From Tropicimonas sp. IMCC34011 (GTDB lineage: Bacteria > Pseudomonadota > Alphaproteobacteria > Rhodobacterales > Rhodobacteraceae), in the NCBI RefSeq assembly GCF_003390865.1, contig NZ_QMEJ01000001.1:1-64000 (forward strand): a stretch of 64,000 bases of DNA, in the 5' to 3' direction. Below are positions 1 through 64,000 of the stretch, piece after piece. The position numbers and the translations under genes are program-made. Each line of letters opens with the position of its first letter. Positions within the stretch are counted from its first letter, which is position 1. The notes beneath the pieces were generated by a model. That model searched no databases, was not told the origin of the DNA, and saw only the letters and a program-made list of their open reading frames with translations.

Positions 1-255
1 TCTTTGATAACGTTCAAAGTAATGCCTAAGCAGCAACAGCAGCTAAGTCCGCACTGCCGACCTTGTGCCGTTGGAAATGCTGCACCACAACTGAATGACC
101 GGTCTGGGGCGCCGCGTGGCAAAATTGAGGCCGGCAAGGAACGGCAGGTTTGGGCCGGGAGCGACGCCGCCCTAGGGGCGGCCAAGCGCCTCGCACTGCG
201 GCGCAGCGAAGGTCGGCAAGGAGCCCGAAGCGGACCGGATTGGCAGCGCTCGGAG
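1..255. other. Intergenic sequence, no gene seen
   Basis: No supported gene lies downstream of rsgA. Open frames here lack a ribosome binding site and recognisable protein character. Positions about 60-190 hold a degenerate copy of a dispersed intergenic repeat, with the words aaatgctg, a gaatgaccg box and gggccgggagcg, that also occurs near 3165, 12420 and 13115. Confidence 0.5.
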
Positions 256-1332
256 CTATCGCTTTCGATCCGATTTCGCCTTCATCGCGCTGCGGACGAG
301 CTTTCCGAAGGTGCGATCCTTTTCACGCCGCTCGGCGAGGCTGGCCGAATTGAAGGCATCCTCGGCCTGAAGCTTGCGCCAGCGGGCGAGCCGCGCCGGG
401 TCGAGGCTATCGTCTTCTATGGCGGCTAGGATGGCGCAGTCGGGCTCGGTCTTGTGCCGACAGTCGGCGAAGCGACAGCGCGCAGCCAGTGCCTCGATAT
501 CCGGGAACACGTCGGAGATGCCGGTCGCGGCGTCGGTTAATTGAAGCTCGCGCATGCCCGGCGTGTCGAGGACGATGCAGCCGCCGGGGGTGGCGTGTAA
601 TTCGCGCCGGGTCGTAGTGTGCCGGCCCCTCGCATCGTCTTCGCGGATGCCTTGGGTGGCGATCGCCTGCGTGCCGAGGAGCGCGTTGGTGAGGGTCGAC
701 TTGCCGACGCCAGAGGAGCCGAGAAAGGCGACGGTGCGACCCAGTTTGCACCAGTCCGCCAATGTCTCCGCCGGTTCTTCGGCACGGGCGTCCAGCGCCA
801 CGGCCGGCACCCGATCCGACACCTTCCGTGCCTCTTCGACGTAGGGCGCGGCGTCGTCGGTGAGATCGACCTTGGTCAGGAGAATGACAGGCTCGATGCC
901 GGCCTCGAAAGCGAGCGCGACGTAGCGCTCCAGCCGCGCCAAGTTGAAATCCTGGTTGCAGGACGTGACGACGAAGACGGTGTCGATGTTCGCCGCGATC
1001 AGCTGCACCTCGCGCCCCGTGCCCGGTGCGCGGCGCTTGATCAGGCTCTTGCGCTCCAGCACCCGGCTCGACCGGGGCCGCTCGCGATCGTAGAGCAGCC
1101 AGTCGCCGACCGTCGCCTCCGGTCCCGGCGGGATCGTCTCGAGGGTGCCGTCGCCCGCCACCTGCAAGCCGCTGCGGTGCACGGCAACGACACGCACCGG
1201 GGGCGTCGTGGTCAGGGCGTCTGCGTCGATCTGGCTTGCGAAGGCCGGGCCCCAACCGAGGCGTTCCAGCGCCGTGGGCTCGCGGCGCGCCGGAGTGCCA
1301 CCTGGCAGGAAGGCGGAGTAGTCGCGGACCAT
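256..1332 (-). CDS. rsgA: Ribosome small-subunit-dependent GTPase A (RsgA)
   Basis: RsgA is a circularly permuted GTPase that helps late 30S subunit maturation in the cytoplasm. The family hallmarks are present: an N-terminal OB-like segment, the G4 motif TKVD ahead of the P-loop GSSGVGKS, then the G3 motif DTPG, and a C-terminal zinc-binding stretch with the C-H-C pattern CRFADCRHKTEPDC. The frame stays open to 1368, but the ATG at 1330-1332 follows a TAGGTC ribosome-binding-like box and avoids the 32-bp overlap with the upstream gene, so I chose it (358 aa). It lies 4 bp behind the GNAT gene on the same strand and is probably cotranscribed with it. Length and motif order are normal for the family. 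Confidence 0.95.
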   Translation of the reverse strand: MVRDYSAFLPGGTPARREPTALERLGWGPAFASQIDADALTTTPPVRVVAVHRSGLQVAGDGTLETIPPGPEATVGDWLLYDRERPRSSRVLERKSLIKRRAPGTGREVQLIAANIDTVFVVTSCNQDFNLARLERYVALAFEAGIEPVILLTKVDLTDDAAPYVEEARKVSDRVPAVALDARAEEPAETLADWCKLGRTVAFLGSSGVGKSTLTNALLGTQAIATQGIREDDARGRHTTTRRELHATPGGCIVLDTPGMRELQLTDAATGISDVFPDIEALAARCRFADCRHKTEPDCAILAAIEDDSLDPARLARWRKLQAEDAFNSASLAERREKDRTFGKLVRSAMKAKSDRKR

Positions 1333-1336
1333 GGAC

Positions 1337-1876
1337 CTACCAGAGCGCGGGGTCGTCGAAGGCGGCAACGCAACGGGCAGAGCCGCGTAGCGGCGTCAGC
1401 GGCGCCTCGGTCAGGGATTGCGCGATCCAGCCCTGCGGCTGGTTGAGCGGCTGGGGCGCCGGCAGGTCGGCCGCCGAGACAGGCTCGAAGCCCACGCGGT
1501 CGTAGAAGGCCGGATCGCCATAGGTGACCGCGATGTCCACGTCCTCCCGCCGGAGCGCATCAAGGCCGTGGTCGATCAGCCGCTGCCCTATCCCCTTGCC
1601 CTGATGTGCCGTTGCCACGGCCACGGGGGCCATCATGAAGACCGTGCGCGGATCGCCCTCGTAGGTGAGGCGCGTGAAGAAGATGCCGCCGACAAGCGTG
1701 CCGTCCTCCCAGGCGGTGAACACGCGCAGATCCCCGGAGGGCGTCTCCGCGATCAGCCGGCGTGCGAGGGCGCCGATCAGCGCGCCTTCCTCCGCGCCCT
1801 CCGAGGCAGTGAAGGTCGACGCGAAGAGTTCCACAATCGCCTCGGCGTGGGTGGTGTAGTCCGTTGAATAGTCCAT
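1337..1876 (-). CDS. GNAT family N-acetyltransferase
   Basis: This is a 179-aa acetyl-CoA-dependent N-acetyltransferase of the YhbS-like type. The acetyl-CoA binding motif A is visible as PVAVATAHQGKGIGQRLIDH, followed by the late GDPAFYDRVGFEP segment typical of this subgroup. The substrate cannot be told from sequence. It sits just upstream of rsgA and 29 bp downstream of the MerR-methyltransferase gene, all on the minus strand, so a three-gene transcript is possible. Nothing looks truncated. Confidence 0.85.
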   Translation of the reverse strand: MDYSTDYTTHAEAIVELFASTFTASEGAEEGALIGALARRLIAETPSGDLRVFTAWEDGTLVGGIFFTRLTYEGDPRTVFMMAPVAVATAHQGKGIGQRLIDHGLDALRREDVDIAVTYGDPAFYDRVGFEPVSAADLPAPQPLNQPQGWIAQSLTEAPLTPLRGSARCVAAFDDPALW

Positions 1877-1905
1877 GTCTCTATCCTCTCTGGTGCCAGG
1901 CGGGG

Positions 1906-3036
1906 TCAGCCCCGCTCCAGCACGAACATCTCGTAGCCGAACTGCCCGCGCCCGGCCTCGAACACGTCGATCTCGCGGCGCAGATCGTCGAGCCGCGCGG
2001 CGAGCGGGCGGTAGTAGGTCTCCATCCCCTCCGGCCCGATGTCGAAATGGCCGAGGACGCGGTAGCCCGCGCGCCTGGCCTGCGCGATGCGGGTCGCGGG
2101 CGTCGCCATCGCGGGGTATTCCGCGGCCCAGAATTCGCGGATCTCGTCGTCGGGTTTTTCGCTCCGCCAGACCATGTCGGAGAACACGAGGACGCCGCCG
2201 GGGCGCAGAAGCGCCCGCCAGTCCGCAAGCGCCTTTTCCACACCGAGGATATAGGCGCTGCCCTCGGACCAGATCACAACCCAGGGACGCTCGGGGGCCG
2301 GAATTGCGGCCATGTCGACGTTCTGCACCGCGATCCGGTCATTGAGGCCGCGCGCCGCGATCCGCGCCCTGAGCTTGTCGAGCGCGACCTCGGCGGTATC
2401 GGTGGCTGTGATCCGCGCCGTGGTCGCCTCAGCCAGCGTCATCGTCGCCATGCCTGGGCCGCAGCCGATCTCGAGGATCGTCTCGGGCGCGAACGGCACC
2501 ATTGTGAGCGCCCGGCGTGTCGCCTCGGCCGTTCCCGGGCCCCACCAGTCGAGGTCGGCGAACACCTCCATGAAGCCCGCCATGTAGGCGTCGTGGGCGT
2601 TCATATCCTTGGAGACCAGCGCGACCAGCCCCGCCTCCGCGCTGGAAAACCCCTGTGACATGAGCCACGCGCGGTGCAGATCGGGCGCGACGCGCTCGAC
2701 CTCTTCGTGCCAGTCCTTGAGGCTCGACTGTCCGAGCAAAGCCGCCAGAAGATCGCGCGACTTGCCTTTTTCGGCGATCTCCGCGTCCAGCACTGCCAGG
2801 CGCTGGCCCAGCATCTCGCGGTCGAGCTTGCCATCGAGGCAGGCCTGGCATTCCTGCAAACTCAGCCCGCCGGCCTGCAGTTGCTGCATCAGCCGCAGCC
2901 GCTGTCGGTCGGCGTCGGTGTAGACGCGATAGCCGTTCGCCTGCCGCTTGCCCTTCAGCAGCCCGAGCTTCTCGTAATAGAGCAGCGTCGCACGCGAGAG
3001 CCCTACGCTCTCAGCCAATTCCGAGATCTGATACAC
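1906..3036 (-). CDS. MerR-family regulator fused to a SAM-dependent methyltransferase
   Basis: The protein has two parts. Residues about 1-70 form a MerR-type winged helix (SELAESVGLSRATLLYYEKL, then GYRVYTDADRQRL) with a dimerisation helix after it. Residues about 160-376 form a class I methyltransferase with the SAM motif ILEIGCGPGMATMTLAEA and a late LRPGGVLVFSD strand. The frame is open to 3228, but the GTG at 3034-3036 follows AAGGCGG at good spacing and starts right at the MerR domain, so I prefer it (376 aa). A MerR-type promoter lies just upstream. The inducer and the methyl acceptor are unknown. An inference is that the methyltransferase half senses or modifies the inducer. It may lead an operon with the GNAT gene and rsgA. 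Confidence 0.85.
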   Translation of the reverse strand: MYQISELAESVGLSRATLLYYEKLGLLKGKRQANGYRVYTDADRQRLRLMQQLQAGGLSLQECQACLDGKLDREMLGQRLAVLDAEIAEKGKSRDLLAALLGQSSLKDWHEEVERVAPDLHRAWLMSQGFSSAEAGLVALVSKDMNAHDAYMAGFMEVFADLDWWGPGTAEATRRALTMVPFAPETILEIGCGPGMATMTLAEATTARITATDTAEVALDKLRARIAARGLNDRIAVQNVDMAAIPAPERPWVVIWSEGSAYILGVEKALADWRALLRPGGVLVFSDMVWRSEKPDDEIREFWAAEYPAMATPATRIAQARRAGYRVLGHFDIGPEGMETYYRPLAARLDDLRREIDVFEAGRGQFGYEMFVLERG

Positions 3037-3082
3037 CCGCCGCCGCCTTGTTCGCTCACACCGATTCTCGACCGTCGAGAAC

Positions 3083-3113
3083 TTCCTAAGGTGTGAAGCT
3101 ATAGACAGGTCAA
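3083..3113 (-). promoter_or_regulatory. MerR-type promoter with 19-bp spacer
   Basis: On the minus strand TTGACC (3113-3108) and TAGGAA (3088-3083) are separated by 19 bp. A long spacer of this kind is characteristic of promoters that MerR proteins activate by DNA distortion. It lies about 45 bp upstream of the MerR-methyltransferase start and probably serves autoregulation. Confidence 0.5.
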
Positions 3114-3164
3114 GTTCAGTGACGCTGAAAGTCGGCTTCGTCCGCTCAGCGGACGTTGGCTGTC

Positions 3165-3310
3165 GGAAAATGCTGAGCGACGCACGGACGACCGCTTCGG
3201 TGAAGCTGCGCCGCGGCGTGGTAAACAAGTCCCAAGGTCGGCAATGGGCCGTCAGCGCCCGCAGGCCTGTCGCGCCAGGGCGAGGGGCCTGCCGCGCCGC
3301 CGCATGTCTG
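3165..3310. repeat. Degenerate dispersed intergenic repeat copy
   Basis: This gap shares ordered words with intergenic gaps near 60, 12420 and 13115: aaatgctg, a gacgaccgcttcgg-like box, a gccgc-rich stretch and caatgggccg. No gene was recognised in it. The copies are too diverged to give clean ends. Confidence 0.35.
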
Positions 3311-3393
3311 CTTCGAGCCCAGATTGGTCTACTGTCATTATTTAGGCTTTGTTACTAAAGATACAGTGAGTGCATGAACGATGGAGCCTATCA

Positions 3394-3756
3394 ATGATTA
3401 TACGCCAAGCGAAGCCGGGAGACTTAGAGAGTCTTTATCGTGTGTCCCTCGAAACCGGCCATCTAGGCGAAGATGCGTCTCATCTTTATGCCGATCCGAG
3501 GATGATGGGGCACATCTATTCCGCGCCATACCTCAAGCTTGAGCCCGATTTGGCATTCGTCATAGAGCGACACACCAGGTAGCTGGATTTTGCGTAGGTA
3601 CGGCCAATACATCAAGTTTCGCTGCGCGACTCAAATCTGAATGGTGGCCCGCCCTTTGAGGGAAGTACCCGCTACCAGACGGAAAAAGACGATCAAATTG
3701 GTCTGCTGACGAACGTCGAAGCCAGATGATCCATATGCCCGAGACCACACCAGAGC
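3394..3756 (+). pseudogene. Decayed GNAT acetyltransferase, cut by the IS element
   Basis: The first frame from the ATG at 3394 (GGAG box upstream) reads as the start of a GNAT protein, with MIIRQAKPGDLESLYRVS and then the HLYADPRMMGHIYSAPYL segment. It stops at 3582. A neighbouring frame resumes the same protein with VAGFCVGTANTSSFAARL and SEWWPAL, stops again, and a third frame carries SADERRSQMIHMPETTPE up to the IS end. At least two frameshifts plus the loss of the 3' end at 3757 make this a pseudogene. The order of the pieces matches the family's motif order. Confidence 0.7.
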
Positions 3757-4809
3757 GGCGTTGTTGCATTACCCCTGCCTAAAGCCCGACTGCCCCTTAT
3801 CCCGCTGAGGTTAGGCTACGCGGACGATCTCGGCGGTGCCGAGGGCATTGAAGCGGTTCATGAGAGCGATGCGGATGTGAATTTCGGCGGTCTGGCGGTC
3901 GGGGTCTCTTGCCATGATGCGCTCGCCGAAGGCTTTCAGGCAGCGCATCCTTGCCTCGATCCGGCTTCGGGCATGGTAGCCTGTCCAGCGTTTCCAGAAC
4001 GCCCGCCCGTAGTGTCGGGTGGCACGCAGCGTGTCGTTTCGGGCGTGTGCCGCGGGGCAGTCATCCTTCCATAGCCGCCCGTTCTTGCGGATCGGGATAA
4101 CCGGAACCGCGTCGCGCTCGATGATGGCCTTGTGGCAGCGTCGCGTGTCGTAGGCGCTGTCCGCGGTCACAGTGCCGATCGGTTCGCAGTCCGGAATCTG
4201 GTCCAGCAGGTCGGGTAGCACGGGACTGTCGCCGTCGCGGCTTGGAGTGAACTCGACAGCGCGGATGTCGGACGTAGCCGGGTCCATGGCCAGATGGACC
4301 TTGCGCCACTGGCGCCGACCCTGAACGCCGTGCTTGCGCGCCTGCCATTCGCCATCGCCGAGGAACTTGATCCCGGTGCTGTCTACGAGCAGGTTCAGCG
4401 GGCCATCCGAGCGGCGATAAGGGACCTTGACGGCCAGAGTCCTTTGCCTGCGGCACAGCGTGGAGAAATCTGGCACGGGCCAGTCCAGCCCCGCCAACTT
4501 CAGCAGGCTCGCCACCATGCCGGCGGTCTGGCGGAGCGGCAGCTTGAACAGGATCTTGATCGACAGGCAGAACTGAATGGCAGCATCGGAAAACACTGCT
4601 GGCCGTCCGCGTCGCCCGTCACGCGGCGCAAGCCAGGTCATGTTCTCGTCGACCCAGATCAGCAAAGACCCGCGCTTCTGCAGCGACGCGTTGTAGCTGG
4701 ACCAGTTCGTCGTGCGATAGCGGGCGGGTGATGGCTTGCTCATGCCGTCCGTGTAAGCGCATGGATTCGCAAGGTGAATCCTCGGACGTCAGAGTTCTGC
4801 AACAACGCC
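3757..4809 (-). mobile_element. IS5-family insertion sequence, 1,053 bp
   Basis: The element is bounded by matching 12-bp terminal inverted repeats, GGCGTTGTTGCA at 3757-3768 and its complement at 4798-4809, and holds one intact transposase gene. The nine bases outside each end do not match, so no target duplication is visible. The flanks are parts of different genes (a GNAT relic on the left, the start of another gene on the right). This suggests an IS-mediated deletion or recombination rather than a simple insertion. Confidence 0.85.
3811..4743 (-). CDS. IS5-family (IS903/IS1031-like) transposase
   Basis: This is a 310-aa DDE transposase. The N-terminus resembles IS903-type transposases (a TNWSSYNASLQKRG segment and WLAP). 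The catalytic core shows LLVDSTGIKF with the first Asp, TADSAYDTR with the second Asp, and a late SRIEARMRCLKAFGERI helix with the Glu. The frame is complete, so the element may still be active. It would catalyse movement of the element between the two inverted repeats. Confidence 0.9.
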   Translation of the reverse strand: MSKPSPARYRTTNWSSYNASLQKRGSLLIWVDENMTWLAPRDGRRGRPAVFSDAAIQFCLSIKILFKLPLRQTAGMVASLLKLAGLDWPVPDFSTLCRRQRTLAVKVPYRRSDGPLNLLVDSTGIKFLGDGEWQARKHGVQGRRQWRKVHLAMDPATSDIRAVEFTPSRDGDSPVLPDLLDQIPDCEPIGTVTADSAYDTRRCHKAIIERDAVPVIPIRKNGRLWKDDCPAAHARNDTLRATRHYGRAFWKRWTGYHARSRIEARMRCLKAFGERIMARDPDRQTAEIHIRIALMNRFNALGTAEIVRVA

Positions 4810-4882
4810 TCCGGGACGCGCCGATGTAGATATGCGGACGAACGGGTGCGGGTTTGAGTGAGAAATGTGAGGGATGAGCCAT
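4810..4882 (-). pseudogene. 5' stump of a gene truncated by the IS element
   Basis: On the minus strand an ATG at 4882-4880 follows a GGAGG box and starts MAHPSHFSLKPAPVRPHIYI, then runs into the IS inverted repeat at 4809. The strong ribosome binding site and clean start suggest a real gene of which only about 24 codons remain. I do not recognise the family. Its 3' part is not on the other side of the IS. Confidence 0.45.
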
Positions 4883-4988
4883 TGCTGGACCTCCGAGAAT
4901 ATGTCGGCTGAGAACGCGGGCACGTTTGTTTGAGCCCTGACCCGTTCCGGGACAGGGCATCAGGGTGCCGGGACGATGTTTGTGGAGA

Positions 4989-5510
4989 TCAGGCGGCGAA
5001 GGGCTCGTATCCGGTGAAAGCCTCCAGGGAGGCCACGGCATCAATCGGGTTCAACATATCGAGATTGCAGATCTCGTCGAACTGCTGTTGACCGCGCGCG
5101 AGCATCTGCGCGACGCGCAGCGCCTCGGGGCAATTCCCGTTCCAGGAAAACAAGTCCGGATGTCCCGCAACGACCTGGCGAGCAGTCCGCAGTTCGGCAG
5201 CGGTCTCGCAGCCGAGCGTCCAGTGAAGGTGGCGCGCAAAACGCCGCAGCGGGACATCGCTCGCACGGGTGGCCGGCGCGTCGATGACGGCGCGGCAGAG
5301 ACCGCTGGCACGCTCCCACCCAAGTTCCGCCTCTCTCAGCCAATGGTCGAAGCTCGGATCGGACCAGAGACCGTCCTCGATATCGCGCTCGGCCTCGATC
5401 GCAGCGGCCAGGGCGGCGAGCAGGTGGGAGAAGTGGCCTGAAACGGGCGAATGACGGAAGTACGCGACTTCAGCCGCGCCGAGGCGCGTGGTAGGGCAGG
5501 TGTCAGCCAT
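4989..5510 (-). CDS. Conserved-looking hypothetical protein
   Basis: This 173-aa protein has a convincing start: ATG at 5510 with AGGAG seven bases upstream. It is mostly helical by eye, with no signal peptide and no transmembrane segment, and has two central cysteines and a Trp-rich C-terminal half (LHWTLGCETAAELRTARQVV). I do not recognise a family. It is divergent from the small ribbon-helix-helix gene at 5633, and the 122-bp gap between them holds a promoter and an inverted repeat. The pair may be plasmid-derived, since the context is IS debris and short regulators. Confidence 0.6.
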   Translation of the reverse strand: MADTCPTTRLGAAEVAYFRHSPVSGHFSHLLAALAAAIEAERDIEDGLWSDPSFDHWLREAELGWERASGLCRAVIDAPATRASDVPLRRFARHLHWTLGCETAAELRTARQVVAGHPDLFSWNGNCPEALRVAQMLARGQQQFDEICNLDMLNPIDAVASLEAFTGYEPFAA

Positions 5511-5574
5511 GATCGATCTCCTGATGATCGGTTGTGGTTAGAGTACGGCGGGAAGGTTGTAGCTCCCGTCGTAC

Positions 5575-5608
5575 TTGACAATTTAGATTTCCGATGTCAT
5601 TTAGTCAA
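5575..5608 (+). promoter_or_regulatory. Promoter and operator-like inverted repeat before the RHH gene
   Basis: A consensus -35 box TTGACA at 5575-5580 is followed after 17 bp by a weak -10 (CATTTA, 5598-5603). TTGAC at the left end and GTCAA at about 5604-5608 form an inverted pair spanning the promoter, which suits autorepression by the ribbon-helix-helix product encoded next door. Confidence 0.4.
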
Positions 5609-5632
5609 GTAGTTTCTTGAAGGAGATTCGAA

Positions 5633-5806
5633 ATGGCTAAGATGGGACGTCCGAAACTGGACACCGAGCCGGTCACCATCAGAATGGATCGTCAGATGCT
5701 CAAGGCGATCGACGATTATCGCCGGGTCCAGCAAGATTTGCCTTCCCGACCGGAAGTTGTGCGGAGGGTTATGACGGAATGGCTGCAAGCACGGGGTATG
5801 GGCTAG
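5633..5806 (+). CDS. Small ribbon-helix-helix (CopG/Arc-like) DNA-binding protein
   Basis: This 57-aa protein starts at an ATG seven bases after AAGGAG (5620-5625). It has the ribbon-helix-helix pattern: a short strand with alternating residues (PVTIRMDRQMLKAIDDY), then a helix, a turn and a second helix (RPEVVRRVMTEWL). It is small enough to be missed by length filters. RHH proteins of this size act as dimers, usually as repressors of their own gene or as antitoxins. No obvious toxin follows. The divergent 173-aa gene is the likely partner or target. Confidence 0.7.
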   Translation: MAKMGRPKLDTEPVTIRMDRQMLKAIDDYRRVQQDLPSRPEVVRRVMTEWLQARGMG

Positions 5807-6512
5807 GTTGAGGGCGCTCGCTCAGCTTGAAGAATCAGAGTAAGCGGATTTGGTGACATGGGCGGGCAGGTACTGCACGCTGATGCCAGTAACCCTGAGC
5901 AACAATTCTTCCCGACCCCGGAGCCATGCGTGCTGAAGCCCAAAGTGGCCGCTGAGCGCAAGGAACGAACTTTGCCCCTGCAACAGACCTGGGCACCCAA
6001 CCAACACGAACAGCCCCTGAGCAGCGATTGGCGAGCCCGCTAATCGCTAATGTAAAGTGCAGCTTCGCCGAACCGGACGGTCATGGAGGCGCGCGGAGGA
6101 GATTGGGCGTCCGAGATCCGAGACGCCGATCCAAGGTACCGTGAGCTAACTTGAATGATTTACGCTGCAGGTGCGAAGTCATGCGCAAAGGGCGGGGAGC
6201 CGACATTCGCTGCACCGCGCACGAAGTTCCGGTTCGCGGGGCAAAATAGACATTTGTTGCATATGTATCAGTGTTCGGTTCGGCACCACCGCCAGTGAAC
6301 TGCGCCTTCAAGCATTCGTTCGACCGATGCGCGGTGCCGAATGCTGACAGACGTAGTAGATTGATTGACGCAACCTGCCCCTTTCACGGGCATTCTGCCT
6401 TAAGTGCAGGCGGCGCCGTATCTAACTTCCGTATTCGGATCATCGGATCATCGGGTCTTCTGCGCTGCGAGCAGTCACCTTACGGAAGGCAGACACCCCA
6501 AAGGATATCCTT
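5807..6512. other. Intergenic stretch with repeat debris
   Basis: About 700 bp without a supported gene. Short open frames on both strands lack ribosome binding sites and protein character. Around 6186-6260 a segment (ggcggggagccgacattcgctgc, in parts) resembles the second block of the dispersed intergenic repeat. The region just before 6513 has an AAGGAT ribosome binding site for the next gene. Confidence 0.45.
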
Positions 6513-7418
6513 ATGCACCGTTTTGCTTTCACTTTGCCCCTGCTTATGACCATCTCACCGTTGCCGCTTTACGCCCAAGACTCATCGCGGATCGCTGTAA
6601 TGTCGGCATTCGAGCCCGAATGGATTGAGCTACAACAAGACCTCGAGGGTGTCGAAGAAGAGGTCATCAACGGCAACCGTTTTGTCACTGGCACGCTCGC
6701 CGGCAAGGAGGTCGTGCTCTTTCTATCGGGTGTGTCGATGGTTAACGCTGCCATGACGACGCAGCTGGCTCTCGACCGCTTCGACATCTCTCATATCGTG
6801 TTTTCCGGCATCGCAGGAGGGGTCGATCCTGACCTGAATATTGGGGATGTCGTTGTGCCCGAAAAGTGGGGCCAGTATCTTGAAGGAATCTATGCGCGCG
6901 AAACGGACGAGGGAGAGTTCGTGATACCGGGATGGATGCAATCGGATTTCCCGAACTACGGCATGATGTTCACCCGGGGCGTGACCCTAATTCGGGACGG
7001 CTCGGACGAGCCAGAGACACGGTTCTGGTTCCACGTCGACCCCGCGCTCCTCGACATAGCGAAGAACCTTAAAGACACTACTTCTCTCAGCGCATGCAAC
7101 GAACAAGACAACTGCCTGTCGGATGCCCCGGAGATCGTTACCGGCGGATCGGGCGTTTCGGGAATGACCTTTGTTGACAACGCAAACTATCGCGAGTTCG
7201 TCTACGACACCTTTGAGGCGCGAGTTTTGGATATGGAAAGCGCGGCTGTGGCGCATGTAGCCTACGCTAATGAGATACCCTTCATCGCTTTCCGCTCGCT
7301 TTCGGATCTCGCTGGAGGTGGCGACGGCGAGAATGAGATGGCGACGTTTATGAGCCTGTCCTCCAGCAATTCGTCACAAGTGGTGGAGGCATTCCTGGCC
7401 GCTATGCCGACGCAGTAA
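6513..7418 (+). CDS. Exported nucleosidase/phosphorylase-family protein (MTAN/PNP fold)
   Basis: This is a 301-aa protein with a signal peptide (about residues 1-22, cleavage near LYAQ) followed by a purine nucleosidase/phosphorylase fold. Visible motifs are IAVMSAFEPEW near the N-terminus, the substrate loop HIVFSGIAGGVDPDLNIGDV, and the C-terminal VLDMESAAVAHVAYANEIPF with the nucleoside-binding ME pair, then FRSLSDLAGG with a catalytic-type Asp. MTA/SAH nucleosidases are normally cytoplasmic and about 230 aa. This one is exported and carries an extra central insert with two Cys (SACNEQDNCL) that could form a disulfide. It probably cleaves nucleosides in the periplasm. It is monocistronic, between unrelated genes. 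Confidence 0.8.
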   Translation: MHRFAFTLPLLMTISPLPLYAQDSSRIAVMSAFEPEWIELQQDLEGVEEEVINGNRFVTGTLAGKEVVLFLSGVSMVNAAMTTQLALDRFDISHIVFSGIAGGVDPDLNIGDVVVPEKWGQYLEGIYARETDEGEFVIPGWMQSDFPNYGMMFTRGVTLIRDGSDEPETRFWFHVDPALLDIAKNLKDTTSLSACNEQDNCLSDAPEIVTGGSGVSGMTFVDNANYREFVYDTFEARVLDMESAAVAHVAYANEIPFIAFRSLSDLAGGGDGENEMATFMSLSSSNSSQVVEAFLAAMPTQ

Positions 7419-7568
7419 GACTGAAAAGCCCCAGGTATCGTGGACGTCTTCTTCGCTAAATTTGAAGCAAGGAGGGCATGATGGTCAGCAATTTGTCAAT
7501 CGGCACGCAAGATCGACTGCCGATTGACATGTCGTGCTGACGAGGTGCTAAAGCGTAGGTTCAAACAC

Positions 7569-8276
7569 TTAAATCAGACGTTTCCGAATTGCTATCGCAA
7601 CTGCCTGATCACGCGTTGCTGCGCCAAGGCGCTTTCGTGCTCTTCGCAAATGCAACTCGACGGTGCCCTCACTTATACCGATCCGGTAGGCAACTTCCGT
7701 TGTGCGCAATCCGTCAGCGACGTAGGCCAAGCAATCACGCTCTCGGGCCGTCAAATCCGTTTCGCCAGTCGATGTCCTGTTTAATCCTGCAAACAACAAG
7801 TGTGACCATGCGCGCCACTCACTCTCATGTTCCGCGCGCAATTGCGCAAATTCGGTAACGTTGTGGTCTGTCATCAAGTTCACACCCACACCCGCGCCAT
7901 CCGCACCCACAAGGATTGTAACCGACAGGCCAGTGTTGATGTCGAGCGCACTGCTACCGGCAGCGATCTGGGTCAGAGCGCCTTTTGAAAGATGTCGATG
8001 GCGCTCAAGATGGCCGATCCCAGTAAGTTGTGACGCAAGTGTTGTCAGGCAGTGCCCGGCAAATGGATCCAGCCCCACGCGCACGTCCTCGCGGTATCCG
8101 GTAAGCCAATTCTCGCAGGCATTGCTGAGAATCAAATTTTCGTTGCGTGTGCTCAAGTCCATAAACACCACTTTGGAGAGACCCAGTTGAGGCAGGCACG
8201 ACATCGCCGCGTTCCACACTCCAACCAAGTCTTGTCGATCCTCCATGCTGTCAGCCAAAGACCGGATCAGCGACAC
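7569..8276 (-). CDS. LuxR-family regulator with autoinducer-binding domain (no partner luxI)
   Basis: The N-terminal half is an acyl-homoserine-lactone-type sensor and the C-terminal 60 residues are a LuxR/FixJ helix-turn-helix (LTARERDCLAYVADGLRTTE, then GISEGTVELHLRRARKRLG). The frame opens at a TTG at 8297, but GTG at 8276 has GGGAGG six bases upstream. With that start the sensor residues fall at W57, Y61, D70 and P71, the same numbers as in TraR, which supports it (235 aa). No luxI-like synthase is in the window, so it may respond to a signal made elsewhere. It is divergent from the VWA-protein gene with a palindrome between, so it may control that cluster. Confidence 0.85.
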   Translation of the reverse strand: MSLIRSLADSMEDRQDLVGVWNAAMSCLPQLGLSKVVFMDLSTRNENLILSNACENWLTGYREDVRVGLDPFAGHCLTTLASQLTGIGHLERHRHLSKGALTQIAAGSSALDINTGLSVTILVGADGAGVGVNLMTDHNVTEFAQLRAEHESEWRAWSHLLFAGLNRTSTGETDLTARERDCLAYVADGLRTTEVAYRIGISEGTVELHLRRARKRLGAATRDQAVAIAIRKRLI

Positions 8277-8300
8277 CCGCAGCCTCCCTATCCTCAAGGT

Positions 8301-8316
8301 ATAAGGATTTCCTTAT
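8301..8316. promoter_or_regulatory. Palindrome between luxR-type gene and VWA gene
   Basis: ATAAGGATTTCCTTAT is a palindrome with 7-bp perfect arms around a TT centre. It lies in the 120-bp gap between the divergent LuxR-type and VWA genes, close to the regulator's start. It is a candidate operator (lux-box-like in size, not in consensus). Confidence 0.4.
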
Positions 8317-8396
8317 CTTGAAGAAAATAGTCTGGTTCCTCTAAAGTAAAGAGAGTTTTTTGATCGGTCAACAAAGCTAACTTCATCACAGGATAC

Positions 8397-10796
8397 ATGA
8401 TGCGCATTTTCTACCCGCTGGGCTTTGCCCTGCTTGCTGCCGGTGGCCTTGCCGCGCAGGACGAAAATCGTGACGTGATGGTGGTTTTTGATATGTCCGG
8501 GTCGATGTGGGGGCAGGTCGACGGGGTGGCAAAGGTCGAAATCGCCCGGGGTGCGTTTGATGGGCTTTTGGCAGATTGGGATGCGAACAGTACACGCACA
8601 GGCTTGATCGCATACGGTCATCGCGAACGTGGCAATTGCGCGGATATCGAAACCCTTGCCACACCGGGGGATGGGTCTGACATCGCCAAGTTGGTCGCAG
8701 GGCTCACTCCCATTGGCAAGACACCGTTGTCGGATGCAGTGCGCCAAGCCGCCGAAGTTTTACGCTATACTGAAGAAGCGGCGACAGTCGTACTGCTGTC
8801 TGACGGTGTGGAAAATTGTTCTGCAGACCCATGTGCGGTTGGTGCAGAGCTTGAGGCGCTTGGGCTTGACTTTACGGCGCATGTCATCGGGTTCGACATA
8901 GTTGATGGCGACAAGGCGCAGTTGCAGTGCCTCGCCAGAGCTACGGGTGGTCAGTATTTCGACGCAAGCGACGCGGGTGAGCTGGCCAGTGCGATGGACG
9001 GTGTAATGCAAGCCACCGCCAAGCCTGCAACCGAAGCCTTACCAGAGCCAGTGGTGGAACCAGAGCAGGCCAAGGACGTGACTATTCGCATTTACATGCC
9101 TTACGGACTGGCCTTGCCGGACGAAACTGTCTTGTTTCAAGGCGACGAGGAAATCGGCCGACTTGCTGCGTCCGACGCCGTCGTGCCGGGGCTTGTCGTC
9201 GATTTGCCGATTGGCACAGTGAATTTGCGCGCGGGCGGCGATAAGGTATCCGGCGATTATACGATCGACATCGCCGCCGACACCAAAATCGTCGAGCTTG
9301 AGTTGAGTACCGAGGACGCCGGTTTTGTGATGCAGTCCAGTGCGAACATGCCGCTGAACCGAGAACATCAGGTGATGATCAATGACACATCTGGACTGGA
9401 TCGTGACATTCACAGCCGCGTGTATCTGGCCCCCGTAGGCAGTACGGATCTGACAGAATACGAAGGCGGCAACCTATTGTCACCCAACGCCGGTGTATTC
9501 GAGGACTCAAGCATTCCGTCCCCTGCCAAGGCGGGTGATTACGATGTTGTCGTTATGGATGCACGGCAGCGGGTGGAGTATGGACGTTTTCCAGTTCGGT
9601 TTAGCGAAGTCGTAACGCCTGAATGGCAGGGTGCCCGCGAGGCTGATGTGGGAAGCAATATTGATGCGCGTTGGGTGGGTGACGCCAATCGCCAATCGTC
9701 ATTCGAATTCCACCAAGACGGGGAACGTGTTGGATCCGGACAGGTGATTTCTACAATGTCGACGCAAGATGGGTTCAAGTTGACGGTGCCGGACGTGGCT
9801 GGTGTTTACACCATTGTCCTCAAATGGTTCGACAAAGATTTTAACAGATTTGAGGCCGACATGGGGCTGATTGCCGTCGGCGTTCCCCTGCCGTCCAATG
9901 CAGCGGCGCCAGCGGGTGAAGCCGTACAGGATGGAATGTCCATCGAAGCCGGCGCGATGGGCGGCGAAGAGGGACCACTGACGCAGGTTGGTGAATTGCA
10001 TGGTAACTGGATTGTAGTCGGCATAGACGACGTAGGCTCTGTGCCGCTGGGACGATTTCAGGTTATCCATGACGAAGGCACGGAAACGGGCGAGGGCGAC
10101 TTTGTCGTCGAGGCACCGGACAACAGGTGGCTTGGGGCTCAGGGATCATCCGGGACGACGACACTCGCCATCGTAGACGCTGACACGCGCAGGCTGACCG
10201 TTACCACGGACGGTGTCGCGAAGACCGTTACGCTGACGCGCGATGGAACCATATGGCGCGCGCCCTCCGGCATGATTAACCAAAGCTCCGACCAGAACCT
10301 TGAGGTCGTCGTCTTGCGACCTGAGGATTTGGCCACCACCGTAATTGAGCCCGTCACCCCTGCGGAAACCGTTGCCACATCGCGCGAGACCGGTGGTGGG
10401 GCTAACCTTCCGATCGAGGCAGTCCATTTCTGCGCCAAAGAACAGGATTGCGATATAGCTGACCCCCAACTCGAAGTCGATTTCACCCTGCCAGCCGGAT
10501 GGGGCGCAGAGGCACCAATCCACAGTCGCAGCGGGGAGATCATGTTCAACATGGTAGCGATGACACCGGACGGACCACTCTGGGCAACACTGAATCAGCC
10601 TCAACGCAGCGCCGACCTCGGACCCTGCTATGACGTGCTGTATGGCAGGTTCTGCCACGATCACACCGACGACACGCAACGTCTGGCCGAGATTGGCGTC
10701 ATTCGGAACAGCCTATCATCCAAGATAGTCGGTGAGCCGCGCCGCGAGGCCGAGATGTCTGAGTTATTGAATCAGCTGACCGGAGATTCAGAATGA
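8397..10796 (+). CDS. Exported von Willebrand factor A domain protein
   Basis: This is a 799-aa protein with a signal peptide (about residues 1-20, AAGGLAAQ) and an N-terminal VWA domain. The metal-ion adhesion site is intact: DMSGSMW at 32-38, a Thr-containing KTPLSDAV loop, and LLSDGVENC. After residue 210 come beta-rich segments that look like repeated Ig-like or PEGA-like modules, and a Cys-containing C-terminus (CYDVLYGRFCHD). VWA proteins bind partners through a divalent metal, here in the periplasm or at the surface. Its stop overlaps the next gene's start by 4 bp, so it leads an operon of exported proteins. I do not recognise the C-terminal domains. Confidence 0.8.
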   Translation: MMRIFYPLGFALLAAGGLAAQDENRDVMVVFDMSGSMWGQVDGVAKVEIARGAFDGLLADWDANSTRTGLIAYGHRERGNCADIETLATPGDGSDIAKLVAGLTPIGKTPLSDAVRQAAEVLRYTEEAATVVLLSDGVENCSADPCAVGAELEALGLDFTAHVIGFDIVDGDKAQLQCLARATGGQYFDASDAGELASAMDGVMQATAKPATEALPEPVVEPEQAKDVTIRIYMPYGLALPDETVLFQGDEEIGRLAASDAVVPGLVVDLPIGTVNLRAGGDKVSGDYTIDIAADTKIVELELSTEDAGFVMQSSANMPLNREHQVMINDTSGLDRDIHSRVYLAPVGSTDLTEYEGGNLLSPNAGVFEDSSIPSPAKAGDYDVVVMDARQRVEYGRFPVRFSEVVTPEWQGAREADVGSNIDARWVGDANRQSSFEFHQDGERVGSGQVISTMSTQDGFKLTVPDVAGVYTIVLKWFDKDFNRFEADMGLIAVGVPLPSNAAAPAGEAVQDGMSIEAGAMGGEEGPLTQVGELHGNWIVVGIDDVGSVPLGRFQVIHDEGTETGEGDFVVEAPDNRWLGAQGSSGTTTLAIVDADTRRLTVTTDGVAKTVTLTRDGTIWRAPSGMINQSSDQNLEVVVLRPEDLATTVIEPVTPAETVATSRETGGGANLPIEAVHFCAKEQDCDIADPQLEVDFTLPAGWGAEAPIHSRSGEIMFNMVAMTPDGPLWATLNQPQRSADLGPCYDVLYGRFCHDHTDDTQRLAEIGVIRNSLSSKIVGEPRREAEMSELLNQLTGDSE

Positions 10797-11665
10797 AAGC
10801 CCTTGCTGTGATCGCCGCGCTGACAGCCAGCCCTGTCCTTGCCCAGGATTTTCAAGTCTTCGTCGTAGAGAAGGACGTTAACGGCGTCGTCCAGTACGAA
10901 AGCAACGTTACACTCCAAGGCGCGCAAGTTCTGATGGGCAACACACCGCCCACAGGCACGACCGGCGTGATCCTGAACAAAATAGACAAAACGGTGAAGT
11001 GGACCAGCGACACTCCGGAAGAGGCGAACAAACGCTTCGGAGGGGATGGACCGCCCTACATCGTGGACGCCAGGGACCCTCCGGCAGAGCCCCGGATGGA
11101 GCTCAGCGCCGGGGAGGAAGAGAGACTTCGGCGTGACGATGGCGATGATGAAGAACCGTCCGATATCGAGTTTGACGCCGAGGAAGAAGAAAAGCGTCGC
11201 CGACGCGCGTCCGGCGATGAAGAACCATCCGATTTGGACTTTGAAGATACCGAAGACTTCTTTCCGGAACCCGACACGATGCGATCCGCACGTATCCAGC
11301 CACGCGACGGTTTCTGGGCTATCGAAATCAGAGACCAGACAATTACGGGTTGCCTGCCGGGGATTGCCGAAGCCCTGGGTCCGCAAATGGCGGCGATGAA
11401 CATGTCAAGCGGCCGCGGCACCTTTGGCCCCGATTTCACGCCTCAGAAAATGGCTCCACAGCTTGAATGGACCCAGGTCGGTGCGAACTCCTGGTATGGC
11501 AGCCGTGACGGGACCGCAGGAGGGGCTGGCGTGTACATACAATGGGGCGTGCAGGTGATTTCACCCACTCTAATCAATCACCGCCAAGCTTTAAGCTTCG
11601 GGATGGGCGGATTTGGCACCTGCCACGTCTATACGGTGATCACCGCGTTTCATGGCAACGACTAG
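10793..11665 (+). CDS. Exported hypothetical protein with charged repeats
   Basis: This 290-aa protein overlaps the VWA gene by ATGA, so the two are translationally coupled. It has a short signal peptide (about residues 1-18, SPVLAQ). Residues about 105-160 are a very acidic and basic low-complexity stretch with an imperfect repeat (DDEEPSDIEFDAEEE, then GDEEPSDLDFEDTED). The C-terminal 120 residues look folded, Gly-rich, with two cysteines that could form a disulfide. No family is recognised. An inference is that it works with the VWA protein outside the cytoplasm. Confidence 0.65.
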   Translation: MKALAVIAALTASPVLAQDFQVFVVEKDVNGVVQYESNVTLQGAQVLMGNTPPTGTTGVILNKIDKTVKWTSDTPEEANKRFGGDGPPYIVDARDPPAEPRMELSAGEEERLRRDDGDDEEPSDIEFDAEEEEKRRRRASGDEEPSDLDFEDTEDFFPEPDTMRSARIQPRDGFWAIEIRDQTITGCLPGIAEALGPQMAAMNMSSGRGTFGPDFTPQKMAPQLEWTQVGANSWYGSRDGTAGGAGVYIQWGVQVISPTLINHRQALSFGMGGFGTCHVYTVITAFHGND

Positions 11666-11716
11666 ATTACAAACGCAAAAGATCGACGACACTGAAGTTT
11701 CACACAAGGATACAAA

Positions 11717-12235
11717 ATGACTTTTCTCGCCATCGTTCACCGTCCCTTCATTGCGGCAAGCTTCGCAGTAGTCGTTTCCAGCGCTCAGGCGCAAACCGCA
11801 ACAATGGACACGCCCGAAAATATAGCCGCAGTGATGGAGGCCTGCCTCGTCATAATCACCGCTCATGACTACGAAGCAGAAGGACAAGGTGTGGAACTGC
11901 CGTGGAAGCAGATCAGCTCGCGTGTTTCCAGCTTTTCGCCGATCGGAGATCCCGCCAAGGTAAGCGCCTATGTCTCGTCCTCGGACGGCTTTTCGAATTC
12001 ATATTGTGATATTTTTTTCGATGATCCCGATATGGCCAAAACGACCTTTGATTTATTAATGTCTGAGCGGGAGCAGATCACCTTTGAGGGTCGCAATGGA
12101 CTTTGCGTCGATGGCGAGTTTGTTCAGGTTGAGATGCCTGAGACTGACGACGCATCCGCCGCTATCGTGAATGCACGAGGTCACATTACGATGCACAATG
12201 ACCCTACATCTGGTGAGCCTCCGTGTGCCGAATAA
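11717..12235 (+). CDS. Exported hypothetical protein
   Basis: This is a 172-aa protein with an AAGGA box before its ATG and a signal peptide ending near SSAQAQ (about residue 26). The mature part holds four cysteines (EACLVI, SYCDIFF, NGLCVDG, EPPCAE), suggesting two disulfides. It lies 51 bp after the preceding exported protein on the same strand and is probably the last gene of the cluster. The family is not recognised. Confidence 0.6.
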   Translation: MTFLAIVHRPFIAASFAVVVSSAQAQTATMDTPENIAAVMEACLVIITAHDYEAEGQGVELPWKQISSRVSSFSPIGDPAKVSAYVSSSDGFSNSYCDIFFDDPDMAKTTFDLLMSEREQITFEGRNGLCVDGEFVQVEMPETDDASAAIVNARGHITMHNDPTSGEPPCAE

Positions 12236-12239
12236 GATA

Positions 12240-12606
12240 GAATAAGCCAACTCTTGAATTTCTTGCGCAAGCTTGCGCCCAGTCTATCCTGCGGCAACGT
12301 CCGGCTGCCGGTCGATCTGTTACGAAATGTCATCGATTATGCGGATGACTGAAGAAACTTTTGGAGGTAAGGGCAATAATATTGATTTCATCTACCGCTG
12401 CTGTTGTTAGATGCAAAAGAATGCTGGACGATGCTCGAATGGCTGCTTTTGACGTGCCGCACTGCCGCATTCAGAATCACGGTCAATGTCAGCAATGGGC
12501 CGGGAGCGCCCTGAGCAGCCGGACCTGCCGATTGCCAGCTACGGGCCGCGAGCGACGACGGGCACACCTAAACGGTAGGAATCCCGCCGCGGTGCCGCAT
12601 GATCGC
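12240..12606. repeat. Gap with degenerate dispersed repeat copy
   Basis: No gene is supported here. From about 12420 to 12600 the sequence carries ordered words of the dispersed intergenic repeat: aagaatgctg, a gaatggctgctttt-like box, ccgcactgccgc and gcaatgggccgggagcg. The last word matches the copy near 3240 almost exactly over its first half. Confidence 0.4.
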
Positions 12607-13020
12607 TTAGAGCCCATACTGCCCAGCATGATTTGAGATTTGGGCCGCGACGCTTGCCTTGTCGACAACAGACCAGACGGTCCGTATCCTGCCGTTACGA
12701 AATTCATAGAATACGTTCTCGGCGAAGCGGACACGTTTTTTGTTCACAGGCAGGCCGAAGAGCTGGCCCATCGGTGTGCAGTCGAATGAAAGCCTGCTTG
12801 CGATCATGGGCGGGTCGCAGACAAGAAAGGCAATATTGAACGAAAGATCGGGGATGGCTCGGAAATCCTCGACTAGCATGTCGCGGTAGCCGTCAAACCC
12901 AATGGTCCTCCCGTTATATTCGACGTTGTCCGCAACATGGCGCTGGAGGTTGCTCCAGTCTTGGGCGTTCAAACAGGCAATGTATTCCCGGTAGGCATCT
13001 ATAATTTCCTCCCGCTGCAT
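12607..13020 (-). CDS. SnoaL-like (NTF2-fold) polyketide-cyclase family protein
   Basis: This is a 137-aa single-domain protein of the SnoaL/ester-cyclase type. The family pattern is visible: an N-terminal helix (IIDAYREYIACLNAQDWSNL), the HVADNVEYNG strand with GFDGYRDML, then FDCTPMGQLFGLPVNKKRV and ENVFYEFRNGRIRTVWSVVD. Members bind small hydrophobic ligands and some catalyse aldol cyclisations. Many have unknown roles. The ATG at 13020 follows a GAGGTGA ribosome binding site. It is monocistronic. Confidence 0.8.
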   Translation of the reverse strand: MQREEIIDAYREYIACLNAQDWSNLQRHVADNVEYNGRTIGFDGYRDMLVEDFRAIPDLSFNIAFLVCDPPMIASRLSFDCTPMGQLFGLPVNKKRVRFAENVFYEFRNGRIRTVWSVVDKASVAAQISNHAGQYGL

Positions 13021-13590
13021 CGGCTCACCTCGTTATACTTGGTTATTCTATCTCGAGTAGCAAAGATTGCGCAGCAATGGCATGCCCGCTTCGCCCGCTC
13101 AGCGGCCAACTGATGAACTCAAATGCTGCAGTATCGACGAACGACTGCTTTGGAGAAACCGCACTGCAGCACTCTAAGCCACAGCCAACGGCTGCTAAGG
13201 GCCGGGAGAGCCAGACGGCGCGACCGGTGATGTCTCGCCGGCGACGTTCGCATCCTCCGCAATGCTGCCGTCTCCATGTTCCCTTCCCACGGCTCGAGGC
13301 GCAACCCGCTCGGGTCCTTGCTGGCGGATCCTGTAACGGTGTTAGTTTGAACCGCGAAGCTCGTAAGTACTCCGGCGATGCGGAGGGGTTGGTGATGCGG
13401 TTATTGTTCTTTGAGAGCCTCTGCTGGCGAAGGGATCTTGGCCTTGATCGGCCTCTCGTGAGCTGAGGACGTGGGAGTACAACGGTCTCATTCTGGGGAG
13501 ATGGTGGGTCTTGGGGGTGTTTTCTCTGATTTTCGAGTCTAGTGGCTCCCCCGGGGGGTATCTGACAATCAGAGCAGAATCCTCCCTACC
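13021..13590. other. Long intergenic stretch with repeat copy
   Basis: No gene is supported. About 13080-13260 holds another degenerate copy of the dispersed repeat (caaatgctgcag, cgaacgactgctttgg, ccgcactgcagc, aagggccgggag). From 13390 to 13560 the sequence is G/T-rich on the plus strand and ends in a clustered gctcccccggggggt. Nothing further can be said. Confidence 0.4.
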
Positions 13591-13642
13591 GGTGAGCAAA
13601 AAACTCCAGACGCAGAGCTGTAACTGGAGTTTTTTGCTCACC
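13591..13642. terminator. Bidirectional intrinsic terminator after sbcC
   Basis: A perfect 19-bp inverted repeat (13591-13609 against 13624-13642) with a 14-nt loop. The inner stem ACTCCAG/CTGGAGT is preceded by A6 and followed by T6, so it can terminate transcription in both directions. It lies 62 bp past the end of sbcC. Confidence 0.7.
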
Positions 13643-13703
13643 TGAAAGTGAGGAACTGGAGGGATTTGAACGCCTAAAACGCCAGATTTCGCCCTTGACG
13701 GGC

Positions 13704-16700
13704 TCAGGCGAGCCGCAAGGCCACTTCGCTGGCACCGCCGCCGGTCTTGGTGACCTCCAGCTGCACCGGAATGCGGTCCTTCATCGCCTGGACATGGCTG
13801 ATCACGCCGATCGTGCGGCCTTGGGCCTGGAGCCGCTCCAAAGCGTCGATGGCCAGGTCGAGGGATTCCGCGTCGAGGCTACCGAAGCCCTCGTCGATGA
13901 AAAGGGTGCCAGCTAGCGCGCCGCGGCTGCCCATGCCCGAGAGCGCAAGCGCCAGCGACAGAGACACCAGGAAGCGTTCGCCGCCCGAGAGCAGGCGGCT
14001 GGGACGGGTGTCGCCGGCCATGTCTCGGTCGATGATGTGCAGGGCCAGGTCCTGGTCGGCCACGGCCAGCTGGTAGCGCGGCTTCAGCTGGTCCAGGTGC
14101 AGGTTGGCGCGTTCGACCAGCATGGCCAGGGTCACCGCCTGGGCGATCTGGGTGAAGCGGTCGCCCCGGGCCGAGCCGATGGCCTCGTTCATCGCGGTCC
14201 AGGTCTCGGCCAGGCTGCGGGCCGCCTCGATCTTGGCCAGCAGGCCCGATAGGGCGGCGCTGGCACGGGCGTCCGCCTCGCGCCGTTCGGCCAGCCGTCC
14301 GACGGCTTCGGTCAGCGTGGTGGCCGTGGCCTCCAGCCGGGCCTTGCGCGCCTCGAGGTCAGGGCGCGGGGTCTCCGGCAGTTCAGCCTCCTGCAGCCGG
14401 GCCAGCTCCTCGCGCCGCTCCTGACGCGCGCCTTCGGCGCTGGTGCGTTCGGTGCGGGCGGCGTCCAGTGTGGCGCGACGGTGGTCGACGTCCTCCGTCG
14501 ATGCGGCGTGCAGGGTCTGAACGCGTGCCAGGTCCAGCCCGGCGGCCTCGCAGGCCACGGTCAGCGCCGTGGTTGCGGCCTGCTGGCGGGCGGTGGCGCT
14601 GGTCAGGGCGTCCTGCGCCGCGGTCAGGCCGGCGAGATCCCCGGCCAAGCGCGAGGCGGCGTCGGCATGGAGGCGCTGTGCCTCGGTCGCGGCGGCCATG
14701 GCGGCCTTGCGGGCCTCGTTGTGGCGGGTGCGGTGGACGCCGGTGGGCTCGCCCCCCAACAGCTCGGCGCGCTGCGCCGTCAGGTCATCCAGCGCGGAGC
14801 GGCGCCGGTCGCGGGCCTGCTGCGCCTCGGTGGCAAGCTGGCCGGCGGAGCGGGTCGCCTCGCGCGCTTCGGTCAGCCGGGGCAGCAGCTCGGCCCGCGC
14901 GGCCCCGGTGTCGGTCATCTGCTGGCGCAGCGTCGCGGCGCGGCGGGCGCTGTCGCGGAGCCGGTCCAATGTGAGCTGGCCGTCGGCGCCGAAGGCATCC
15001 GGCGTCAGGCCAAGCGCCGCAAGCGGCGGGGTGAGGCGTGGCGCCAGGGCCACGATCTCGCGCGTGTCGGCGGTGAGGTCGCGTGTCAGGTCGCGCGCGC
15101 GTGCCTCGCTGTCGGCCAGGCCTTCGGTCAGGGTGGTGATCTGGTCGGCCAGCGTAGTCTGTCGCGCCAACCCGGCCTCGATCGCGGCGCCAAGGCGCTG
15201 GTGTTCCTGCTCCAGCGCCTTCAGCCGGTCACGGTCGGCGTCCAGGGGGACGCGGGCGGCATCCAAGCGGGCCAGCAGGGCCGTGAAGGCCTCATCCGGC
15301 GCCTGCGGGTCGAGGGGCATGTCGGTGCCGTCCAGCGCAGCGCATTGGCGGGCGTGATCGTCCTGTGCCGAGGCGCGGGCAGCGGTCAGCTCGGCGGCGC
15401 GGTTCTCTTCGCGGGTGATCGCGGCCTGCGCCGCCTCGCGCCAGGCCTGGGCGTCCCGCAACCCGGCCTGCGCGGCATCGCGGGCATCGGTGGCCGCCTG
15501 CATCTGCTGGCGCAGATCTTCGGCCAGGCGGGCAAGGGCGCTGTTCTCCATCACCGGATGTTCGGTCGCATGGCAGACCGGGCAGGGCGCGCCGGGCTGC
15601 AGGTGCTGGCGCAGGTGATCCGCTTCGGCGCTGAGCGCGGCCTCGGCCGAGGCAACGGGGCGGGAAAGGGCGTCGACATGGTGCCGGGCCGTCTCCAGCT
15701 CGGCGGTCAGGCGGGTCTGGTCGGCCTCTGCCGTGGTGCGATCCGTGAGGGCGCGGCGCTGCAGTTCGGCGCTGTCGGAGAGGGCGCGTTCGGCCTCGCG
15801 CAGCTGGGCCGTGGCCTGGCGCAGGCTGCGCAGGTCGATCAGGTGCTGGGCGAGCGTGGCAAGCCGCCCAGCCGGATCCTCGGCCTGCAACCGCAGCCGC
15901 TCTGGCTGTAGCTCGGACTGGGCGCGGCGCAGCTCGGCAAGGCCGGTCTTGACCGTCTCGGCCTCGGCACGGGCCTTGTCTCGGGCTGTGGTCTGGTCCT
16001 GGTCGGCACGGTGCAGGGTGCCAAGCGCCGCTTCGGCGGCGTGCAGGCGGGTTGCGGCCTGGATCCGGGCCTCGAGCCGGTCTTCCAGCGCGGTCCACTG
16101 CGCCAGCAGGACATCCTGTCCGGGGATCTCTTGCAGGGCATGGGCAGCCTGCGTCAGGGCCGTTTGAAGGTCCCGGTCCTGAGCGTCCAGCGCCTCCTGC
16201 GAGGTTTGCGCAGCCGCCAGGTTGTCCTGCCGTGCGGCCTGATCGGCCTCGGCGCTTGCCAGTTCCCGGGTTGCCGTTGCGATCTGGCCGTCGAGCTGTT
16301 CGGCCGCCGTCCAGTCCGGGCCAAGCGCCTTGAACAGCGCCTCGATCTGATCCAGCCGGGTGGCGGCGTCGGTGGCCTCGTCGGCTCGTTCGGCAACCGT
16401 CCCGGTCTGTGCCGCGTGGGTCTCCGTCAGGCGGGCCACGGCGTCGGTCGTATGATGCAGGGCCATGGCGGCGGCCTGATCCTCCCTCACTTCGCTCCGC
16501 AGTGCCTGGGCACGATCCCAGTCGGCCAGCCAGGCCTGCTGGTCTGTCAGCTCCGTCAGCGCCGTCTCGGCCGCCCCGACACGCGCCTCGGCCCGGTCGA
16601 ATGCCGCCTTGGCCGTTTCCAGCGCGACGTAACGGCCAAGGTCGGCCAGGACTACGGCCAGGTCTGCGGCGGTGGTTGCCTGCTGGTCCCGCAGGCTTTT

Positions 16701-17423
16701 GCCCTCGGCCTCAAGTGCTGCGCGGTCTTCCGCGCTGAGCAGGCGGTGCTCACCGCGCCGGGTCTCCAGCGTGGCGAGGGTGGATTGGGCGGCGGCGTGG
16801 CGTTCGTAGACCCGGCGCGAGATGTCGCGGTAGACCTGCGTGCCGGTGACCTTTTCCAGGATCGCGGCGCGTTCGCCGGTCTGGGCCGAGAGGAAGGCGT
16901 CGAAGTCGCCCTGGGCCAGCAGGACGGTGCGGCGGAACTCGTCGTAGGTCAGGCCGGTCAGCTCGGACACCCGGTCGTTGACACGCGACAGCTGGCTTTC
17001 CAGGACCTGACCGTCGGAGGCACGGATCAGGCTGCGGTCGGCGGCCTGCAGGCGGCCCTCGATCCGGTCGCGGGCGCGGCGGGCGGACCAGCCGGCGGTG
17101 TAGACCTCGCCATCGACGGCGCGGAACGTCACCTCGGCCATGCCTCGGGCGGCGCCCCGGCGCAGCACCATGCGGGGATCGGTCGACCGCAGGGTCGCGC
17201 CGTCGACATCCGCCACCGCCTCGCGGGTGCCGCCGCCGGACAGGCGCGGGCAATCGCCGTAGAGCGCCAGGCACATCGCATCCAGCAGGCTGGACTTGCC
17301 CGCGCCGGTCTCGCCGGTGATGGCAAACAGACCGGCGCTGGCCAGCGGCCCCTCGTCGAGGCGGATCTCGAAGGGTTTGCCGAGGCTGGCGATGTTCTCG
17401 CCCCGGATCGACAGGATCTGCAT
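13704..17423 (-). CDS. sbcC: Exonuclease SbcC, large ATPase subunit
   Basis: SbcC is the Rad50-like SMC-type ATPase of the SbcCD nuclease that opens hairpins and trims DNA ends. The 1,239-aa protein has an N-terminal Walker A (ITGETGAGKSSLLDAMCLA, near residue 36), a Q-loop stretch (VLLAQGDFDAFL), two long Ala/Gln/Arg-rich coiled coils, and a central zinc hook CPVC near residue 612. The C-terminal ABC signature is LLSGGERFLVSLSLALALS near residue 1145 and the Walker B is LFIDEGFGSLD. It starts 3 bp after the sbcD stop, as usual for this operon. Length is in the upper normal range for the family. Transcription probably ends at the terminator at 13591-13642. Confidence 0.97.
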   Translation of the reverse strand: MQILSIRGENIASLGKPFEIRLDEGPLASAGLFAITGETGAGKSSLLDAMCLALYGDCPRLSGGGTREAVADVDGATLRSTDPRMVLRRGAARGMAEVTFRAVDGEVYTAGWSARRARDRIEGRLQAADRSLIRASDGQVLESQLSRVNDRVSELTGLTYDEFRRTVLLAQGDFDAFLSAQTGERAAILEKVTGTQVYRDISRRVYERHAAAQSTLATLETRRGEHRLLSAEDRAALEAEGKSLRDQQATTAADLAVVLADLGRYVALETAKAAFDRAEARVGAAETALTELTDQQAWLADWDRAQALRSEVREDQAAAMALHHTTDAVARLTETHAAQTGTVAERADEATDAATRLDQIEALFKALGPDWTAAEQLDGQIATATRELASAEADQAARQDNLAAAQTSQEALDAQDRDLQTALTQAAHALQEIPGQDVLLAQWTALEDRLEARIQAATRLHAAEAALGTLHRADQDQTTARDKARAEAETVKTGLAELRRAQSELQPERLRLQAEDPAGRLATLAQHLIDLRSLRQATAQLREAERALSDSAELQRRALTDRTTAEADQTRLTAELETARHHVDALSRPVASAEAALSAEADHLRQHLQPGAPCPVCHATEHPVMENSALARLAEDLRQQMQAATDARDAAQAGLRDAQAWREAAQAAITREENRAAELTAARASAQDDHARQCAALDGTDMPLDPQAPDEAFTALLARLDAARVPLDADRDRLKALEQEHQRLGAAIEAGLARQTTLADQITTLTEGLADSEARARDLTRDLTADTREIVALAPRLTPPLAALGLTPDAFGADGQLTLDRLRDSARRAATLRQQMTDTGAARAELLPRLTEAREATRSAGQLATEAQQARDRRRSALDDLTAQRAELLGGEPTGVHRTRHNEARKAAMAAATEAQRLHADAASRLAGDLAGLTAAQDALTSATARQQAATTALTVACEAAGLDLARVQTLHAASTEDVDHRRATLDAARTERTSAEGARQERREELARLQEAELPETPRPDLEARKARLEATATTLTEAVGRLAERREADARASAALSGLLAKIEAARSLAETWTAMNEAIGSARGDRFTQIAQAVTLAMLVERANLHLDQLKPRYQLAVADQDLALHIIDRDMAGDTRPSRLLSGGERFLVSLSLALALSGMGSRGALAGTLFIDEGFGSLDAESLDLAIDALERLQAQGRTIGVISHVQAMKDRIPVQLEVTKTGGGASEVALRLA

Positions 17424-17426
17424 GGC

Positions 17427-18641
17427 TCAGACCTCGGACAGCACGTCGCGGAAAGCGGCGAGGTGGCGGTCTTCGGGGGCGAAGCCATTCTTCGCCTCGA
17501 AGGCTTGGGCAAAGAGCGCCTCGGGCGAGGTCTCGGCCAGCGAGGGGGCGGGGGCGGGCGGCGCTGTGTGGTCCTGGGCGCGGTGGATGCGGATGCCGGC
17601 GGGACGGACGGGGGCGGCGCGCAGCAGCGCCTCGGCCCGGCCCATCATCACCGCGGGCGCCTCCTCGGCCAGCAGTTCGACATAGACTAGCGGGCGCAGG
17701 TCGACCTCGGGACCTTCCTCGATCTCGGACAGGGCCGCTTCCAGCTGGGCCAGGGTCATCGTGCCGGTGGAGGGCAGGCGCAGCACCGGGGCGGGCAGGG
17801 GGATGTCGCGGTGGGTGGCGCGGATTCTGCGGCCCTCGATGTCCAGGATGGTGACGCCGTGCCTGTAACGGATCTCGGAGGCCGAGAGCGGGAAGCAGCT
17901 GCCGCTATAGCGCACCCGGCCACTGTCCAGCGACTGCGGCCCGTGCAGGTGGCCGAGCGCCACGTAGTCGATGCGGGGCGGATAGATGTCGGGCGGCACG
18001 GCATGGGAACCGCCGATCAAGATGCGCCGTTCGGCGCCTTCCGATTCTAGGCCGCCGGTGCAATGCAGGTGCCCCATGGCGATCAGGGGCAGGTCGCCGA
18101 TGCGGGGCAGGGCGGCCTCGGTCAGATCGGCATAGAAGCGGCGGGCGGCGTCGATGACGGTGGTCTCGCCCTCCGCGGCGGCAAAGCTGAGGCCCGAGAG
18201 GTCCGCGGCGCGCAGGAAGGGGATGGCCATCACGTAGGCCTCGGGCGTGCCGTCGGGGCCGGGCACGGGGATCAGGTGGCGGTCCAGGTCCGGCTGGCCG
18301 CCGCGGCGGTGGACTGTGCCGATCGTGTGGATGTCGAAGCTGCCCAGCAGGTCGGCGGGAGCCTCCAGGCGCAGGGCGGGATCATGGTTGCCGCCGGTCA
18401 GGATGACCTGCAGGCGGGGCAGCCGCTGCTTGATCCCGGCCATGGTGCGGTAGAACAGCCGCTGGCTTTCGCCCGAGGGGTTGGTGGTGTCGAAGATGTC
18501 GCCGGCCACCAGCAGCAGGTCGATCCGTTCCGCGACCAGAAGGTCGGTCAGGGAGTCGAAGAAGCGCGCATGTTCGGCCTCGCGGGACCAGCCGTTCAGG
18601 GTCTGGCCGATATGCCAGTCAGCACTGTGCAGCGCGCGCAT
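17427..18641 (-). CDS. sbcD: Exonuclease SbcD, nuclease subunit
   Basis: SbcD is the Mre11-like metallophosphoesterase partner of SbcC. The start is the ATG at 18641, with AAGGAG seven bases before it and the family's usual opening HSADWHIGQTLNG. A longer frame to 18809 has no such support. Metal-ligand motifs are present in order: DWH, GDIFDT, GGNHD, and a late GHLHCTGG/GHLHGPQ pair. The product is 404 aa, normal for the family. The gene is the first of the sbcDC operon. Confidence 0.97.
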   Translation of the reverse strand: MRALHSADWHIGQTLNGWSREAEHARFFDSLTDLLVAERIDLLLVAGDIFDTTNPSGESQRLFYRTMAGIKQRLPRLQVILTGGNHDPALRLEAPADLLGSFDIHTIGTVHRRGGQPDLDRHLIPVPGPDGTPEAYVMAIPFLRAADLSGLSFAAAEGETTVIDAARRFYADLTEAALPRIGDLPLIAMGHLHCTGGLESEGAERRILIGGSHAVPPDIYPPRIDYVALGHLHGPQSLDSGRVRYSGSCFPLSASEIRYRHGVTILDIEGRRIRATHRDIPLPAPVLRLPSTGTMTLAQLEAALSEIEEGPEVDLRPLVYVELLAEEAPAVMMGRAEALLRAAPVRPAGIRIHRAQDHTAPPAPAPSLAETSPEALFAQAFEAKNGFAPEDRHLAAFRDVLSEV

Positions 18642-18916
18642 GGGGGGGCTCCTTGGGTTGCCGGTCAAGATCCCCGGGAGCGGCGCGAGGGTCAAGCGCC
18701 CGGCGCGTTGTTGTGGGCAGGTAGCGGACATGGCTTCGAGCGCAGCGCTTCCCATCATGCCGGCTGATGCGATCGGCCCTCTGCGGACATTTCCGAGTCT
18801 GGTAGCCACTGCGGAGCCGCTTCCCGGGAGCGGCCGTTCGAGACATAGTGCAGCATGGCACCGGCCTCCGCCGGGGGACTTTTCTCTTCGGCGGAGGCAA
18901 ACAAGAATTTCCGTAT

Positions 18917-20851
18917 TCAGTCTCCAATTCGATAGCCGTCTTCTAACCCACGTTCGGCAGCAACTGCGCGTAGTTGCTTTTCGAGTTCAGCAACAAAGGC
19001 GTCAGCGTCGCACTCGTCCACATCTTCTGGCTTGAGCCGTGTCGGCTGCTTCAGGCGTTGTAAAAGATCCCGCACCGCCTCTTTGTTTCCGTTGTCCTGC
19101 TTGATCGCGACGTAGGCCTCGAATGGCTTGCTTGATCCCCCAAGAGGCAAGCCTATTCGACGTTCGAAGTCGGGAATGCTGACTTCGTGCGCTACTCCTA
19201 TGCCAAGGGCTTTCGCTTGCTTGACGAGTTTGCGAATTTCCACATTTTGCGTCCAAGAGCTAGATTTCTTGAGCTCGCCGTATTTATTTTTGGTGGTACC
19301 ACGCGGCCAGTCGCAGTCATGCACCACGCCAAAATCTCTGCGGAAGTGGATAAGCATTTTCATGACCGCGCGGATTTGTGGCTTACCCCTTGCCTTGATA
19401 ATCGTGACTTGATCGATAAGCTCGTGCCCTGCCTCGACCACTGCCGCGATGAAGGCAGCGTGTTCCGTATCACCCTCAACTACAATCGGATAGGTACCGA
19501 AGAATACCTCGCAAAAAGTCGGATCCATCTCTTGGATGGCTTGCAGAGTTTCCTTTTCATCACCGGTGAATCCCGCCTCATCAGTACGGAAAGTGCGAGG
19601 TGCAAAGTTATTTTCAATCGGGTCGCGTTCGAGTCGCAAAATCGTGGTGTGATCTACCGCTGGATTGATGAATAGAGGCGAGTGCGTGGTCATCATAACC
19701 TGCCACTCAGGCTGCCGAGCAAGCTCATATAGTTGCCGTTGAGCCGCGCGAGCAGCAAGTGGGTGTAGGGCGTTCTCCGGCTCGTCGATCAGCAATATGT
19801 AGCCAGGGAGGGCTGGGTCTTCTGAGTCTGCAGGCAGAGCACCCCCAGCCTGTATCAAATCGATTTGCGCTTGGAGCTCCTGCTGTCTGTCTGCATCTTT
19901 CTTTGCCTTCCCTAATTCCTTCTCCAGCGCCTTGACTGTGTCCTGTCGAATCTTTTTGTCGCTTATCATGCGGTTTCGGACTTGCAGCATGGTCCAGAAC
20001 AACGCCCGTTGCGCGCCAGCGCCCTGTTGAGAAAGCTGAACTTCGGCGCCTCCATCCGTTACGCGCAGACCAGAACCGTCAGCAATCAGTTTGGCGGCAT
20101 CGAATTTTGGCGGCGCCGCTTTGACATCTAACGTTATGGAGAGACCTGGGAATACGCTTGTGAAGCCTTTCTCAACTTCCGAAACGGCTGCACTGAATTG
20201 GGCCTCTTCTTCCTGCACAATCCCTGTTACACGCTCTGTGAGCTGTTCCATCGCTTGAGAAAGCGCTGTATTAGGATCAGAGGCCGCATTCGAGAGTGCC
20301 GTCCCGACTGGCTCTAAGACAAGCTTCATAAGAGCCTTTTCTGCCTCAGAAGGGTCGCCGCGCGAACCGATCCGAACAGGCTGCGGCAGTCGCGACTTAA
20401 AGACGTTGTCGGCGCCGCCCGCCTTGCCGTCTTCGGCATAGCCATCATTCTCTTCGATGGGTTGATCGGGTTTGCGAGTCTGCCTAACAGGTGAGACTTT
20501 GCCGTCAATGACTTTCTCGGGCAACCATTGCCAGCGACTGGTGAGGATGTGGAGGCCGTCCCGTTGCTCTTTCCATTCCTCACCTATGTTGCCGATACCT
20601 TTGGGAATGTGTATCTGCAAAATTACTTCTGAGGGTTGGTCCTCCGGTGCTTGCGCACAACGATCACGGAGCCAGTCGAATTTCTCGCTGCCCTGAGCGA
20701 GTTCGTACGCCCGCAGCAGTGTCGATTTTCCAGAATTGTTTCGACCGACAATGCAGACAATGTCATCAAGCGCCACGCTGACACCCTCGGGCCCAATGCA
20801 GCCAATATTTCGAACGAACATTTCGACCAACTTGGATCTGCTCTCACTCAT
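18917..20851 (-). CDS. OLD-family ATPase with TOPRIM nuclease domain
   Basis: This is a 644-aa protein of the overcoming-lysogenisation-defect type. An ABC-type ATPase forms the N-terminal two thirds: Walker A GRNNSGKST at 36-44, a signature-like SQQGAGAQRALF, and Walker B YILLIDEPENALHP near 351. A TOPRIM domain follows, with PIVVEGDTEHAAF near 455 and FGVVHDCDWPR, which supply the metal-binding acidic residues. OLD proteins cut DNA and many act in phage defence. In Gabija the OLD protein GajA pairs with a UvrD-like helicase, and here the nearest upstream gene is a ruined UvrD/HelD-type helicase of different architecture, so I call this a stand-alone OLD protein. The central insert with a coiled coil (about 290-335) is typical of the ATPase arm. 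Confidence 0.85.
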   Translation of the reverse strand: MSESRSKLVEMFVRNIGCIGPEGVSVALDDIVCIVGRNNSGKSTLLRAYELAQGSEKFDWLRDRCAQAPEDQPSEVILQIHIPKGIGNIGEEWKEQRDGLHILTSRWQWLPEKVIDGKVSPVRQTRKPDQPIEENDGYAEDGKAGGADNVFKSRLPQPVRIGSRGDPSEAEKALMKLVLEPVGTALSNAASDPNTALSQAMEQLTERVTGIVQEEEAQFSAAVSEVEKGFTSVFPGLSITLDVKAAPPKFDAAKLIADGSGLRVTDGGAEVQLSQQGAGAQRALFWTMLQVRNRMISDKKIRQDTVKALEKELGKAKKDADRQQELQAQIDLIQAGGALPADSEDPALPGYILLIDEPENALHPLAARAAQRQLYELARQPEWQVMMTTHSPLFINPAVDHTTILRLERDPIENNFAPRTFRTDEAGFTGDEKETLQAIQEMDPTFCEVFFGTYPIVVEGDTEHAAFIAAVVEAGHELIDQVTIIKARGKPQIRAVMKMLIHFRRDFGVVHDCDWPRGTTKNKYGELKKSSSWTQNVEIRKLVKQAKALGIGVAHEVSIPDFERRIGLPLGGSSKPFEAYVAIKQDNGNKEAVRDLLQRLKQPTRLKPEDVDECDADAFVAELEKQLRAVAAERGLEDGYRIGD

Positions 20852-21118
20852 CTTCTAAGGCCTCTTACTCAAGCAGTATAGCAATATAGCCTCACTCGCT
20901 TTTCATCTTCCTGCAGAAGATGCTGATACTAGTATTTTGAAGCGCGGCAATAATTCGAAACCAACAGAATTTCTGTATCGCGTCAAGATACGAGAAACTT
21001 ATCTCAGCATACCACAGCACTGCCTGCGGTGTGTTTTCAACTGCAGCTACGAGTTGCATCTACGGTTTAATCTCATCCGCGGCTCTCCCTTGTGGTGACC
21101 TCGCCATGGTTTGGGCGG

Positions 21119-21963
21119 CTAGACGTCGCGGTCGATGAAGGGGGCGGTGGTCAGCTCCTCCGTACCGTCCTGCCGTGTTGCCTTGCGGACGCCGAATTGC
21201 TCGAGATAGACGCCGCTCTCCGTGAGCCGGAAGTCCGGCGTATAGCGGCCTTCACCAGATAGGCAGCCTTGGCGGTGATGACCGAGGTCTTGCCCGAACC
21301 CGCACCGGCGAGGACCAGGGTCGCATCCTCGTCGACCACGACGGACAGCCGTTGCTCCGGCGTCAGCGGCATGGACTCGACGGTATCGAAGAACTCTTTC
21401 CAGTCCGCCAGCTGCTGGTTGACGAAGGCCGCTACCGCCGTCTCGCGGAACTGCTCTGGATCGCGCGCGAGCTCCATGATCGGAGCCAGACGCGCCATCG
21501 TCTCCACCCCCAGGGCTGTCGGGTTGAGCTTCTTCAGGACGCGGGCGTCGAGGTCGGCGGCCTTGCTTGCGACCGGGCCTACCAGGCAGGCGGCGGGATA
21601 CATCGCCGGTGCCTTCAATCCCTCAATCGCCGTCAGCAGGGCCGCAATCGCGTCGTCTTCCCTGGAAAGCTGGGCAAGATTGTAGCCTGACCAGGCTATT
21701 TCGACAGCTTGCGCGAATGCTCTGGCGGGTGCCTCCTGGACCCCGGGCAGCAGGACGCAGGACTGGTCGCCGAGATCTAGGGTGAGGCGGGCGGAAACAC
21801 GGCCACGCTGAACGACGGGAGCTGCTGCGATTTCCGAGAGGTGAACCCTAGCATGCGCGCCGCCAGACGCCGAAATGATGTCGTCCTGAAGTGCCAGCGC
21901 TCGGGGGTGCTTGCGGAAGGGGTCGGACAGAAAGGCGGGCAGTGGCCGCGATACGAGTTTCAT
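21119..21963 (-). pseudogene. UvrD/HelD-type helicase relic with internal and 3' deletions
   Basis: From the ATG at 21963 the first 240 codons resemble the start of a DNA helicase IV/UvrD-family protein. They end with the Q-motif and Walker A (MPLTPEQRLSVVVDED, VLAGAGSGKTSVITAKAAYL). Directly after LVKA the reading frame breaks, and another frame reads RYTPDFRLTESGVYLEQFG and then ELTTAPFIDRDV before a TAG at 21121-21119. That segment belongs further inside the same family (the nuclease-like insert). The motor's remaining motifs are gone. An out-of-frame internal deletion and loss of the 3' half explain this. It is non-functional. Confidence 0.7.
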
Positions 21964-22120
21964 CGAAATCCAGAGGTCGGGTTCGCTTCCCGACATACCA
22001 GACGTGCCCCAGGGGGGAAGTGTGTGTTCTCAATGGCGAGTGGGGTGCTCGGACAGAGAGCCATCGGTCTGCTGCCGCAGACGTCTCGTGGCATCCGTCC
22101 AAGGGGATGGAGCGGTCTTA

Positions 22121-23572
22121 CTACATCGGTTCCGGGGAGTGGTCGTCTGACGTTCCGGGTATCTCGCTGTTCACCTCCCCGAACTTCTTGCGCCAGGCTT
22201 CGGCGAACTGGGTGACTTCACCTTCCTCACGCGCGTCGACCAGGACGCCGCCGATCACCTCGGCAACGCTTCCATCCCGGAACGTTACCTGAATCCCTGA
22301 TTTGTCCGAACGGCGCCAGCGCCAGCCACTGAAGCCCGCGTGAAGTGAACGGAGCAATTTCCTGAGCTGCCTACCAAAGGTCACTCCGCCGGGCTGAACA
22401 TCAGGCCGTGGATCTTGGAGATCTGCTGCTTCAAACTGCGGTTCTCCGCCCGGATCTCCCGAAGCTCTTGCGAGATGTCCTTGAGCATCTGTGACAGTGC
22501 GGTGTTGGTCTCGTTCGCCTGATGCAGGGCTGCGCGGTGCTCTTCTCGGAGCTGTGTGGCCTTCCGCAAGTCCTCGGCGATCCTCTGGAGCGCCTCGATC
22601 AGAGCTTGGCCGAGTTCGGACATCGGGTGACCCGGGTCGTTCAGCAGATCGAGCAGCGGGAGCAGCTGGTCCACCTTGCCGTCCGTGGTGAGCATCGCTT
22701 TCAGCAACACTTCGTACTCCTGGGGAAGGGTCAGGGATGTCATCTTTTCTTGCATGTTCGAACTCCATGAGCGGTTTCGCGTGGGGCAGGATCGCTGCGA
22801 TAAATATCTGGGTGTTCAGGCGCAGTCGAAGGCGGTGGAGGGCATGGGCATGTGCGAGGCGCGTCTCGAGATGGCGCGGCTCCCACTCGGGCCCGAGTTC
22901 GCCCCCAAAGACGTGCGCGCCATCCAGGCTGAAGAGATGGCTCTTCACACCATGCGTATTCTGGGTCGTGGTGCGTAGGATGGCCGGGGTTTGCCGCGTC
23001 AGAGCAGCATCGAGGGCGTCGAGGGTTCTTGGGCGCTCGGTTGTGAAGATGGCTCTGAGGGCCTCGCTCAGCCTCTTCTTGGGCGCCGTGGTCAGCCGGC
23101 GGGTGATGACCGGTGGGTCGAGGCGCGGGATCTGAGGATTGAAGTAGTCCGGTACGGGCAAGCCGAGGCGCCGGGTCAGCATCTGGTGATTGCGACTTGT
23201 CAGGATGTCGCCGGTCTCGGGGCGCAGGCGGGATCCGTCAAAGCCACGCAGGGCGATGGCGACATGCACATGGTCGCAGTTGGCATCGGTATGACGGGCC
23301 GCGACCCACGGAGTGCGCAGGGCGGGTAGGCCCATCAGATCGAGCTGCGCCATGACAATCGCACGCCATGTTTCGCGACTGGCCCGCACTCCTACGGGCA
23401 GCGACAATGTCATGTGGATCACTCCCGCACCATCCGCGAGGTTATCCAAGCGGTCGCGCATGGACACGGGATCTGCGCGGAGGATGGTGCCGCCGATGAA
23501 TTCCGCACCGTCGCGGAGGTCATAGTCGGGCAGGACGCCGGCCGTTTTGTGGAAGGTGCTATGCGCGCGCAT
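22121..23572 (-). CDS. Relaxase / mobilisation nuclease (MobA/VirD2-like)
   Basis: This 483-aa protein would nick at oriT and lead the strand during transfer. The histidine triad of MOBP-type relaxases is visible as ARHTDANCDHVHVAIALR (H94, D96, H101, H103), after a region GVIHMTLSLPVGV typical of the fold. The nicking tyrosine is likely one in the first 30 residues but I cannot assign it. Residues about 272-397 are unusual: Pro/Arg/Gly/Ala-rich and without structure, and exactly this stretch encodes a well-formed protein in another frame. The last 80 residues look folded again (SGIQVTFRDGSVAEVIGGVL). It starts 3 bp after mobC. It marks region A as mobilisable. Confidence 0.8.
   Translation of the reverse strand: MRAHSTFHKTAGVLPDYDLRDGAEFIGGTILRADPVSMRDRLDNLADGAGVIHMTLSLPVGVRASRETWRAIVMAQLDLMGLPALRTPWVAARHTDANCDHVHVAIALRGFDGSRLRPETGDILTSRNHQMLTRRLGLPVPDYFNPQIPRLDPPVITRRLTTAPKKRLSEALRAIFTTERPRTLDALDAALTRQTPAILRTTTQNTHGVKSHLFSLDGAHVFGGELGPEWEPRHLETRLAHAHALHRLRLRLNTQIFIAAILPHAKPLMEFEHARKDDIPDPSPGVRSVAESDAHHGRQGGPAAPAARSAERPGSPDVRTRPSSDRGAPEDRRGLAEGHTAPRRAPRSPASGERDQHRTVTDAQGHLARASGDPGGEPQFEAADLQDPRPDVQPGGVTFGRQLRKLLRSLHAGFSGWRWRRSDKSGIQVTFRDGSVAEVIGGVLVDAREEGEVTQFAEAWRKKFGEVNSEIPGTSDDHSPEPM
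22381..22755 (-). CDS. Nested coiled-coil protein inside the relaxase gene (MobB-like arrangement)
   Basis: This 124-aa frame lies wholly inside the relaxase gene, shifted by one base. Unlike a chance frame it has normal composition and a regular helical pattern: SLTLPQEYEVLLKAMLTTDG, DLLNDPGHPMSELGQALIEA, then a long Leu/Glu/Lys coiled coil (AEDLRKATQLREEHRAAL, KDISQELREIRAENRSLKQQ). A GGAG box lies about seven bases before its ATG. The overlapped relaxase stretch is low-complexity, as expected where the other frame is constrained. In RSF1010 mobB is likewise nested in mobA. The function here is unknown. It may aid relaxosome assembly. It could also be a fortuitous frame, but I think that unlikely. 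Confidence 0.65.
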   Translation of the reverse strand: MQEKMTSLTLPQEYEVLLKAMLTTDGKVDQLLPLLDLLNDPGHPMSELGQALIEALQRIAEDLRKATQLREEHRAALHQANETNTALSQMLKDISQELREIRAENRSLKQQISKIHGLMFSPAE

Positions 23573-23575
23573 CGA

Positions 23576-23854
23576 TCAGCTTTTCTTAGCACTGCGGAGC
23601 TCCAGCGTGAGTTCTCCGAGGAGTAGCGCCAGGTGGTCGAGCTGTTTGGGAGCGATATCGTAGGTGTTCAGCGTCACACCGACCTGACCGACAAGATCCG
23701 CGATCGCCTGTGTACCGATTTCGGGTTCCAGAGCCCGTCTGCGGATGAACACGGCGCGGCTCTCCGATCCCGAGGTCCGGCGCAGCGTTTCCAGCAGCGA
23801 GAACTCCTCCTGCGAGAAGCGCAACTTCACGAGCTTGTCTCGCAGGGCGGTCAT
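23576..23854 (-). CDS. MobC-like relaxosome accessory protein
   Basis: This is a 92-aa protein immediately upstream of the relaxase gene. It has the ribbon-helix-helix style of MobC: RDKLVKLRFSQEEFSLLETL as strand and first helix, then SESRAVFIRRRAL. The second half (LNTYDIAPKQLDHLALLLGE) matches the C-terminal helix common in MobC proteins. MobC binds oriT and helps melt DNA for the relaxase. The gene order mobC-relaxase on the minus strand fits a mobilisation operon reading away from the candidate oriT at about 23953-23991. Confidence 0.75.
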   Translation of the reverse strand: MTALRDKLVKLRFSQEEFSLLETLRRTSGSESRAVFIRRRALEPEIGTQAIADLVGQVGVTLNTYDIAPKQLDHLALLLGELTLELRSAKKS

Positions 23855-24376
23855 ACAAGACCCCAGTCAGTGTGACCGATGATCTGGGGGCACGTAGAGC
23901 GGGTGCGGGCGCAGATGATGGCCAGATTGTCAGTCAACGTGGTTGTTCCTTTAGCAGTTTCTCTGGCCGACAGTGTAACTGCTGCAGGATGCCTCATCGC
24001 GCCCGAATGGCGGTTCGAGACCGTCTCACGTAGCTATTATGTGGATAACCGCGCTCGCCTGGTGAGCCGAGTGGCTGGTGAAGCGCCCGGCATGCGTCGG
24101 CTGAGATGACCTTGTCGGAAAATCCGTACTTTCCGCCAGAGGGGCTCAGAGACCACACTGGCCATGCCTAACATGTTTATCGGATCGCAATTGTCGCTTC
24201 GGACTGAACGCGGGACACTTGCGCGCGAAAGGACCTAAGTGGGAGGGCCCTCGGGCGGGCAATCGCGAGCCGAAGCATCCGATATGTCGAAAATGATTTT
24301 CTGATCCAGATGCGACGATCCGTGCCATTCGTCATCATGTGCGGAAGGCCAATCGGACAGTGAACTCGTCAGCGTG
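23855..24376. other. Non-coding gap between integrase and mobilisation genes
   Basis: 522 bp without a supported gene separate mobC from the integrase stop. The mobC-proximal part holds the candidate oriT (separate entry). The remainder (24100-24370) shows no gene, repeat or strong hairpin that I can identify. Confidence 0.45.
23953..23991 (-). other. Candidate oriT with nic-like core
   Basis: On the minus strand CATCCTGC (23991-23984) matches the core YATCCTG/Y of IncP-type nic sites. It is joined to a 7-bp inverted repeat, AGCAGTT at 23953-23959 and AACTGCT at 23977-23983. It lies about 130 bp upstream of mobC, the usual place for an oriT. The inverted repeat is on the 3' side of the core, whereas in RP4 it lies on the 5' side, so this is tentative. 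Confidence 0.35.
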
Positions 24377-26284
24377 TCAGAACAATCGCGGGAGCTTCGC
24401 GACCACGCTGCTCATCACGGGCATCGACGTGGCGACATCATACTGCTCGTCATGCACGTCACCGCCGCTGTGCCCAACCAAGTCACGGCGTTGCTTCTCG
24501 CTGACCTCGGGCAACTCCTTCAGGTGGGCGATGGCATAATGGCGGAACGAGTGGAAGCAGAGTCCCCTGGGGTTACCGTCCAGCTGCAGCACCAGCGCCT
24601 TCGCCCAGTTGTAGTAGATCTTGTCTCCGAAGGACTGGCTATCATTTGTCGCGATCAACTCGGGGAAGAGGGCCGAGGCGCCTCGCATGCGCATCTCGTC
24701 GACATGCCTGAGAAAGCCCAGTTCGATCAGGTGCTCGTGAATGGGAACCAGGCGCTCGGAACTGAAGGTCTTGACCCTGCGGTGCATGTTGTCGCGGATG
24801 TGGTAGCAGGGAATGCCGTCGACGGACACGACATCGCGGGGTTCCAGCCCGAGAACCTCCTCCCGCCGGGCGCCGCTGTAGCCAGCCAGGATCGGCCCCC
24901 AGTAGAGCCCATCCGCCTTTACGATGTTGCCACGCTCATGGCGCCGCGACGTTGACCGGCACCCAGTCCAGATCGGATGCCGGAAAACCTGCTGAAGTTC
25001 CGGCAAGGTGAAGGCTTCGCGCTTGTCGCGGTTGCGCTTTTCCTCCCGGACGCGGAGCAGGCCGAGTTCGATCGTGTCCGAAATCGTGAGGCTTTCGCTC
25101 TTGGCGAACTGGAAGATGAGCTTGAACCGGTCCAGATGCCCGTTGATCGTGCGAGGTGAGAGGCCGACCTTCTTCTCGGGAAGATCCTCGGCGCTTGCCA
25201 GAAGCTCATCGATGGTCCTGTCCGCGTCCTTCGCGCTTTTCCCGTAGCTCGTTGGAAGTCGCTGCAACACCGACTTGTAGAACTTGAGATGGCCCTGGGT
25301 GATATCCCGAACGTCGGTGATGCCCGTGGCCTTGATGAACAGGCGTGCCTGGGCGGCAAGCTGCTTCCTGGTGTCTTCCTTGATGTGATCGCGATCCCTC
25401 TCGGCATTGATACGCTCAACGAGTGCGACAATGTCCGGGTCAAAACTGAACTCGGGCCTTTGGGCAGGGATTTGAGTGAGGGCAGGTGCCTCGATCAGAG
25501 TGGCTTCCTGAGGGACGGGAAGAGGCTCCAGAGGCTCGATGATCTCGGCAGACGCGCCGTCTAGGATTTCCCGCGCAAGGTCGCGCGCTTGTTCAAGGCT
25601 CGGATCTTCCCGATCTTCAGATGCGGACCAGGCCGCGGCTTTTCCTGCCAGCAGCAGTTGCCGCAGAGAGAGAAGCGTCTCGGCCGCAGGGTTCAAGGTC
25701 TCGCCTGTAGCCGTCTGAATGCTGTCCCGCGCGGCGCGAAGCATCTTGTTGACGCCCGCCTCGGACAGCACGTCGCGCGACAGGATGCCAAGCATCGTCT
25801 CCAGCGACGCGATGTCTGTCTCACTCGAACCTTCGTTGAGTACGGTGCGTCGGTCGTGAGCGGAGAGCTCCGGATGCAGTCCCTTTCTCGCCAGGTGAGA
25901 CCAGGCGCGCGCCGTCGCCCAATCGAGACGCTGGTCTTCCTCGCAAGAGCCCACCGGGTCCATCCGGCTGATCATGCGCTGACGCTCGATGCGGTCAAGC
26001 TCGCTGCGCACAACGGAGGTCAGCCAAGCCTTGGCCTGGGCGGGGGTCAGCTTTCCATCGGTGATTGCATCCAGCATCCGGTCGCACTCGTAATTCAATC
26101 TGTGTGCGATGATACATGCGATGGACCGGTCCGTGGTGCGCAGAGACAGCTGCCAATGTCGGGTTTTTGTGGAAAACTCAGGCACGCGCCGACGCCAGCT
26201 CCAGGTGGAGCCGCGTTGCAGGAGGTAGGGGGTGGTCGCCAAGATGCGGCCTCCAGAATTGGAGACGAGCGACCCGCATTTCAT
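24377..26284 (-). CDS. Tyrosine integrase with DUF6538-like N-terminus (region A integrase)
   Basis: This 635-aa site-specific recombinase has the short N-terminal YLLQRGSTWSWRRRVP motif of DUF6538 proteins, a long helical middle, a SAM-like core-binding region (about 290-390) and a catalytic domain. Catalytic residues are visible: Arg in GARREEVLGL near 468, the HSFRH box near 577, GHSGG near 597, and the tyrosine in DEQYDVAT near 611. It lies 79 bp from the att-like repeat at 26363-26383, so it probably integrated region A at tRNA-Asn. The left end of that element is not found in this window. Confidence 0.9.
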   Translation of the reverse strand: MKCGSLVSNSGGRILATTPYLLQRGSTWSWRRRVPEFSTKTRHWQLSLRTTDRSIACIIAHRLNYECDRMLDAITDGKLTPAQAKAWLTSVVRSELDRIERQRMISRMDPVGSCEEDQRLDWATARAWSHLARKGLHPELSAHDRRTVLNEGSSETDIASLETMLGILSRDVLSEAGVNKMLRAARDSIQTATGETLNPAAETLLSLRQLLLAGKAAAWSASEDREDPSLEQARDLAREILDGASAEIIEPLEPLPVPQEATLIEAPALTQIPAQRPEFSFDPDIVALVERINAERDRDHIKEDTRKQLAAQARLFIKATGITDVRDITQGHLKFYKSVLQRLPTSYGKSAKDADRTIDELLASAEDLPEKKVGLSPRTINGHLDRFKLIFQFAKSESLTISDTIELGLLRVREEKRNRDKREAFTLPELQQVFRHPIWTGCRSTSRRHERGNIVKADGLYWGPILAGYSGARREEVLGLEPRDVVSVDGIPCYHIRDNMHRRVKTFSSERLVPIHEHLIELGFLRHVDEMRMRGASALFPELIATNDSQSFGDKIYYNWAKALVLQLDGNPRGLCFHSFRHYAIAHLKELPEVSEKQRRDLVGHSGGDVHDEQYDVATSMPVMSSVVAKLPRLF

Positions 26285-26295
26285 GAACTTGTGCT

Positions 26296-26315
26296 ACAGT
26301 GCTGTGTGACACTGT
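26296..26315. promoter_or_regulatory. Inverted repeat upstream of region A integrase
   Basis: ACAGTG and CACTGT (26296-26301 and 26310-26315) form a 6-bp inverted repeat with an 8-bp centre, just upstream of the integrase start at 26284. It is a possible operator or integrase arm-type site. Confidence 0.3.
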
Positions 26316-26362
26316 AATTGCCAAATTCAGCCTATGCCTTAATTATCAAGGGCTTAGTGGGT

Positions 26363-26383
26363 GAATTGGCTCCGGCGGTAGGG
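26363..26383 (-). repeat. att direct repeat, left end of element B
   Basis: These 21 bases are identical to 52070-52090, which cover the 3' end of the tRNA-Asn gene (CCA end, acceptor and part of the T arm). Sequence outside the 21 bases diverges on both sides. This is the att core left when element B integrated, and also the att copy next to region A's integrase. Confidence 0.85.
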
Positions 26384-26743
26384 CCCGGAGGTATTTCCGC
26401 AAGGCACTGAAATCGCGGTCCTTTTCCGGAGCGACTCTCGTGCGACTCCGCAGTGTGACAGCACCTGTGCCGTACTCTGTGCCAGATGGCAAGACGTCTT
26501 CGTGCCAAGCAGACCGCGCCGGGAAGTCGCCTCGGCTTTCGGAATAACATGGGCCATGCGCGGCTCGTCTTTCGGGTGGCCGCCAAGTCGTCCGGAGCGG
26601 CGCGCATCGGGATGCGAAGCTCCATGCACGCCTCGGATGACGCTCCTGCTCGCGGTCTTGCAAAGGACCACGATCTTTTCGACGAGACTTCCTTCGTCGC
26701 CGACCAAACCGGCCAATCTTGCTTTCAGACAAGGAGGCTACAC
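26384..26743. other. Non-coding left end of element B
   Basis: 360 bp between the att repeat and the first gene. Frames open on both strands, but none has a ribosome binding site or protein character. Only the AAGGAG at 26731-26736 for the next gene stands out. Confidence 0.45.
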
Positions 26744-27082
26744 ATGATGAACACCGACAGGCGACCCGAACATCTGGGCTGGATCGAAGTCGCGCTCCAG
26801 GCGGCCCACCCTGACCTGCCCAACCTGGGGATTGCCGGGCAAGTGCACTACGGGCCACCCGACCACTTTGCGTTCATACACGTCTTCGGAGTCGACGGCG
26901 ATCGCGCCCGGCGCCGACAGGTCCGCGCCGAGGCGAGCGCTCTGCTGCGGTGCCTCGGATACGCCGTCGCGATCGAGCCCGGCCGCGACGTCTTCGATGT
27001 GTCGCCGGACCGCCCGGTCTCCGCGCATGATCGTCTGGGGATGCTCCGCTGCCTCCATGCCGCCTACGGCCTTGGAGGCTGA
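26744..27082 (+). CDS. Hypothetical protein, element B
   Basis: This 112-aa protein starts at an ATG (or the next one at 26747) preceded by AAGGAGG. The frame continues upstream, but that part is implausible. The protein has a compact soluble look: LGWIEVALQAAHPDLPNLGI, then VDGDRARRRQVRAEASALLR and a repeated helix at the end. The pattern resembles two similar halves of about 45 residues, but I cannot name a family. It is followed by another small gene on the same strand. Confidence 0.6.
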   Translation: MMNTDRRPEHLGWIEVALQAAHPDLPNLGIAGQVHYGPPDHFAFIHVFGVDGDRARRRQVRAEASALLRCLGYAVAIEPGRDVFDVSPDRPVSAHDRLGMLRCLHAAYGLGG

Positions 27083-27189
27083 CGCGCAGTCTTCGGCTCC
27101 CTCTTGACGGCCGCGGCGGTGTTCTCGCCGTCCCATCCGATGCGGCCATCGGGCAATTTGTCCCGGACTTTCCGATCGTGGAGGTTCGC

Positions 27190-27591
27190 ATGAACTCGAT
27201 CGTCTTCACACACGTCCACAGGCCGTGGGCTACCGCAGATGTGCTTGAGGTGGCGCTTCACCGCCTCGGAGCGTGGCTCGATGAAGAGCGGGATACACTG
27301 GGACGCGTGCTCGCCCAGGCTGGCCGGAGAAGCGCCTCAGACCTTCTCGAGTCGCTGGATCAGCTGCATCTCGATCCGGGCGCGACATCACGGCATCTGC
27401 GCGAACTGCTGGAGGACGCAAGGAGCTGGCTCTCGACACTGCTCGACGTGGTGAGCCACATCCCCTCCCGATGCCGCCTGGAGACGGCATGGGGACTGCC
27501 CGGACCAGCGTCCTTCGACACGCACCTGCGTTGGAGTGCAGCGCGGCTCACGGACATCCTCGCGACGCTCGACAGAGCGCTGGACGACTGA
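27190..27591 (+). CDS. Hypothetical helical protein, element B
   Basis: This 133-aa protein has an ATG at 27190 with TGGAGG upstream. It is almost entirely helical, with regular Leu/Ala/Arg spacing (ADVLEVALHRLGAWLDEERD, SASDLLESLDQLHLD, LRELLEDARSWLSTLLDVVS). There is no signal peptide and no recognised family. A hairpin follows its stop (27598-27629). It may form a short operon with the gene at 26744. Confidence 0.6.
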   Translation: MNSIVFTHVHRPWATADVLEVALHRLGAWLDEERDTLGRVLAQAGRRSASDLLESLDQLHLDPGATSRHLRELLEDARSWLSTLLDVVSHIPSRCRLETAWGLPGPASFDTHLRWSAARLTDILATLDRALDD

Positions 27592-27597
27592 AGCAGC

Positions 27598-27629
27598 TCA
27601 AGGGCCCGGGCATCCGCTCGGGCCCCTTG
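27598..27629 (+). terminator. Hairpin after the hypothetical gene
   Basis: CAAGGGCCCG pairs with CGGGCCCCTTG around a 10-nt loop with one bulged C. It is GC-rich but lacks a clear U tract, so it is a probable, not certain, terminator. It lies 7 bp after the gene's stop. Confidence 0.4.
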
Positions 27630-27851
27630 GAGGGCTGTCACAAGGTTTTCGCACGCACATAGCTCAGGACGGCAGCAGCAGTGCGGTCAGTGTGCGATCG
27701 TCATCATGCTGTCGTGCAGCTATTGCGGGACTGTGAAAACGTCCTGCAAACGACACTGGATTTGGCCCATGGCATCTTGCTACCAATGTCAAAATGCCGA
27801 TCTCAAGGGTGCCTCGACGGCGTGCCCTGCTGCCAAAGAGGAGCGCATGTC

Positions 27852-28823
27852 GTGGGCGCCCGCGTATTCATCTCCTACAGCCATGTGGACGAGGCTCTCC
27901 GAGACGAGCTCGAGGTCCACCTCTCAATGCTGAAACGGCAAGGCCTCGTGGATGTGTGGCACGACCGCAGGCTCGTCGCCGGTGACCATCTCGACTGGAC
28001 GATTTTTCGGGAGCTCGATGAAGCGGACGTGATACTGCTCCTGGTCAGCCCGAACTTCCTGGCTTCGGATTACTGCTACAACATTGAGAAGGGGCGAGCG
28101 CTGGAGCGGCATCGTGAAGGCACTGCCCGCCTGATCTCCGTGATTCTTCGTCCATGCGACTGGACTCACACGGACCTCGCCCAGTTCCTGGTAGTTCCCA
28201 AAGACGCGAAGCCGGTGACGCAGTGGCCGGATCGCGACGAGGCATTCCTCGATGTCACCAAATCCATTCGAAGAGCTATCACTGAACTCGGGGCTGCCGG
28301 CAAGGAGAATGGGGAGCGCGAATACGTCAAGCAAGATCATGAAGCTGCGGCCGGTCGAGCTGACGTCGAAACCTTGCCGCGCTCTTCCAATCTTCGACTC
28401 AAGAAAGAGTTCTCGGAAGCGGACCGGGACGCCTTCCTGTTCGAGACATTCGAATATCTCGCCAAATTCTTCCAAGGTTCCCTTGAGGAACTTGGGGCTC
28501 GAAACGAGAGCATTGAAAGCCGCTTCCGACGGGTGGATGGCGACTGCTTCACGGCTACGATCTATCGGAATGGCGAGAAAGCGGCCGGTGGCACGATCCG
28601 GGTGGGCGGACTGTTCGGGTCCGGTATCACCTGGCTGGGAAACGACAGCGGACAGGCAAACACCCACAACGAAAGCCTGTCGGTCGGACACGATGACCAG
28701 AAGCTGTTTCTCACCGCGATGGGCATGCCCATGGGGGGCATCAACCGGGATTCGCATCTGACGCAGGAAGGCGCTGCCGAGTATCTATGGTCCCTCATGA
28801 TCGGCGCACTCCAGGGACACTGA
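27852..28823 (+). CDS. TIR-domain protein with unknown C-terminal domain
   Basis: The start chosen is GTG at 27852, eight bases after AAAGAGGAG. Earlier starts in the frame give an unstructured tail. Residues 1-135 are a TIR domain: VFISYSHVDEALRDELEVHL, the HDRRLVAGDHLDWTIFREL loop, and LLLVSPNFLASDYCYNIE, with E79 in the place of the NADase catalytic Glu. The C-terminal 150 residues (FEYLAKFFQGSLEEL, GGTIRVGGLFGSGITWLGND, then AAEYLWSLMIGAL) form a second domain I do not recognise. Bacterial TIR proteins often kill infected cells by NAD depletion after sensing phage. It lies 430 bp upstream of the four-gene operon, so it may belong to the same defence island without being part of the operon. 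The 323-aa length is normal. Confidence 0.8.
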   Translation: MGARVFISYSHVDEALRDELEVHLSMLKRQGLVDVWHDRRLVAGDHLDWTIFRELDEADVILLLVSPNFLASDYCYNIEKGRALERHREGTARLISVILRPCDWTHTDLAQFLVVPKDAKPVTQWPDRDEAFLDVTKSIRRAITELGAAGKENGEREYVKQDHEAAAGRADVETLPRSSNLRLKKEFSEADRDAFLFETFEYLAKFFQGSLEELGARNESIESRFRRVDGDCFTATIYRNGEKAAGGTIRVGGLFGSGITWLGNDSGQANTHNESLSVGHDDQKLFLTAMGMPMGGINRDSHLTQEGAAEYLWSLMIGALQGH

Positions 28824-28835
28824 AGGGGTTTGCGC

Positions 28836-28861
28836 CTCCACCGAAAGATGGCTCGGTGGAG
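28836..28861 (+). terminator. Stem-loop after the TIR gene
   Basis: CTCCACCGA (28836-28844) and TCGGTGGAG (28853-28861) form a perfect 9-bp stem with an 8-nt loop, 13 bp after the TIR stop. No U tract follows, so termination is plausible but unproven. It suggests the downstream operon has its own promoter. Confidence 0.45.
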
Positions 28862-29197
28862 AAGCTGCTCTGATGTCTGAGTTTAGTTGGACCGTTCCTT
28901 CCGGCGTGGAGATGGCGAGGACATCTGACAGCGTGCAGAGGATGTCGTCTCGGCCGCCGGGCATGCGAAGTTCCGGTGACCTACTCCCCGGATTGTCCTC
29001 GTTCAGAAGATAACTTTGTCCCGGGTTTGCTCTTTCTTTGACCGGATTGCATATTCCTGCGGGCCGATCTGACCAAGCTTTCCATGGCCATCGGGGAGGC
29101 GGCGGCGTGGGGGAGATTTCGGAGTTCCCTGGATTGGGATACTGTGAGCTGTGAAGGCGGAGCCACTGGCAGTGACCAACCAAGGCCATGAAAAGAC

Positions 29198-29203
29198 TAT
29201 AAT
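29198..29203 (+). promoter_or_regulatory. Candidate -10 box for the four-gene operon
   Basis: TATAAT at 29198-29203 is the best -10 match in the 395-bp gap between the TIR hairpin and the helicase gene. The -35 region (gtgacc at 29172-29177, 20-bp spacing) is poor, so an activator may be needed. It would give a leader of about 45 nt before the ATG at 29257. Nothing else distinctive is seen in the gap. Confidence 0.35.
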
Positions 29204-29256
29204 TGCCCGCAACGGTTCGGTTATGAAGCGATCGGGTGGAGGCAAGGCATAGAAGT

Positions 29257-32200
29257 ATGGACGTATTTTCGCTGAACCAGAAGGCGATCGAACGATATGA
29301 GAATTTCTCTCGATCCTTCGCCAACATCCTTTCCAAAGATCTCCAATCCGCGATCGATCAGGCCTACAACCAGCGCCGATATGTCCGCGAGCCTCTCGTC
29401 AGCCTGAATCCTCGTTTCAGGCCTGGAGCCTCGGTTGATGCGCGAGCTGCCGACGGAACAATTCTTGACGATACCGCGAAGGTCTTTCGACGCAATGATG
29501 GAGCCTCGATCGAGCTCTATGTGCATCAAGACCTTGCGCTCGGCATGGCGCAGTCGGGAAAGGGTTTTGTCGTTACGACTGGAACTGGCTCGGGCAAGTC
29601 GCTCTGTTTCTTCATCCCACTGATCGACGCTGCCATCCGAGCGCGCGCCGCGGGAGAAAAGCGCCGAACCCGCGCCATCATCATCTATCCGATGAATGCG
29701 CTCGCTAATTCCCAGCTCGAAGAAATCAATGGCTTTCTGCGTGACTCGGGGTTGAGCAATCCTCCTGTCGTCGAGAGATATACCGGGCAGGAATCCGAGG
29801 CTGATCGGGAACGGATCGCGGCCAATCCGCCAGACATCCTGCTGACCAACTTCATGATGCTGGAACTCCTGCTCACCCGGGCCGACCGGAAAGGACGCCA
29901 GGTCCTGGAGAACGCGCGTGGGCTCGACTGGCTCGTTCTTGACGAGTTGCACACCTATCGCGGCCGCCAGGGCGCCGACGTGGCAATGCTGGTTCGGCGC
30001 CTGCGGGATCGGCTGTCACCAGACCACTTGCGATGCATCGGTACCTCGGCCACCATGGCCTCGTCGGATGCGGTCTCCGAAGACCCGGCTACCGTCGTGG
30101 CGAATACGGCGACGATGATCTTCGGTGACCGGATCGAGCCTGAGGCCGTGATCGGCGAGACACTGGTGCGCGCCACCGAAGGACATGTGGATGGAGCTGA
30201 CTTGCAGAAGGCCATCCACACGCCCCTTGCCGCGCTGCCGGATGACAGTCTGAAGGTTGAACCGCTCGTCGTCTGGGCCGAAACCCGCATCGGCCTGACG
30301 GACGATCCGATCCCACAGCGCCGCAAGCCGCGCACCCTGAGCGAGGCGGCAGCGCAGCTTTCCGAGGAGTCCGGCGAGCCGGTGCCCGACTGCCTGGTCG
30401 CGCTCAAGCACGCGCTGTCCGTCGCCTCGATGCCGGAAACCCAGCGGGGAGGGCCATCGGACAGAGGCTTTCTGGCCTACAAGCTTCATCAGTATCTGTC
30501 CGGTCCCGACAGCCTGTATGCAACCCTCGGCCCGGAAGGTGGACGAACCATCCGGTTCGACAAGCAGAAGACAGACCCGAAAGCCGAGGCGCGACTGTTC
30601 GAGGTTCGCTTCTGCCGCAAGTGTGGGCAGGACTATCATCCCGTCCGGTCGGTACTGGATGGTACGGGGCGGCGATACGTTCCTCGCTCGATCGACGAAG
30701 AGCCGCTCGACGACGATGACGAAACCGGATTTCTGTGCCGTGCGGAAGGACTGCCCTTCGAGGGCGAGCAGGATCTTCCGTCGTCTTGGCTCGAGGAGAC
30801 GGCGAATGGCGCGACCCGGGTCAAGCGGACCTATCGCGAGCGGGTCCCGTTTCAGGTTTCGGTCGACTCCCAGGGCGTCGAAGGGTCCGGGCTCGGCATG
30901 TGGTTCATGAAGGGGAAGTTCTCTCTCTGCCTGCGCTGCGGAGACACCCCTCCGGGACAAGGCCGGGACCGCAACAGGTTGTCTGGCCTCTCCGCCGAGG
31001 GCCGATCCTCGGCAACGACGATTTTGAACTCGGTCGCCCTTGAGGAAATGGAGACGGCGCAGGCCGGGCGCAGCAAGCTGCTGACCTTTACCGACAACCG
31101 CCAGGATGCCGCCTTGCAGGCAGGGCACTTCAACGACCACGTCTTCGTCACCAAGCTGCGCGCCGCCATTTTCGCCGCCGTGCGTGACGCTGGCAGTGGC
31201 GGGCTGGCGGGCCGTGATTTCGGAGACGCCGTCCGGCGAGCTCTGGGCTATGCTTGGTCGAACGAGGACAGCCATGAGGAATGGCTTCGGGATGATGTCC
31301 GCGGACGCAAAGCGACCGAGGCCGAGGTCCTTTTGTCCCGGGTCATTGCGCATCGGGTCTGGACGGATCAACGCCGTGGCTGGCGTTTCACCAACCCCAA
31401 CCTCGAAGATCTCGAGCTCGTCCGGGTCGAGTACTCGATGCTTCCGGGACTTGCGGGTGAGGATGCCATCTTCGCCGGCGCGCCTGAAGCCCTCCGAAAT
31501 GCGTCGCCGGATATCCGCTTAAAGGCCTTGCGTATCCTCCTCGAACACATGCGGACCGGTCTCGCCATCGACGTCGAGGCGCTGGACCGGCAACGGTTCG
31601 AGGAAATTGCCGAGGAGTCGAGACGCTATCTCCAATCTCCCTGGGCCATCCACGAAAAGGAGCGCCCGCGCGAAGCCGCCTGGCTGATGCTCGAAGGCAC
31701 ATCGCGCGCCAACATCTCCCTGCGGGACGAAGGCATCGTGCTTCGCGGCAGTGCGCCGTCGGCCCTGGGCAAAGCTCTCGTGGACGAAAACCTATGGGGG
31801 CGTCGGCTGCGGCGAGCCGAGGTGACCGAGGTCATCGAAGCGCTTCTTCAGGCGACCGCCCATGACGACTACGCCTATATCCGGGCGCAGCGTACCCCCT
31901 TTGGCCCCATGGGATGGAAGCTCGATCCCGGTGCGCTGAAGCTCTGTGCCGTCACTGATCCTGTGGAGGATGGCGACAGAGGGGCACCACCCAACCGCTA
32001 TTTCCGGGACCTCTACGCCAGGGTTGCCGACAACATGCTGGCCAGGCGAGCGCCATTGCGCGGCCTCGAGGCGAGGGAGCATACGGCACAGGTGGACAAG
32101 GATCTCCGGCAGCACCGGGAGCGCCGGTTCCGGTTCGGTGAGGACGACCGGAAGCAGATGCGGGAGACGCCGCATGACAACGAAACCTCTCGGCGTCTGC

Positions 32201-34335
32201 CGTTGCTGGTCTGCTCGCCAACGATGGAACTCGGGGTCGACATCTCAACGCTCGAGCATGTGCACCTTCGCAATGTCCCACCAACGCCGGCCAACTACAC
32301 GCAGCGGGCCGGGCGCGCGGGCCGCGCCGGGCAGGCGGCACTGATCACCACCTATTGCGCCGCGCAAAGCCCGCATGACCAGTACTACTTCGCCGATCCG
32401 GGCCAGATGGTTGCGGGCTCGGTGCAGCCGCCGCTTCTCGATCTCGGCAATGAGGAGCTTGTCGTCTCCCATTGTCACGCGATCTGGTTGGCGGAATCCG
32501 GTATCGAACTCGCAGCGGCCATCGCCGAGGTGCTGGACCTCACCCAAGGCGACGGCAAGTATCCCCTCCGCGCCGACGTGGCGGCAGCTCTGTCGGTTCC
32601 CGACCTTGCCTCTCGGGCGGCAGAGCGCATGGTGGCCGTCCTCAGTCAGATTGCCGGCCGGCCCTTCGGACATGATCTCGCCGAAGTCACCGCGCGCAAC
32701 GCCTTCAAGAATTTCGACCAGGCGTTCGACTCGTGGAGGCGGCGGTTGAGTGCCGCCGAAGACCAGAGAGATCGCGGCTACCGGCTGTCGAAGAGTACCC
32801 AGGCAAGTGCCGAGGAAAGACGACAAGGCGATCGGTCCTACAACAGCGCTCGACGTCAAATCGAATTGCTCAAGAGCGGCAAGGACTCGAATTCGTCGGA
32901 CTTCTTCACCTACCGCTATCTGGCAACCGAGGGATTCCTGCCCGGGTACAATTTCCCGCGCCTGCCGCTCACAGCTTTCGTCCCTGGCGCCGAGCGTCGT
33001 GGCCGCGGCGACTTCCTGTCTCGGGCCCGCTTTCTGGCGATCTCTGAGTTCGGACCGGGGAGCATGATCTATCACGAGGGCCAGTCCTTCCGGGTGACGC
33101 GCGCAATGTTGCCACCCGAAGTGCGCGCAGGAGACGGAGGCGGGCTGAGTACGGAGGTACTGCTGCTCTGCCCGAACTGCGGTGCCATTCAAGCCTCCGA
33201 TGCACCCGAGCGCTGCGAGGGATGCGGCACCAGCCTTGCCGAACCCATTCGGCTCGATGGTGCGTTCCGGGTCGAGAATGTCGAGGCCGCTCCGTCGGAG
33301 CGCATTTCCGCCAATGACGAGGAGCGTCAGCGCCAAGGTTTCGACATTCAGACCGCCTTCGCATTCCAGGGCGAACCAGAGAGGGTCCGACTCCGTGATT
33401 GCGACGGCAAGGAGCTGGCGACGATCTCCTACGGTCCGCGGACCCGCATCGCCAGGATCAACAAGGGGCTGAGGCGCCGGCGTGACAAGGACCTCTACGG
33501 GTTCAAGATCGGAACCCACAGTGGCCGTTGGCGTGGTTCGGCGGGCGGTGATGAGATCGATCCGGATTCGCGTCCAAGTGCGGAGCCTGAGCAGACGGTT
33601 CTGCCGATGGTGGAGGATCGCAAGAATGCCATGCTCCTGGTGCCGACGCAGCAGTTGGAGGTTGAGGATGTCGCTACCCTACAAAGTGCGCTGGCACGCG
33701 GCCTTGAGCGGGTCTTTCGTCTGGAGGAGGGTGAGATCGCCGTCGATCCGGTTCCTGATCGCGAGGCGCGCAACGGCCTTCTCTTCTACGAGGCGTCCGA
33801 GGGGGGCGCCGGTGTGCTGTCGCGGATCTCGCGCCAGGAGGACCTACAAGCGGTTGTCAGGGCCGCTCTTGAAATCATGCATCTTGAAGAAGTTGGAGGT
33901 GAGTGGCGTGACCGTACCGACGCTCCGTGTGTGGAGGGCTGCTATCGCTGCATCCTGACCTATTTCAACCAGCCCGATCACGAACTGATTGATCGCCAGC
34001 GCGGAGATGCCCGTCGTTTCCTGGCCGACCTCTTGTCGGCCCAAGTCGAGGCGACTGCTCCGATCGGCAAACCGGTCTCGGTCGACACGCTGGCCACAGA
34101 CAGGCCTTGGGCAGACGCGGCACGCAGGTGGGGTATCGTACCGCCGGACCCGAAACCCGTCGTGCGGGGGGGCAAGAAAGCTCGAGCCTCGTGGAGCAAG
34201 TCCTATACCGCCGTGACCGACGACGCCGACCTCACCGAAGCGCTGTCGAACGAAGGCTATATCGTCCTTGGGGCGAGCGATCCGCCGGAAATGCTGCCAG
34301 AAGAACTGGCGCACATTGATAAGGTGACGCCATGA
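29257..34335 (+). CDS. Large DEAD/DEAH helicase with DUF1998-like C-terminus (defence operon gene 1)
   Basis: This 1,692-aa superfamily 2 helicase starts at ATG 29257, with GGAGGCAAGG upstream. A GTG at 29236 is an alternative. Walker A TTGTGSGKS lies near residue 108, the Walker B box LVLDELHTYRG near 229 and the SAT motif GTSATMASS near 262. The second RecA domain has MELGVDISTLEHVHLRNVPP and QRAGRAGRAGQ near 1000. Possible zinc sites are CRKCG near 453, CLRCG near 559 and CPNCG...CEGCG near 1305-1325. The C-terminal VEGCYRCILTYFNQPDH near 1560 is the DUF1998/MZB cysteine signature. This layout combines in one chain what DISARM splits into DrmA and DrmB, and also recalls DruE of Druantia. 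Its stop overlaps the next gene by 4 bp. Confidence 0.88.
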   Translation: MDVFSLNQKAIERYENFSRSFANILSKDLQSAIDQAYNQRRYVREPLVSLNPRFRPGASVDARAADGTILDDTAKVFRRNDGASIELYVHQDLALGMAQSGKGFVVTTGTGSGKSLCFFIPLIDAAIRARAAGEKRRTRAIIIYPMNALANSQLEEINGFLRDSGLSNPPVVERYTGQESEADRERIAANPPDILLTNFMMLELLLTRADRKGRQVLENARGLDWLVLDELHTYRGRQGADVAMLVRRLRDRLSPDHLRCIGTSATMASSDAVSEDPATVVANTATMIFGDRIEPEAVIGETLVRATEGHVDGADLQKAIHTPLAALPDDSLKVEPLVVWAETRIGLTDDPIPQRRKPRTLSEAAAQLSEESGEPVPDCLVALKHALSVASMPETQRGGPSDRGFLAYKLHQYLSGPDSLYATLGPEGGRTIRFDKQKTDPKAEARLFEVRFCRKCGQDYHPVRSVLDGTGRRYVPRSIDEEPLDDDDETGFLCRAEGLPFEGEQDLPSSWLEETANGATRVKRTYRERVPFQVSVDSQGVEGSGLGMWFMKGKFSLCLRCGDTPPGQGRDRNRLSGLSAEGRSSATTILNSVALEEMETAQAGRSKLLTFTDNRQDAALQAGHFNDHVFVTKLRAAIFAAVRDAGSGGLAGRDFGDAVRRALGYAWSNEDSHEEWLRDDVRGRKATEAEVLLSRVIAHRVWTDQRRGWRFTNPNLEDLELVRVEYSMLPGLAGEDAIFAGAPEALRNASPDIRLKALRILLEHMRTGLAIDVEALDRQRFEEIAEESRRYLQSPWAIHEKERPREAAWLMLEGTSRANISLRDEGIVLRGSAPSALGKALVDENLWGRRLRRAEVTEVIEALLQATAHDDYAYIRAQRTPFGPMGWKLDPGALKLCAVTDPVEDGDRGAPPNRYFRDLYARVADNMLARRAPLRGLEAREHTAQVDKDLRQHRERRFRFGEDDRKQMRETPHDNETSRRLPLLVCSPTMELGVDISTLEHVHLRNVPPTPANYTQRAGRAGRAGQAALITTYCAAQSPHDQYYFADPGQMVAGSVQPPLLDLGNEELVVSHCHAIWLAESGIELAAAIAEVLDLTQGDGKYPLRADVAAALSVPDLASRAAERMVAVLSQIAGRPFGHDLAEVTARNAFKNFDQAFDSWRRRLSAAEDQRDRGYRLSKSTQASAEERRQGDRSYNSARRQIELLKSGKDSNSSDFFTYRYLATEGFLPGYNFPRLPLTAFVPGAERRGRGDFLSRARFLAISEFGPGSMIYHEGQSFRVTRAMLPPEVRAGDGGGLSTEVLLLCPNCGAIQASDAPERCEGCGTSLAEPIRLDGAFRVENVEAAPSERISANDEERQRQGFDIQTAFAFQGEPERVRLRDCDGKELATISYGPRTRIARINKGLRRRRDKDLYGFKIGTHSGRWRGSAGGDEIDPDSRPSAEPEQTVLPMVEDRKNAMLLVPTQQLEVEDVATLQSALARGLERVFRLEEGEIAVDPVPDREARNGLLFYEASEGGAGVLSRISRQEDLQAVVRAALEIMHLEEVGGEWRDRTDAPCVEGCYRCILTYFNQPDHELIDRQRGDARRFLADLLSAQVEATAPIGKPVSVDTLATDRPWADAARRWGIVPPDPKPVVRGGKKARASWSKSYTAVTDDADLTEALSNEGYIVLGASDPPEMLPEELAHIDKVTP

Positions 34336-37094
34336 CCTCTGCACCCAGCTCCCTGGCGAGCCCCGGCGGCCTGATCCGTGCGCGTGGTAGGGAATGGGTT
34401 GTCCTGCCCGGATCGGGACCCGACCGCCTGCGTTTGCGGCCGCTATCCGGGATGGAGGGTGACGCCACCGTCGTGCTGCCCGGACTCGAGCAGGTTCCGC
34501 CCGAGCCGGCCATTTTCAAGGCGCCGGACGCGTCTCGGATGGGCACCTCCTCGCAAGCGCGCCTGCTGTCGGATGCACTACGCCTCAGCCTTCGTCGCGG
34601 CGCGGGGCCATTCCGGTCGTCCGGCCGGATTGCGTTCGAGCCGCGAGCCTATCAGCTCGTTCCACTGATCATGGCCCTGCGTCTCGACCCCATGCGACTG
34701 CTGATCGCGGACGACGTCGGCATCGGCAAGACCATCGAGGCCGGGCTGATCCTGCGCGAGATGTGGGACCGCGGTGAGGTGACGCGAGCTTGCGTGCTGT
34801 GTCCGCCACATCTGGTCGAGCAATGGGTCGATGAGCTGCGGGAGAAGTTCGACCTGCATGCAACCGCCGTGACCGCCACGACCGCACCGCGGCTGGAGCG
34901 CGGCTTGGCATTGAACGAGAGCCCGTTCGACGCCCATCCTCTGACGGTCGTCAGCCTGGACTACATCAAGGCCGATCGACGTCGCGCCGACTTCGCGAAA
35001 TCTTGCCCGAACTTCGTCATCGTGGACGAGGCGCACGCCTGTGTCGGCGGCGGACGCGGCACGACCCAGAGGCAGGTCCTGCTGAACGGTTTGGCCAAGG
35101 ACGCGGATCGCCACATGGTCCTGCTCACGGCCACGCCGCATTCCGGCGACGCGGAGGCCTTTGACGACATCCTGGCGCTGCTTCGGCCGGACTTCGCCCA
35201 CGGGGCGTTGTCGAAGGCCCGGGAAGAACTGGCTCAGCACTTCGTACAGAGGCGGCGCATCGATGTGCGCGAGGAGGGCTGGGAGGTTCCCGGTGCAATG
35301 CGGACTTTCCCCCGGCATGATGTCGGCGAAAGAGCGTTTCAGCTATCCCCCTCGCACGTGGCATTCCACGAGGCTGTCCTTGGCTGGTGCACCGAGCGCG
35401 CTGCGAAAGCCGGCCATGACGCTCGGCAGCGGCGATTGGCGATCTGGGCAACCCTGGCCCTGATGCGTTGCGTCGGCTCCTCGCCTGCCGCCGCGGTTGC
35501 CACGCTGGAAGCCAGACGCGGGCCAGTCGAAGATGCCGATCTGGAAGCCACTATCTTCGACGAGGACGAGGGTCAGCTCACGGATGACGACCTCGAACCG
35601 GGAGCGATGGCGGAGGACATGTCCGGCCTCGACGACCTCCTGAAGATGGCGCACGACCTTGAGACCAGACCACAGGAGGATGCCAAGTTGTCCCTCCTGA
35701 AGCGTGAACTGATGGGGCTCTGTTCCGAGGGACATCAGCCGGTCGTGTTTTGCCGGTACATTGCCACGGCTGAAGCCGTAGGCGCTGCGCTCAAGAGCGA
35801 CAAGGCCTTCAAGGACCGGACCATTGAGGTCGTTACCGGCCGGCTTCCGGGAACGGAACGCAGGGTCCGCGTTGAAGCCATGTCGGATGCCGATCGCCGG
35901 ATACTCGTGGCCACCGACTGCCTTTCGGAAGGGATCAACCTCCAGACTTTGTTCGATTCCGTCGTGCACTACGATCTGTCTTGGAATCCGACGCGCCACC
36001 AGCAGCGCGAAGGTCGGGTGGACCGGTTCGGTCAGAAGAACGACGTACGCTCGCTGACCATCTTCGGAAGCAACTCAGCCATCGATGGGGCCGTGCTCGA
36101 CGTGATCCTCCGGAAGGCCGAGGCGATCCGGAAAGCCACCAATGTCTCGGTCAGCATGCTCGACGATCGTGGCACTGTCTCCGAGGCGCTGATGCATGCA
36201 ATGGTTTTGAAGTCCGGCACTGCTTCGGGTCGTCAGGGCGATCTGTTTCGCGACCTCGATCCAGCGGCAGATCTTGAACAGCTCTGGCGCGATGCGGAGG
36301 AGAACGAGAAGGCCTCCCGGGCACGATTTGCCCAGCGGCGCCTGAAACCCGAAGAGGTGATCCCGGAGTGGCAGCGCGTGCGCGATCTGCTTGGAGATAC
36401 CGAGGACGTCCGGCGGTTCGTGCGCCGCGCCCTGGACCGGGTCGGTGTCACCTTTGACGGCAAGTCCATCCCGGTCGACGCGCTGCCCGACATGATGCGT
36501 GAAGCCCTGTCCTCGCGCGGCATCCAGGGCCGTACCCGCGTTTCGTTCGATGCGGTCGCCCAGCCAGGGATCGAAGTGCTGCACCGTACTCACCCGATCG
36601 TCGCGACCCTGTCCGACACCCTGTCCGAAGGTGCTCTGGAGGATGCTCCGGACGCTCTTGCACGATCCGGCGCCTGGACCAGCCGCGGCGCCAAAACAAT
36701 GCTGACGCTGGCACTTCTCAGGGTCCGCCACCGCATTCGCCGTGCCTCGGCTGCTGCCGAAGATTTCCTGCTGGCAGAAGAAATTGTACCAGTGCTGTGG
36801 GAGGGAACGGCCTCTGGACATACCGCCATCGGCCTCGACGCGCTCAAGGTGCTTGACGAAGAGGTTGGGGCAACCTTGCCCGAGCCGGTGCGACGTGCTC
36901 AGGTGTTGCGCGCTCGGGATCGTATCGAGGCCTCGGACGCCCTCTCCGCCATCGCCCAATCACGGGCCGAGTCACTGACGGCCGATCACGACCGCCTGCG
37001 CGTCGCTTCGTCCACGCGCGGCCGGACAATCGTCGAGCCGGTCCTGCCGCTGGATCTCATCGCCCTCCATGTTATCCTGCCGGAGGCCAAATGA
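34332..37094 (+). CDS. SNF2-family helicase, DrmD-like (defence operon gene 2)
   Basis: This 920-aa SF2 ATPase of the SNF2/RapA type starts at the ATGA overlap with gene 1. Motif I ADDVGIGKTIEAGLILREMW is near residue 125, motif Ia CPPHLVEQWVDELREKF near 157, the DEAH box IVDEAHACVGG near 231 and TATPHSGDAEAF near 260. The second lobe has ATDCLSEGINLQ near 530 and the arginine-finger motif HQQREGRVDRFGQKNDV near 556. The C-terminal third is helical and acidic. The closest described role is DrmD, the SNF2-like helicase of class 1 DISARM, but this is judged by motif and context only. Its stop overlaps the methyltransferase start by 4 bp, showing tight coupling. Confidence 0.88.
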   Translation: MTSAPSSLASPGGLIRARGREWVVLPGSGPDRLRLRPLSGMEGDATVVLPGLEQVPPEPAIFKAPDASRMGTSSQARLLSDALRLSLRRGAGPFRSSGRIAFEPRAYQLVPLIMALRLDPMRLLIADDVGIGKTIEAGLILREMWDRGEVTRACVLCPPHLVEQWVDELREKFDLHATAVTATTAPRLERGLALNESPFDAHPLTVVSLDYIKADRRRADFAKSCPNFVIVDEAHACVGGGRGTTQRQVLLNGLAKDADRHMVLLTATPHSGDAEAFDDILALLRPDFAHGALSKAREELAQHFVQRRRIDVREEGWEVPGAMRTFPRHDVGERAFQLSPSHVAFHEAVLGWCTERAAKAGHDARQRRLAIWATLALMRCVGSSPAAAVATLEARRGPVEDADLEATIFDEDEGQLTDDDLEPGAMAEDMSGLDDLLKMAHDLETRPQEDAKLSLLKRELMGLCSEGHQPVVFCRYIATAEAVGAALKSDKAFKDRTIEVVTGRLPGTERRVRVEAMSDADRRILVATDCLSEGINLQTLFDSVVHYDLSWNPTRHQQREGRVDRFGQKNDVRSLTIFGSNSAIDGAVLDVILRKAEAIRKATNVSVSMLDDRGTVSEALMHAMVLKSGTASGRQGDLFRDLDPAADLEQLWRDAEENEKASRARFAQRRLKPEEVIPEWQRVRDLLGDTEDVRRFVRRALDRVGVTFDGKSIPVDALPDMMREALSSRGIQGRTRVSFDAVAQPGIEVLHRTHPIVATLSDTLSEGALEDAPDALARSGAWTSRGAKTMLTLALLRVRHRIRRASAAAEDFLLAEEIVPVLWEGTASGHTAIGLDALKVLDEEVGATLPEPVRRAQVLRARDRIEASDALSAIAQSRAESLTADHDRLRVASSTRGRTIVEPVLPLDLIALHVILPEAK

Positions 37095-40000
37095 TGCGCC
37101 ACGAGACGATGCACCGCCCCGTTGAGATCGGCGCCGGCCTGATCCTCGAAGGAGGCCTGATCCCGTCTGACATGATCGCGAAGATTGCCCGCGGGCAGGC
37201 CACCGAACAGGCCGCAGCGGACTATGGCGTGCCGAAGGGCCTGACCCTCAACGATGAGATCGAGCGCGCCTTCCGCATGGCCCGCGCCGCCAATGACGAC
37301 CCCGCCACCGATGCCGCCTCGCAGGCCCGCACGGTACTGCGGGCCTTCGGTTTCGACGACCTGACGCACGGGCAGCTGACCGTGGGCGAAAGACGCTTCC
37401 CAGTCGACTTGATGACAGGCGACGGCTGTGTCCCGGTCGTCGTCGCGCCCGAAGACGGCCTCGACCGCGCCCGGCATGAAGGCGGACCCTCGGGCCGGTT
37501 CCGGTCACCGGCGCTGCTCTTGCAGGACGCGCTCAACGCCTCGGACGATGCCCTCTGGGGCCTCGCCACCGACGGCAAGCGCATCCGTCTCATGCGCGAC
37601 TCCGTCCGCCTCGGCCGCCCGGCCTTCCTCGAGGCCGACCTGGGCGCAATCCTCGACACGGACGACCTTGCCGCATTCGCCGGTCTTTGGCGGCTGATCC
37701 ATCGCACACGTTTCGGCCGCGGCGATGCCGTGGACGGCCCGCTGGAACGCTGGAGCAAGGCCGCAGCCGAGCAGGGCGTCGCCGCCCGCGAACGCTTGCG
37801 CGATGGCGTCGAGGCGGCGCTGAGGGCGCTCGGCGCTGGCGCCCTCGCGGACCCGGCCACCCGTGCCCGGATCGAAGCTGAGGAACATCCGGCCGATGCG
37901 CTCCATGCCGAAGCCCTGCGCGTCGTCTACCGGCTGATCTTCATCCTGACCACCGAGGACCGCGACCTCCTGCACGCCCCCGACGCCACCGATGAGGCTC
38001 GCCAGACCTATGCCGAGGGCTATGCGCTCACCCGCCTCGCCCTGCGCGCCCGCAGGCGAACCAGCCGCGACCGGCACTACGACGCCTGGGAGGGCGTCAA
38101 GGTCCTGTTCCGCGCTCTCCAGAAGGGTGAGCCGCTCCTGAGCCTGCCCGCCCTCGGCGGCCTGTTCCGCGAGGGCCTCACGCCGCTCCTCGATGCCGCC
38201 ACGCTGCCCAACCGCCACTTCCTCGACGCGCTCTTCCACCTCGCCTGGATACGCGACGGCAATTCCCTGGCCCGGATCAACTGGCGCGACATGCAGACCG
38301 AGGAACTGGGCTCGGTCTACGAATCCCTCCTGGAACTCGTCCCCCGTCTGGCCGAGAACCACACGCTGCTCGACTATGCGGGCGGGGCCGAGACGCGGGG
38401 CAACCAGCGCAAGACCACCGGCTCCTACTACACGCCCGACAGCCTGGTGCAGGCGCTACTCGACAGCGCGCTCGACCCAGTGATCGCCGACCGCCGCCGC
38501 GGCATCGGCACACCGAACGGCGAGACCGGCGCCGAGGGCATCCTCACCATGACTGTCTGCGACCCGGCCTGCGGATCAGGGCACTTCCTGCTCGCCGCCG
38601 CCCGCCGGATGGCCGAGGCGGTCGCCCGCACCCGCGCCGAGGCCGAGGGCGAGACCTTCGACCCCGCCGCCTTCCGCCATGCCCTGCGCGAAGTCGTGGC
38701 GCGCTGCATCTTCGGGGTGGACCGCAACGATTTCGCCGTGGAACTCGCGCGCGTCGCGCTCTGGATCGAAAGCGTCGAGCCGGGGCGGCCTCTGGGCTTT
38801 CTCGACGCCAACATCCGGCACGGTGACGCGCTCCTGGGGCTGTCGGATCTGTCGGTACTGGCGAACGGCATCCCGGATGCGGCCTACAAGGCGCTGACCG
38901 GGGACGACAAGGGCATCGCCTCGGATCTGCGCAAGCGCATCAAGGCCGAGCGCGAGGGCCAGGGCGATCTCGGCCTCGACGGGCCCGGCGGGCTGCCGCC
39001 GGCGCTGGTGGCCTTCGACCAGCGGCTCCACGCCGCCAGCCAGGACACGCTGGAAGAGGTCGAGCGCCTGCGCGCCAGCTTCGAAGCCCGGGGGGCGGAT
39101 GCCGAGCGGCGGCGGGTGCGGCGGGCGGCGGATGCCTGGGTGGCGGCGTTCCTGCTGCCCAAGAAGCCACAGGTGCAGGTGCCGACCACGGCGGATATCG
39201 GCCGCATCCTGGCGCGGCAGGGCGACCCGGTGCTGGTGCAGGGCGTCGCCGACACCGCGGCCGAGGCGCACGTGCTGCACTGGCCGATAGCCTTTCCCGC
39301 GATCTGGGCGCGCGGTGGGTTCGACGTGATGCTGGGCAACCCGCCTTGGGAGGTCCTCCAGATCGGCGAAAAGGAATTCTTCGCTGCCCGCGATCCGGAC
39401 ATCGCCGAGCTTGCCGGAGCTAAGCGGAAGGCCGCGATTTCGGCGCTTGAAGCCGAAAACCCGGAGCTCCTTGCGGAATTCAATCACGCGAGGCGCACGG
39501 GCGAAGCGGCGAATGACTTCGCGCGAGCCTCCGGGCGGTTCGACCTGACGGCCCGCGGCAAGGTCAATACCTACGGCCTCTTCGCCGAACATTTCGCGCG
39601 ATCGGTCAATCGTCACGGCCGGGCCGGGGTAATCGTGCCGACCGGGATTGCGACGGATGCGACTACGGCACCGTTCTTCGCCTGGCTGGTCGAGGATCGG
39701 CGGCTATCCCACATGATCTCCTTCGAAAATGAGAGCATGATCTTCCCCGGTGTTCACCACGCCTTCAAATTCGCGCTGCTTACGATCTCGTCAGCGCCCA
39801 TAGAGGAAATGCGCTTCGCCTTCTATCTGCGCGACCCGTCGTGGCAGAGTGACCGACGGCGCGTCTTTTTTCTCACCTCTGAGCAGATTGCCCGTATCAA
39901 CCCGAACACCAAGACCGCACCCGTTTTCCGCTCGCGCCGAGACGCCGAACTGACTGCAAAGATCTACGATGCCGCGCCGGTGCTGATCGAGGAGGCTCGG

Positions 40001-41056
40001 GCCGATGCCAATCCGTGGGAGGTCGAGTTCCGGCAGGGTCTGTTCAACATGACTTCGGACTCTGGTTTATTCCGAACTGCCTCTCAGCTGGCGGAAGAGG
40101 GTTGGCGCCGTCATGGCAACGAATGGACTCGCCCGCGCACTCATGTCCACCGGCCTGAGGCGGCCCGGCCCGCGCAATCGGCGATGGACCTTGATGGCCG
40201 CGACAACCGCTCCCTGCCGCTCTCGCGCGCCGAAGAGCGAATGGTACCGCTCTACGAGGCGAAGATGATCCATCAGATGGACCATCGATGGGCCACCTAC
40301 GACGGCGAGGAGGCCCGTGACGCGACCACGGCGGAAAAAGCCGATCCAGGCTGGGAGCCCATGCCGCGCTACTGGGTTTCCGGCGATGAGGTCGAAGCCT
40401 GTGTCAACGCCAAGGGTCGGCGGCGCGGCTGGCTGATGGGCTGGCGTGACATCACAAACGCGACGAACGAGAGAACAGCGATTGCGGCGGCTATCCCGAC
40501 AGTTGCCGTTGGGCACGTCTTGCCGCTCTTCTTCGTCAATGCCGAGCCCGGTCAGTGGGCTGCGCTACTGGCGAACCTGAATTCCTTGCCTACCGATTTC
40601 GTTGCCCGTCAGAAGGTTGGTGGCACCCACCTGACATACGGCTACGTCAAACAGTTCCCGATATTCCCCCCCACATTCTACACCCCCGACCGCCTGCACT
40701 TCGTCACCCTTCGCGTCCTCGAACTCACCTACACCTCCCACGCGCTGGCCCCCTTCGCCCGCGACCTTGGCCATGACGGACCGCCCTTCGCCTGGGACGA
40801 GGGCCGCCGCGCGCTTCTCCGCGCCGAGCTCGACGCCTTTTACGCCCGCGCCTACGGCCTGACCCGGGACGAACTGCGCTACATCCTCGACCCGGCCAGC
40901 GTCATGGGCGCCGACTACCCCTCGGAAACCTTCCGGGTGTTGAAGCAGAAGGAACAGCGGCTCTACGGGGAATACCGGACCGAACGGCTGGTGCTCGAGG
41001 CCTGGGACCGGTTCTCGGCTGACTGGAGCGCCGTGGGCATGGGCGACCGCGCGTGA
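37091..41056 (+). CDS. Large Eco57I-like adenine-type DNA methyltransferase (defence operon gene 3)
   Basis: This 1,321-aa protein has a helical N-terminal region of about 430 residues without a visible nuclease PD-ExK motif. The methyltransferase core follows: TTGSYYTPDSLVQALLD near 445, motif I CDPACGSGHFLLAAARRMA near 490, GVDRNDFAVELARVALWIE near 545 and the catalytic NPPWEV near 750. A specificity region follows to about 1190 and a conserved-looking C-terminus after it. It resembles the large methylases of DISARM class 1 (DrmMI) and PglX/BREX. NPPW places it among amino-methylating enzymes, probably N6-adenine. Third codon positions are strongly G/C at both ends but relaxed from about 39360 to 40650, which suggests a swapped specificity region. 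It overlaps its neighbours by 4 bp on both sides. Confidence 0.88.
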   Translation: MMRHETMHRPVEIGAGLILEGGLIPSDMIAKIARGQATEQAAADYGVPKGLTLNDEIERAFRMARAANDDPATDAASQARTVLRAFGFDDLTHGQLTVGERRFPVDLMTGDGCVPVVVAPEDGLDRARHEGGPSGRFRSPALLLQDALNASDDALWGLATDGKRIRLMRDSVRLGRPAFLEADLGAILDTDDLAAFAGLWRLIHRTRFGRGDAVDGPLERWSKAAAEQGVAARERLRDGVEAALRALGAGALADPATRARIEAEEHPADALHAEALRVVYRLIFILTTEDRDLLHAPDATDEARQTYAEGYALTRLALRARRRTSRDRHYDAWEGVKVLFRALQKGEPLLSLPALGGLFREGLTPLLDAATLPNRHFLDALFHLAWIRDGNSLARINWRDMQTEELGSVYESLLELVPRLAENHTLLDYAGGAETRGNQRKTTGSYYTPDSLVQALLDSALDPVIADRRRGIGTPNGETGAEGILTMTVCDPACGSGHFLLAAARRMAEAVARTRAEAEGETFDPAAFRHALREVVARCIFGVDRNDFAVELARVALWIESVEPGRPLGFLDANIRHGDALLGLSDLSVLANGIPDAAYKALTGDDKGIASDLRKRIKAEREGQGDLGLDGPGGLPPALVAFDQRLHAASQDTLEEVERLRASFEARGADAERRRVRRAADAWVAAFLLPKKPQVQVPTTADIGRILARQGDPVLVQGVADTAAEAHVLHWPIAFPAIWARGGFDVMLGNPPWEVLQIGEKEFFAARDPDIAELAGAKRKAAISALEAENPELLAEFNHARRTGEAANDFARASGRFDLTARGKVNTYGLFAEHFARSVNRHGRAGVIVPTGIATDATTAPFFAWLVEDRRLSHMISFENESMIFPGVHHAFKFALLTISSAPIEEMRFAFYLRDPSWQSDRRRVFFLTSEQIARINPNTKTAPVFRSRRDAELTAKIYDAAPVLIEEARADANPWEVEFRQGLFNMTSDSGLFRTASQLAEEGWRRHGNEWTRPRTHVHRPEAARPAQSAMDLDGRDNRSLPLSRAEERMVPLYEAKMIHQMDHRWATYDGEEARDATTAEKADPGWEPMPRYWVSGDEVEACVNAKGRRRGWLMGWRDITNATNERTAIAAAIPTVAVGHVLPLFFVNAEPGQWAALLANLNSLPTDFVARQKVGGTHLTYGYVKQFPIFPPTFYTPDRLHFVTLRVLELTYTSHALAPFARDLGHDGPPFAWDEGRRALLRAELDAFYARAYGLTRDELRYILDPASVMGADYPSETFRVLKQKEQRLYGEYRTERLVLEAWDRFSADWSAVGMGDRA

Positions 41057-41871
41057 GCTTCGACCCCGCCCCCTCCGGCCCGGCGCGGCTGATCCTGCAA
41101 AAGGCAGGCTACGACGGCGGCTGGACACTGCAACCCGAGGGCACCATCCCCGCCGCGCTCGACGCCCCGCCCTGGATGACGCTGCGCTCGCAGAACGCCC
41201 CCGGCCAGATCGCGCTCGCCCTCGCCCCCCCCGGCTACGCCCTGCGCACCACCCCCCGCGTCCAGCGCCGCCTGGCCGAGGAGGGGCTGGGCGCCCCCGA
41301 GGTCGACCACCTGCGGTTCGCGACACTGATCGAGCTCCGCACCGCCACCCTGCGTGCCTGGCACCTGTTCCGCGCCCTCCCGGACGCCCCCGAGGCCGCC
41401 TTCGAGGCCGACCTGAAGCGGGAAGGCCAGGCCTGGTCCGGCCCCGCCTCGCAGGACCTCGACCCCACCCGCGCCACCACCCGCGAGGCCCAGGTCCGCC
41501 TGCGCGTCGGCCAATCCACCTTCCGCGCCGCCCTCGACGACTACTGGGCTGGCCGCTGCCCCCTGACCGGCATCACCGACCGTGCCCTGCTGCGCGCCAG
41601 CCACATCGTTCCATGGAGCGAGTGCAAGAGCGACGGCCAGCGCCTCGACGTCTTCAACGGCCTCCTGCTCGCCGCCCACTGGGATGCCGCCTTCGACGCC
41701 TTCCTGGTCAGCTTCGATGCCGAAGGCCGCGCCATTGCATTGCCGGGCCTGTCGGAGGCCGCCGGGCGGGCCCTGGGTCTCAGCACGGTCCCACCCATCA
41801 CGCTCGCCGAGGATCATGCCGCTCCGCTTGCCTGGCATCGCGAACGGGCCCTGACGCGGCACCAGACCTGA
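41053..41871 (+). CDS. HNH endonuclease (defence operon gene 4)
   Basis: This 272-aa protein starts at a GTG that overlaps the methyltransferase stop (GTGA). The C-terminal half carries an HNH domain of the HNH_2 type: RCPLTGITDRALLRASHIVP near 167-186, with the conserved His, then the LDVFNGLLLAAHWDAAFD stretch with Asn and the last His. The N-terminal 150 residues form an unknown, very GC-rich domain that probably recognises DNA or the partner proteins. In DISARM the nuclease is the PLD protein DrmC, and here an HNH enzyme takes that slot. The same HNH type is often found beside methylases of modification systems. It is the last gene of the operon, facing the kfrA-like gene. Confidence 0.85.
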   Translation: MSFDPAPSGPARLILQKAGYDGGWTLQPEGTIPAALDAPPWMTLRSQNAPGQIALALAPPGYALRTTPRVQRRLAEEGLGAPEVDHLRFATLIELRTATLRAWHLFRALPDAPEAAFEADLKREGQAWSGPASQDLDPTRATTREAQVRLRVGQSTFRAALDDYWAGRCPLTGITDRALLRASHIVPWSECKSDGQRLDVFNGLLLAAHWDAAFDAFLVSFDAEGRAIALPGLSEAAGRALGLSTVPPITLAEDHAAPLAWHRERALTRHQT

Positions 41872-41901
41872 TCGGCGCCGCTGGGGGCTGATCCGGAAGG
41901 G

Positions 41902-42504
41902 CTACTCTGCCGGCACAGGCTGTTGCAAAGTCTCTTTCATGAGCGCCAACATCTGGCCGCGGAAATCCTGTTCCTTCTGGAGGTCCGCGACGCGTGCCTT
42001 CAGGGCCGCATTCTCCGAATTCGCCTTCGCCAGCAGGTCCTCGACTTCGAGCTTCGCATGGTCGAGGTCTGCAATTTCCACTGCCAGATGATCGATCTTC
42101 GACAGGAGGTCACGGATCTGCGCGCGCTGAATGCCGAGATCGACCTCTTGGGCGGCGACCTTCTGGGCCGCCAACGCTCGAAGGCCTTCGAGCTCCTGAC
42201 CGAGGTGAAGCAGCACCGCGTTCTCGACCATCGCCCCGATCTCCTTGACCGCAGCTCGGCTTTCACCGGGCAAAGCTGCGATGAGCCGCTCTCGGCGCTG
42301 CCGATCACGGTCCTCGAGAAGCCGTTGGACCTCCTTTTCAAGGCTCTGCGCGTTGATGCTTTCACGCACGCCGAGCCGGGCGCACATAGCTTTCTTCACA
42401 GTGTCACCCGTCGGTCGCTCGCCGTTTTTCTCGACGATCTCAATCCCTTCGACCACCTGGTCCTCAGTGTATTGGGGCGGGCGACCGATCTTCTTTTCTG
42501 CCAT
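41902..42504 (-). CDS. KfrA-like DNA-binding coiled-coil protein
   Basis: The start chosen is ATG 42504 after AAAGGAAAG, giving 200 aa. The frame is open to 42552. The N-terminus (KKIGRPPQYTEDQVVEGIEI, then GDTVKKAMCARLG) matches the KfrA_N DNA-binding domain (PF11740 family). The rest is a long coiled coil (AEIADLDHAKLEVEDLLAKA, NSENAALKARVADLQKEQD). KfrA proteins of plasmids bind their own promoter and help partition or stability. Here it probably serves maintenance of the excised form of element B. It is followed at its 5' side by the AAA ATPase gene on the same strand. Confidence 0.8.
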   Translation of the reverse strand: MAEKKIGRPPQYTEDQVVEGIEIVEKNGERPTGDTVKKAMCARLGVRESINAQSLEKEVQRLLEDRDRQRRERLIAALPGESRAAVKEIGAMVENAVLLHLGQELEGLRALAAQKVAAQEVDLGIQRAQIRDLLSKIDHLAVEIADLDHAKLEVEDLLAKANSENAALKARVADLQKEQDFRGQMLALMKETLQQPVPAE

Positions 42505-42650
42505 TTTCTTTCCTTTCGTTTCGCAAAGAGTTTGCGAAAGGGGGTTTGTCAAAGTAGCGACCTGCGCCGCTCTGAATGAGATTGGTCTGTTTCCCCGCGA
42601 CGGAAGAAAGTTCCGGCCGCGGCCGGAATTCTTCTCTGCGACGAGTTGGG

Positions 42651-43751
42651 CTATAACCCTGTCACCTCAGGGACGTTGTGCTCGACAACAAGCTTCCAGC
42701 CGTTCCCGCTGTCCCGCACCACCGGTGATCTTTCTCTGGCAAGACTGAGGAGGCAGCGCCGCACGCTCTTCATTCGGCTGTCGTCGGCGATTCTACCGAA
42801 CAGTTCTGGGGGCAGTGTCTTCAGCAGGTCGCGGGTCTGGAACTCGTCTACCGCATGCTCGCCTGTCATCCTGCGGATGTGAAGCGACGTCCGGACCGCC
42901 ATTTCGATTGCGATGCTGTCCTTGCTGGCCCTCCTCCCTTCCGGAACGGGCGCACCGCCCTCCAACTCGGTAGCGGTCACGGTCGTGCGATCCTCGCCAT
43001 CTTCGTCCTGCCCGAGAACGTGGGCCTTGGTCTTGAACCGGACCGCCTCTCCCTTCGGCATGGTGCGCTGCTTTTCCTGCGACAGCAGCACCGCTCCCCC
43101 TTCGAGAGGTTTCAGCGCGAGCTCGGTATCGACGGCGCCGCGCAGTGCCGAACTGCCACGTCCGCCACGGTCGGTATCCTTCCCGGTGTGGTGGACGAAC
43201 ATGACATGGGCCTTCAGCGCATCCGCGATCCTGCCGCCGGCATCGGCCACGCCCGTCATGGAGCTTGCGCAGTTCTCGTCGAAGGTACCGATCGAGCGGG
43301 CGAGTGTGTCGAAGACGACCAGCACGATCTTCTGGCCCGTGTGTCGGTATATCCGCTTGGCGTCGGCGACGAAGGCGGCCACTTCACCGGGGTTCGAAAG
43401 GTCGACGGCATTCATCCGGACGATGTAGGAATTCTGCTCTTCCTGGCGGAGGTCGTAGGCCTGCAAGCGGTCGAGAATGGAATTCGGGGCTTCCGCTCCG
43501 ACATGCAGCACAAGCCCCTGCGTGACCCGCGCGCCGAAGAAGGCCGATCCGGTGATGATGCAGTGGCCAAGGTGGCAGACGATGGCGGACTTGCCGCAGT
43601 TCGACGGGCCGTAGAGGACAGAGGTTTCCCCGCGTCTGAGGAAGCCCTTCGCGGCATAGTTCCAGGTAAGCTCCGGCGCGTGATCGCGGGCGTCGCGATA
43701 CGAGCTGCTCAACTCAGCCGGAACGCGCGGTGGCCCTTCATTTTCTTCCAT
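42651..43751 (-). CDS. RepA-type AAA ATPase/helicase
   Basis: The ATG at 43751 follows AAGGAT, giving 366 aa. This is an AAA_25/RepA-like hexameric ATPase of the RecA fold: Walker A VLYGPSNCGKSAIVCHLGHC, Walker B VLVVFDTLARSIGTFDEN, and VMFVHHTGKDTDRGGRGSSA with the family's HHTGK motif and GS..RGA. Such proteins serve as replicative helicases of RSF1010-type plasmids or as element helicases. The C-terminal 90 residues form a winged-helix-like tail. A large inverted repeat lies upstream in the gap to the divergent HTH gene and could be its origin or operator. Confidence 0.82.
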   Translation of the reverse strand: MEENEGPPRVPAELSSSYRDARDHAPELTWNYAAKGFLRRGETSVLYGPSNCGKSAIVCHLGHCIITGSAFFGARVTQGLVLHVGAEAPNSILDRLQAYDLRQEEQNSYIVRMNAVDLSNPGEVAAFVADAKRIYRHTGQKIVLVVFDTLARSIGTFDENCASSMTGVADAGGRIADALKAHVMFVHHTGKDTDRGGRGSSALRGAVDTELALKPLEGGAVLLSQEKQRTMPKGEAVRFKTKAHVLGQDEDGEDRTTVTATELEGGAPVPEGRRASKDSIAIEMAVRTSLHIRRMTGEHAVDEFQTRDLLKTLPPELFGRIADDSRMKSVRRCLLSLARERSPVVRDSGNGWKLVVEHNVPEVTGL

Positions 43752-43791
43752 GATTTCATATCCTTGTTCTGCTCGAGAGGCTGTCCCATTG

Positions 43792-43923
43792 GCGGACACG
43801 GGGAAAATAGGTCCGCCCTGAGCGCTCCCAAAACGGCTCGCCAGACAATTTTTCGGATTCTCGCGCAGTCACTCAGACGGACCGGCGGACCCCCCTACGG
43901 GGGGATGTCCGCCGGTCCGTCTG
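43792..43923. promoter_or_regulatory. Large inverted repeat with four GTCCGCC boxes
   Basis: A perfect 17-bp inverted repeat lies at 43874-43890 and 43907-43923, and the 16 bases between its arms are C-rich then G-rich (CCCCC-TACG-GGGGG core), so the whole 50 bp can form a cruciform. Each arm contains GTCCGCC or its complement, and two more copies lie nearby at 43792-43798 and 43811-43817. It sits in the 250-bp gap between the divergent RepA-type ATPase and HTH genes. It may be an operator or a replication origin of element B. Its symmetry and position between divergent genes argue against a simple terminator. Confidence 0.6.
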
Positions 43924-44001
43924 GTGCCGCGTCCGCATTTTCCGGATCGTGCATTTCTTCCCTATGTCCTCTCCAGAGCCAGTGAAACTTGGAGAGAAAC
44001 C

Positions 44002-44358
44002 ATGAAAAACAGTGACTTGAACCCAATCCCGCTGGGCGAGGCGGCTCGTCTGCTGGGAGTGTCACAGCGGACCGTTCGTCGCCTCGTCGACGCCGGCGAC
44101 ATTCCCGCGGTGCGGATCGGCGCAACGTTGGCAATTCCCCCGAGCGCCTGGCCGCTTTCGGCATGTCGTCCGGGGGAGGGTGCCGAACTCCGGCCACTCC
44201 TGAGCCAGCATGAAGTCGCACAAGCCCTCGATTGCCCGCCGTGTGACGTCAGGGCTCTGGCAGCTTCGGGGAAGCTGACGACGATCATGATCGGCAAGTC
44301 GTGCCGCTGGCGCGAAGTGGAGGTCACGGCGCTTGCTGAAGTGGAGGGCGCGCAATGA
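44002..44358 (+). CDS. Two-domain helix-turn-helix (excisionase-like) protein
   Basis: This 118-aa protein starts at ATG 44002 after GGAGAG. It contains two HTH_17/excisionase-type domains in one chain: IPLGEAARLLGVSQRTVRRL with DAGDIPAVRIGATLAI, and LLSQHEVAQALDCPPCDVRA with LTTIMIGKSCRWREVEV. A double domain is unusual for excisionase-size proteins, which have one. It may bind the paired repeats in the upstream gap. It overlaps the next gene by ATGA. Confidence 0.75.
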   Translation: MKNSDLNPIPLGEAARLLGVSQRTVRRLVDAGDIPAVRIGATLAIPPSAWPLSACRPGEGAELRPLLSQHEVAQALDCPPCDVRALAASGKLTTIMIGKSCRWREVEVTALAEVEGAQ

Positions 44359-44624
44359 TCACCGCGCCGGACGACTCCTACAGCGCTGCCGAGGCGGCGC
44401 AGCGGCTGGAGGTCTCCGAGCGCCAGGTGCATCGCTATCTGGAGAAGGGTCGCCTGCGCGGGTCGAAGGCGTCGGGCCGCTGGCGGATTACCGAGCTCCA
44501 GATCTGGGTGTTCCAGGGCATCGCGGACGAAATGCTCGCCTCCTGGCGGGAATACTGCCGCTCCATTGAAAGCGCCGCAGAAATTTCTGCGGAAAATCAG
44601 ACAGATAGAGAATCAGGGGAGTAG
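44355..44624 (+). CDS. Helix-turn-helix (excisionase/MerR-like) protein
   Basis: This is an 89-aa protein whose start overlaps the previous stop by 4 bp. It has a single HTH_17 domain, YSAAEAAQRLEVSERQVHRY with LEKGRLRGSKASGRWRI, followed by an acidic helix. Proteins of this size act as excision directionality factors or regulators in integrative elements. Its coupling with the preceding two-domain protein suggests both act on the same sites, perhaps for excision by the recombinases downstream. Confidence 0.75.
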   Translation: MITAPDDSYSAAEAAQRLEVSERQVHRYLEKGRLRGSKASGRWRITELQIWVFQGIADEMLASWREYCRSIESAAEISAENQTDRESGE

Positions 44625-44824
44625 GAGCGGTCTGCACGGCGTGGGCGTGCAGACCCTCCGCTCTCCCCCGAAGGCACCGGATGTCTGTGAGTGTCGGTAA
44701 ATGTCCACTGGCGACTTCCTGCGACCACCCCCGTCCCCCGTCCTTCGAGAGCAGCCGCGTCTTCCGGAACGCGACTGCCTCTCGCAGGCGGATGACGGCA
44801 ACAACGAAAAGAAAGAATGAACCG

Positions 44825-47098
44825 ATGAAGCATCAGGATTTCCAGGACGCCGAACCCGTTGATGACGGCGGTGATACCGCAGACCTCCGACGCTGCCTCT
44901 GGCTTAGCAACATGAACGCCGCGACCCGGCAGGCAACCCTCGACAGTTTGGCGAAACTGTGCGCGGTGTCGGCCGCCGACGGCGAACTGGCCGTCACGCG
45001 GGTTCGCCAGATCGTCGCTGCCCCTGACGCCGCGACCAGGGCGGCGCTGGACGGGCGGTGGACGCAAATCGCCAGTGATCTGCGCCGGGCGCTGCGTCTC
45101 TGGGACGACGGGCCGACGCAATGGCTGGCACGTCGGCTCCGTTGCCGGGTGCCGACCCTTTCCGACGCCGCAACCGCGGCCAGCCTCAGGTTTGGCTCAG
45201 ACGACGCGAAGCGCGCGACGGCAGCCCTCCAAGCCCTCGCCGCCTCCGAGGGCGGCGCTCTCGAGGACCTTCCGGCCACCGCGGCCGCAGTTGAGCCGCT
45301 CCTCCGCAACGCCACCCCTGAGACTTTCGGCGTGGCCAGCATGAAGAGCCTGGAAAACAAGCGAACCCTTGTCCGGCGCGCCGTCCGCCTTGTCGATCCG
45401 GTCAGCAGCGGACTGCGCGAGACCTCCGTCGCGACCCTGCCGTCGCACTGGAAGCAGACCGTAGAGACGATCCAGACGCAACTGAAGGACCATGAGACCA
45501 GTGCCGCCGCGATCCTGCGTCGTCTCGCCGGCTTCTGCGCCCGGCAGGGCGTTGCTGCCATGGAGATAGACGGTCCTCTCATCGACGCCTTCGTCGCCCT
45601 CGAGATGGCAACCCACACGCCGGGATATGTCGAGAAGCTTCGCGCCGCGTTCCGGCGATGGAACGACTCGGTCGATGCCGGTCTCGCGGCTCCGTGTCTG
45701 CCACTCCCGGGTGCGTCGGTACATCGGCAGGCCAACGTGGACTGGAAAAGCGTTCCCGCGGCGATCCGGTCGCCTGTCGATGCCTATCTCGCGACCGCCG
45801 TGTCGTTGCGAAACCCTGGGGACTGGAGCGACTTCGTCCCGGACGAAGATCTCGAATATGCCGAGCTCGGCATCGCCTTCATCGACCCCGTCTCGGAAGA
45901 CAGCGATCAAGCGGCGCCGATACTCGAGCCCGGCACTCACAGAAACTGGCGAGACGCCGTCAAGCGCGCTTGGCACGCCGCCTCGATGGACCCGCGCGTA
46001 CATCCGAAGCCGAGTGTCCTCGCCGACCTGTTTTCCCGGGCCGTGATTGCGGCGCTGGTAGCATCGACACGCGATGCCCGCCGGCAGCGGCTCGAGGCGC
46101 AGGCCAGGATCTTCGATCCCAAGGTGAAAGGCCGCTACGAGCACTCGCTCGTCGAGGCACTCTGCTCGGTCGGACGCGCCTTGGCCGTCGATCCGGATCG
46201 GGTCGAGGAAGTGGACGAGTTGAAACGACAGCTCGATCCCAACGTCGTCGGGATGAAGCGGGCTCCGGATGGGAGCTTTAAGCGAGTCTACGCGGAGCGC
46301 CGCATCGGCCTACGGCACGCCACGATGCTGGCCGCGTTCGCCGACACCTCGCAGCTGAAGCGCTGGTTCGAAGCGCCCTCGGCTCTCTGGGCCCTCGCGA
46401 CCGCGCCGATCCGCCAGGGCCGCAAGCCCCAGTTGCTTCAGGCCACACTCGCGAGGTCCGCGCTCGTCGCGCGCGTCGGCCAGTACGTGGCGCCGATCCG
46501 GCGCACGAACCTTGCCCGGCTGCGATATCGCGGCGACGACCGCCACCTCATGCTGCCGGAAAGCGACGGCGAAGGCACGCTGCGGATTCCGGCCGACGAA
46601 GGGAAGACGCTGAAGGAAATCCACGTCCGGATCGATCGCGAGACCGTTCGGATGCTGAAGTACTACATACAGCACTTCCTGCCCGTCGCGCAGAAGCATG
46701 CGACGGCCGGTGCCGACAATCCGCATCTGTTTCCCGGAGCAGGTGGCCGCGCGGTCGAGGGCGGCGGCTATGCCGTCGGTCGCGGGTACATCACGAAGTC
46801 GAAGCTGAACACTGCTTTCAGGAAGCACATGCGCAAGCATTGCGGACTGAAGATGTGCCTTCACGTCATGCGGCATCTCGCCGGAAAGATCATCCTCGAC
46901 CAGGACCCGTCGGCGATGTCGCTGGTCCAGGAGATCCTCGGCCACAAGCGGCTGAAGACGACGCAGGCGTACTACGCCGAGGTGTCGAAGATCGTGGCGC
47001 AGCGGCGCTACATTCACCTGCTCGAGCGGAAGGCGCGGCAGGTGCTGGCGACCGTGACGTTCAGGTTCATCGACCCGCGGACGGGAAAGGAACTCTGA
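44825..47098 (+). CDS. Tyrosine recombinase, first of an adjacent pair
   Basis: This 757-aa protein starts at ATG 44825. Upstream ATGs at 44681 and 44792 are possible but have worse context. The first 500 residues are Ala/Arg-rich helices without clear domains. The C-terminal part has the recombinase catalytic residues: PIRRTNLARLRYRG near 558, HVMRHLAGKII near 680, then GHKRLKTTQAYYAEVSK near 706 with the nucleophile tyrosine. It is much larger than a phage integrase (about 400 aa). It is followed after 1 bp by a second recombinase. Sets of two or three adjacent tyrosine recombinases are known (for example recombinase-in-trio elements), so the two may act as one complex. Confidence 0.82.
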   Translation: MKHQDFQDAEPVDDGGDTADLRRCLWLSNMNAATRQATLDSLAKLCAVSAADGELAVTRVRQIVAAPDAATRAALDGRWTQIASDLRRALRLWDDGPTQWLARRLRCRVPTLSDAATAASLRFGSDDAKRATAALQALAASEGGALEDLPATAAAVEPLLRNATPETFGVASMKSLENKRTLVRRAVRLVDPVSSGLRETSVATLPSHWKQTVETIQTQLKDHETSAAAILRRLAGFCARQGVAAMEIDGPLIDAFVALEMATHTPGYVEKLRAAFRRWNDSVDAGLAAPCLPLPGASVHRQANVDWKSVPAAIRSPVDAYLATAVSLRNPGDWSDFVPDEDLEYAELGIAFIDPVSEDSDQAAPILEPGTHRNWRDAVKRAWHAASMDPRVHPKPSVLADLFSRAVIAALVASTRDARRQRLEAQARIFDPKVKGRYEHSLVEALCSVGRALAVDPDRVEEVDELKRQLDPNVVGMKRAPDGSFKRVYAERRIGLRHATMLAAFADTSQLKRWFEAPSALWALATAPIRQGRKPQLLQATLARSALVARVGQYVAPIRRTNLARLRYRGDDRHLMLPESDGEGTLRIPADEGKTLKEIHVRIDRETVRMLKYYIQHFLPVAQKHATAGADNPHLFPGAGGRAVEGGGYAVGRGYITKSKLNTAFRKHMRKHCGLKMCLHVMRHLAGKIILDQDPSAMSLVQEILGHKRLKTTQAYYAEVSKIVAQRRYIHLLERKARQVLATVTFRFIDPRTGKEL

Positions 47099-47099
47099 A

Positions 47100-48572
47100 A
47101 TGCCGAGACGCAGACTCACTCTACCGCCGTCTTCCTGGCCCGAGGACCTGCGGGAGCGTTTCGAACGCCACTCGCTCTCCGCGGCGCAGAGAACCCGACT
47201 TCGTAGGGGCCTCGGTCGCTGGTTTCGGCTCTCGATGGATCTCGGCGCCGACGCCCGCGACGCGACGCGGGAGACATGGAAGGAACGCACGCAGGGACTG
47301 TCGCGGCCGGTCCGGAACGAGGTGCGCCAGGCTCTCGCCATCGTCTTCCCGGATGCGGCGGCGTCGCTCTACGAGGGTGACAACCAACAGAAGGGACGGA
47401 GTGATCCTCGCGACCAGCTTCGCGCAATCGTCGAGCGCAACCTGGCGAGATTTCCCGACGCTTGGCGCGCCGCCGCCGCGCCGCTGTTGCATGTCGACGC
47501 GGATGGTCTCGGAGACGGCATCCTTGTGCAGGCCTGGGCTCCGAGCACGATCCAGCGGCGCGTTGAGACGGCGGCGCATCACTTCGACTGGTGTCGCGCC
47601 CGTGGTCTGCCGGAAGATATCACGCCTGACGGGCTACGCGCGAAACTTCGCGAGGACCAGGCCAGGGTCGCGCGCGGCGAACGCCGGCTTGGTGGAGTGA
47701 GCGTCGATCTCGAGGCGCTGGCGGGTCTTGCGCAGGCACTTCGTCCCGAGAGGGACTGGGCATGGCTGAAGACCGCGCGCGACCGGCTCAAGAAACTTGC
47801 CGCCAACCATGGATCGCGCAATGCGGCCCGTGCCGTCGATGCGGCGGAGCTGCGTGTCGCCGGACAGCAACTCCTCGCCAAGGCCGATGCGGCTCACGCC
47901 GTAGCCCGACACCGACGAGACTTCGTTGTGGCACACACCCGGGCACGGACCGCGCTGACGATCATCCTACTGGCGGAGGCACCGATCCGGCTGACCGGAT
48001 GTGCCGAGCTTGAGCTGGGGGAGAGCCTGCTCGGTGATCTCCGCGGCCTGTTTCTCGATGCGGGGAGCACGAAGGAGGCCAACACGGATCGGCGGATGTT
48101 CAGCGCCACGCTGATCGACGCGATCGGACGATACGTCCGTCTCCATCGGGCGGTGATCGCCGCTCCGGGCGAAACAAGGTTGTTCGTGGGAGAGCGTGGT
48201 GGCCCGGTGAAGGGCGCACAGCTCAGCAAGATCCTCGGCGATTACACGGAGCCCGTCTTCAGGGTGCGCGTCACGCCGCATGCGGTTCGGCATTCTGTCG
48301 CGAACTTCATCGCCGCGACCGCGCCGGAGGAGGCTGCGCTGGCGAGCATCATCCTCAACCACAAGGGTGATGACGTGACACCGGTCTACACGCAGCGTGG
48401 CGACCAGATCATCGCCTCGCGGAAGCTCGGTAAGGCGACCCGGATCGGAGCAGCAGAACTGGAAGCGGATACCGCTCCGACACGGCGCGGCCGGTCAGGG
48501 CCGAGGCCCGGCAAGGCACGCCGCAGGAATCAAAAGCCGCGCCGGGCGCCTCGCCGGACCCGGGGAGGATGA
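47100..48572 (+). CDS. Tyrosine recombinase, second of the pair
   Basis: This is a 490-aa protein starting 1 bp after the first recombinase stop. It has its own catalytic set: APIRLTGCAELELGE near 294, the HAVRHSVANFIA box near 393 and HKGDDVTPVYTQRGDQI near 420 with a tyrosine. The C-terminus is a basic Arg/Pro/Lys tail (about 450-490) that may contact DNA. The pair seems to act together. Which sites they use is unknown, because element B has a separate integrase beside the tRNA. Confidence 0.8.
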   Translation: MPRRRLTLPPSSWPEDLRERFERHSLSAAQRTRLRRGLGRWFRLSMDLGADARDATRETWKERTQGLSRPVRNEVRQALAIVFPDAAASLYEGDNQQKGRSDPRDQLRAIVERNLARFPDAWRAAAAPLLHVDADGLGDGILVQAWAPSTIQRRVETAAHHFDWCRARGLPEDITPDGLRAKLREDQARVARGERRLGGVSVDLEALAGLAQALRPERDWAWLKTARDRLKKLAANHGSRNAARAVDAAELRVAGQQLLAKADAAHAVARHRRDFVVAHTRARTALTIILLAEAPIRLTGCAELELGESLLGDLRGLFLDAGSTKEANTDRRMFSATLIDAIGRYVRLHRAVIAAPGETRLFVGERGGPVKGAQLSKILGDYTEPVFRVRVTPHAVRHSVANFIAATAPEEAALASIILNHKGDDVTPVYTQRGDQIIASRKLGKATRIGAAELEADTAPTRRGRSGPRPGKARRRNQKPRRAPRRTRGG

Positions 48573-48923
48573 TTGCCGTCCGCTGGCGGCTACCCAGCCT
48601 CACCGGCACCCCCGATGCCATGGCAAGATGTGCGAGGTCAGTCGACCGAGACAGGCGGAAGTCCGGACTGCTTTATGGAGGGCTGCCGAAGTGGGGTTGA
48701 TCAGCAGGGATGAGGAAGCCCGGACGCGCCAGGGCGCCTGATCGCTGCGGGTCCTCCGAATGAGACCCGCATCGCACAGGCTCCGGTGAGGGCGCGAGGG
48801 GAAACGGAAACGAGGCGGACGACATAGGGGGCGCCGCCTACAGCATCGCGTCGCAGACGACAGGAGGGGAACAGCGACGATCTTGAAGCCGGCTTTTCCG
48901 GTCGGCATGGAACGGAGGTCCCA
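48573..48923. other. Gap after the recombinase pair
   Basis: 351 bp without a supported gene. The frames here are continuations of out-of-frame readings. An ACGGAGG ribosome binding site for the next gene lies at 48911-48917. No repeat or hairpin stands out. Confidence 0.4.
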
Positions 48924-49313
48924 ATGTTCCATCGATACATGTCGCCCACTGCGGCGACACCCGCCTTCGCCCTGCATGTCCTGTTCGAACAGGACTGGCC
49001 GGCCTACCGGCAGGCGGCAGAACTCCTCGCCGGGCGGCGGGGCGGCCGTCTTGTCGACCAAATCGTGGGCATGCTCGAAGAGAGCCCGGTCGTGACGCGG
49101 CGGACTCGCCTGGCTCTTAGCGATTTGCTCGACATCCTCGCGCTCGAGCGCGTGGAAATCGAGGACAGCGAAGAGGCGGCGCTCTTCGCCATGATCGATC
49201 CCCAAAATCCCGTGGTGGAGGACATCTGCCTCCTCACGGATCGGTTGCGTGAAGCCCTCGAACTGGCGGACCAGGATCACCCGCCGGCACCGCGCAACCT
49301 GGCCGCTGCGTAA
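48924..49313 (+). CDS. Hypothetical protein, element B
   Basis: This 129-aa protein has an ATG preceded by ACGGAGG. It is helical and acidic towards the end (LALSDLLDILALERVEIEDS, then VVEDICLLTDRLREALELAD) with no recognised motif. It is followed by a second small gene with the same kind of start, and both may be conserved accessory genes next to the recombinases. Confidence 0.55.
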   Translation: MFHRYMSPTAATPAFALHVLFEQDWPAYRQAAELLAGRRGGRLVDQIVGMLEESPVVTRRTRLALSDLLDILALERVEIEDSEEAALFAMIDPQNPVVEDICLLTDRLREALELADQDHPPAPRNLAAA

Positions 49314-49418
49314 CCCCACGCATCGGTCACGCCGCCGGACCTCCTGCCGGCGGCGCTTGACGACACCTGCTTTTGCAAGCGCGGCACCCGCCGCGGGCAG
49401 CATGTCGGAGGACGTCCC

Positions 49419-49784
49419 ATGAACACTCACCCGGATATTGCGGCGCGGCAGGCGGACACGCCCCGTGCCTGCGATGTCGCATCCGCGCTCGATGCGCAGC
49501 TCGCGCCGCTCGCGGCCATCGCCGCAGTCTTGGGCGACGCCTCCGGCCAGGCTGCCGTGGCGGAGCTGAAGCGGCACACGGAGGCCGCCGCGCCGGACAC
49601 GCGCTATCTTCTTGGTGCCGCTGCGCGGGTCCGCGACATGCTGGCACAAGTTCGGTTCGCTGACTTGGTCGAAGTGGAAACTGAGGCAGAGGTGCTTCGA
49701 GACCTCGCGGCCAGCGTCAGCTGGCACGGCGCGCGAATGGACGAGGCCATGTTCCGACTCTCCGCAATGGTCACAGAGGGTTAA
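49419..49784 (+). CDS. Hypothetical helical protein, element B
   Basis: This is a 121-aa protein with GGAGGACGTCCC before its ATG. It is Ala-rich and helical (QLAPLAAIAAVLGDASGQAA, DLVEVETEAEVLRDLAASVS), with no motif I can name. A strong terminator hairpin follows at 49793. It lies end to end with the integrase gene on the other strand. Confidence 0.55.
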   Translation: MNTHPDIAARQADTPRACDVASALDAQLAPLAAIAAVLGDASGQAAVAELKRHTEAAAPDTRYLLGAAARVRDMLAQVRFADLVEVETEAEVLRDLAASVSWHGARMDEAMFRLSAMVTEG

Positions 49785-49792
49785 ACAACTCT

Positions 49793-49820
49793 GGGTGGCG
49801 GCAGCGTCCGCCACCCGTTT
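49793..49820. terminator. Terminator between convergent genes
   Basis: GGGTGGCGG (49793-49801) and CCGCCACCC (49808-49816) form a perfect 9-bp stem with a 6-nt loop, followed by GTTT. It lies between the plus-strand hypothetical gene and the minus-strand integrase. Confidence 0.65.
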
Positions 49821-49855
49821 ACACCGGCGGCCGGAGTCAGGGGGTCTGTCAGCGA

Positions 49856-51862
49856 TCAAGACACCACGCGAAGCGAAACACCGGTCCTTTCCTGACTGGG
49901 ATGGCCGAACGGACTCTGCACCTGTTCCAGGTTGAAACGGATCTCGGAGACAACGTTGTAGAGGGTCTTGATCGCGATTCCGCCCTGCGCGTAGGACTTT
50001 TCGCCCTCGTCGAGACCCTCGTGCCCCATCAGGGCCCGCTTGATGTAACCAGGGACGCGATTGTCCATCAGGGCGTGGTGGAACGTTGTACGAAGCGCGT
50101 GGAAGTCGAGACCCCGCCAATAGACGCCATGCGCCTGCCGGTACTTGGTGAACTCCTTGGTGAACAGTTCGGTGAAGGTCTCCTTGTGCTTGCCGCGCTT
50201 GAGCTCCGGGAACAGGCGCGGTTCGCCCTGCCGGCGCCGCAGTTCGACCAGCTTGATCAGTCCAAGACGAACGAGCTCGGGGTGAACGGGGATCACCCGG
50301 ACCCCGGCGTCCGACTTGATGCTGTTTCCGGCCGTGTCGCGGAGGCGGTAGTAATGGATGCCACCAGAAGTTTCGAAGTCGTCGGGTGAAAGCTGGAGGA
50401 TTTCCTCCTCGCGCCCGCCGCCAATTAGGGCCATCAGAGGTGACCAGAACATCGGATCGCCCACGTCTGCGGAGCGTCCCCGAAACACCGGTGTGGCAAG
50501 TAGATTGTAGAGGCGGTCATCCCAGGGGCGCCGGTCGCGCTTTTCCTCCAACTTCCGCATCCTGGCCGCGCTCTTGTTACTGATCATGTGCTTCTCGAAA
50601 GGGCTGCTTTCGAGTTGCCCAAGCTTGACCAGCATCTTTGCCGGGCGATTGAGCGCACGCGTGTGCTTGAGAACCGTCTCGACCCGGATGCGCGGGGTGA
50701 GGTTGTCCAGCCTCGCGCGCTCGATCTTGGCTTCGGAACCACCCGAAAGGGTCGCTTCCGCGACCGCCCGTTCGATGTTTCGCTTTTCCTCGGCATCAGT
50801 CTCCATGATCAGAACATCAAGATCCCGTGTCTCGGAGCAGCTTTTCGCATGACGTTCGGGGATCAGCCGAAGCTTCTTCTTGGCCTCCCGGATCTGCTCG
50901 TCGGTGATGTCCGAGATCGGCCTGTTGCCGAGCAGTCCGATCCAGAGACGCTTCCCGACTTCCAGGTTGTTCCTGCTCGTTCTTTCCCATTTCTTCCCGG
51001 CGGCCTCATCCGGAACCTCCTCCTCGCCGAAGTCGTCGGTGTACCCCTCGAGCTTCTTGGCGATGTAGAGGTCGAAGTAGTCACCGAGCCGCATGGAACC
51101 TGCCCCCGTGGCCGGCCGCTTCCTCTGCGGCACCGGTCGGATGCTTGTCGCCTTGCTGTCGTTTTCTTCCTGCGCAGGCGGCGGCGCAGTTGCGAGCATC
51201 ACCGGAGGGACATCGGCCTCCTTGACGGGAGAAGGCACGAACTGGTCCTGATCAGGAGCATGGAACGCCGGCGCGGAAAGCGGCGTGGGGCAGGTTTCCG
51301 AAGCCAAGGCCGCTCGCGGCATCGCTTGCGGCAAGGCGGGACGCGGCGTGGCCCTTACCGCTCGCGACGAGCAGAAGTAGGGGCTCGGCGCATCGAAGAC
51401 GCCGGCGTCACGCCGCGCGTTTTCTTCAGCCGCGTCGAGCATGACGCGGAGCGCCCGGTATGCCAGGCGCGGCCAGTCCGCATCGGCCTCGTCCAGGTCG
51501 ACGCCGAGACGGCGCGCGACATCCCTCAAGGGCTGGCGCGCAGGCTCCCGGTCGCGCAGCGAAAGGGCGCAGCGGAGTGCATCAATGGCGGCCTGGGAGC
51601 ACGCCGCCTCGTAGGCGGCCGCCTCGGCGGTGAGCTGCGGCGCAACCTCGCGCGCGGTCTCATGCGCCTCGACGAGGAAGCATCCCAGCTCCTCGAGGTG
51701 CCTTGCCATGATCTGCGGCCCGATTGCCATCGTCGTCTCCGTCCTGCGGGCGAAGGCGATGTCGGTCAGAAAGGTCAGTTTCTGGGCCAGCACCTTCGCT
51801 TCGGGCGGGAGATGCGTTCGAAGCGGGAAAAGCAGTGACATTTTTTTCGCGGGCGGTCCCAT
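49856..51862 (-). CDS. Tyrosine integrase of element B
   Basis: This 668-aa integrase lies 210 bp from the tRNA-Asn att site. The N-terminal 230 residues are helical, then a Pro-rich linker, a core-binding region (MRLGDYFDLYIAKKL, WERTSRNNLEVGKRL) and the catalytic domain. Visible residues are Arg in LIGGGREEEILQLSP near 480, DFHALRTTFHHALMD near 586, MGHEGLDEGEKSYAQG near 610 with the nucleophile tyrosine, and RLFPELKRG in between. ATG 51862 or 51841 could be the start, and neither has a good ribosome binding site. It should recombine the two att copies at 26363 and 52070. Confidence 0.88.
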   Translation of the reverse strand: MGPPAKKMSLLFPLRTHLPPEAKVLAQKLTFLTDIAFARRTETTMAIGPQIMARHLEELGCFLVEAHETAREVAPQLTAEAAAYEAACSQAAIDALRCALSLRDREPARQPLRDVARRLGVDLDEADADWPRLAYRALRVMLDAAEENARRDAGVFDAPSPYFCSSRAVRATPRPALPQAMPRAALASETCPTPLSAPAFHAPDQDQFVPSPVKEADVPPVMLATAPPPAQEENDSKATSIRPVPQRKRPATGAGSMRLGDYFDLYIAKKLEGYTDDFGEEEVPDEAAGKKWERTSRNNLEVGKRLWIGLLGNRPISDITDEQIREAKKKLRLIPERHAKSCSETRDLDVLIMETDAEEKRNIERAVAEATLSGGSEAKIERARLDNLTPRIRVETVLKHTRALNRPAKMLVKLGQLESSPFEKHMISNKSAARMRKLEEKRDRRPWDDRLYNLLATPVFRGRSADVGDPMFWSPLMALIGGGREEEILQLSPDDFETSGGIHYYRLRDTAGNSIKSDAGVRVIPVHPELVRLGLIKLVELRRRQGEPRLFPELKRGKHKETFTELFTKEFTKYRQAHGVYWRGLDFHALRTTFHHALMDNRVPGYIKRALMGHEGLDEGEKSYAQGGIAIKTLYNVVSEIRFNLEQVQSPFGHPSQERTGVSLRVVS

Positions 51863-52069
51863 ATGATGGGCAAGCCAACGTTGCGGCCACCGCCGGCGCC
51901 AGTGGTAGCCGGTAGGTCGATACTCGAGGTGTCGTTGATTGGTCTGAAGGGTGCGCAGTGCTCCGACTCCTGTGCCAGCGAATGTGCCAGGCGGAGAGAC
52001 AGGAATCGTGCCGGAAAGTGCCGCGCTGCGACTCCTCGCAAGAAGTCTTTGCTTTTCAGCTACTTGAGG

Positions 52070-52090
52070 GAATTGGCTCCGGCGGTAGGG
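52070..52090 (-). repeat. att direct repeat within tRNA-Asn
   Basis: This is identical over 21 bases to 26363-26383. It overlaps the 3' end of the tRNA gene, so integration kept the tRNA intact. Confidence 0.85.
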
Positions 52091-52148
52091 ATCGAACCTA
52101 CGACCAATTGATTAACAGTCAACTGCTCTACCGCTGAGCTACGCCGGA
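52074..52148 (-). tRNA. trnN: tRNA-Asn (GTT)
   Basis: The minus strand folds into a full cloverleaf of 75 nt with an encoded CCA. The acceptor TCCGGCG pairs perfectly with CGCCGGA, the D arm is GCTCAGCGGTAGAGC, and the anticodon stem carries the loop CTGTTAA with anticodon GTT. The T arm is GTAGGTTCGATCCCTAC. Its 3' end is the integration site of element B. Confidence 0.97.
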
Positions 52149-52266
52149 ACACGGCGAGACGTTTAGCAATGCGGGTGGTGGGCGTCCAGAGGTGTTTCAG
52201 AAAAACTTTGCTCTGAGTTGGAGACGTGGCGGAAACTTGGTGGGGGACCTGCGGAGGCGTTTGATT

Positions 52267-53154
52267 TCAGTCGGTTGCGGTGCGGAGGTGGAAGGTGGCA
52301 TCCGGCAGCAGGTCGGGGTCCGCGATGACTGCGTCGCGGGCCTCGAGGTCGATGAGCTGGGAGAGCACATTGCGCGCGGCCATGGGCAGAAGGACCGTTG
52401 GACTGCCGGTGTAAATCTTCGCGGCCAGCTCGTCCGGGGTGGCCGGGCCTACGGCGAGGGTGTCCAGGATCTGGGCCTCGCGGGCCTCCCGGTGGGCAAT
52501 GAGTTCGGCGATCCGGGCGGAGGGTCGTGGCACGGGCGCGCCATGAGCTGGGTAGAGGATCCGGTCGCTTCGCGCGCTCAGCGCTCTCATGGATGCCATG
52601 AAGGCCGCGAGATCGCCCTCGGGCGGGGAGACGATGGATGTCGACCAGCCCATGACATGGTCGCCGGTGAAGAGAGCGTCCGTCCAGGCGAAGCACAGGT
52701 GGTTCGAGATGTGGCCCGGTGTATGGATCGCGGTGAGCGTTTCCGCCCCGACCGTCACGGTCTGCCCATCCGCCAGCGCAAGATCGGGAACGAACGTGCG
52801 GTCGACCCCGTCGCTGCCGCGCGTCATGCGCGCCGCGAGAGCGTCCATCCGGGGGGTGCGGCCGGCGCGGTAGTCGCCGAACGCCGCCGTCGGGGCGCCG
52901 GTGCGGGCTGCGAGGGCAGGGGCGAGGCCGCTGTGATCGAGGTGGCTGTGGGTGACGAGGATGAGGGCGATGCGTTCGCCCGGATCCAGTGCGGCGAGTA
53001 TTGCGTCGAGGTGGGCCGGCAGATCGGGCCCGGGATCGATCACGGCGACGTCGCCGCGGCCGACGAGGAACGTGTTGGTCCCCTCCGCCGTCATCGGTGA
53101 GGGGTTCGGCGCGAGGATGCGGCGCAGGCGGGGCTCCCACATGTCGCAATTCAT
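52267..53154 (-). CDS. Metallo-beta-lactamase-fold hydrolase (LACTB2-like)
   Basis: The start is ATG 53154, with GGGAGGA upstream, giving 295 aa. The frame is open to 53193. The MBL metal motif HSHLDHSG, HTPGHISNHLC with its His and TGDHVMGWS with its Asp are in order. A C-terminal helical domain (LIAHREAREAQILDTLAVGP) matches LACTB2-like hydrolases with a winged-helix end. The substrate is unknown (nucleases and thioester hydrolases occur in this group). It is divergent from the histidine kinase gene, with the two starts 37 bp apart. Confidence 0.85.
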   Translation of the reverse strand: MNCDMWEPRLRRILAPNPSPMTAEGTNTFLVGRGDVAVIDPGPDLPAHLDAILAALDPGERIALILVTHSHLDHSGLAPALAARTGAPTAAFGDYRAGRTPRMDALAARMTRGSDGVDRTFVPDLALADGQTVTVGAETLTAIHTPGHISNHLCFAWTDALFTGDHVMGWSTSIVSPPEGDLAAFMASMRALSARSDRILYPAHGAPVPRPSARIAELIAHREAREAQILDTLAVGPATPDELAAKIYTGSPTVLLPMAARNVLSQLIDLEARDAVIADPDLLPDATFHLRTATD

Positions 53155-53191
53155 CTTTCGTCCTCCCGCATGGCGCTTTACCCCTGATCCC

Positions 53192-54514
53192 ATGAATTTC
53201 GCCTGGCTTAAACGATCGATGCCGAAAGGGCTCTACGGGCGGGCGGCGCTGATCCTCGTTCTGCCCATCGCCGTGCTGCAGATCGTGCTGGCCATCGTCT
53301 TCGTACAGCGCAACTTCGAGGGCGTGACGGATCAGATGATGCGCTCCGCGGCGCTCGAGCTGTCCTATCTCTCGGCGCTCGTGGAGGATGCGCCCGATCT
53401 CGAGGCGGCGCGAGGCGAGATCGCGCCCGTGGCCGATGCGCTCGCGATTGACTGGGCGTTGCCGGGGGAGGAGATGCGGGGATATCGGCGGGCCTTCTAC
53501 GATATTTCGGGCCGTGTCGTGATCCTGCGTCTCGAGGAGGCGCTGCCGAACCTGAGGGCCGTCGACCTTGCGTCCTCCCTGCGCCGTGTCACGCTCCAGA
53601 CGGAGACGCCGCACGGGCCTCTCACGCTCCAGTTCGACCGGAGGCGGGCCGCTCCGTCCAACCCGCACCAGCTTCTGGTCCTGATGGGGATCCTGGCGAT
53701 CGTGATGACCGGAATCGCCTTTCTCTACCTACGCGGGCAGCTTCGGCCCATCACCCGCCTTTCGGCCGCCGCGGAGGCGTTCGGGCGGGGCAGGGTGGTG
53801 CCCTACAAGCCCTCCGGAGCGACGGAGGTGCGGGCGGCGGGCCACGCCTTTCTGGACATGCGCTCTCGCATCGAGAGGCAGATAGAGCAGCGCACGCTGA
53901 TGCTGTCCGGCGTCAGCCATGATCTGAGGACGCCGCTGACGCGCCTGCGCCTCGGCCTGTCGATGCTCACCGACGAGTCGGAGGCGGAGGACATGCTGAA
54001 CGACATCGCGGAGATGGAGACGATGCTGGGCACGTTCCTCGATTTCGCCCGGGGCGAGGCGCTGGACGATCCGCAAAAGGTCTCCCCGGCGGGCCTCGCG
54101 ACGAGCGCCGTCGAGAACGGTCAGCGCGCCGGCGGCACTGTCTCGCTGGGGCGGGTGCCGCCCGATGAGGTTCAGGTGACGCTTCGCCCGCTGGCCGTGG
54201 AGCGCGCGCTGGCCAACCTCGTGGGGAACGCGATCCGGTATGCCGGGAAGGCCGAGGTGTCCGTGCAGGTGGGCGAGCGGGCGGTGGTTTTCACCGTCGA
54301 GGATGACGGGCCGGGGATCCCCGAGGACTCGCGGGAGATCGCGCTTCGGCCCTTCGCCCGCCTCGATACCGCGCGCAACCAGGATAAAGGATCCGGCGTC
54401 GGGCTTGGTCTCTCGATTGCATTCGACATCGCGCGCGGTCATGGCGGCACGCTTCGCCTGGGGGAAAGTGAACGCTGGGGCGGGCTCCGGGCCGACCTGG
54501 TGTTGCCACTCTGA
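53192..54514 (+). CDS. Sensor histidine kinase, EnvZ-like
   Basis: This is a 440-aa inner-membrane kinase. A first transmembrane helix (LILVLPIAVLQIVLAIVFV, near 18-37) and a second (LLVLMGILAIVMTGIAFLYL, near 165-185) enclose a periplasmic sensor of about 120 residues. A HAMP domain follows, then the phosphoacceptor box SGVSHDLRTPLTRLRLGLSM (His near 243). The ATPase has the N box (LVGNAIRYAG), the G1 box (VEDDGPGIPED) and GSGVGLGLSIAFDIARGHGG. No response regulator gene is adjacent, so its partner is elsewhere. The ATG is chosen because the membrane segment follows at once. Confidence 0.88.
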   Translation: MNFAWLKRSMPKGLYGRAALILVLPIAVLQIVLAIVFVQRNFEGVTDQMMRSAALELSYLSALVEDAPDLEAARGEIAPVADALAIDWALPGEEMRGYRRAFYDISGRVVILRLEEALPNLRAVDLASSLRRVTLQTETPHGPLTLQFDRRRAAPSNPHQLLVLMGILAIVMTGIAFLYLRGQLRPITRLSAAAEAFGRGRVVPYKPSGATEVRAAGHAFLDMRSRIERQIEQRTLMLSGVSHDLRTPLTRLRLGLSMLTDESEAEDMLNDIAEMETMLGTFLDFARGEALDDPQKVSPAGLATSAVENGQRAGGTVSLGRVPPDEVQVTLRPLAVERALANLVGNAIRYAGKAEVSVQVGERAVVFTVEDDGPGIPEDSREIALRPFARLDTARNQDKGSGVGLGLSIAFDIARGHGGTLRLGESERWGGLRADLVLPL

Positions 54515-54520
54515 GCGGGA

Positions 54521-55810
54521 TCAGCCGGTCAGGCCGCTGAGGCCCGGAAGGGTCAGAGTGGCGGGGCTGGATGCGAGCGCGAGCTTCTGCGCCGCCACGC
54601 AATTGGCCTCCACCGGCATCATGAACTCGTGGCGGAGCGTATCCCTTACTTCGTGACGCGGCGCGGAGAACCCGGAGCGGGTCAGTTCGGCGCGCACGAA
54701 GGCGGGGTCGTGCCGGTAGCGGTGGGTGAGTGTCGGGTGCCAGCCGCGGGGCGCCGGCTTCTGCGCCAGCTCGGTCGTGAAGACGATCCATCCGCCCGGC
54801 TTCAGGACCTGGGCCAGCCCCGAGAGGGGGCCGGACAGCGTGCCGAAATAGACCATGACGTCCCCCGCGACGATCACGTCGAACGGTCCCTCCGGCAGGC
54901 TTCCGGCGACGCTGATGTCGGAGCGGGTCAAGAGGTCGTAGATGTTCCGCGCGCGGCTCTGCTCCAGCATGCCGATCGAGATGTCGCAGCCGTGGAGCGT
55001 CCGCGCATACTCCCTCAGGAGCGGACCGCAGAGCCCGGTGCCACAGCCTGCATCCAGGATGTCGCGCGAGCGTGTCGCGGGCAGGCCGAGGCGCTGGACC
55101 ATGTCGCGGATCAGGAACGGGCCGCGGTTCTGGATGCCGAAGAGAACCTGATCGTAGGTCTTCGCGAAGGCGTCGAAGATCTCGACCGAATGCGCCGCCT
55201 GCCGCTCCATGTCCCCGGCGCCGTTGACCAGCACTTCGACGGCGCGCAGATCGTCCCGCTCGGCCGGCGTGCGCAGGAGCGGGCGGGCGAGGTCCAGATA
55301 GGCGCGGGCGCGGGCATCGCGGTCGAAGAAGGCGAAGACCTTGGCGGCCCGAACGATCATGTAGGCTCGGCTGGGCGAGCCGTTCTCGGGCCATTGCCCG
55401 ATCAGGTCGTCCCAGACCTCTGCCGCCCGCGCCTCGTCGCCGTCCTTCAGCGCGAGAACCGAGCGGAGTTGCACGGCGGAGCGATCGCTGGGATCGGCGG
55501 CAAGGGAGCGGTCCGCCTCCGACTTGGCCTCCTCGGAGCGACCCGAGAGGTGAAGCAGGATCGCGAGTTCCGTGCGGGCTTCGCCGTCGGCGGGATCGAG
55601 GGTGATCTTCTCTTCCGTCAGCGACAGGATGCGCTTGAAGATCCGCGCCGCCTCGGCTTCGTCCCCCGCCTGTCGTGCAGCGTAGACCTGCCGCGACGCA
55701 GCCCGTATGCCGTCGTCGAGGGCCGCGCGAGAGCGTGGGGCATCTCGGGACGTCTCGGCTTGATGTCCGCCCAACTCGGTACGGGTCGTCGTGTCGTCGA
55801 GATCGCTCAT
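54521..55810 (-). CDS. TPR-domain SAM-dependent methyltransferase
   Basis: The start chosen is ATG 55810 after GAGGGA, giving 429 aa. The frame is open to 55918. The N-terminal half holds three to four TPR-like helix pairs (AARQAGDEAEAARIFKRILS, SGRSEEAKSEADRSLAADPS). The C-terminal half is a class I methyltransferase with motif I DAGCGTGLCGPLLREYA near 250 and the late strand LKPGGWIVFTTEL. Such fusions may methylate proteins or small metabolites. It converges on the histidine kinase gene, ends meeting within 7 bp. Confidence 0.85.
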   Translation of the reverse strand: MSDLDDTTTRTELGGHQAETSRDAPRSRAALDDGIRAASRQVYAARQAGDEAEAARIFKRILSLTEEKITLDPADGEARTELAILLHLSGRSEEAKSEADRSLAADPSDRSAVQLRSVLALKDGDEARAAEVWDDLIGQWPENGSPSRAYMIVRAAKVFAFFDRDARARAYLDLARPLLRTPAERDDLRAVEVLVNGAGDMERQAAHSVEIFDAFAKTYDQVLFGIQNRGPFLIRDMVQRLGLPATRSRDILDAGCGTGLCGPLLREYARTLHGCDISIGMLEQSRARNIYDLLTRSDISVAGSLPEGPFDVIVAGDVMVYFGTLSGPLSGLAQVLKPGGWIVFTTELAQKPAPRGWHPTLTHRYRHDPAFVRAELTRSGFSAPRHEVRDTLRHEFMMPVEANCVAAQKLALASSPATLTLPGLSGLTG

Positions 55811-56053
55811 CGATCGGTCCCTCTGCCTCGCAGATCCTTTTGCGCATCGCGTCCCGTGAGCCGGTGAGCGGCCCTCAGGCGGCACGTGGAGCGGGACCCC
55901 CCGATCGGCGCCCTCCATGACGCAGCGTAGCCATACGACCCGGCCAGTTCAACGCCGCCGTGAACCGGCCATAGGCGCGCAGCGGGTGGGCGTTGGTGCA
56001 GAACCTGAGCCGGTGAGGCTACGCCGTCCGGGTCTACAGAGCGCGCCGTTCGA

Positions 56054-56368
56054 TCAATCCGCGCAGGCCGCGGTGACGACGATCTCGATCAGGATGTCCG
56101 GCGCGGCCATGGAAGCTTCGACCGTTGCGCGCGAGGGCGCATGCCCCGGCACCGTCCAGGCATTCCAGGCCTCATTCATCGCCTTGAAGTCACGCTCGAT
56201 GTGCTTCAGCCAGATCTGGGCGGTCAGCACGTGCGACTTGTCGACGTCCGCCTTTTCCAGATAGCTGTCGATCTTATCCAGCACCTGCCGGGTCTGGCCG
56301 GTAATGTCCTCCGACCGATCGGCGGCGGTCATGCCGCCGATGAATACGGTTCCGTTATATGTGACCAC
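56054..56368 (-). pseudogene. RidA-family protein, N-terminus lost at a deletion junction
   Basis: This 104-aa frame is clearly RidA (YjgF), an enamine/imine deaminase: VVTYNGTVFIGGMTAADRSE, then the GQTRQVLDKIDSYLEKADVD stretch and the AQIWLKHIERDFKAMNEAWN box with ATVEASMAAPDILIEI. The first 10-15 residues of RidA (the usual Met-Ile-Ar-type opening) are missing, and the available start is GTG 56368 without a ribosome binding site. The upstream neighbour is a piece of another gene in a different frame. The active-site Arg (in APSRATVE) is kept, so it could still be active if expressed, but I consider it broken. Confidence 0.65.
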
Positions 56369-56376
56369 GCGGCTGT

Positions 56377-56454
56377 TTCGTGGGTCACGCAGATCATCGT
56401 CATGCCCTCTTCGGCGAGCTCGATCATCGTATCGAGAACTTCCTTGATCATCTC
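56377..56454 (-). pseudogene. Fragment of an amino-acid ABC transporter ATPase
   Basis: In a different frame from RidA, 56454-56377 reads EMIKEVLDTMIELAEEGMTM and then ICVTHE. This is the stretch after the Walker B of GlnQ/HisP-type ATPases (normally ...SALDPEMIKEVLD..., ending in VTHEM). The parts on both sides are missing. It directly abuts the RidA remnant, so a deletion joined two once separate genes. Beyond 56454 the frame is no longer recognisable. Confidence 0.6.
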
Positions 56455-56657
56455 GAAGGCCTTGACCTGTCCGATGATCGGGACAGAGCGATGCACGAAG
56501 TTCGCCAAACCCCCCGTGGCATCCGCACGAGTGCTTCGCGCCGACGGAGGCGCTCGCGTGTGAAGTGCGAATAATTTAAGCGGTTTGCGCGGGAGCTTTC
56601 CGTTGGAGCGCGATGTGAGATGCCGTCTGCTCCGGCTCTTGCCGGGCGGCCTGCACG

Positions 56658-57254
56658 CTACGACCTGGCTTGCGACCGTCGTTCGACAAGCGCTTGCACC
56701 ATCATGTATAGCGCATCGACGGAGAGGCCGTCTTCGATCTCGCCCCGCCTGAGGTTCTGGCGCAGAGCGATGCCGTCGAAGGCGAGCATGAGCGAGTGGG
56801 TCAGCGCGTTGCGTTCCGTGGGATCGGAGCTGGGGAGGGCGCCACCGATCATGTGATGGATGCGCGACATGGTCCAGATCAACAGCTCCGGATTGTATTC
56901 GTCGCCGGGCTTCGCCGTGGCGAGGGCCTGTACAAGGGTGAGGGTCTGGCCGGAGCGGTCGGCCGCTATGCCGTGCAACAGCCCGTCGATCAGGCTCCGA
57001 AGGCTTTCTTCCGGTGTTTCTTGAGCCATTACACGCTTTTCCAGCTCGGCGACCCTGGCGCGCAACCATGGGTCGAAGACTGCAAAAGCGATCTCGAACT
57101 TCGAGGAAAAGTAGACGTAGACGTTGGATTGCGAGGTGCCGGCCGCCCGCGCGATGCTGCTGATCGTCGTCGCGATATAGCCCTTCTCCATGAACAGCTG
57201 CTGCGCGGCTTCCATGATAGCTGTCCGGATTTGCTCATTTTTTTGGCGTGCCAT
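56658..57254 (-). CDS. TetR-family transcriptional regulator
   Basis: This is a 198-aa repressor-type protein. The N-terminal HTH is clear (IRTAIMEAAQQLFMEKGYIA, then TTISSIARAAGTSQSNVYVY). The C-terminal ligand domain is helical with no diagnostic motif. It is divergent from the CoxG-like gene and the molybdenum hydroxylase operon, and two palindromes lie in the gap. By position it most likely represses that operon and itself until the substrate is present. The ligand is not known. Confidence 0.88.
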   Translation of the reverse strand: MARQKNEQIRTAIMEAAQQLFMEKGYIATTISSIARAAGTSQSNVYVYFSSKFEIAFAVFDPWLRARVAELEKRVMAQETPEESLRSLIDGLLHGIAADRSGQTLTLVQALATAKPGDEYNPELLIWTMSRIHHMIGGALPSSDPTERNALTHSLMLAFDGIALRQNLRRGEIEDGLSVDALYMMVQALVERRSQARS

Positions 57255-57280
57255 GGCGCCTCTCCAAGATCAATTTTCAT

Positions 57281-57343
57281 CGAATGACATTCGCTATTGA
57301 CAGAATCAAGGTCTCTGCCACTCTTTAACGAACGTCATTCGTT
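57281..57343. promoter_or_regulatory. TetR-type operators and promoter for the hydroxylase operon
   Basis: CGAATGACATTCG (57281-57293) and AACGAACGTCATTCGTT (57327-57343) share the palindrome half-site ATTCG with its complement, 46 bp apart, as expected for two TetR sites. Between them TTGACA (57297-57302) begins a plus-strand promoter whose -10 would be near 57320-57325 (ACTCTT, weak) and partly inside the second site. Confidence 0.55.
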
Positions 57344-57450
57344 AATGCGCCGTCAGAGCGTGAAGCCAACCGGGAGATGACCGTGCCTCGATCCAGACAG
57401 CCGAACTGCATCCGCTTCTTGCCCCTGCGTCAGCTTCGGGGGCGGATCGT

Positions 57451-57903
57451 ATGAAGATCGAGGGAGAGTTCGAGGTCGAGGCCCCGCGCACCGAGGTCTG
57501 GAAGAAGATACAAGATCCGCAGATCATGGGCGCCTGCATTCCCGGCTGCGACTCCATCGAGCAGCTGGACGACACCTCCTACCGGGCGCAGGTATCGGTG
57601 AAGGTCGGCCCCATCAAGGCGCGTTTCAATCTGCTGGTGGAAGTGCTCGAAGAGCAGCCCGAACACACCATTCTTTCCCGTACATCCGGAGAAGAGGGGA
57701 CACGGGCCAGCGTCGTGAACTCGGACAACGTGTTGCGGCTTGCCGATACCGACAGCGGCGGCACGCGGGTGGATTATGTGGCCGATGTCTCGGTTACCGG
57801 GCGGCTCGGAAAGTTCGGTCTGGGGATCTTCCGCAAGAAGGCTGACCAGTTGGCCGGACAGTTTGTCGAGAACTTCCGCGAAAAACTGGGGGTGACGGCA
57901 TGA
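57451..57903 (+). CDS. CoxG-like SRPBCC protein
   Basis: This is a 150-aa protein of the CoxG type (SRPBCC/START-like fold). The opening MKIEGEFEVEAPRTEVWKKI and IMGACIPGCDSIEQL are family hallmarks, with CIPG present. CoxG is thought to anchor or help mature molybdenum hydroxylases at the membrane, although no transmembrane helix is seen here. It is the first gene of a run in which each gene overlaps the next by 4 bp. Confidence 0.85.
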   Translation: MKIEGEFEVEAPRTEVWKKIQDPQIMGACIPGCDSIEQLDDTSYRAQVSVKVGPIKARFNLLVEVLEEQPEHTILSRTSGEEGTRASVVNSDNVLRLADTDSGGTRVDYVADVSVTGRLGKFGLGIFRKKADQLAGQFVENFREKLGVTA

Positions 57904-58745
57904 CCGAGGTGCTCAGCCCCGGGACAATCGAGGAAGCCGTTGCCATGCTGGCCGAGTACGGCGAGGCAATGCCGCTATCCGGCGGCGCGACGCTGATCGC
58001 GATGCGCAATGCGGCACTGGTCGAACCCTCGCATCTGGTCAGCCTTGATCGCATTTCCGATCTGCGCGGGATCGACCGAACCGCTGACGGGAAGATCCGG
58101 ATCGGCGCCATGACCCGGCACTGTGAGACTGCGGCCTGCGCCGAACTCACCGGCAGTCTCTATGTCCTGCGTCGCGCTGCAGGCATGATCGCCAACCGCG
58201 TCGTGCGCAACATGGGTACGATGGGCGGGTCGGTTGCCAATGCCGACCCCGCGGCAGACTACCTCCCGGCGCTCGCCTGCTGCGACGCCATGCTTGAAAT
58301 CGCGGGGGCGGACGGGCGGCGCTCCCTTTCGATCCACGACTACATTGATGACTGGTACGAGACGGCGCTGGCAGAAGGCGAGATCATCACGGCGATCACG
58401 CTGCCTGCCCCCGTCGAGGCGCCGTCGACCTACCGCAAGATCGCGCGGGTTTCGGGCGACTATGCCACGGCGTCCTGCGCCATGGCGCTCGACCCTGACG
58501 GGCAGGGCATGCGCGTGGCGATTGGCGCCTGCGGGCCGGGCCCGCTACGCGACCGCGCCGGTGAAGATGCGCTGCGCGGAAAGCTCGGCGAACCTGCGGC
58601 GGTCGCGGAGTTCGCCGGCAAGCTCGTCGCCATCGCCGACCCCGTCGACGATGTGCGCGGCAGCGCCGAGTACCGCCTGCGCCTCATTCCGCGGCTCGTT
58701 TCATCGGTCCTGTCCGAACTCACCACTCAGAAGGAGACGGCATGA
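57900..58745 (+). CDS. FAD-binding subunit of xanthine dehydrogenase-type hydroxylase (CoxM-like)
   Basis: This 281-aa medium subunit binds FAD, which passes electrons onward from the 2Fe-2S clusters. Visible sites are PLSGGATLIAMRNAALVEP near 27-45, and GTMGGSVANADPAADYLPAL near 105-124. A C-terminal domain follows. Length is normal for CoxM-type subunits (280-290 aa). The start overlaps the CoxG stop (ATGA), and its own stop overlaps the small subunit start. Confidence 0.92.
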   Translation: MTEVLSPGTIEEAVAMLAEYGEAMPLSGGATLIAMRNAALVEPSHLVSLDRISDLRGIDRTADGKIRIGAMTRHCETAACAELTGSLYVLRRAAGMIANRVVRNMGTMGGSVANADPAADYLPALACCDAMLEIAGADGRRSLSIHDYIDDWYETALAEGEIITAITLPAPVEAPSTYRKIARVSGDYATASCAMALDPDGQGMRVAIGACGPGPLRDRAGEDALRGKLGEPAAVAEFAGKLVAIADPVDDVRGSAEYRLRLIPRLVSSVLSELTTQKETA

Positions 58746-59221
58746 TGGCGAAGAAAGTCCTGCACAGCCTCACCCTGAACGGAGAGGAGGTCCAAGTGGC
58801 CTCAGCCGCCGGGGCGACTCTTCTCGAGACCCTGCGTGAAGACCTGCGCATCCTCAGCTCCAAGCGCGGGTGCAATCAGGGCGTCTGCGGCGCCTGTACC
58901 GTGCTCGTGGACGGCAAACCGGTCCGCTCCTGTCTGACTTTGACCGCCCGGTGCGTGGGCCATTCGGTGCAGACGATGGAAGGCATGGACGGCGACCAGA
59001 TTATGGCGACGCTCCAGCGCCACATGGTCGAGAGCGGCGGCGTTCAGTGCGGCTTCTGTACCGGGGGTGTCCTGATTTCCGCACGTGAATTGCTCGAGGA
59101 TAATCCGAGCCCGACCCGCGAGGCGGTAAAGACCGCGCTTTCCGGAAACATCTGCCGCTGCACTGGGTATCGCACCATCGTGGATGCCGTCTGCGGCGCG
59201 GCTGAGGAGCTATCACAATGA
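58742..59221 (+). CDS. 2Fe-2S subunit of xanthine dehydrogenase-type hydroxylase (CoxS-like)
   Basis: This 159-aa small subunit carries two 2Fe-2S clusters. The plant-ferredoxin-type site is CNQGVCGACTVLVDGKPVRS near 41-60, and the second is CGFCTGGVLISARELL near 104 with NICRCTGYRTIVDA near 136. Both cysteine sets are complete. Start ATG at 58742 (a second ATG at 58745) overlaps the CoxM-like stop, and its stop overlaps the large subunit start. Confidence 0.93.
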   Translation: MMAKKVLHSLTLNGEEVQVASAAGATLLETLREDLRILSSKRGCNQGVCGACTVLVDGKPVRSCLTLTARCVGHSVQTMEGMDGDQIMATLQRHMVESGGVQCGFCTGGVLISARELLEDNPSPTREAVKTALSGNICRCTGYRTIVDAVCGAAEELSQ

Positions 59222-61539
59222 GCCTCGATCAACCGGAACCGATTTTCCTCGGTGGTACGGTGGGAAAGTCCGTCGCCAAGCCCGACAACCTCGAGAAGGT
59301 GCAGGGGCGCGCCGAGTACATCGCCGATCTCTACCGCCCTGGTATGCTGCACGGCGCGATCCTTGCCAGCCCGCACGCTCACGCCCGTATCCGCGGCTAT
59401 GACCTCTCCGAGGCGATGCAAGCCCCCGGCGTCGTGGCGATCATAACAGGCGACGATGTGGGCGAGGGCCGCATGGGCGCCTTCATCAAGGACGAGCACG
59501 CGATCGCCAAGGGCAAGGTGCTCTATGTCGGTGAGCCCGTCGCCGCCGTTGCCGCCCGGACCGAGGAAGAGGCGCGCCACGCCTGCCGTCTGATCAAGGT
59601 GGACTACGAGGAACTGCCGGCCGTGCTGTCGCCCGAGGACGGGCTCGCCGAGGATGCACCGATCCTGCACGAGCAGCTTGCGGACTACATCAAGGTCTTT
59701 GACGCGGGAGCCGAAGGTAACCTTTGCAGCCGTACGGAGCTGAGTGAGGGCGACGTCGATGCGGCCTGGGCCGAATGCGACGTGATCGTCGAGGACGAGT
59801 ACACCACCCAGCCGCAGGCGCATGTCTCGATGGAGCCCTGCGGTGCCCTGGCCGAGGTCGACCCCAACGGCCGCGTCACACTCTGGTCCGCGAACCAGTC
59901 CGTCTTCCGGGTGCAGGCAAATGTCTGCGAGAGCCTTGGTCTTCCGATGTCCAAGCTGCGTAGCATGACGCCCCGCGTCGGGGCCGGTTTCGGCAACAAG
60001 ATGGAGCCGCATATCCAGCCGATCACCGTGGCGCTCGCCATGAAGGCGAAGCGGCCCGTGAAGCTGATCCTGACGCGTGAGGAAGACTTCGAGATGGTTC
60101 GCGCGCGCCATCCCTTCCGGGTCCGGATGAAGACCGGGGCAAAATCCGACGGCACGCTGGTCGCCCGCGAATGCGAGGTTCTGGTCGATTGCGGCGCCTT
60201 CGCCGACGACAGTCCGGGGGTGATGGGCTACAGCCTCTTGATGTGCGGCGGACCCTACCGCATCCCGCACATGAAGGCTTCGGGCAAACTGGTCTACACC
60301 AACAAGCTCCGCTTTGGTGCGTTCCGCGGCTTCGGCAATCCGCAGGTGCTGTTCGCAGGAGAGCAGCAGATCGATCAGATCGGCGAGAAGCTGGGCCTCG
60401 ATCCATTCGCAATCAGGCGCAAGAACATGCTGCGCGAGGGCGATCAGTGGTTTGTCGGGCCGCGCATCGGCTCGAACGGGCTGGGCCGCTGCCTCGATGC
60501 GGTCGAGCGGGCCTCAAAAGGGTCCCGCGCCGACGGCAGCCCGCGCAACTTCGGTCTGTCCGTGACAGCGCATATCTCCGGACTTCTGGGGACCGGCGCG
60601 ATCGTCAAGATGCTCGAGGACGGGACGATCTCGCTCAATACCGGGGCCACGGATATCGGGCAGGGGTCGGACACGGTGCTGGCCCAGATCTGTGCCGAGG
60701 AACTGAAACTGCCCTTCGACACGGTGGCGGTCGCCAGTCCTGATACTGATGGGTCGCCCTACAACTGGGGCACCACCGCGTCCCGCGTGACCTATACGAC
60801 GGGACGGGCAGTGAAGGCGGCGGCCAAGAAGGTGGTCGACCAGGCAATGAATCACGCAGCCGAGATGCTGGAGTGCGATGTCGATGATCTGGAACTTCGC
60901 GAGGGAGGCCGGATCGGACAGCGTGGCTCGAACAGCGACGTGACCTTCGCACAGATCTCGGGACGTGCCCACTGGGCGGTCGGCGGGCCGCTGGTCGGCA
61001 GCGAGACGCTGGTCTTCGATGAACCGACCCACGATCCGAAGCGGGCGATCGCCCTCGGCCTTCCGTTCCCGCGCATCGGCGTCTTCAGCTTCGCCGCGCT
61101 CGGCGTCGACGTGGATGTGGACGACACGAGCGGTCAGGTAACGGTGCACGAAGCATGGTCCGCCGCGGACGTGGGACGCGCCATCAACCCAAGGCTGGTC
61201 GAGGTGCAGCTTCACGGCGGCTTTGTCCAGGGCCTTGGCTATGCCCTTTACGAAGAGATGGTGTGGGACGGGGCGCGGCTCGCGAACCCTTCGCTGATGG
61301 ACTACAAAGTGCCGACCGCACGCGACGTCCCCGACGCGATCCACACCTACATCATCGAGGACCCCGATCCTACCGGCCCCTTCGGCGCGAAGGGCGCGGG
61401 CGAGATCGGCCTGAACGCCGCCCCCGGCGCGATCGCAAACGCCGTAGCGAAGGCCACCGGCGCGCGGCATGTGCATTTGCCGCTGACCGGCGAGCGCGTG
61501 CTGGCGGGCATGCTCGATCCCGGTGGCCCGCAGGACTGA
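59218..61539 (+). CDS. Molybdopterin-binding large subunit, xanthine dehydrogenase family
   Basis: This is a 773-aa catalytic subunit with molybdenum cofactor. The family features are the RVGAGFGNK loop, the GAFRGFGNPQ motif near residue 368, GATDIGQGSDTVLAQI near 480 and the catalytic Glu in FGAKGAGEIGLNAAPGAIAN near 727. Carbon monoxide dehydrogenases have AYXCSFR at the 368 position. This enzyme has FRGFGN, so it is not a CO dehydrogenase of form I. It resembles hydroxylases of N-heterocycles and aldehydes. The substrate cannot be read from the sequence. A linked importer suggests a small nitrogenous or aromatic compound from outside. Confidence 0.9.
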   Translation: MSLDQPEPIFLGGTVGKSVAKPDNLEKVQGRAEYIADLYRPGMLHGAILASPHAHARIRGYDLSEAMQAPGVVAIITGDDVGEGRMGAFIKDEHAIAKGKVLYVGEPVAAVAARTEEEARHACRLIKVDYEELPAVLSPEDGLAEDAPILHEQLADYIKVFDAGAEGNLCSRTELSEGDVDAAWAECDVIVEDEYTTQPQAHVSMEPCGALAEVDPNGRVTLWSANQSVFRVQANVCESLGLPMSKLRSMTPRVGAGFGNKMEPHIQPITVALAMKAKRPVKLILTREEDFEMVRARHPFRVRMKTGAKSDGTLVARECEVLVDCGAFADDSPGVMGYSLLMCGGPYRIPHMKASGKLVYTNKLRFGAFRGFGNPQVLFAGEQQIDQIGEKLGLDPFAIRRKNMLREGDQWFVGPRIGSNGLGRCLDAVERASKGSRADGSPRNFGLSVTAHISGLLGTGAIVKMLEDGTISLNTGATDIGQGSDTVLAQICAEELKLPFDTVAVASPDTDGSPYNWGTTASRVTYTTGRAVKAAAKKVVDQAMNHAAEMLECDVDDLELREGGRIGQRGSNSDVTFAQISGRAHWAVGGPLVGSETLVFDEPTHDPKRAIALGLPFPRIGVFSFAALGVDVDVDDTSGQVTVHEAWSAADVGRAINPRLVEVQLHGGFVQGLGYALYEEMVWDGARLANPSLMDYKVPTARDVPDAIHTYIIEDPDPTGPFGAKGAGEIGLNAAPGAIANAVAKATGARHVHLPLTGERVLAGMLDPGGPQD

Positions 61540-61610
61540 CCGGAGAAACAAAAACAAGATCGCAAAGATCAATAAGGCCCAGAACAGGCCCCCCAACAGG
61601 AGAGAAGACG

Positions 61611-62798
61611 ATGAGAGGACGAAGAAGTCTGGCATCTGCCGCGCTCGCGACGGCTATCGCCTTGACCGCGACCGGTGCCGCGGTCGCACAGGAGCCGATC
61701 ACGATCGGCTATTCCATCGCGCGCACCGGCATCTACGCGGCCGCTGCGCCGTCGCAGGAAAACCCCTACAAGCTTTGGCAGAAGCAGGTGAACGCCGCGG
61801 GGGGACTTGAGCTGCCCGATGGCGAACAACGCCCGGTGGAGTTCGTCAGCTACGACGATCAGTCCAACCCGGCCAACACCGTGCGGATTTACGAGAAGCT
61901 GATCACCCAGGACGAGGTTGACCTTCTGGCCGCGCCTTGGGGCACGCCGATGCACCTCGCCCTTGCGCCGGTGCTACAGCGCTTCAAGATGCCGATGGTC
62001 GGCAATACCGCGGCTTCCGTGCAGCTGCGGAACGTGGCGCCCGGCTATATCTGGTTCCCCACCTCGGCGATCCCTGACGCCATGGGCGCGGAACTTGCGA
62101 AGATGATGCAGGCCGAAGGCGTGAAGAGCGCTGCCCTGCTTGCCAATGAACTGCCATATTCGCAGGAGTTCCGCAGCTTCCTCATTCCCGCGCTTGAAGA
62201 GGCCGGGATCGAAGTGATGGTGGATGAAAGCTATCCGCCGGACATCAAGGACATGACCTCGATGCTGGTCGAGGTGCGTGACGCTGCACCGGACGCTGTC
62301 GTCGCGATGACCTACCCGTCGGACGCCTTCCTCTTCGCGGGGCAGGCGAAGGAACTGGGGATCGAGGCGTCTTTCGTGATGTCGCTGATCGGCCCGACCA
62401 TCGACGCGTACCGCAAGGCGAACGGGAGTGCCGTGAATGGCATGGTCTCCTCCGCGCACTGGTCGCCCGAAGCCGAAGACTGGCCGAGGGGGCAGGCGTT
62501 CTTCGATGCCTATGTCGAGGAGTTCGGCGAGGAACCTGACGCTCTCGACTCCGCGCTGGCCTACATGTCTCTGGAGATCCTTCAGCAGGCGGTGGCCGAG
62601 GCAGGCCTCGAGCCCGAGGCCCTGCGCGACGAGATCGCCAGCGGGACCTTCGACACGATCAACGGCGAGGTCCGCTTCGAAGGCGTCCAGAACGTAGTGA
62701 CCCCGACGGGCTTCGTCCAAATCCAGGACGGAAAGATCGAACTGGTCTGGCCCGAGTCCGTCGCGACCGCCGACTTCGCGCCAAAGCAAGGCTGGTAA
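61611..62798 (+). CDS. Periplasmic binding protein of a Liv-type ABC importer
   Basis: This is a 395-aa protein with a signal peptide (residues 1-26, ending TGAAVAQ) and AGGAG before its ATG. The mature part is the Leu/Ile/Val-binding (type I) fold: ITIGYSIARTGIYAAAAPSQ, then NPANTVRIYEKLITQDEVDL and SAALLANELPYSQEFRSFLI. Proteins of this group bind many compounds besides amino acids, such as aromatic acids and urea. The gene is 71 bp after the large hydroxylase subunit and precedes the permease genes, so the operon couples uptake with oxidation. Confidence 0.9.
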   Translation: MRGRRSLASAALATAIALTATGAAVAQEPITIGYSIARTGIYAAAAPSQENPYKLWQKQVNAAGGLELPDGEQRPVEFVSYDDQSNPANTVRIYEKLITQDEVDLLAAPWGTPMHLALAPVLQRFKMPMVGNTAASVQLRNVAPGYIWFPTSAIPDAMGAELAKMMQAEGVKSAALLANELPYSQEFRSFLIPALEEAGIEVMVDESYPPDIKDMTSMLVEVRDAAPDAVVAMTYPSDAFLFAGQAKELGIEASFVMSLIGPTIDAYRKANGSAVNGMVSSAHWSPEAEDWPRGQAFFDAYVEEFGEEPDALDSALAYMSLEILQQAVAEAGLEPEALRDEIASGTFDTINGEVRFEGVQNVVTPTGFVQIQDGKIELVWPESVATADFAPKQGW

Positions 62799-62806
62799 AC
62801 CGCGGG

Positions 62807-62829
62807 GCCCCGTTCTTTGCGGACGGGGC
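62807..62829 (+). terminator. Intercistronic hairpin after the binding-protein gene
   Basis: GCCCCGT (62807-62813) pairs with ACGGGGC (62823-62829) around a 9-nt loop. No U tract follows. Such hairpins commonly protect binding-protein mRNA and lower expression of the permease genes, so this is probably an mRNA-stabilising or attenuating element. Confidence 0.45.
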
Positions 62830-62906
62830 ACCCTCCGGACCCATCCGACCCGCGCGGGCGTCCCCCGCGTGACACCCCGGGTCTCAGCTACGGGAACAGG
62901 ACCGTC

Positions 62907-63794
62907 GTGGATACACTATTGTCAGGACAACTGCTCTTCGCCGCACTCGTTTCGGGATCGCTCTACGCGCTTGTCGCGCTCGGGCTGAACCTCGTCTATG
63001 GCACGCTGCGGCTGCTCAATATCGCGCACGGTGATCTGGTGATGATCGGGGCCTACACGGCTTTCTGGATGATCTCGCTCTTCGCCATCCCGCCGATACT
63101 CTCGCTCTTCATCGCGGCCGCGCTCTGTGCCCTGCTGGGATGGGCCGTCTATGCAGGTCTGTTCCGGCGGATGCTGGCCAAACCCGAGCTTGCAAAGCGG
63201 GTCGAGGCGAATTCGCTGATCCTTTTCTACGGCATATCGGTGATCCTGCAGAATCTCGCGGCGCTCGCCTTCACCTCGACATCGCGAGGCTATCAGTACC
63301 TCGACACCGTCATCACGTGGCAGGGGATCAGCATGACCGGCAACCGCCTGCTGTCGCTCGGCGTGGCAGCGTCGGTCTGCTTCGGCGCCTTGCTCTTCCT
63401 GCGCTTTCACCTCTTCGGATGGGGCCTGCGTGCGGTGATCCAGCGGCGCGAGGCGGCGCAGGTTGTCGGAGTGAACCTGAACAGGGTGCAACTGCTGACG
63501 ATCTGCGGCGGGTTCGCCGTTGCCGGCGTGGCGGGGGTGCTGGTCAGCATGACCGAGCAGATCACTCCATTCATGGGCTTCCCCTTCACCATCGTGGCCT
63601 TCGTGGTGATCATTATCGGAGGCCTTGGAAATATCGGGGCAGGGGTGCTTGCCGGCTTCTGTCTTGGGCTGGTTGAGACCTATGGCATCGCGCTCACCTC
63701 GCCCGGCTATCGCTCGATCCTGATCTACGGGCTTTTCGTCGGCGTTCTCCTGGTGCGTCCCGAAGGCATCTTCACCAAGGCGGTGCGGTCATGA
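62907..63794 (+). CDS. livH: Liv-type ABC transporter permease LivH
   Basis: The start chosen is GTG 62907 with AACAGGA upstream, directly before VDTLLSGQLLFAALVSGSLY. The frame is open upstream but without membrane character. The 295-aa product has about eight transmembrane helices, and the family signature YGTLRLLNIAHGDLVMIGAY is near 35. The coupling loop lies near RREAAQVVGVN. It forms the channel with LivM in the inner membrane. Its stop overlaps livM by ATGA. Confidence 0.9.
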   Translation: MDTLLSGQLLFAALVSGSLYALVALGLNLVYGTLRLLNIAHGDLVMIGAYTAFWMISLFAIPPILSLFIAAALCALLGWAVYAGLFRRMLAKPELAKRVEANSLILFYGISVILQNLAALAFTSTSRGYQYLDTVITWQGISMTGNRLLSLGVAASVCFGALLFLRFHLFGWGLRAVIQRREAAQVVGVNLNRVQLLTICGGFAVAGVAGVLVSMTEQITPFMGFPFTIVAFVVIIIGGLGNIGAGVLAGFCLGLVETYGIALTSPGYRSILIYGLFVGVLLVRPEGIFTKAVRS

Positions 63795-64000
63795 GGGGCG
63801 CCGGCATGATCCTCGGTCTCGCTCTCGCCGTTTTCGGCGTGGCCGTCCCCTTCATCGGCAGCCCCTACATGATGGGGGTGGTCTTCCAGGTGGCGATGTG
63901 GATCGCCCTGGCGCAGAGCTGGTCGATGCTCTCGGCGACGACCGGGTACCTTTCGCTCGGCCATGCGGTCTTCTACGGGATCGGCGCCTATGTCTGCGTA
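63791..64000 (+). CDS. livM: Liv-type ABC permease LivM, cut by window end
   Basis: An ATG at 63791 overlapping the LivH stop opens a frame that is still open at the window edge. The first 70 residues show transmembrane helices and the LivM pattern MLSATTGYLSLGHAVFYGIG, typical of the second permease of this importer. The ATPase subunits should follow outside the window. Confidence 0.88.
   Translation, partial: MRGAGMILGLALAVFGVAVPFIGSPYMMGVVFQVAMWIALAQSWSMLSATTGYLSLGHAVFYGIGAYVCV

Follow-up and report, generated by a model that had tools for sequence, protein, structure and literature searches.

The four-gene operon

The window, by which is meant the whole stretch of 64,000 nucleotides of Tropicimonas sp. 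IMCC34011 DNA that was analysed, carries four same-strand genes between positions 29257 and 41871 (Table 1). Their coordinates give a 4-bp overlap at each of the three junctions, the junction between the third and fourth genes being GTGA at 41053. According to Pfam, the first gene encodes a helicase of the YprA family with DEAD, Helicase_C and MZB/DUF1998 domains, the second a helicase with SNF2-rel_dom and Helicase_C domains, the third a DNA methylase matched by Eco57I, MmeI_Mtase and N6_Mtase, and the fourth an HNH_2 protein.

The sequence-only reading had taken these overlapping genes for one operon, and comparison with relatives agrees with it. DNA similarity to a Cribrihabitans locus (L002) begins exactly at ATG 29257 with 83% identity, spans the whole operon and extends into a KfrA-like neighbour; similarity to a Tranquillimonas locus (L003) begins at 29190; and upstream of the shared block the DNA comparison found no similarity to either. 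Moreover, dN/dS values relative to L002 range from 0.06 to 0.19 across the four genes, indicative of purifying selection. This block-like similarity, absent upstream, and these low ratios argue against a chance arrangement, and in relatives from the Roseobacter group the operon is likewise present as one block. The four genes are thus a real operon. The neighbouring KfrA-like coiled-coil gene (41902-42552, minus strand) faces the operon, and the similarity to both L002 and L003 reaches into it; it may travel with the operon and is excluded from the gene count of the system.

Table 1. Positions of the operon genes and their parts in the window, and of accessory genes inserted in related loci
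Feature	Position	Strand	Basis
YprA-family helicase (ArmC/DruE/DrmA+B-like), 1692 aa	29257..34335	+	ORF call, Pfam, PADLOC, tree
Alternative start of the YprA helicase gene, in-frame GTG	29236	+	
MZB/DUF1998 zinc-binding domain of the YprA helicase, aa 1475-1566	33679..33954	+	Pfam
Degenerate Vsr-like nuclease domain, YprA C-terminus, catalytic residues lost	34102..34311	+	Alignment, profile comparison, model
SNF2/BrxHII/RapA-like helicase, 920 aa	34332..37094	+	PADLOC, NCBIfam, Pfam
PglX/DrmMI-like adenine-type DNA methylase, 1321 aa, DPACGSG and NPPW motifs	37091..41056	+	
Hypervariable region in the methylase (about aa 750-1000), probably for target recognition	39341..40090	+	Identity to L002
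HNH_2 endonuclease of 272 aa, starting with GTG; catalytic residues H184, N202, D211, D215	41053..41871	+	
Accessory genes in the methylase-HNH slot of relatives	L017 14831-16792; L059 22058-24001; L025 14370-15530; L223 6801-9416; L228 6919-8598; L237 4114-7182		

Affiliation with ARMADA Type I

Genes 1-3 correspond, in the described order, to the trio of ARMADA Type I as defined by Bell et al. in a 2025 preprint (PMC12458937). The YprA protein of this type is described there as having a BrxA-like insert after RecA1 and an HTH/coiled-coil extension before the OB-CON-DUF1998 module, and a C-terminal, predicted active Vsr nuclease is typical of its helicases (PMC12458937). In the tree, the window YprA lies inside a 28-row ARMADA I clade (SH-aLRT 100), alongside systems from Nocardioides, cyanobacteria and haloarchaea that have the ARMADA I layout; the clade was recognised from the genes its systems carry, from their order and from its place in the tree, the Type I representative WP_108720193.1 not being among the rows. 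ARMADA II (L246, L247 and L250, from E. coli, Klebsiella and Streptomyces plasmids) and Druantia III (L248 and L249) fall outside this clade, Druantia being represented in the tree by type III and not by types I and II. One of the Nocardioides loci (L081) is the conjugative plasmid pNOCA01, on which drmA, drmB, a cytosine methylase, ARMADA I and McrBC adjoin.

The resemblance to ARMADA Type I in gene set, gene order and tree position is accompanied by two differences, namely an inactivated C-terminal Vsr domain, where an active one is typical of the type, and a separate HNH gene that closes the operon. The operon is therefore filed as a variant and not as a standard member, since the Vsr domain is present but its catalytic residues are lost. 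In the main text of PMC12458937, HNH appears in a reference title only, and a targeted literature search found no description of an HNH protein in ARMADA, although the supplementary tables of PMC12458937 may record one. With a threshold of E 1e-150 or better, an ARMADA I-like YprA was found in 14 of 398 sampled Pseudomonadota genomes, in 9 of 296 genomes of the window's family and in 18/244, 17/189, 12/199 and 12/195 genomes from the phyla of four other hosts, these counts pooling intact-Vsr and HNH forms.

Other systems share parts of this architecture. ARMADA Type II has the same three core families, but in the order SNF2-methylase-YprA, with a UvrD/GajB-like helicase where the window has the HNH gene. 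Class 1 DISARM resembles the operon in its DrmD-like helicase, its DrmMI-like methylase and its DrmA/DrmB-like functions, but drmA and drmB are separate genes there, whereas here both parts (helicase and MZB domains) are fused in a single 1692-aa chain. Against the NCBIfam DrmD equivalog the SNF2 helicase scores 290.5 bits, below the cut-off of 610, and neither Pfam nor PADLOC matched a PLD nuclease (DrmC) in the four genes, the fourth being HNH_2. With Druantia the operon shares the large DUF1998 helicase, and DruE models are the best PADLOC matches of YprA (about 293 bits); no Druantia partner, such as DruH, was found by Pfam or PADLOC among the four genes. As to Dpd, NCBIfam DpdE scores 173 bits, below the cut-off of 500, and no deazaguanine gene occurs among the four genes. 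For the SNF2 helicase, a full-length match of 592 bits was obtained with the PADLOC model PDLC02853. This model, labelled DpdE, also gives 1074 bits on the SNF2 helicase of the Nocardioides ARMADA I system, and it is probably an ARMADA helicase model under a different name.

The sequence-only reading was thus right to keep the operon apart from DISARM and Druantia and to assign the functions resembling DrmA and DrmB to a single protein. The operon is no orphan hybrid, however, but belongs with ARMADA Type I on gene content, order and tree. The proposal that HNH takes the place of DrmC is also abandoned, the nuclease proper to ARMADA I being the C-terminal Vsr domain of YprA, degenerate here.

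Degeneration of the Vsr tail

YprA tails of the outgroup end in an intact Vsr motif, LER...PDFxY...(V/C)DGxxHD, which is missing from the window's branch. In the alignment, every one of the catalytic residues E, D, D and H is found in 43/43 intact tails; in the 86 tails of the window's branch the same four positions are unconserved and the HHD loop is missing. Profile-profile comparison nevertheless relates the degenerate tail to the intact Vsr tails with a probability of 96.8%, which amounts to 98.6% for the four lineages that are the first to diverge within the branch (G1400, G1403, G1475 and G294). The structural model of the tail is confident at residues 46-115, where helix, strands, helix and strand follow each other in the order expected of a Vsr fold. 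Its best structural match (VIA) is I-Bth0305I, a Vsr-like homing endonuclease, with a modest Z of 5.5 over 72 residues; Foldseek alone gave no significant match for the model. On the profile alignment and the intermediate lineages, the tail is best regarded as a decayed Vsr domain.

The HNH endonuclease

The C-terminal half of the HNH protein matches VcaM4I (PDB 6YEX), an EVE-HNH endonuclease, at 1e-34 and with a fold match of Z 13.9. The catalytic residues H224, N241, D250 and D254 of VcaM4I (PMC7897488) align with H184, N202, D211 and D215 of the window protein, and in the copies covering these positions the alignment shows H in 79/79, N in 77/77 and the two D in 76/76 each. The gene is under purifying selection, with a dN/dS of 0.19 relative to L002. 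The likeness to VcaM4I is confined to the HNH domain and its catalytic residues: VcaM4I has an EVE domain, whereas Pfam detected neither EVE nor SRA in the window protein, which for its part sits in a helicase-methylase operon. The N-terminal region (~125 residues) has no Pfam match, and its best fold match, a weak one (Z 6.3), is to YdhG-like proteins, so that a YdhG-like fold is only suggested by the model.

These features bear on the possibility that the system acts in the manner of BREX, a methylase-helicase complex blocking phage replication without cutting, in which case neither the HNH protein nor what is left of the Vsr domain would contribute much to protection. The kinship of the methylase with PglX and of the SNF2 helicase with BrxHII is in keeping with such an action, as is the protection without cell killing conferred by ARMADA II (PMC12458937). 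Invariant catalytic residues in the copies covering them and purifying selection on the HNH gene are, however, hard to reconcile with a dispensable nuclease, and this mode of action is considered very improbable.

On plasmids, HNH relatives (L087, L088, L238 and L240-L244) all lie downstream of SNF2 and methylase genes, with two exceptions. A Paracoccus versutus plasmid (L239, 8785-9669) encodes an unannotated full-length relative with no methylase within 9 kb upstream, either an orphan or part of a longer operon, and L245 has a partial HNH match amid IS elements.

Exchange of the nuclease among relatives

A genome scan yielded 79 loci from 543 stretches encoding a relative. The screen for the four genes covered these loci and others taken from whole genomes, from plasmids and from viral contigs. 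After extension of short flanks, and with the Vsr class assigned by pattern match, 76 loci (window included) have lost Vsr and carry HNH, 27 have an intact Vsr without HNH, none has both, and 3 have lost Vsr and are without HNH; the HNH context of 35 further rows is unknown. The distant outgroup rows G1292 and G822 are counted among the 27 and the 3, respectively. For the ARMADA I systems with known context (n = 104), the figures are 76 with degenerate Vsr and HNH, 26 with intact Vsr and no HNH, 0 with both and 2 with neither. The two latter, L042 and L169, have an incomplete or rearranged context, and in G1400, L018, L069 and L079 the HNH gene was located further downstream, beyond the short flanks. 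All four genes therefore stand together in 76 sampled systems, which answers to the conserved neighbourhoods proposed as a check on the sequence-only reading. Since the HNH profile was built from the window's branch, an unrelated nuclease in the intact-Vsr systems would escape this count; Pfam assigned no clear nuclease family to nine proteins encoded near operons with an intact Vsr or to one from L083.

In the YprA tree, the systems that have lost Vsr and bear HNH form one branch of 91 rows (support 100) among intact-Vsr lineages, and the same branch was recovered by IQ-TREE with 40 rows. The only other degenerate tail in the ARMADA I clade, that of Chlorohelix (L083), is on a separate branch, its HNH context being unknown. 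This ARMADA I-like system (12001-28743) has an independently degenerate Vsr, no HNH gene within the stretch and an EVE-domain protein as its next neighbour. The trees of the SNF2 helicase and of the methylase each require the same two changes for the Vsr/HNH label, which indicates that the operon has largely travelled together. Because a single switch accounts for the ingroup, the co-occurrences are not independent events and no p-value is given; a simple association test between Vsr and HNH was set aside, the rows being phylogenetically non-independent.

The slot between the methylase and HNH genes is occupied in relatives by varying accessory genes (Table 1), of LmuB-like/DUF2326, GmrSD_N, IrrE-like peptidase, HD, Schlafen-like and reverse transcriptase (RT) families, which are not counted as core.

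The pattern of exchange also bears on the role of the HNH protein, which might serve as a backup nuclease or depend on modified DNA, a point against the reading favoured below. As an auxiliary type IV nuclease of the VcaM4I kind, it would read phage base modifications through its N-terminal domain and so cover phages that evade the methylase, the helicases restricting without it. Its closest solved relatives, VcaM4I and TagI, are indeed modification-dependent, it has an N-terminal region of its own, in some relatives the methylase and HNH genes are separated by other defence-like genes, e.g. one for a GmrSD_N protein, and standalone HNH genes near BREX are reported to be auxiliary effectors (PMC12839542). 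An optional accessory would, however, be expected to turn over more freely than a gene whose presence goes with an inactivated Vsr and which was not found beside an intact one, and neither the undetected EVE and SRA domains nor the weak YdhG-like match favours a reader of modified bases. An auxiliary role is accordingly judged unlikely, and a role as effector is preferred, given that HNH tracks Vsr loss.

Methylase variability and proposed mechanism

Between the window and L002, both helicases are near 90% identical, and the identity of the methylase is 92-100% at aa 400-750 and 38-70% at aa 750-1000. The hypervariable stretch is likely a diversifying target-recognition region, and its variability supports sequence-specific marking by the methylase.

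The preferred reading, which we regard as probable, is that the operon represents a separate and, it seems, undescribed branch of ARMADA Type I and performs methylase-guided restriction, with HNH replacing Vsr in trans. The methylase, its variable C-terminal region selecting the sequence, would mark host DNA; phage DNA lacking the mark would engage the SNF2 and YprA helicases, which would translocate on it or unwind it; and the HNH protein would cut in trans, a role suggested by the lack of an active site in the Vsr domain at the end of YprA. The idea of a defence system that includes a methylase and has HNH as its effector, already put forward in the sequence-only reading, is in this sense retained. 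The anti-phage experiments in PMC12458937 concern Type II only, so that ARMADA I is itself a predicted defence, and a 2026 review counts ARMADA with the systems whose mechanism for restricting unmodified DNA is unknown (PMC12904381).

More generally, effector exchange might be a principle of YprA systems, the dead Vsr having been retained as a platform on which HNH docks or DNA is handled for it, with the same sensor and a cutter that has passed from cis to trans and become replaceable; this extension is tentative and, for the time being, rather doubtful. To judge from the distribution, a defence system may swap its nuclease and keep its sensing machinery. The presumed cutter being a separate, removable gene, DNA cutting can be tested by a single-gene deletion that leaves the large helicase untouched. 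In addition, detection tools gain a clear rule for a branch that PADLOC now matches as DpdE, DrmD or DruE.

Genomic surroundings

Just upstream of the operon, a TIR protein (27681-28823, plus strand) is matched by the PADLOC model ThsB1 of Thoeris with 380 bits; a search for the ThsA partner with PF18185 gave no match here, nor did it in control genomes. Three further genes on the minus strand are defence- or repair-like: the gene at 13704-17423 encodes an SbcC/LmuB-like ATPase, that at 17427-18809 an SbcD-like phosphoesterase and that at 18917-20851 an OLD-family nuclease. They are followed, on the same strand, by genes for a relaxase (22121-23572) and for a DUF6538 protein that is possibly an integrase (24377-26284), both of which are consistent with a mobile element.
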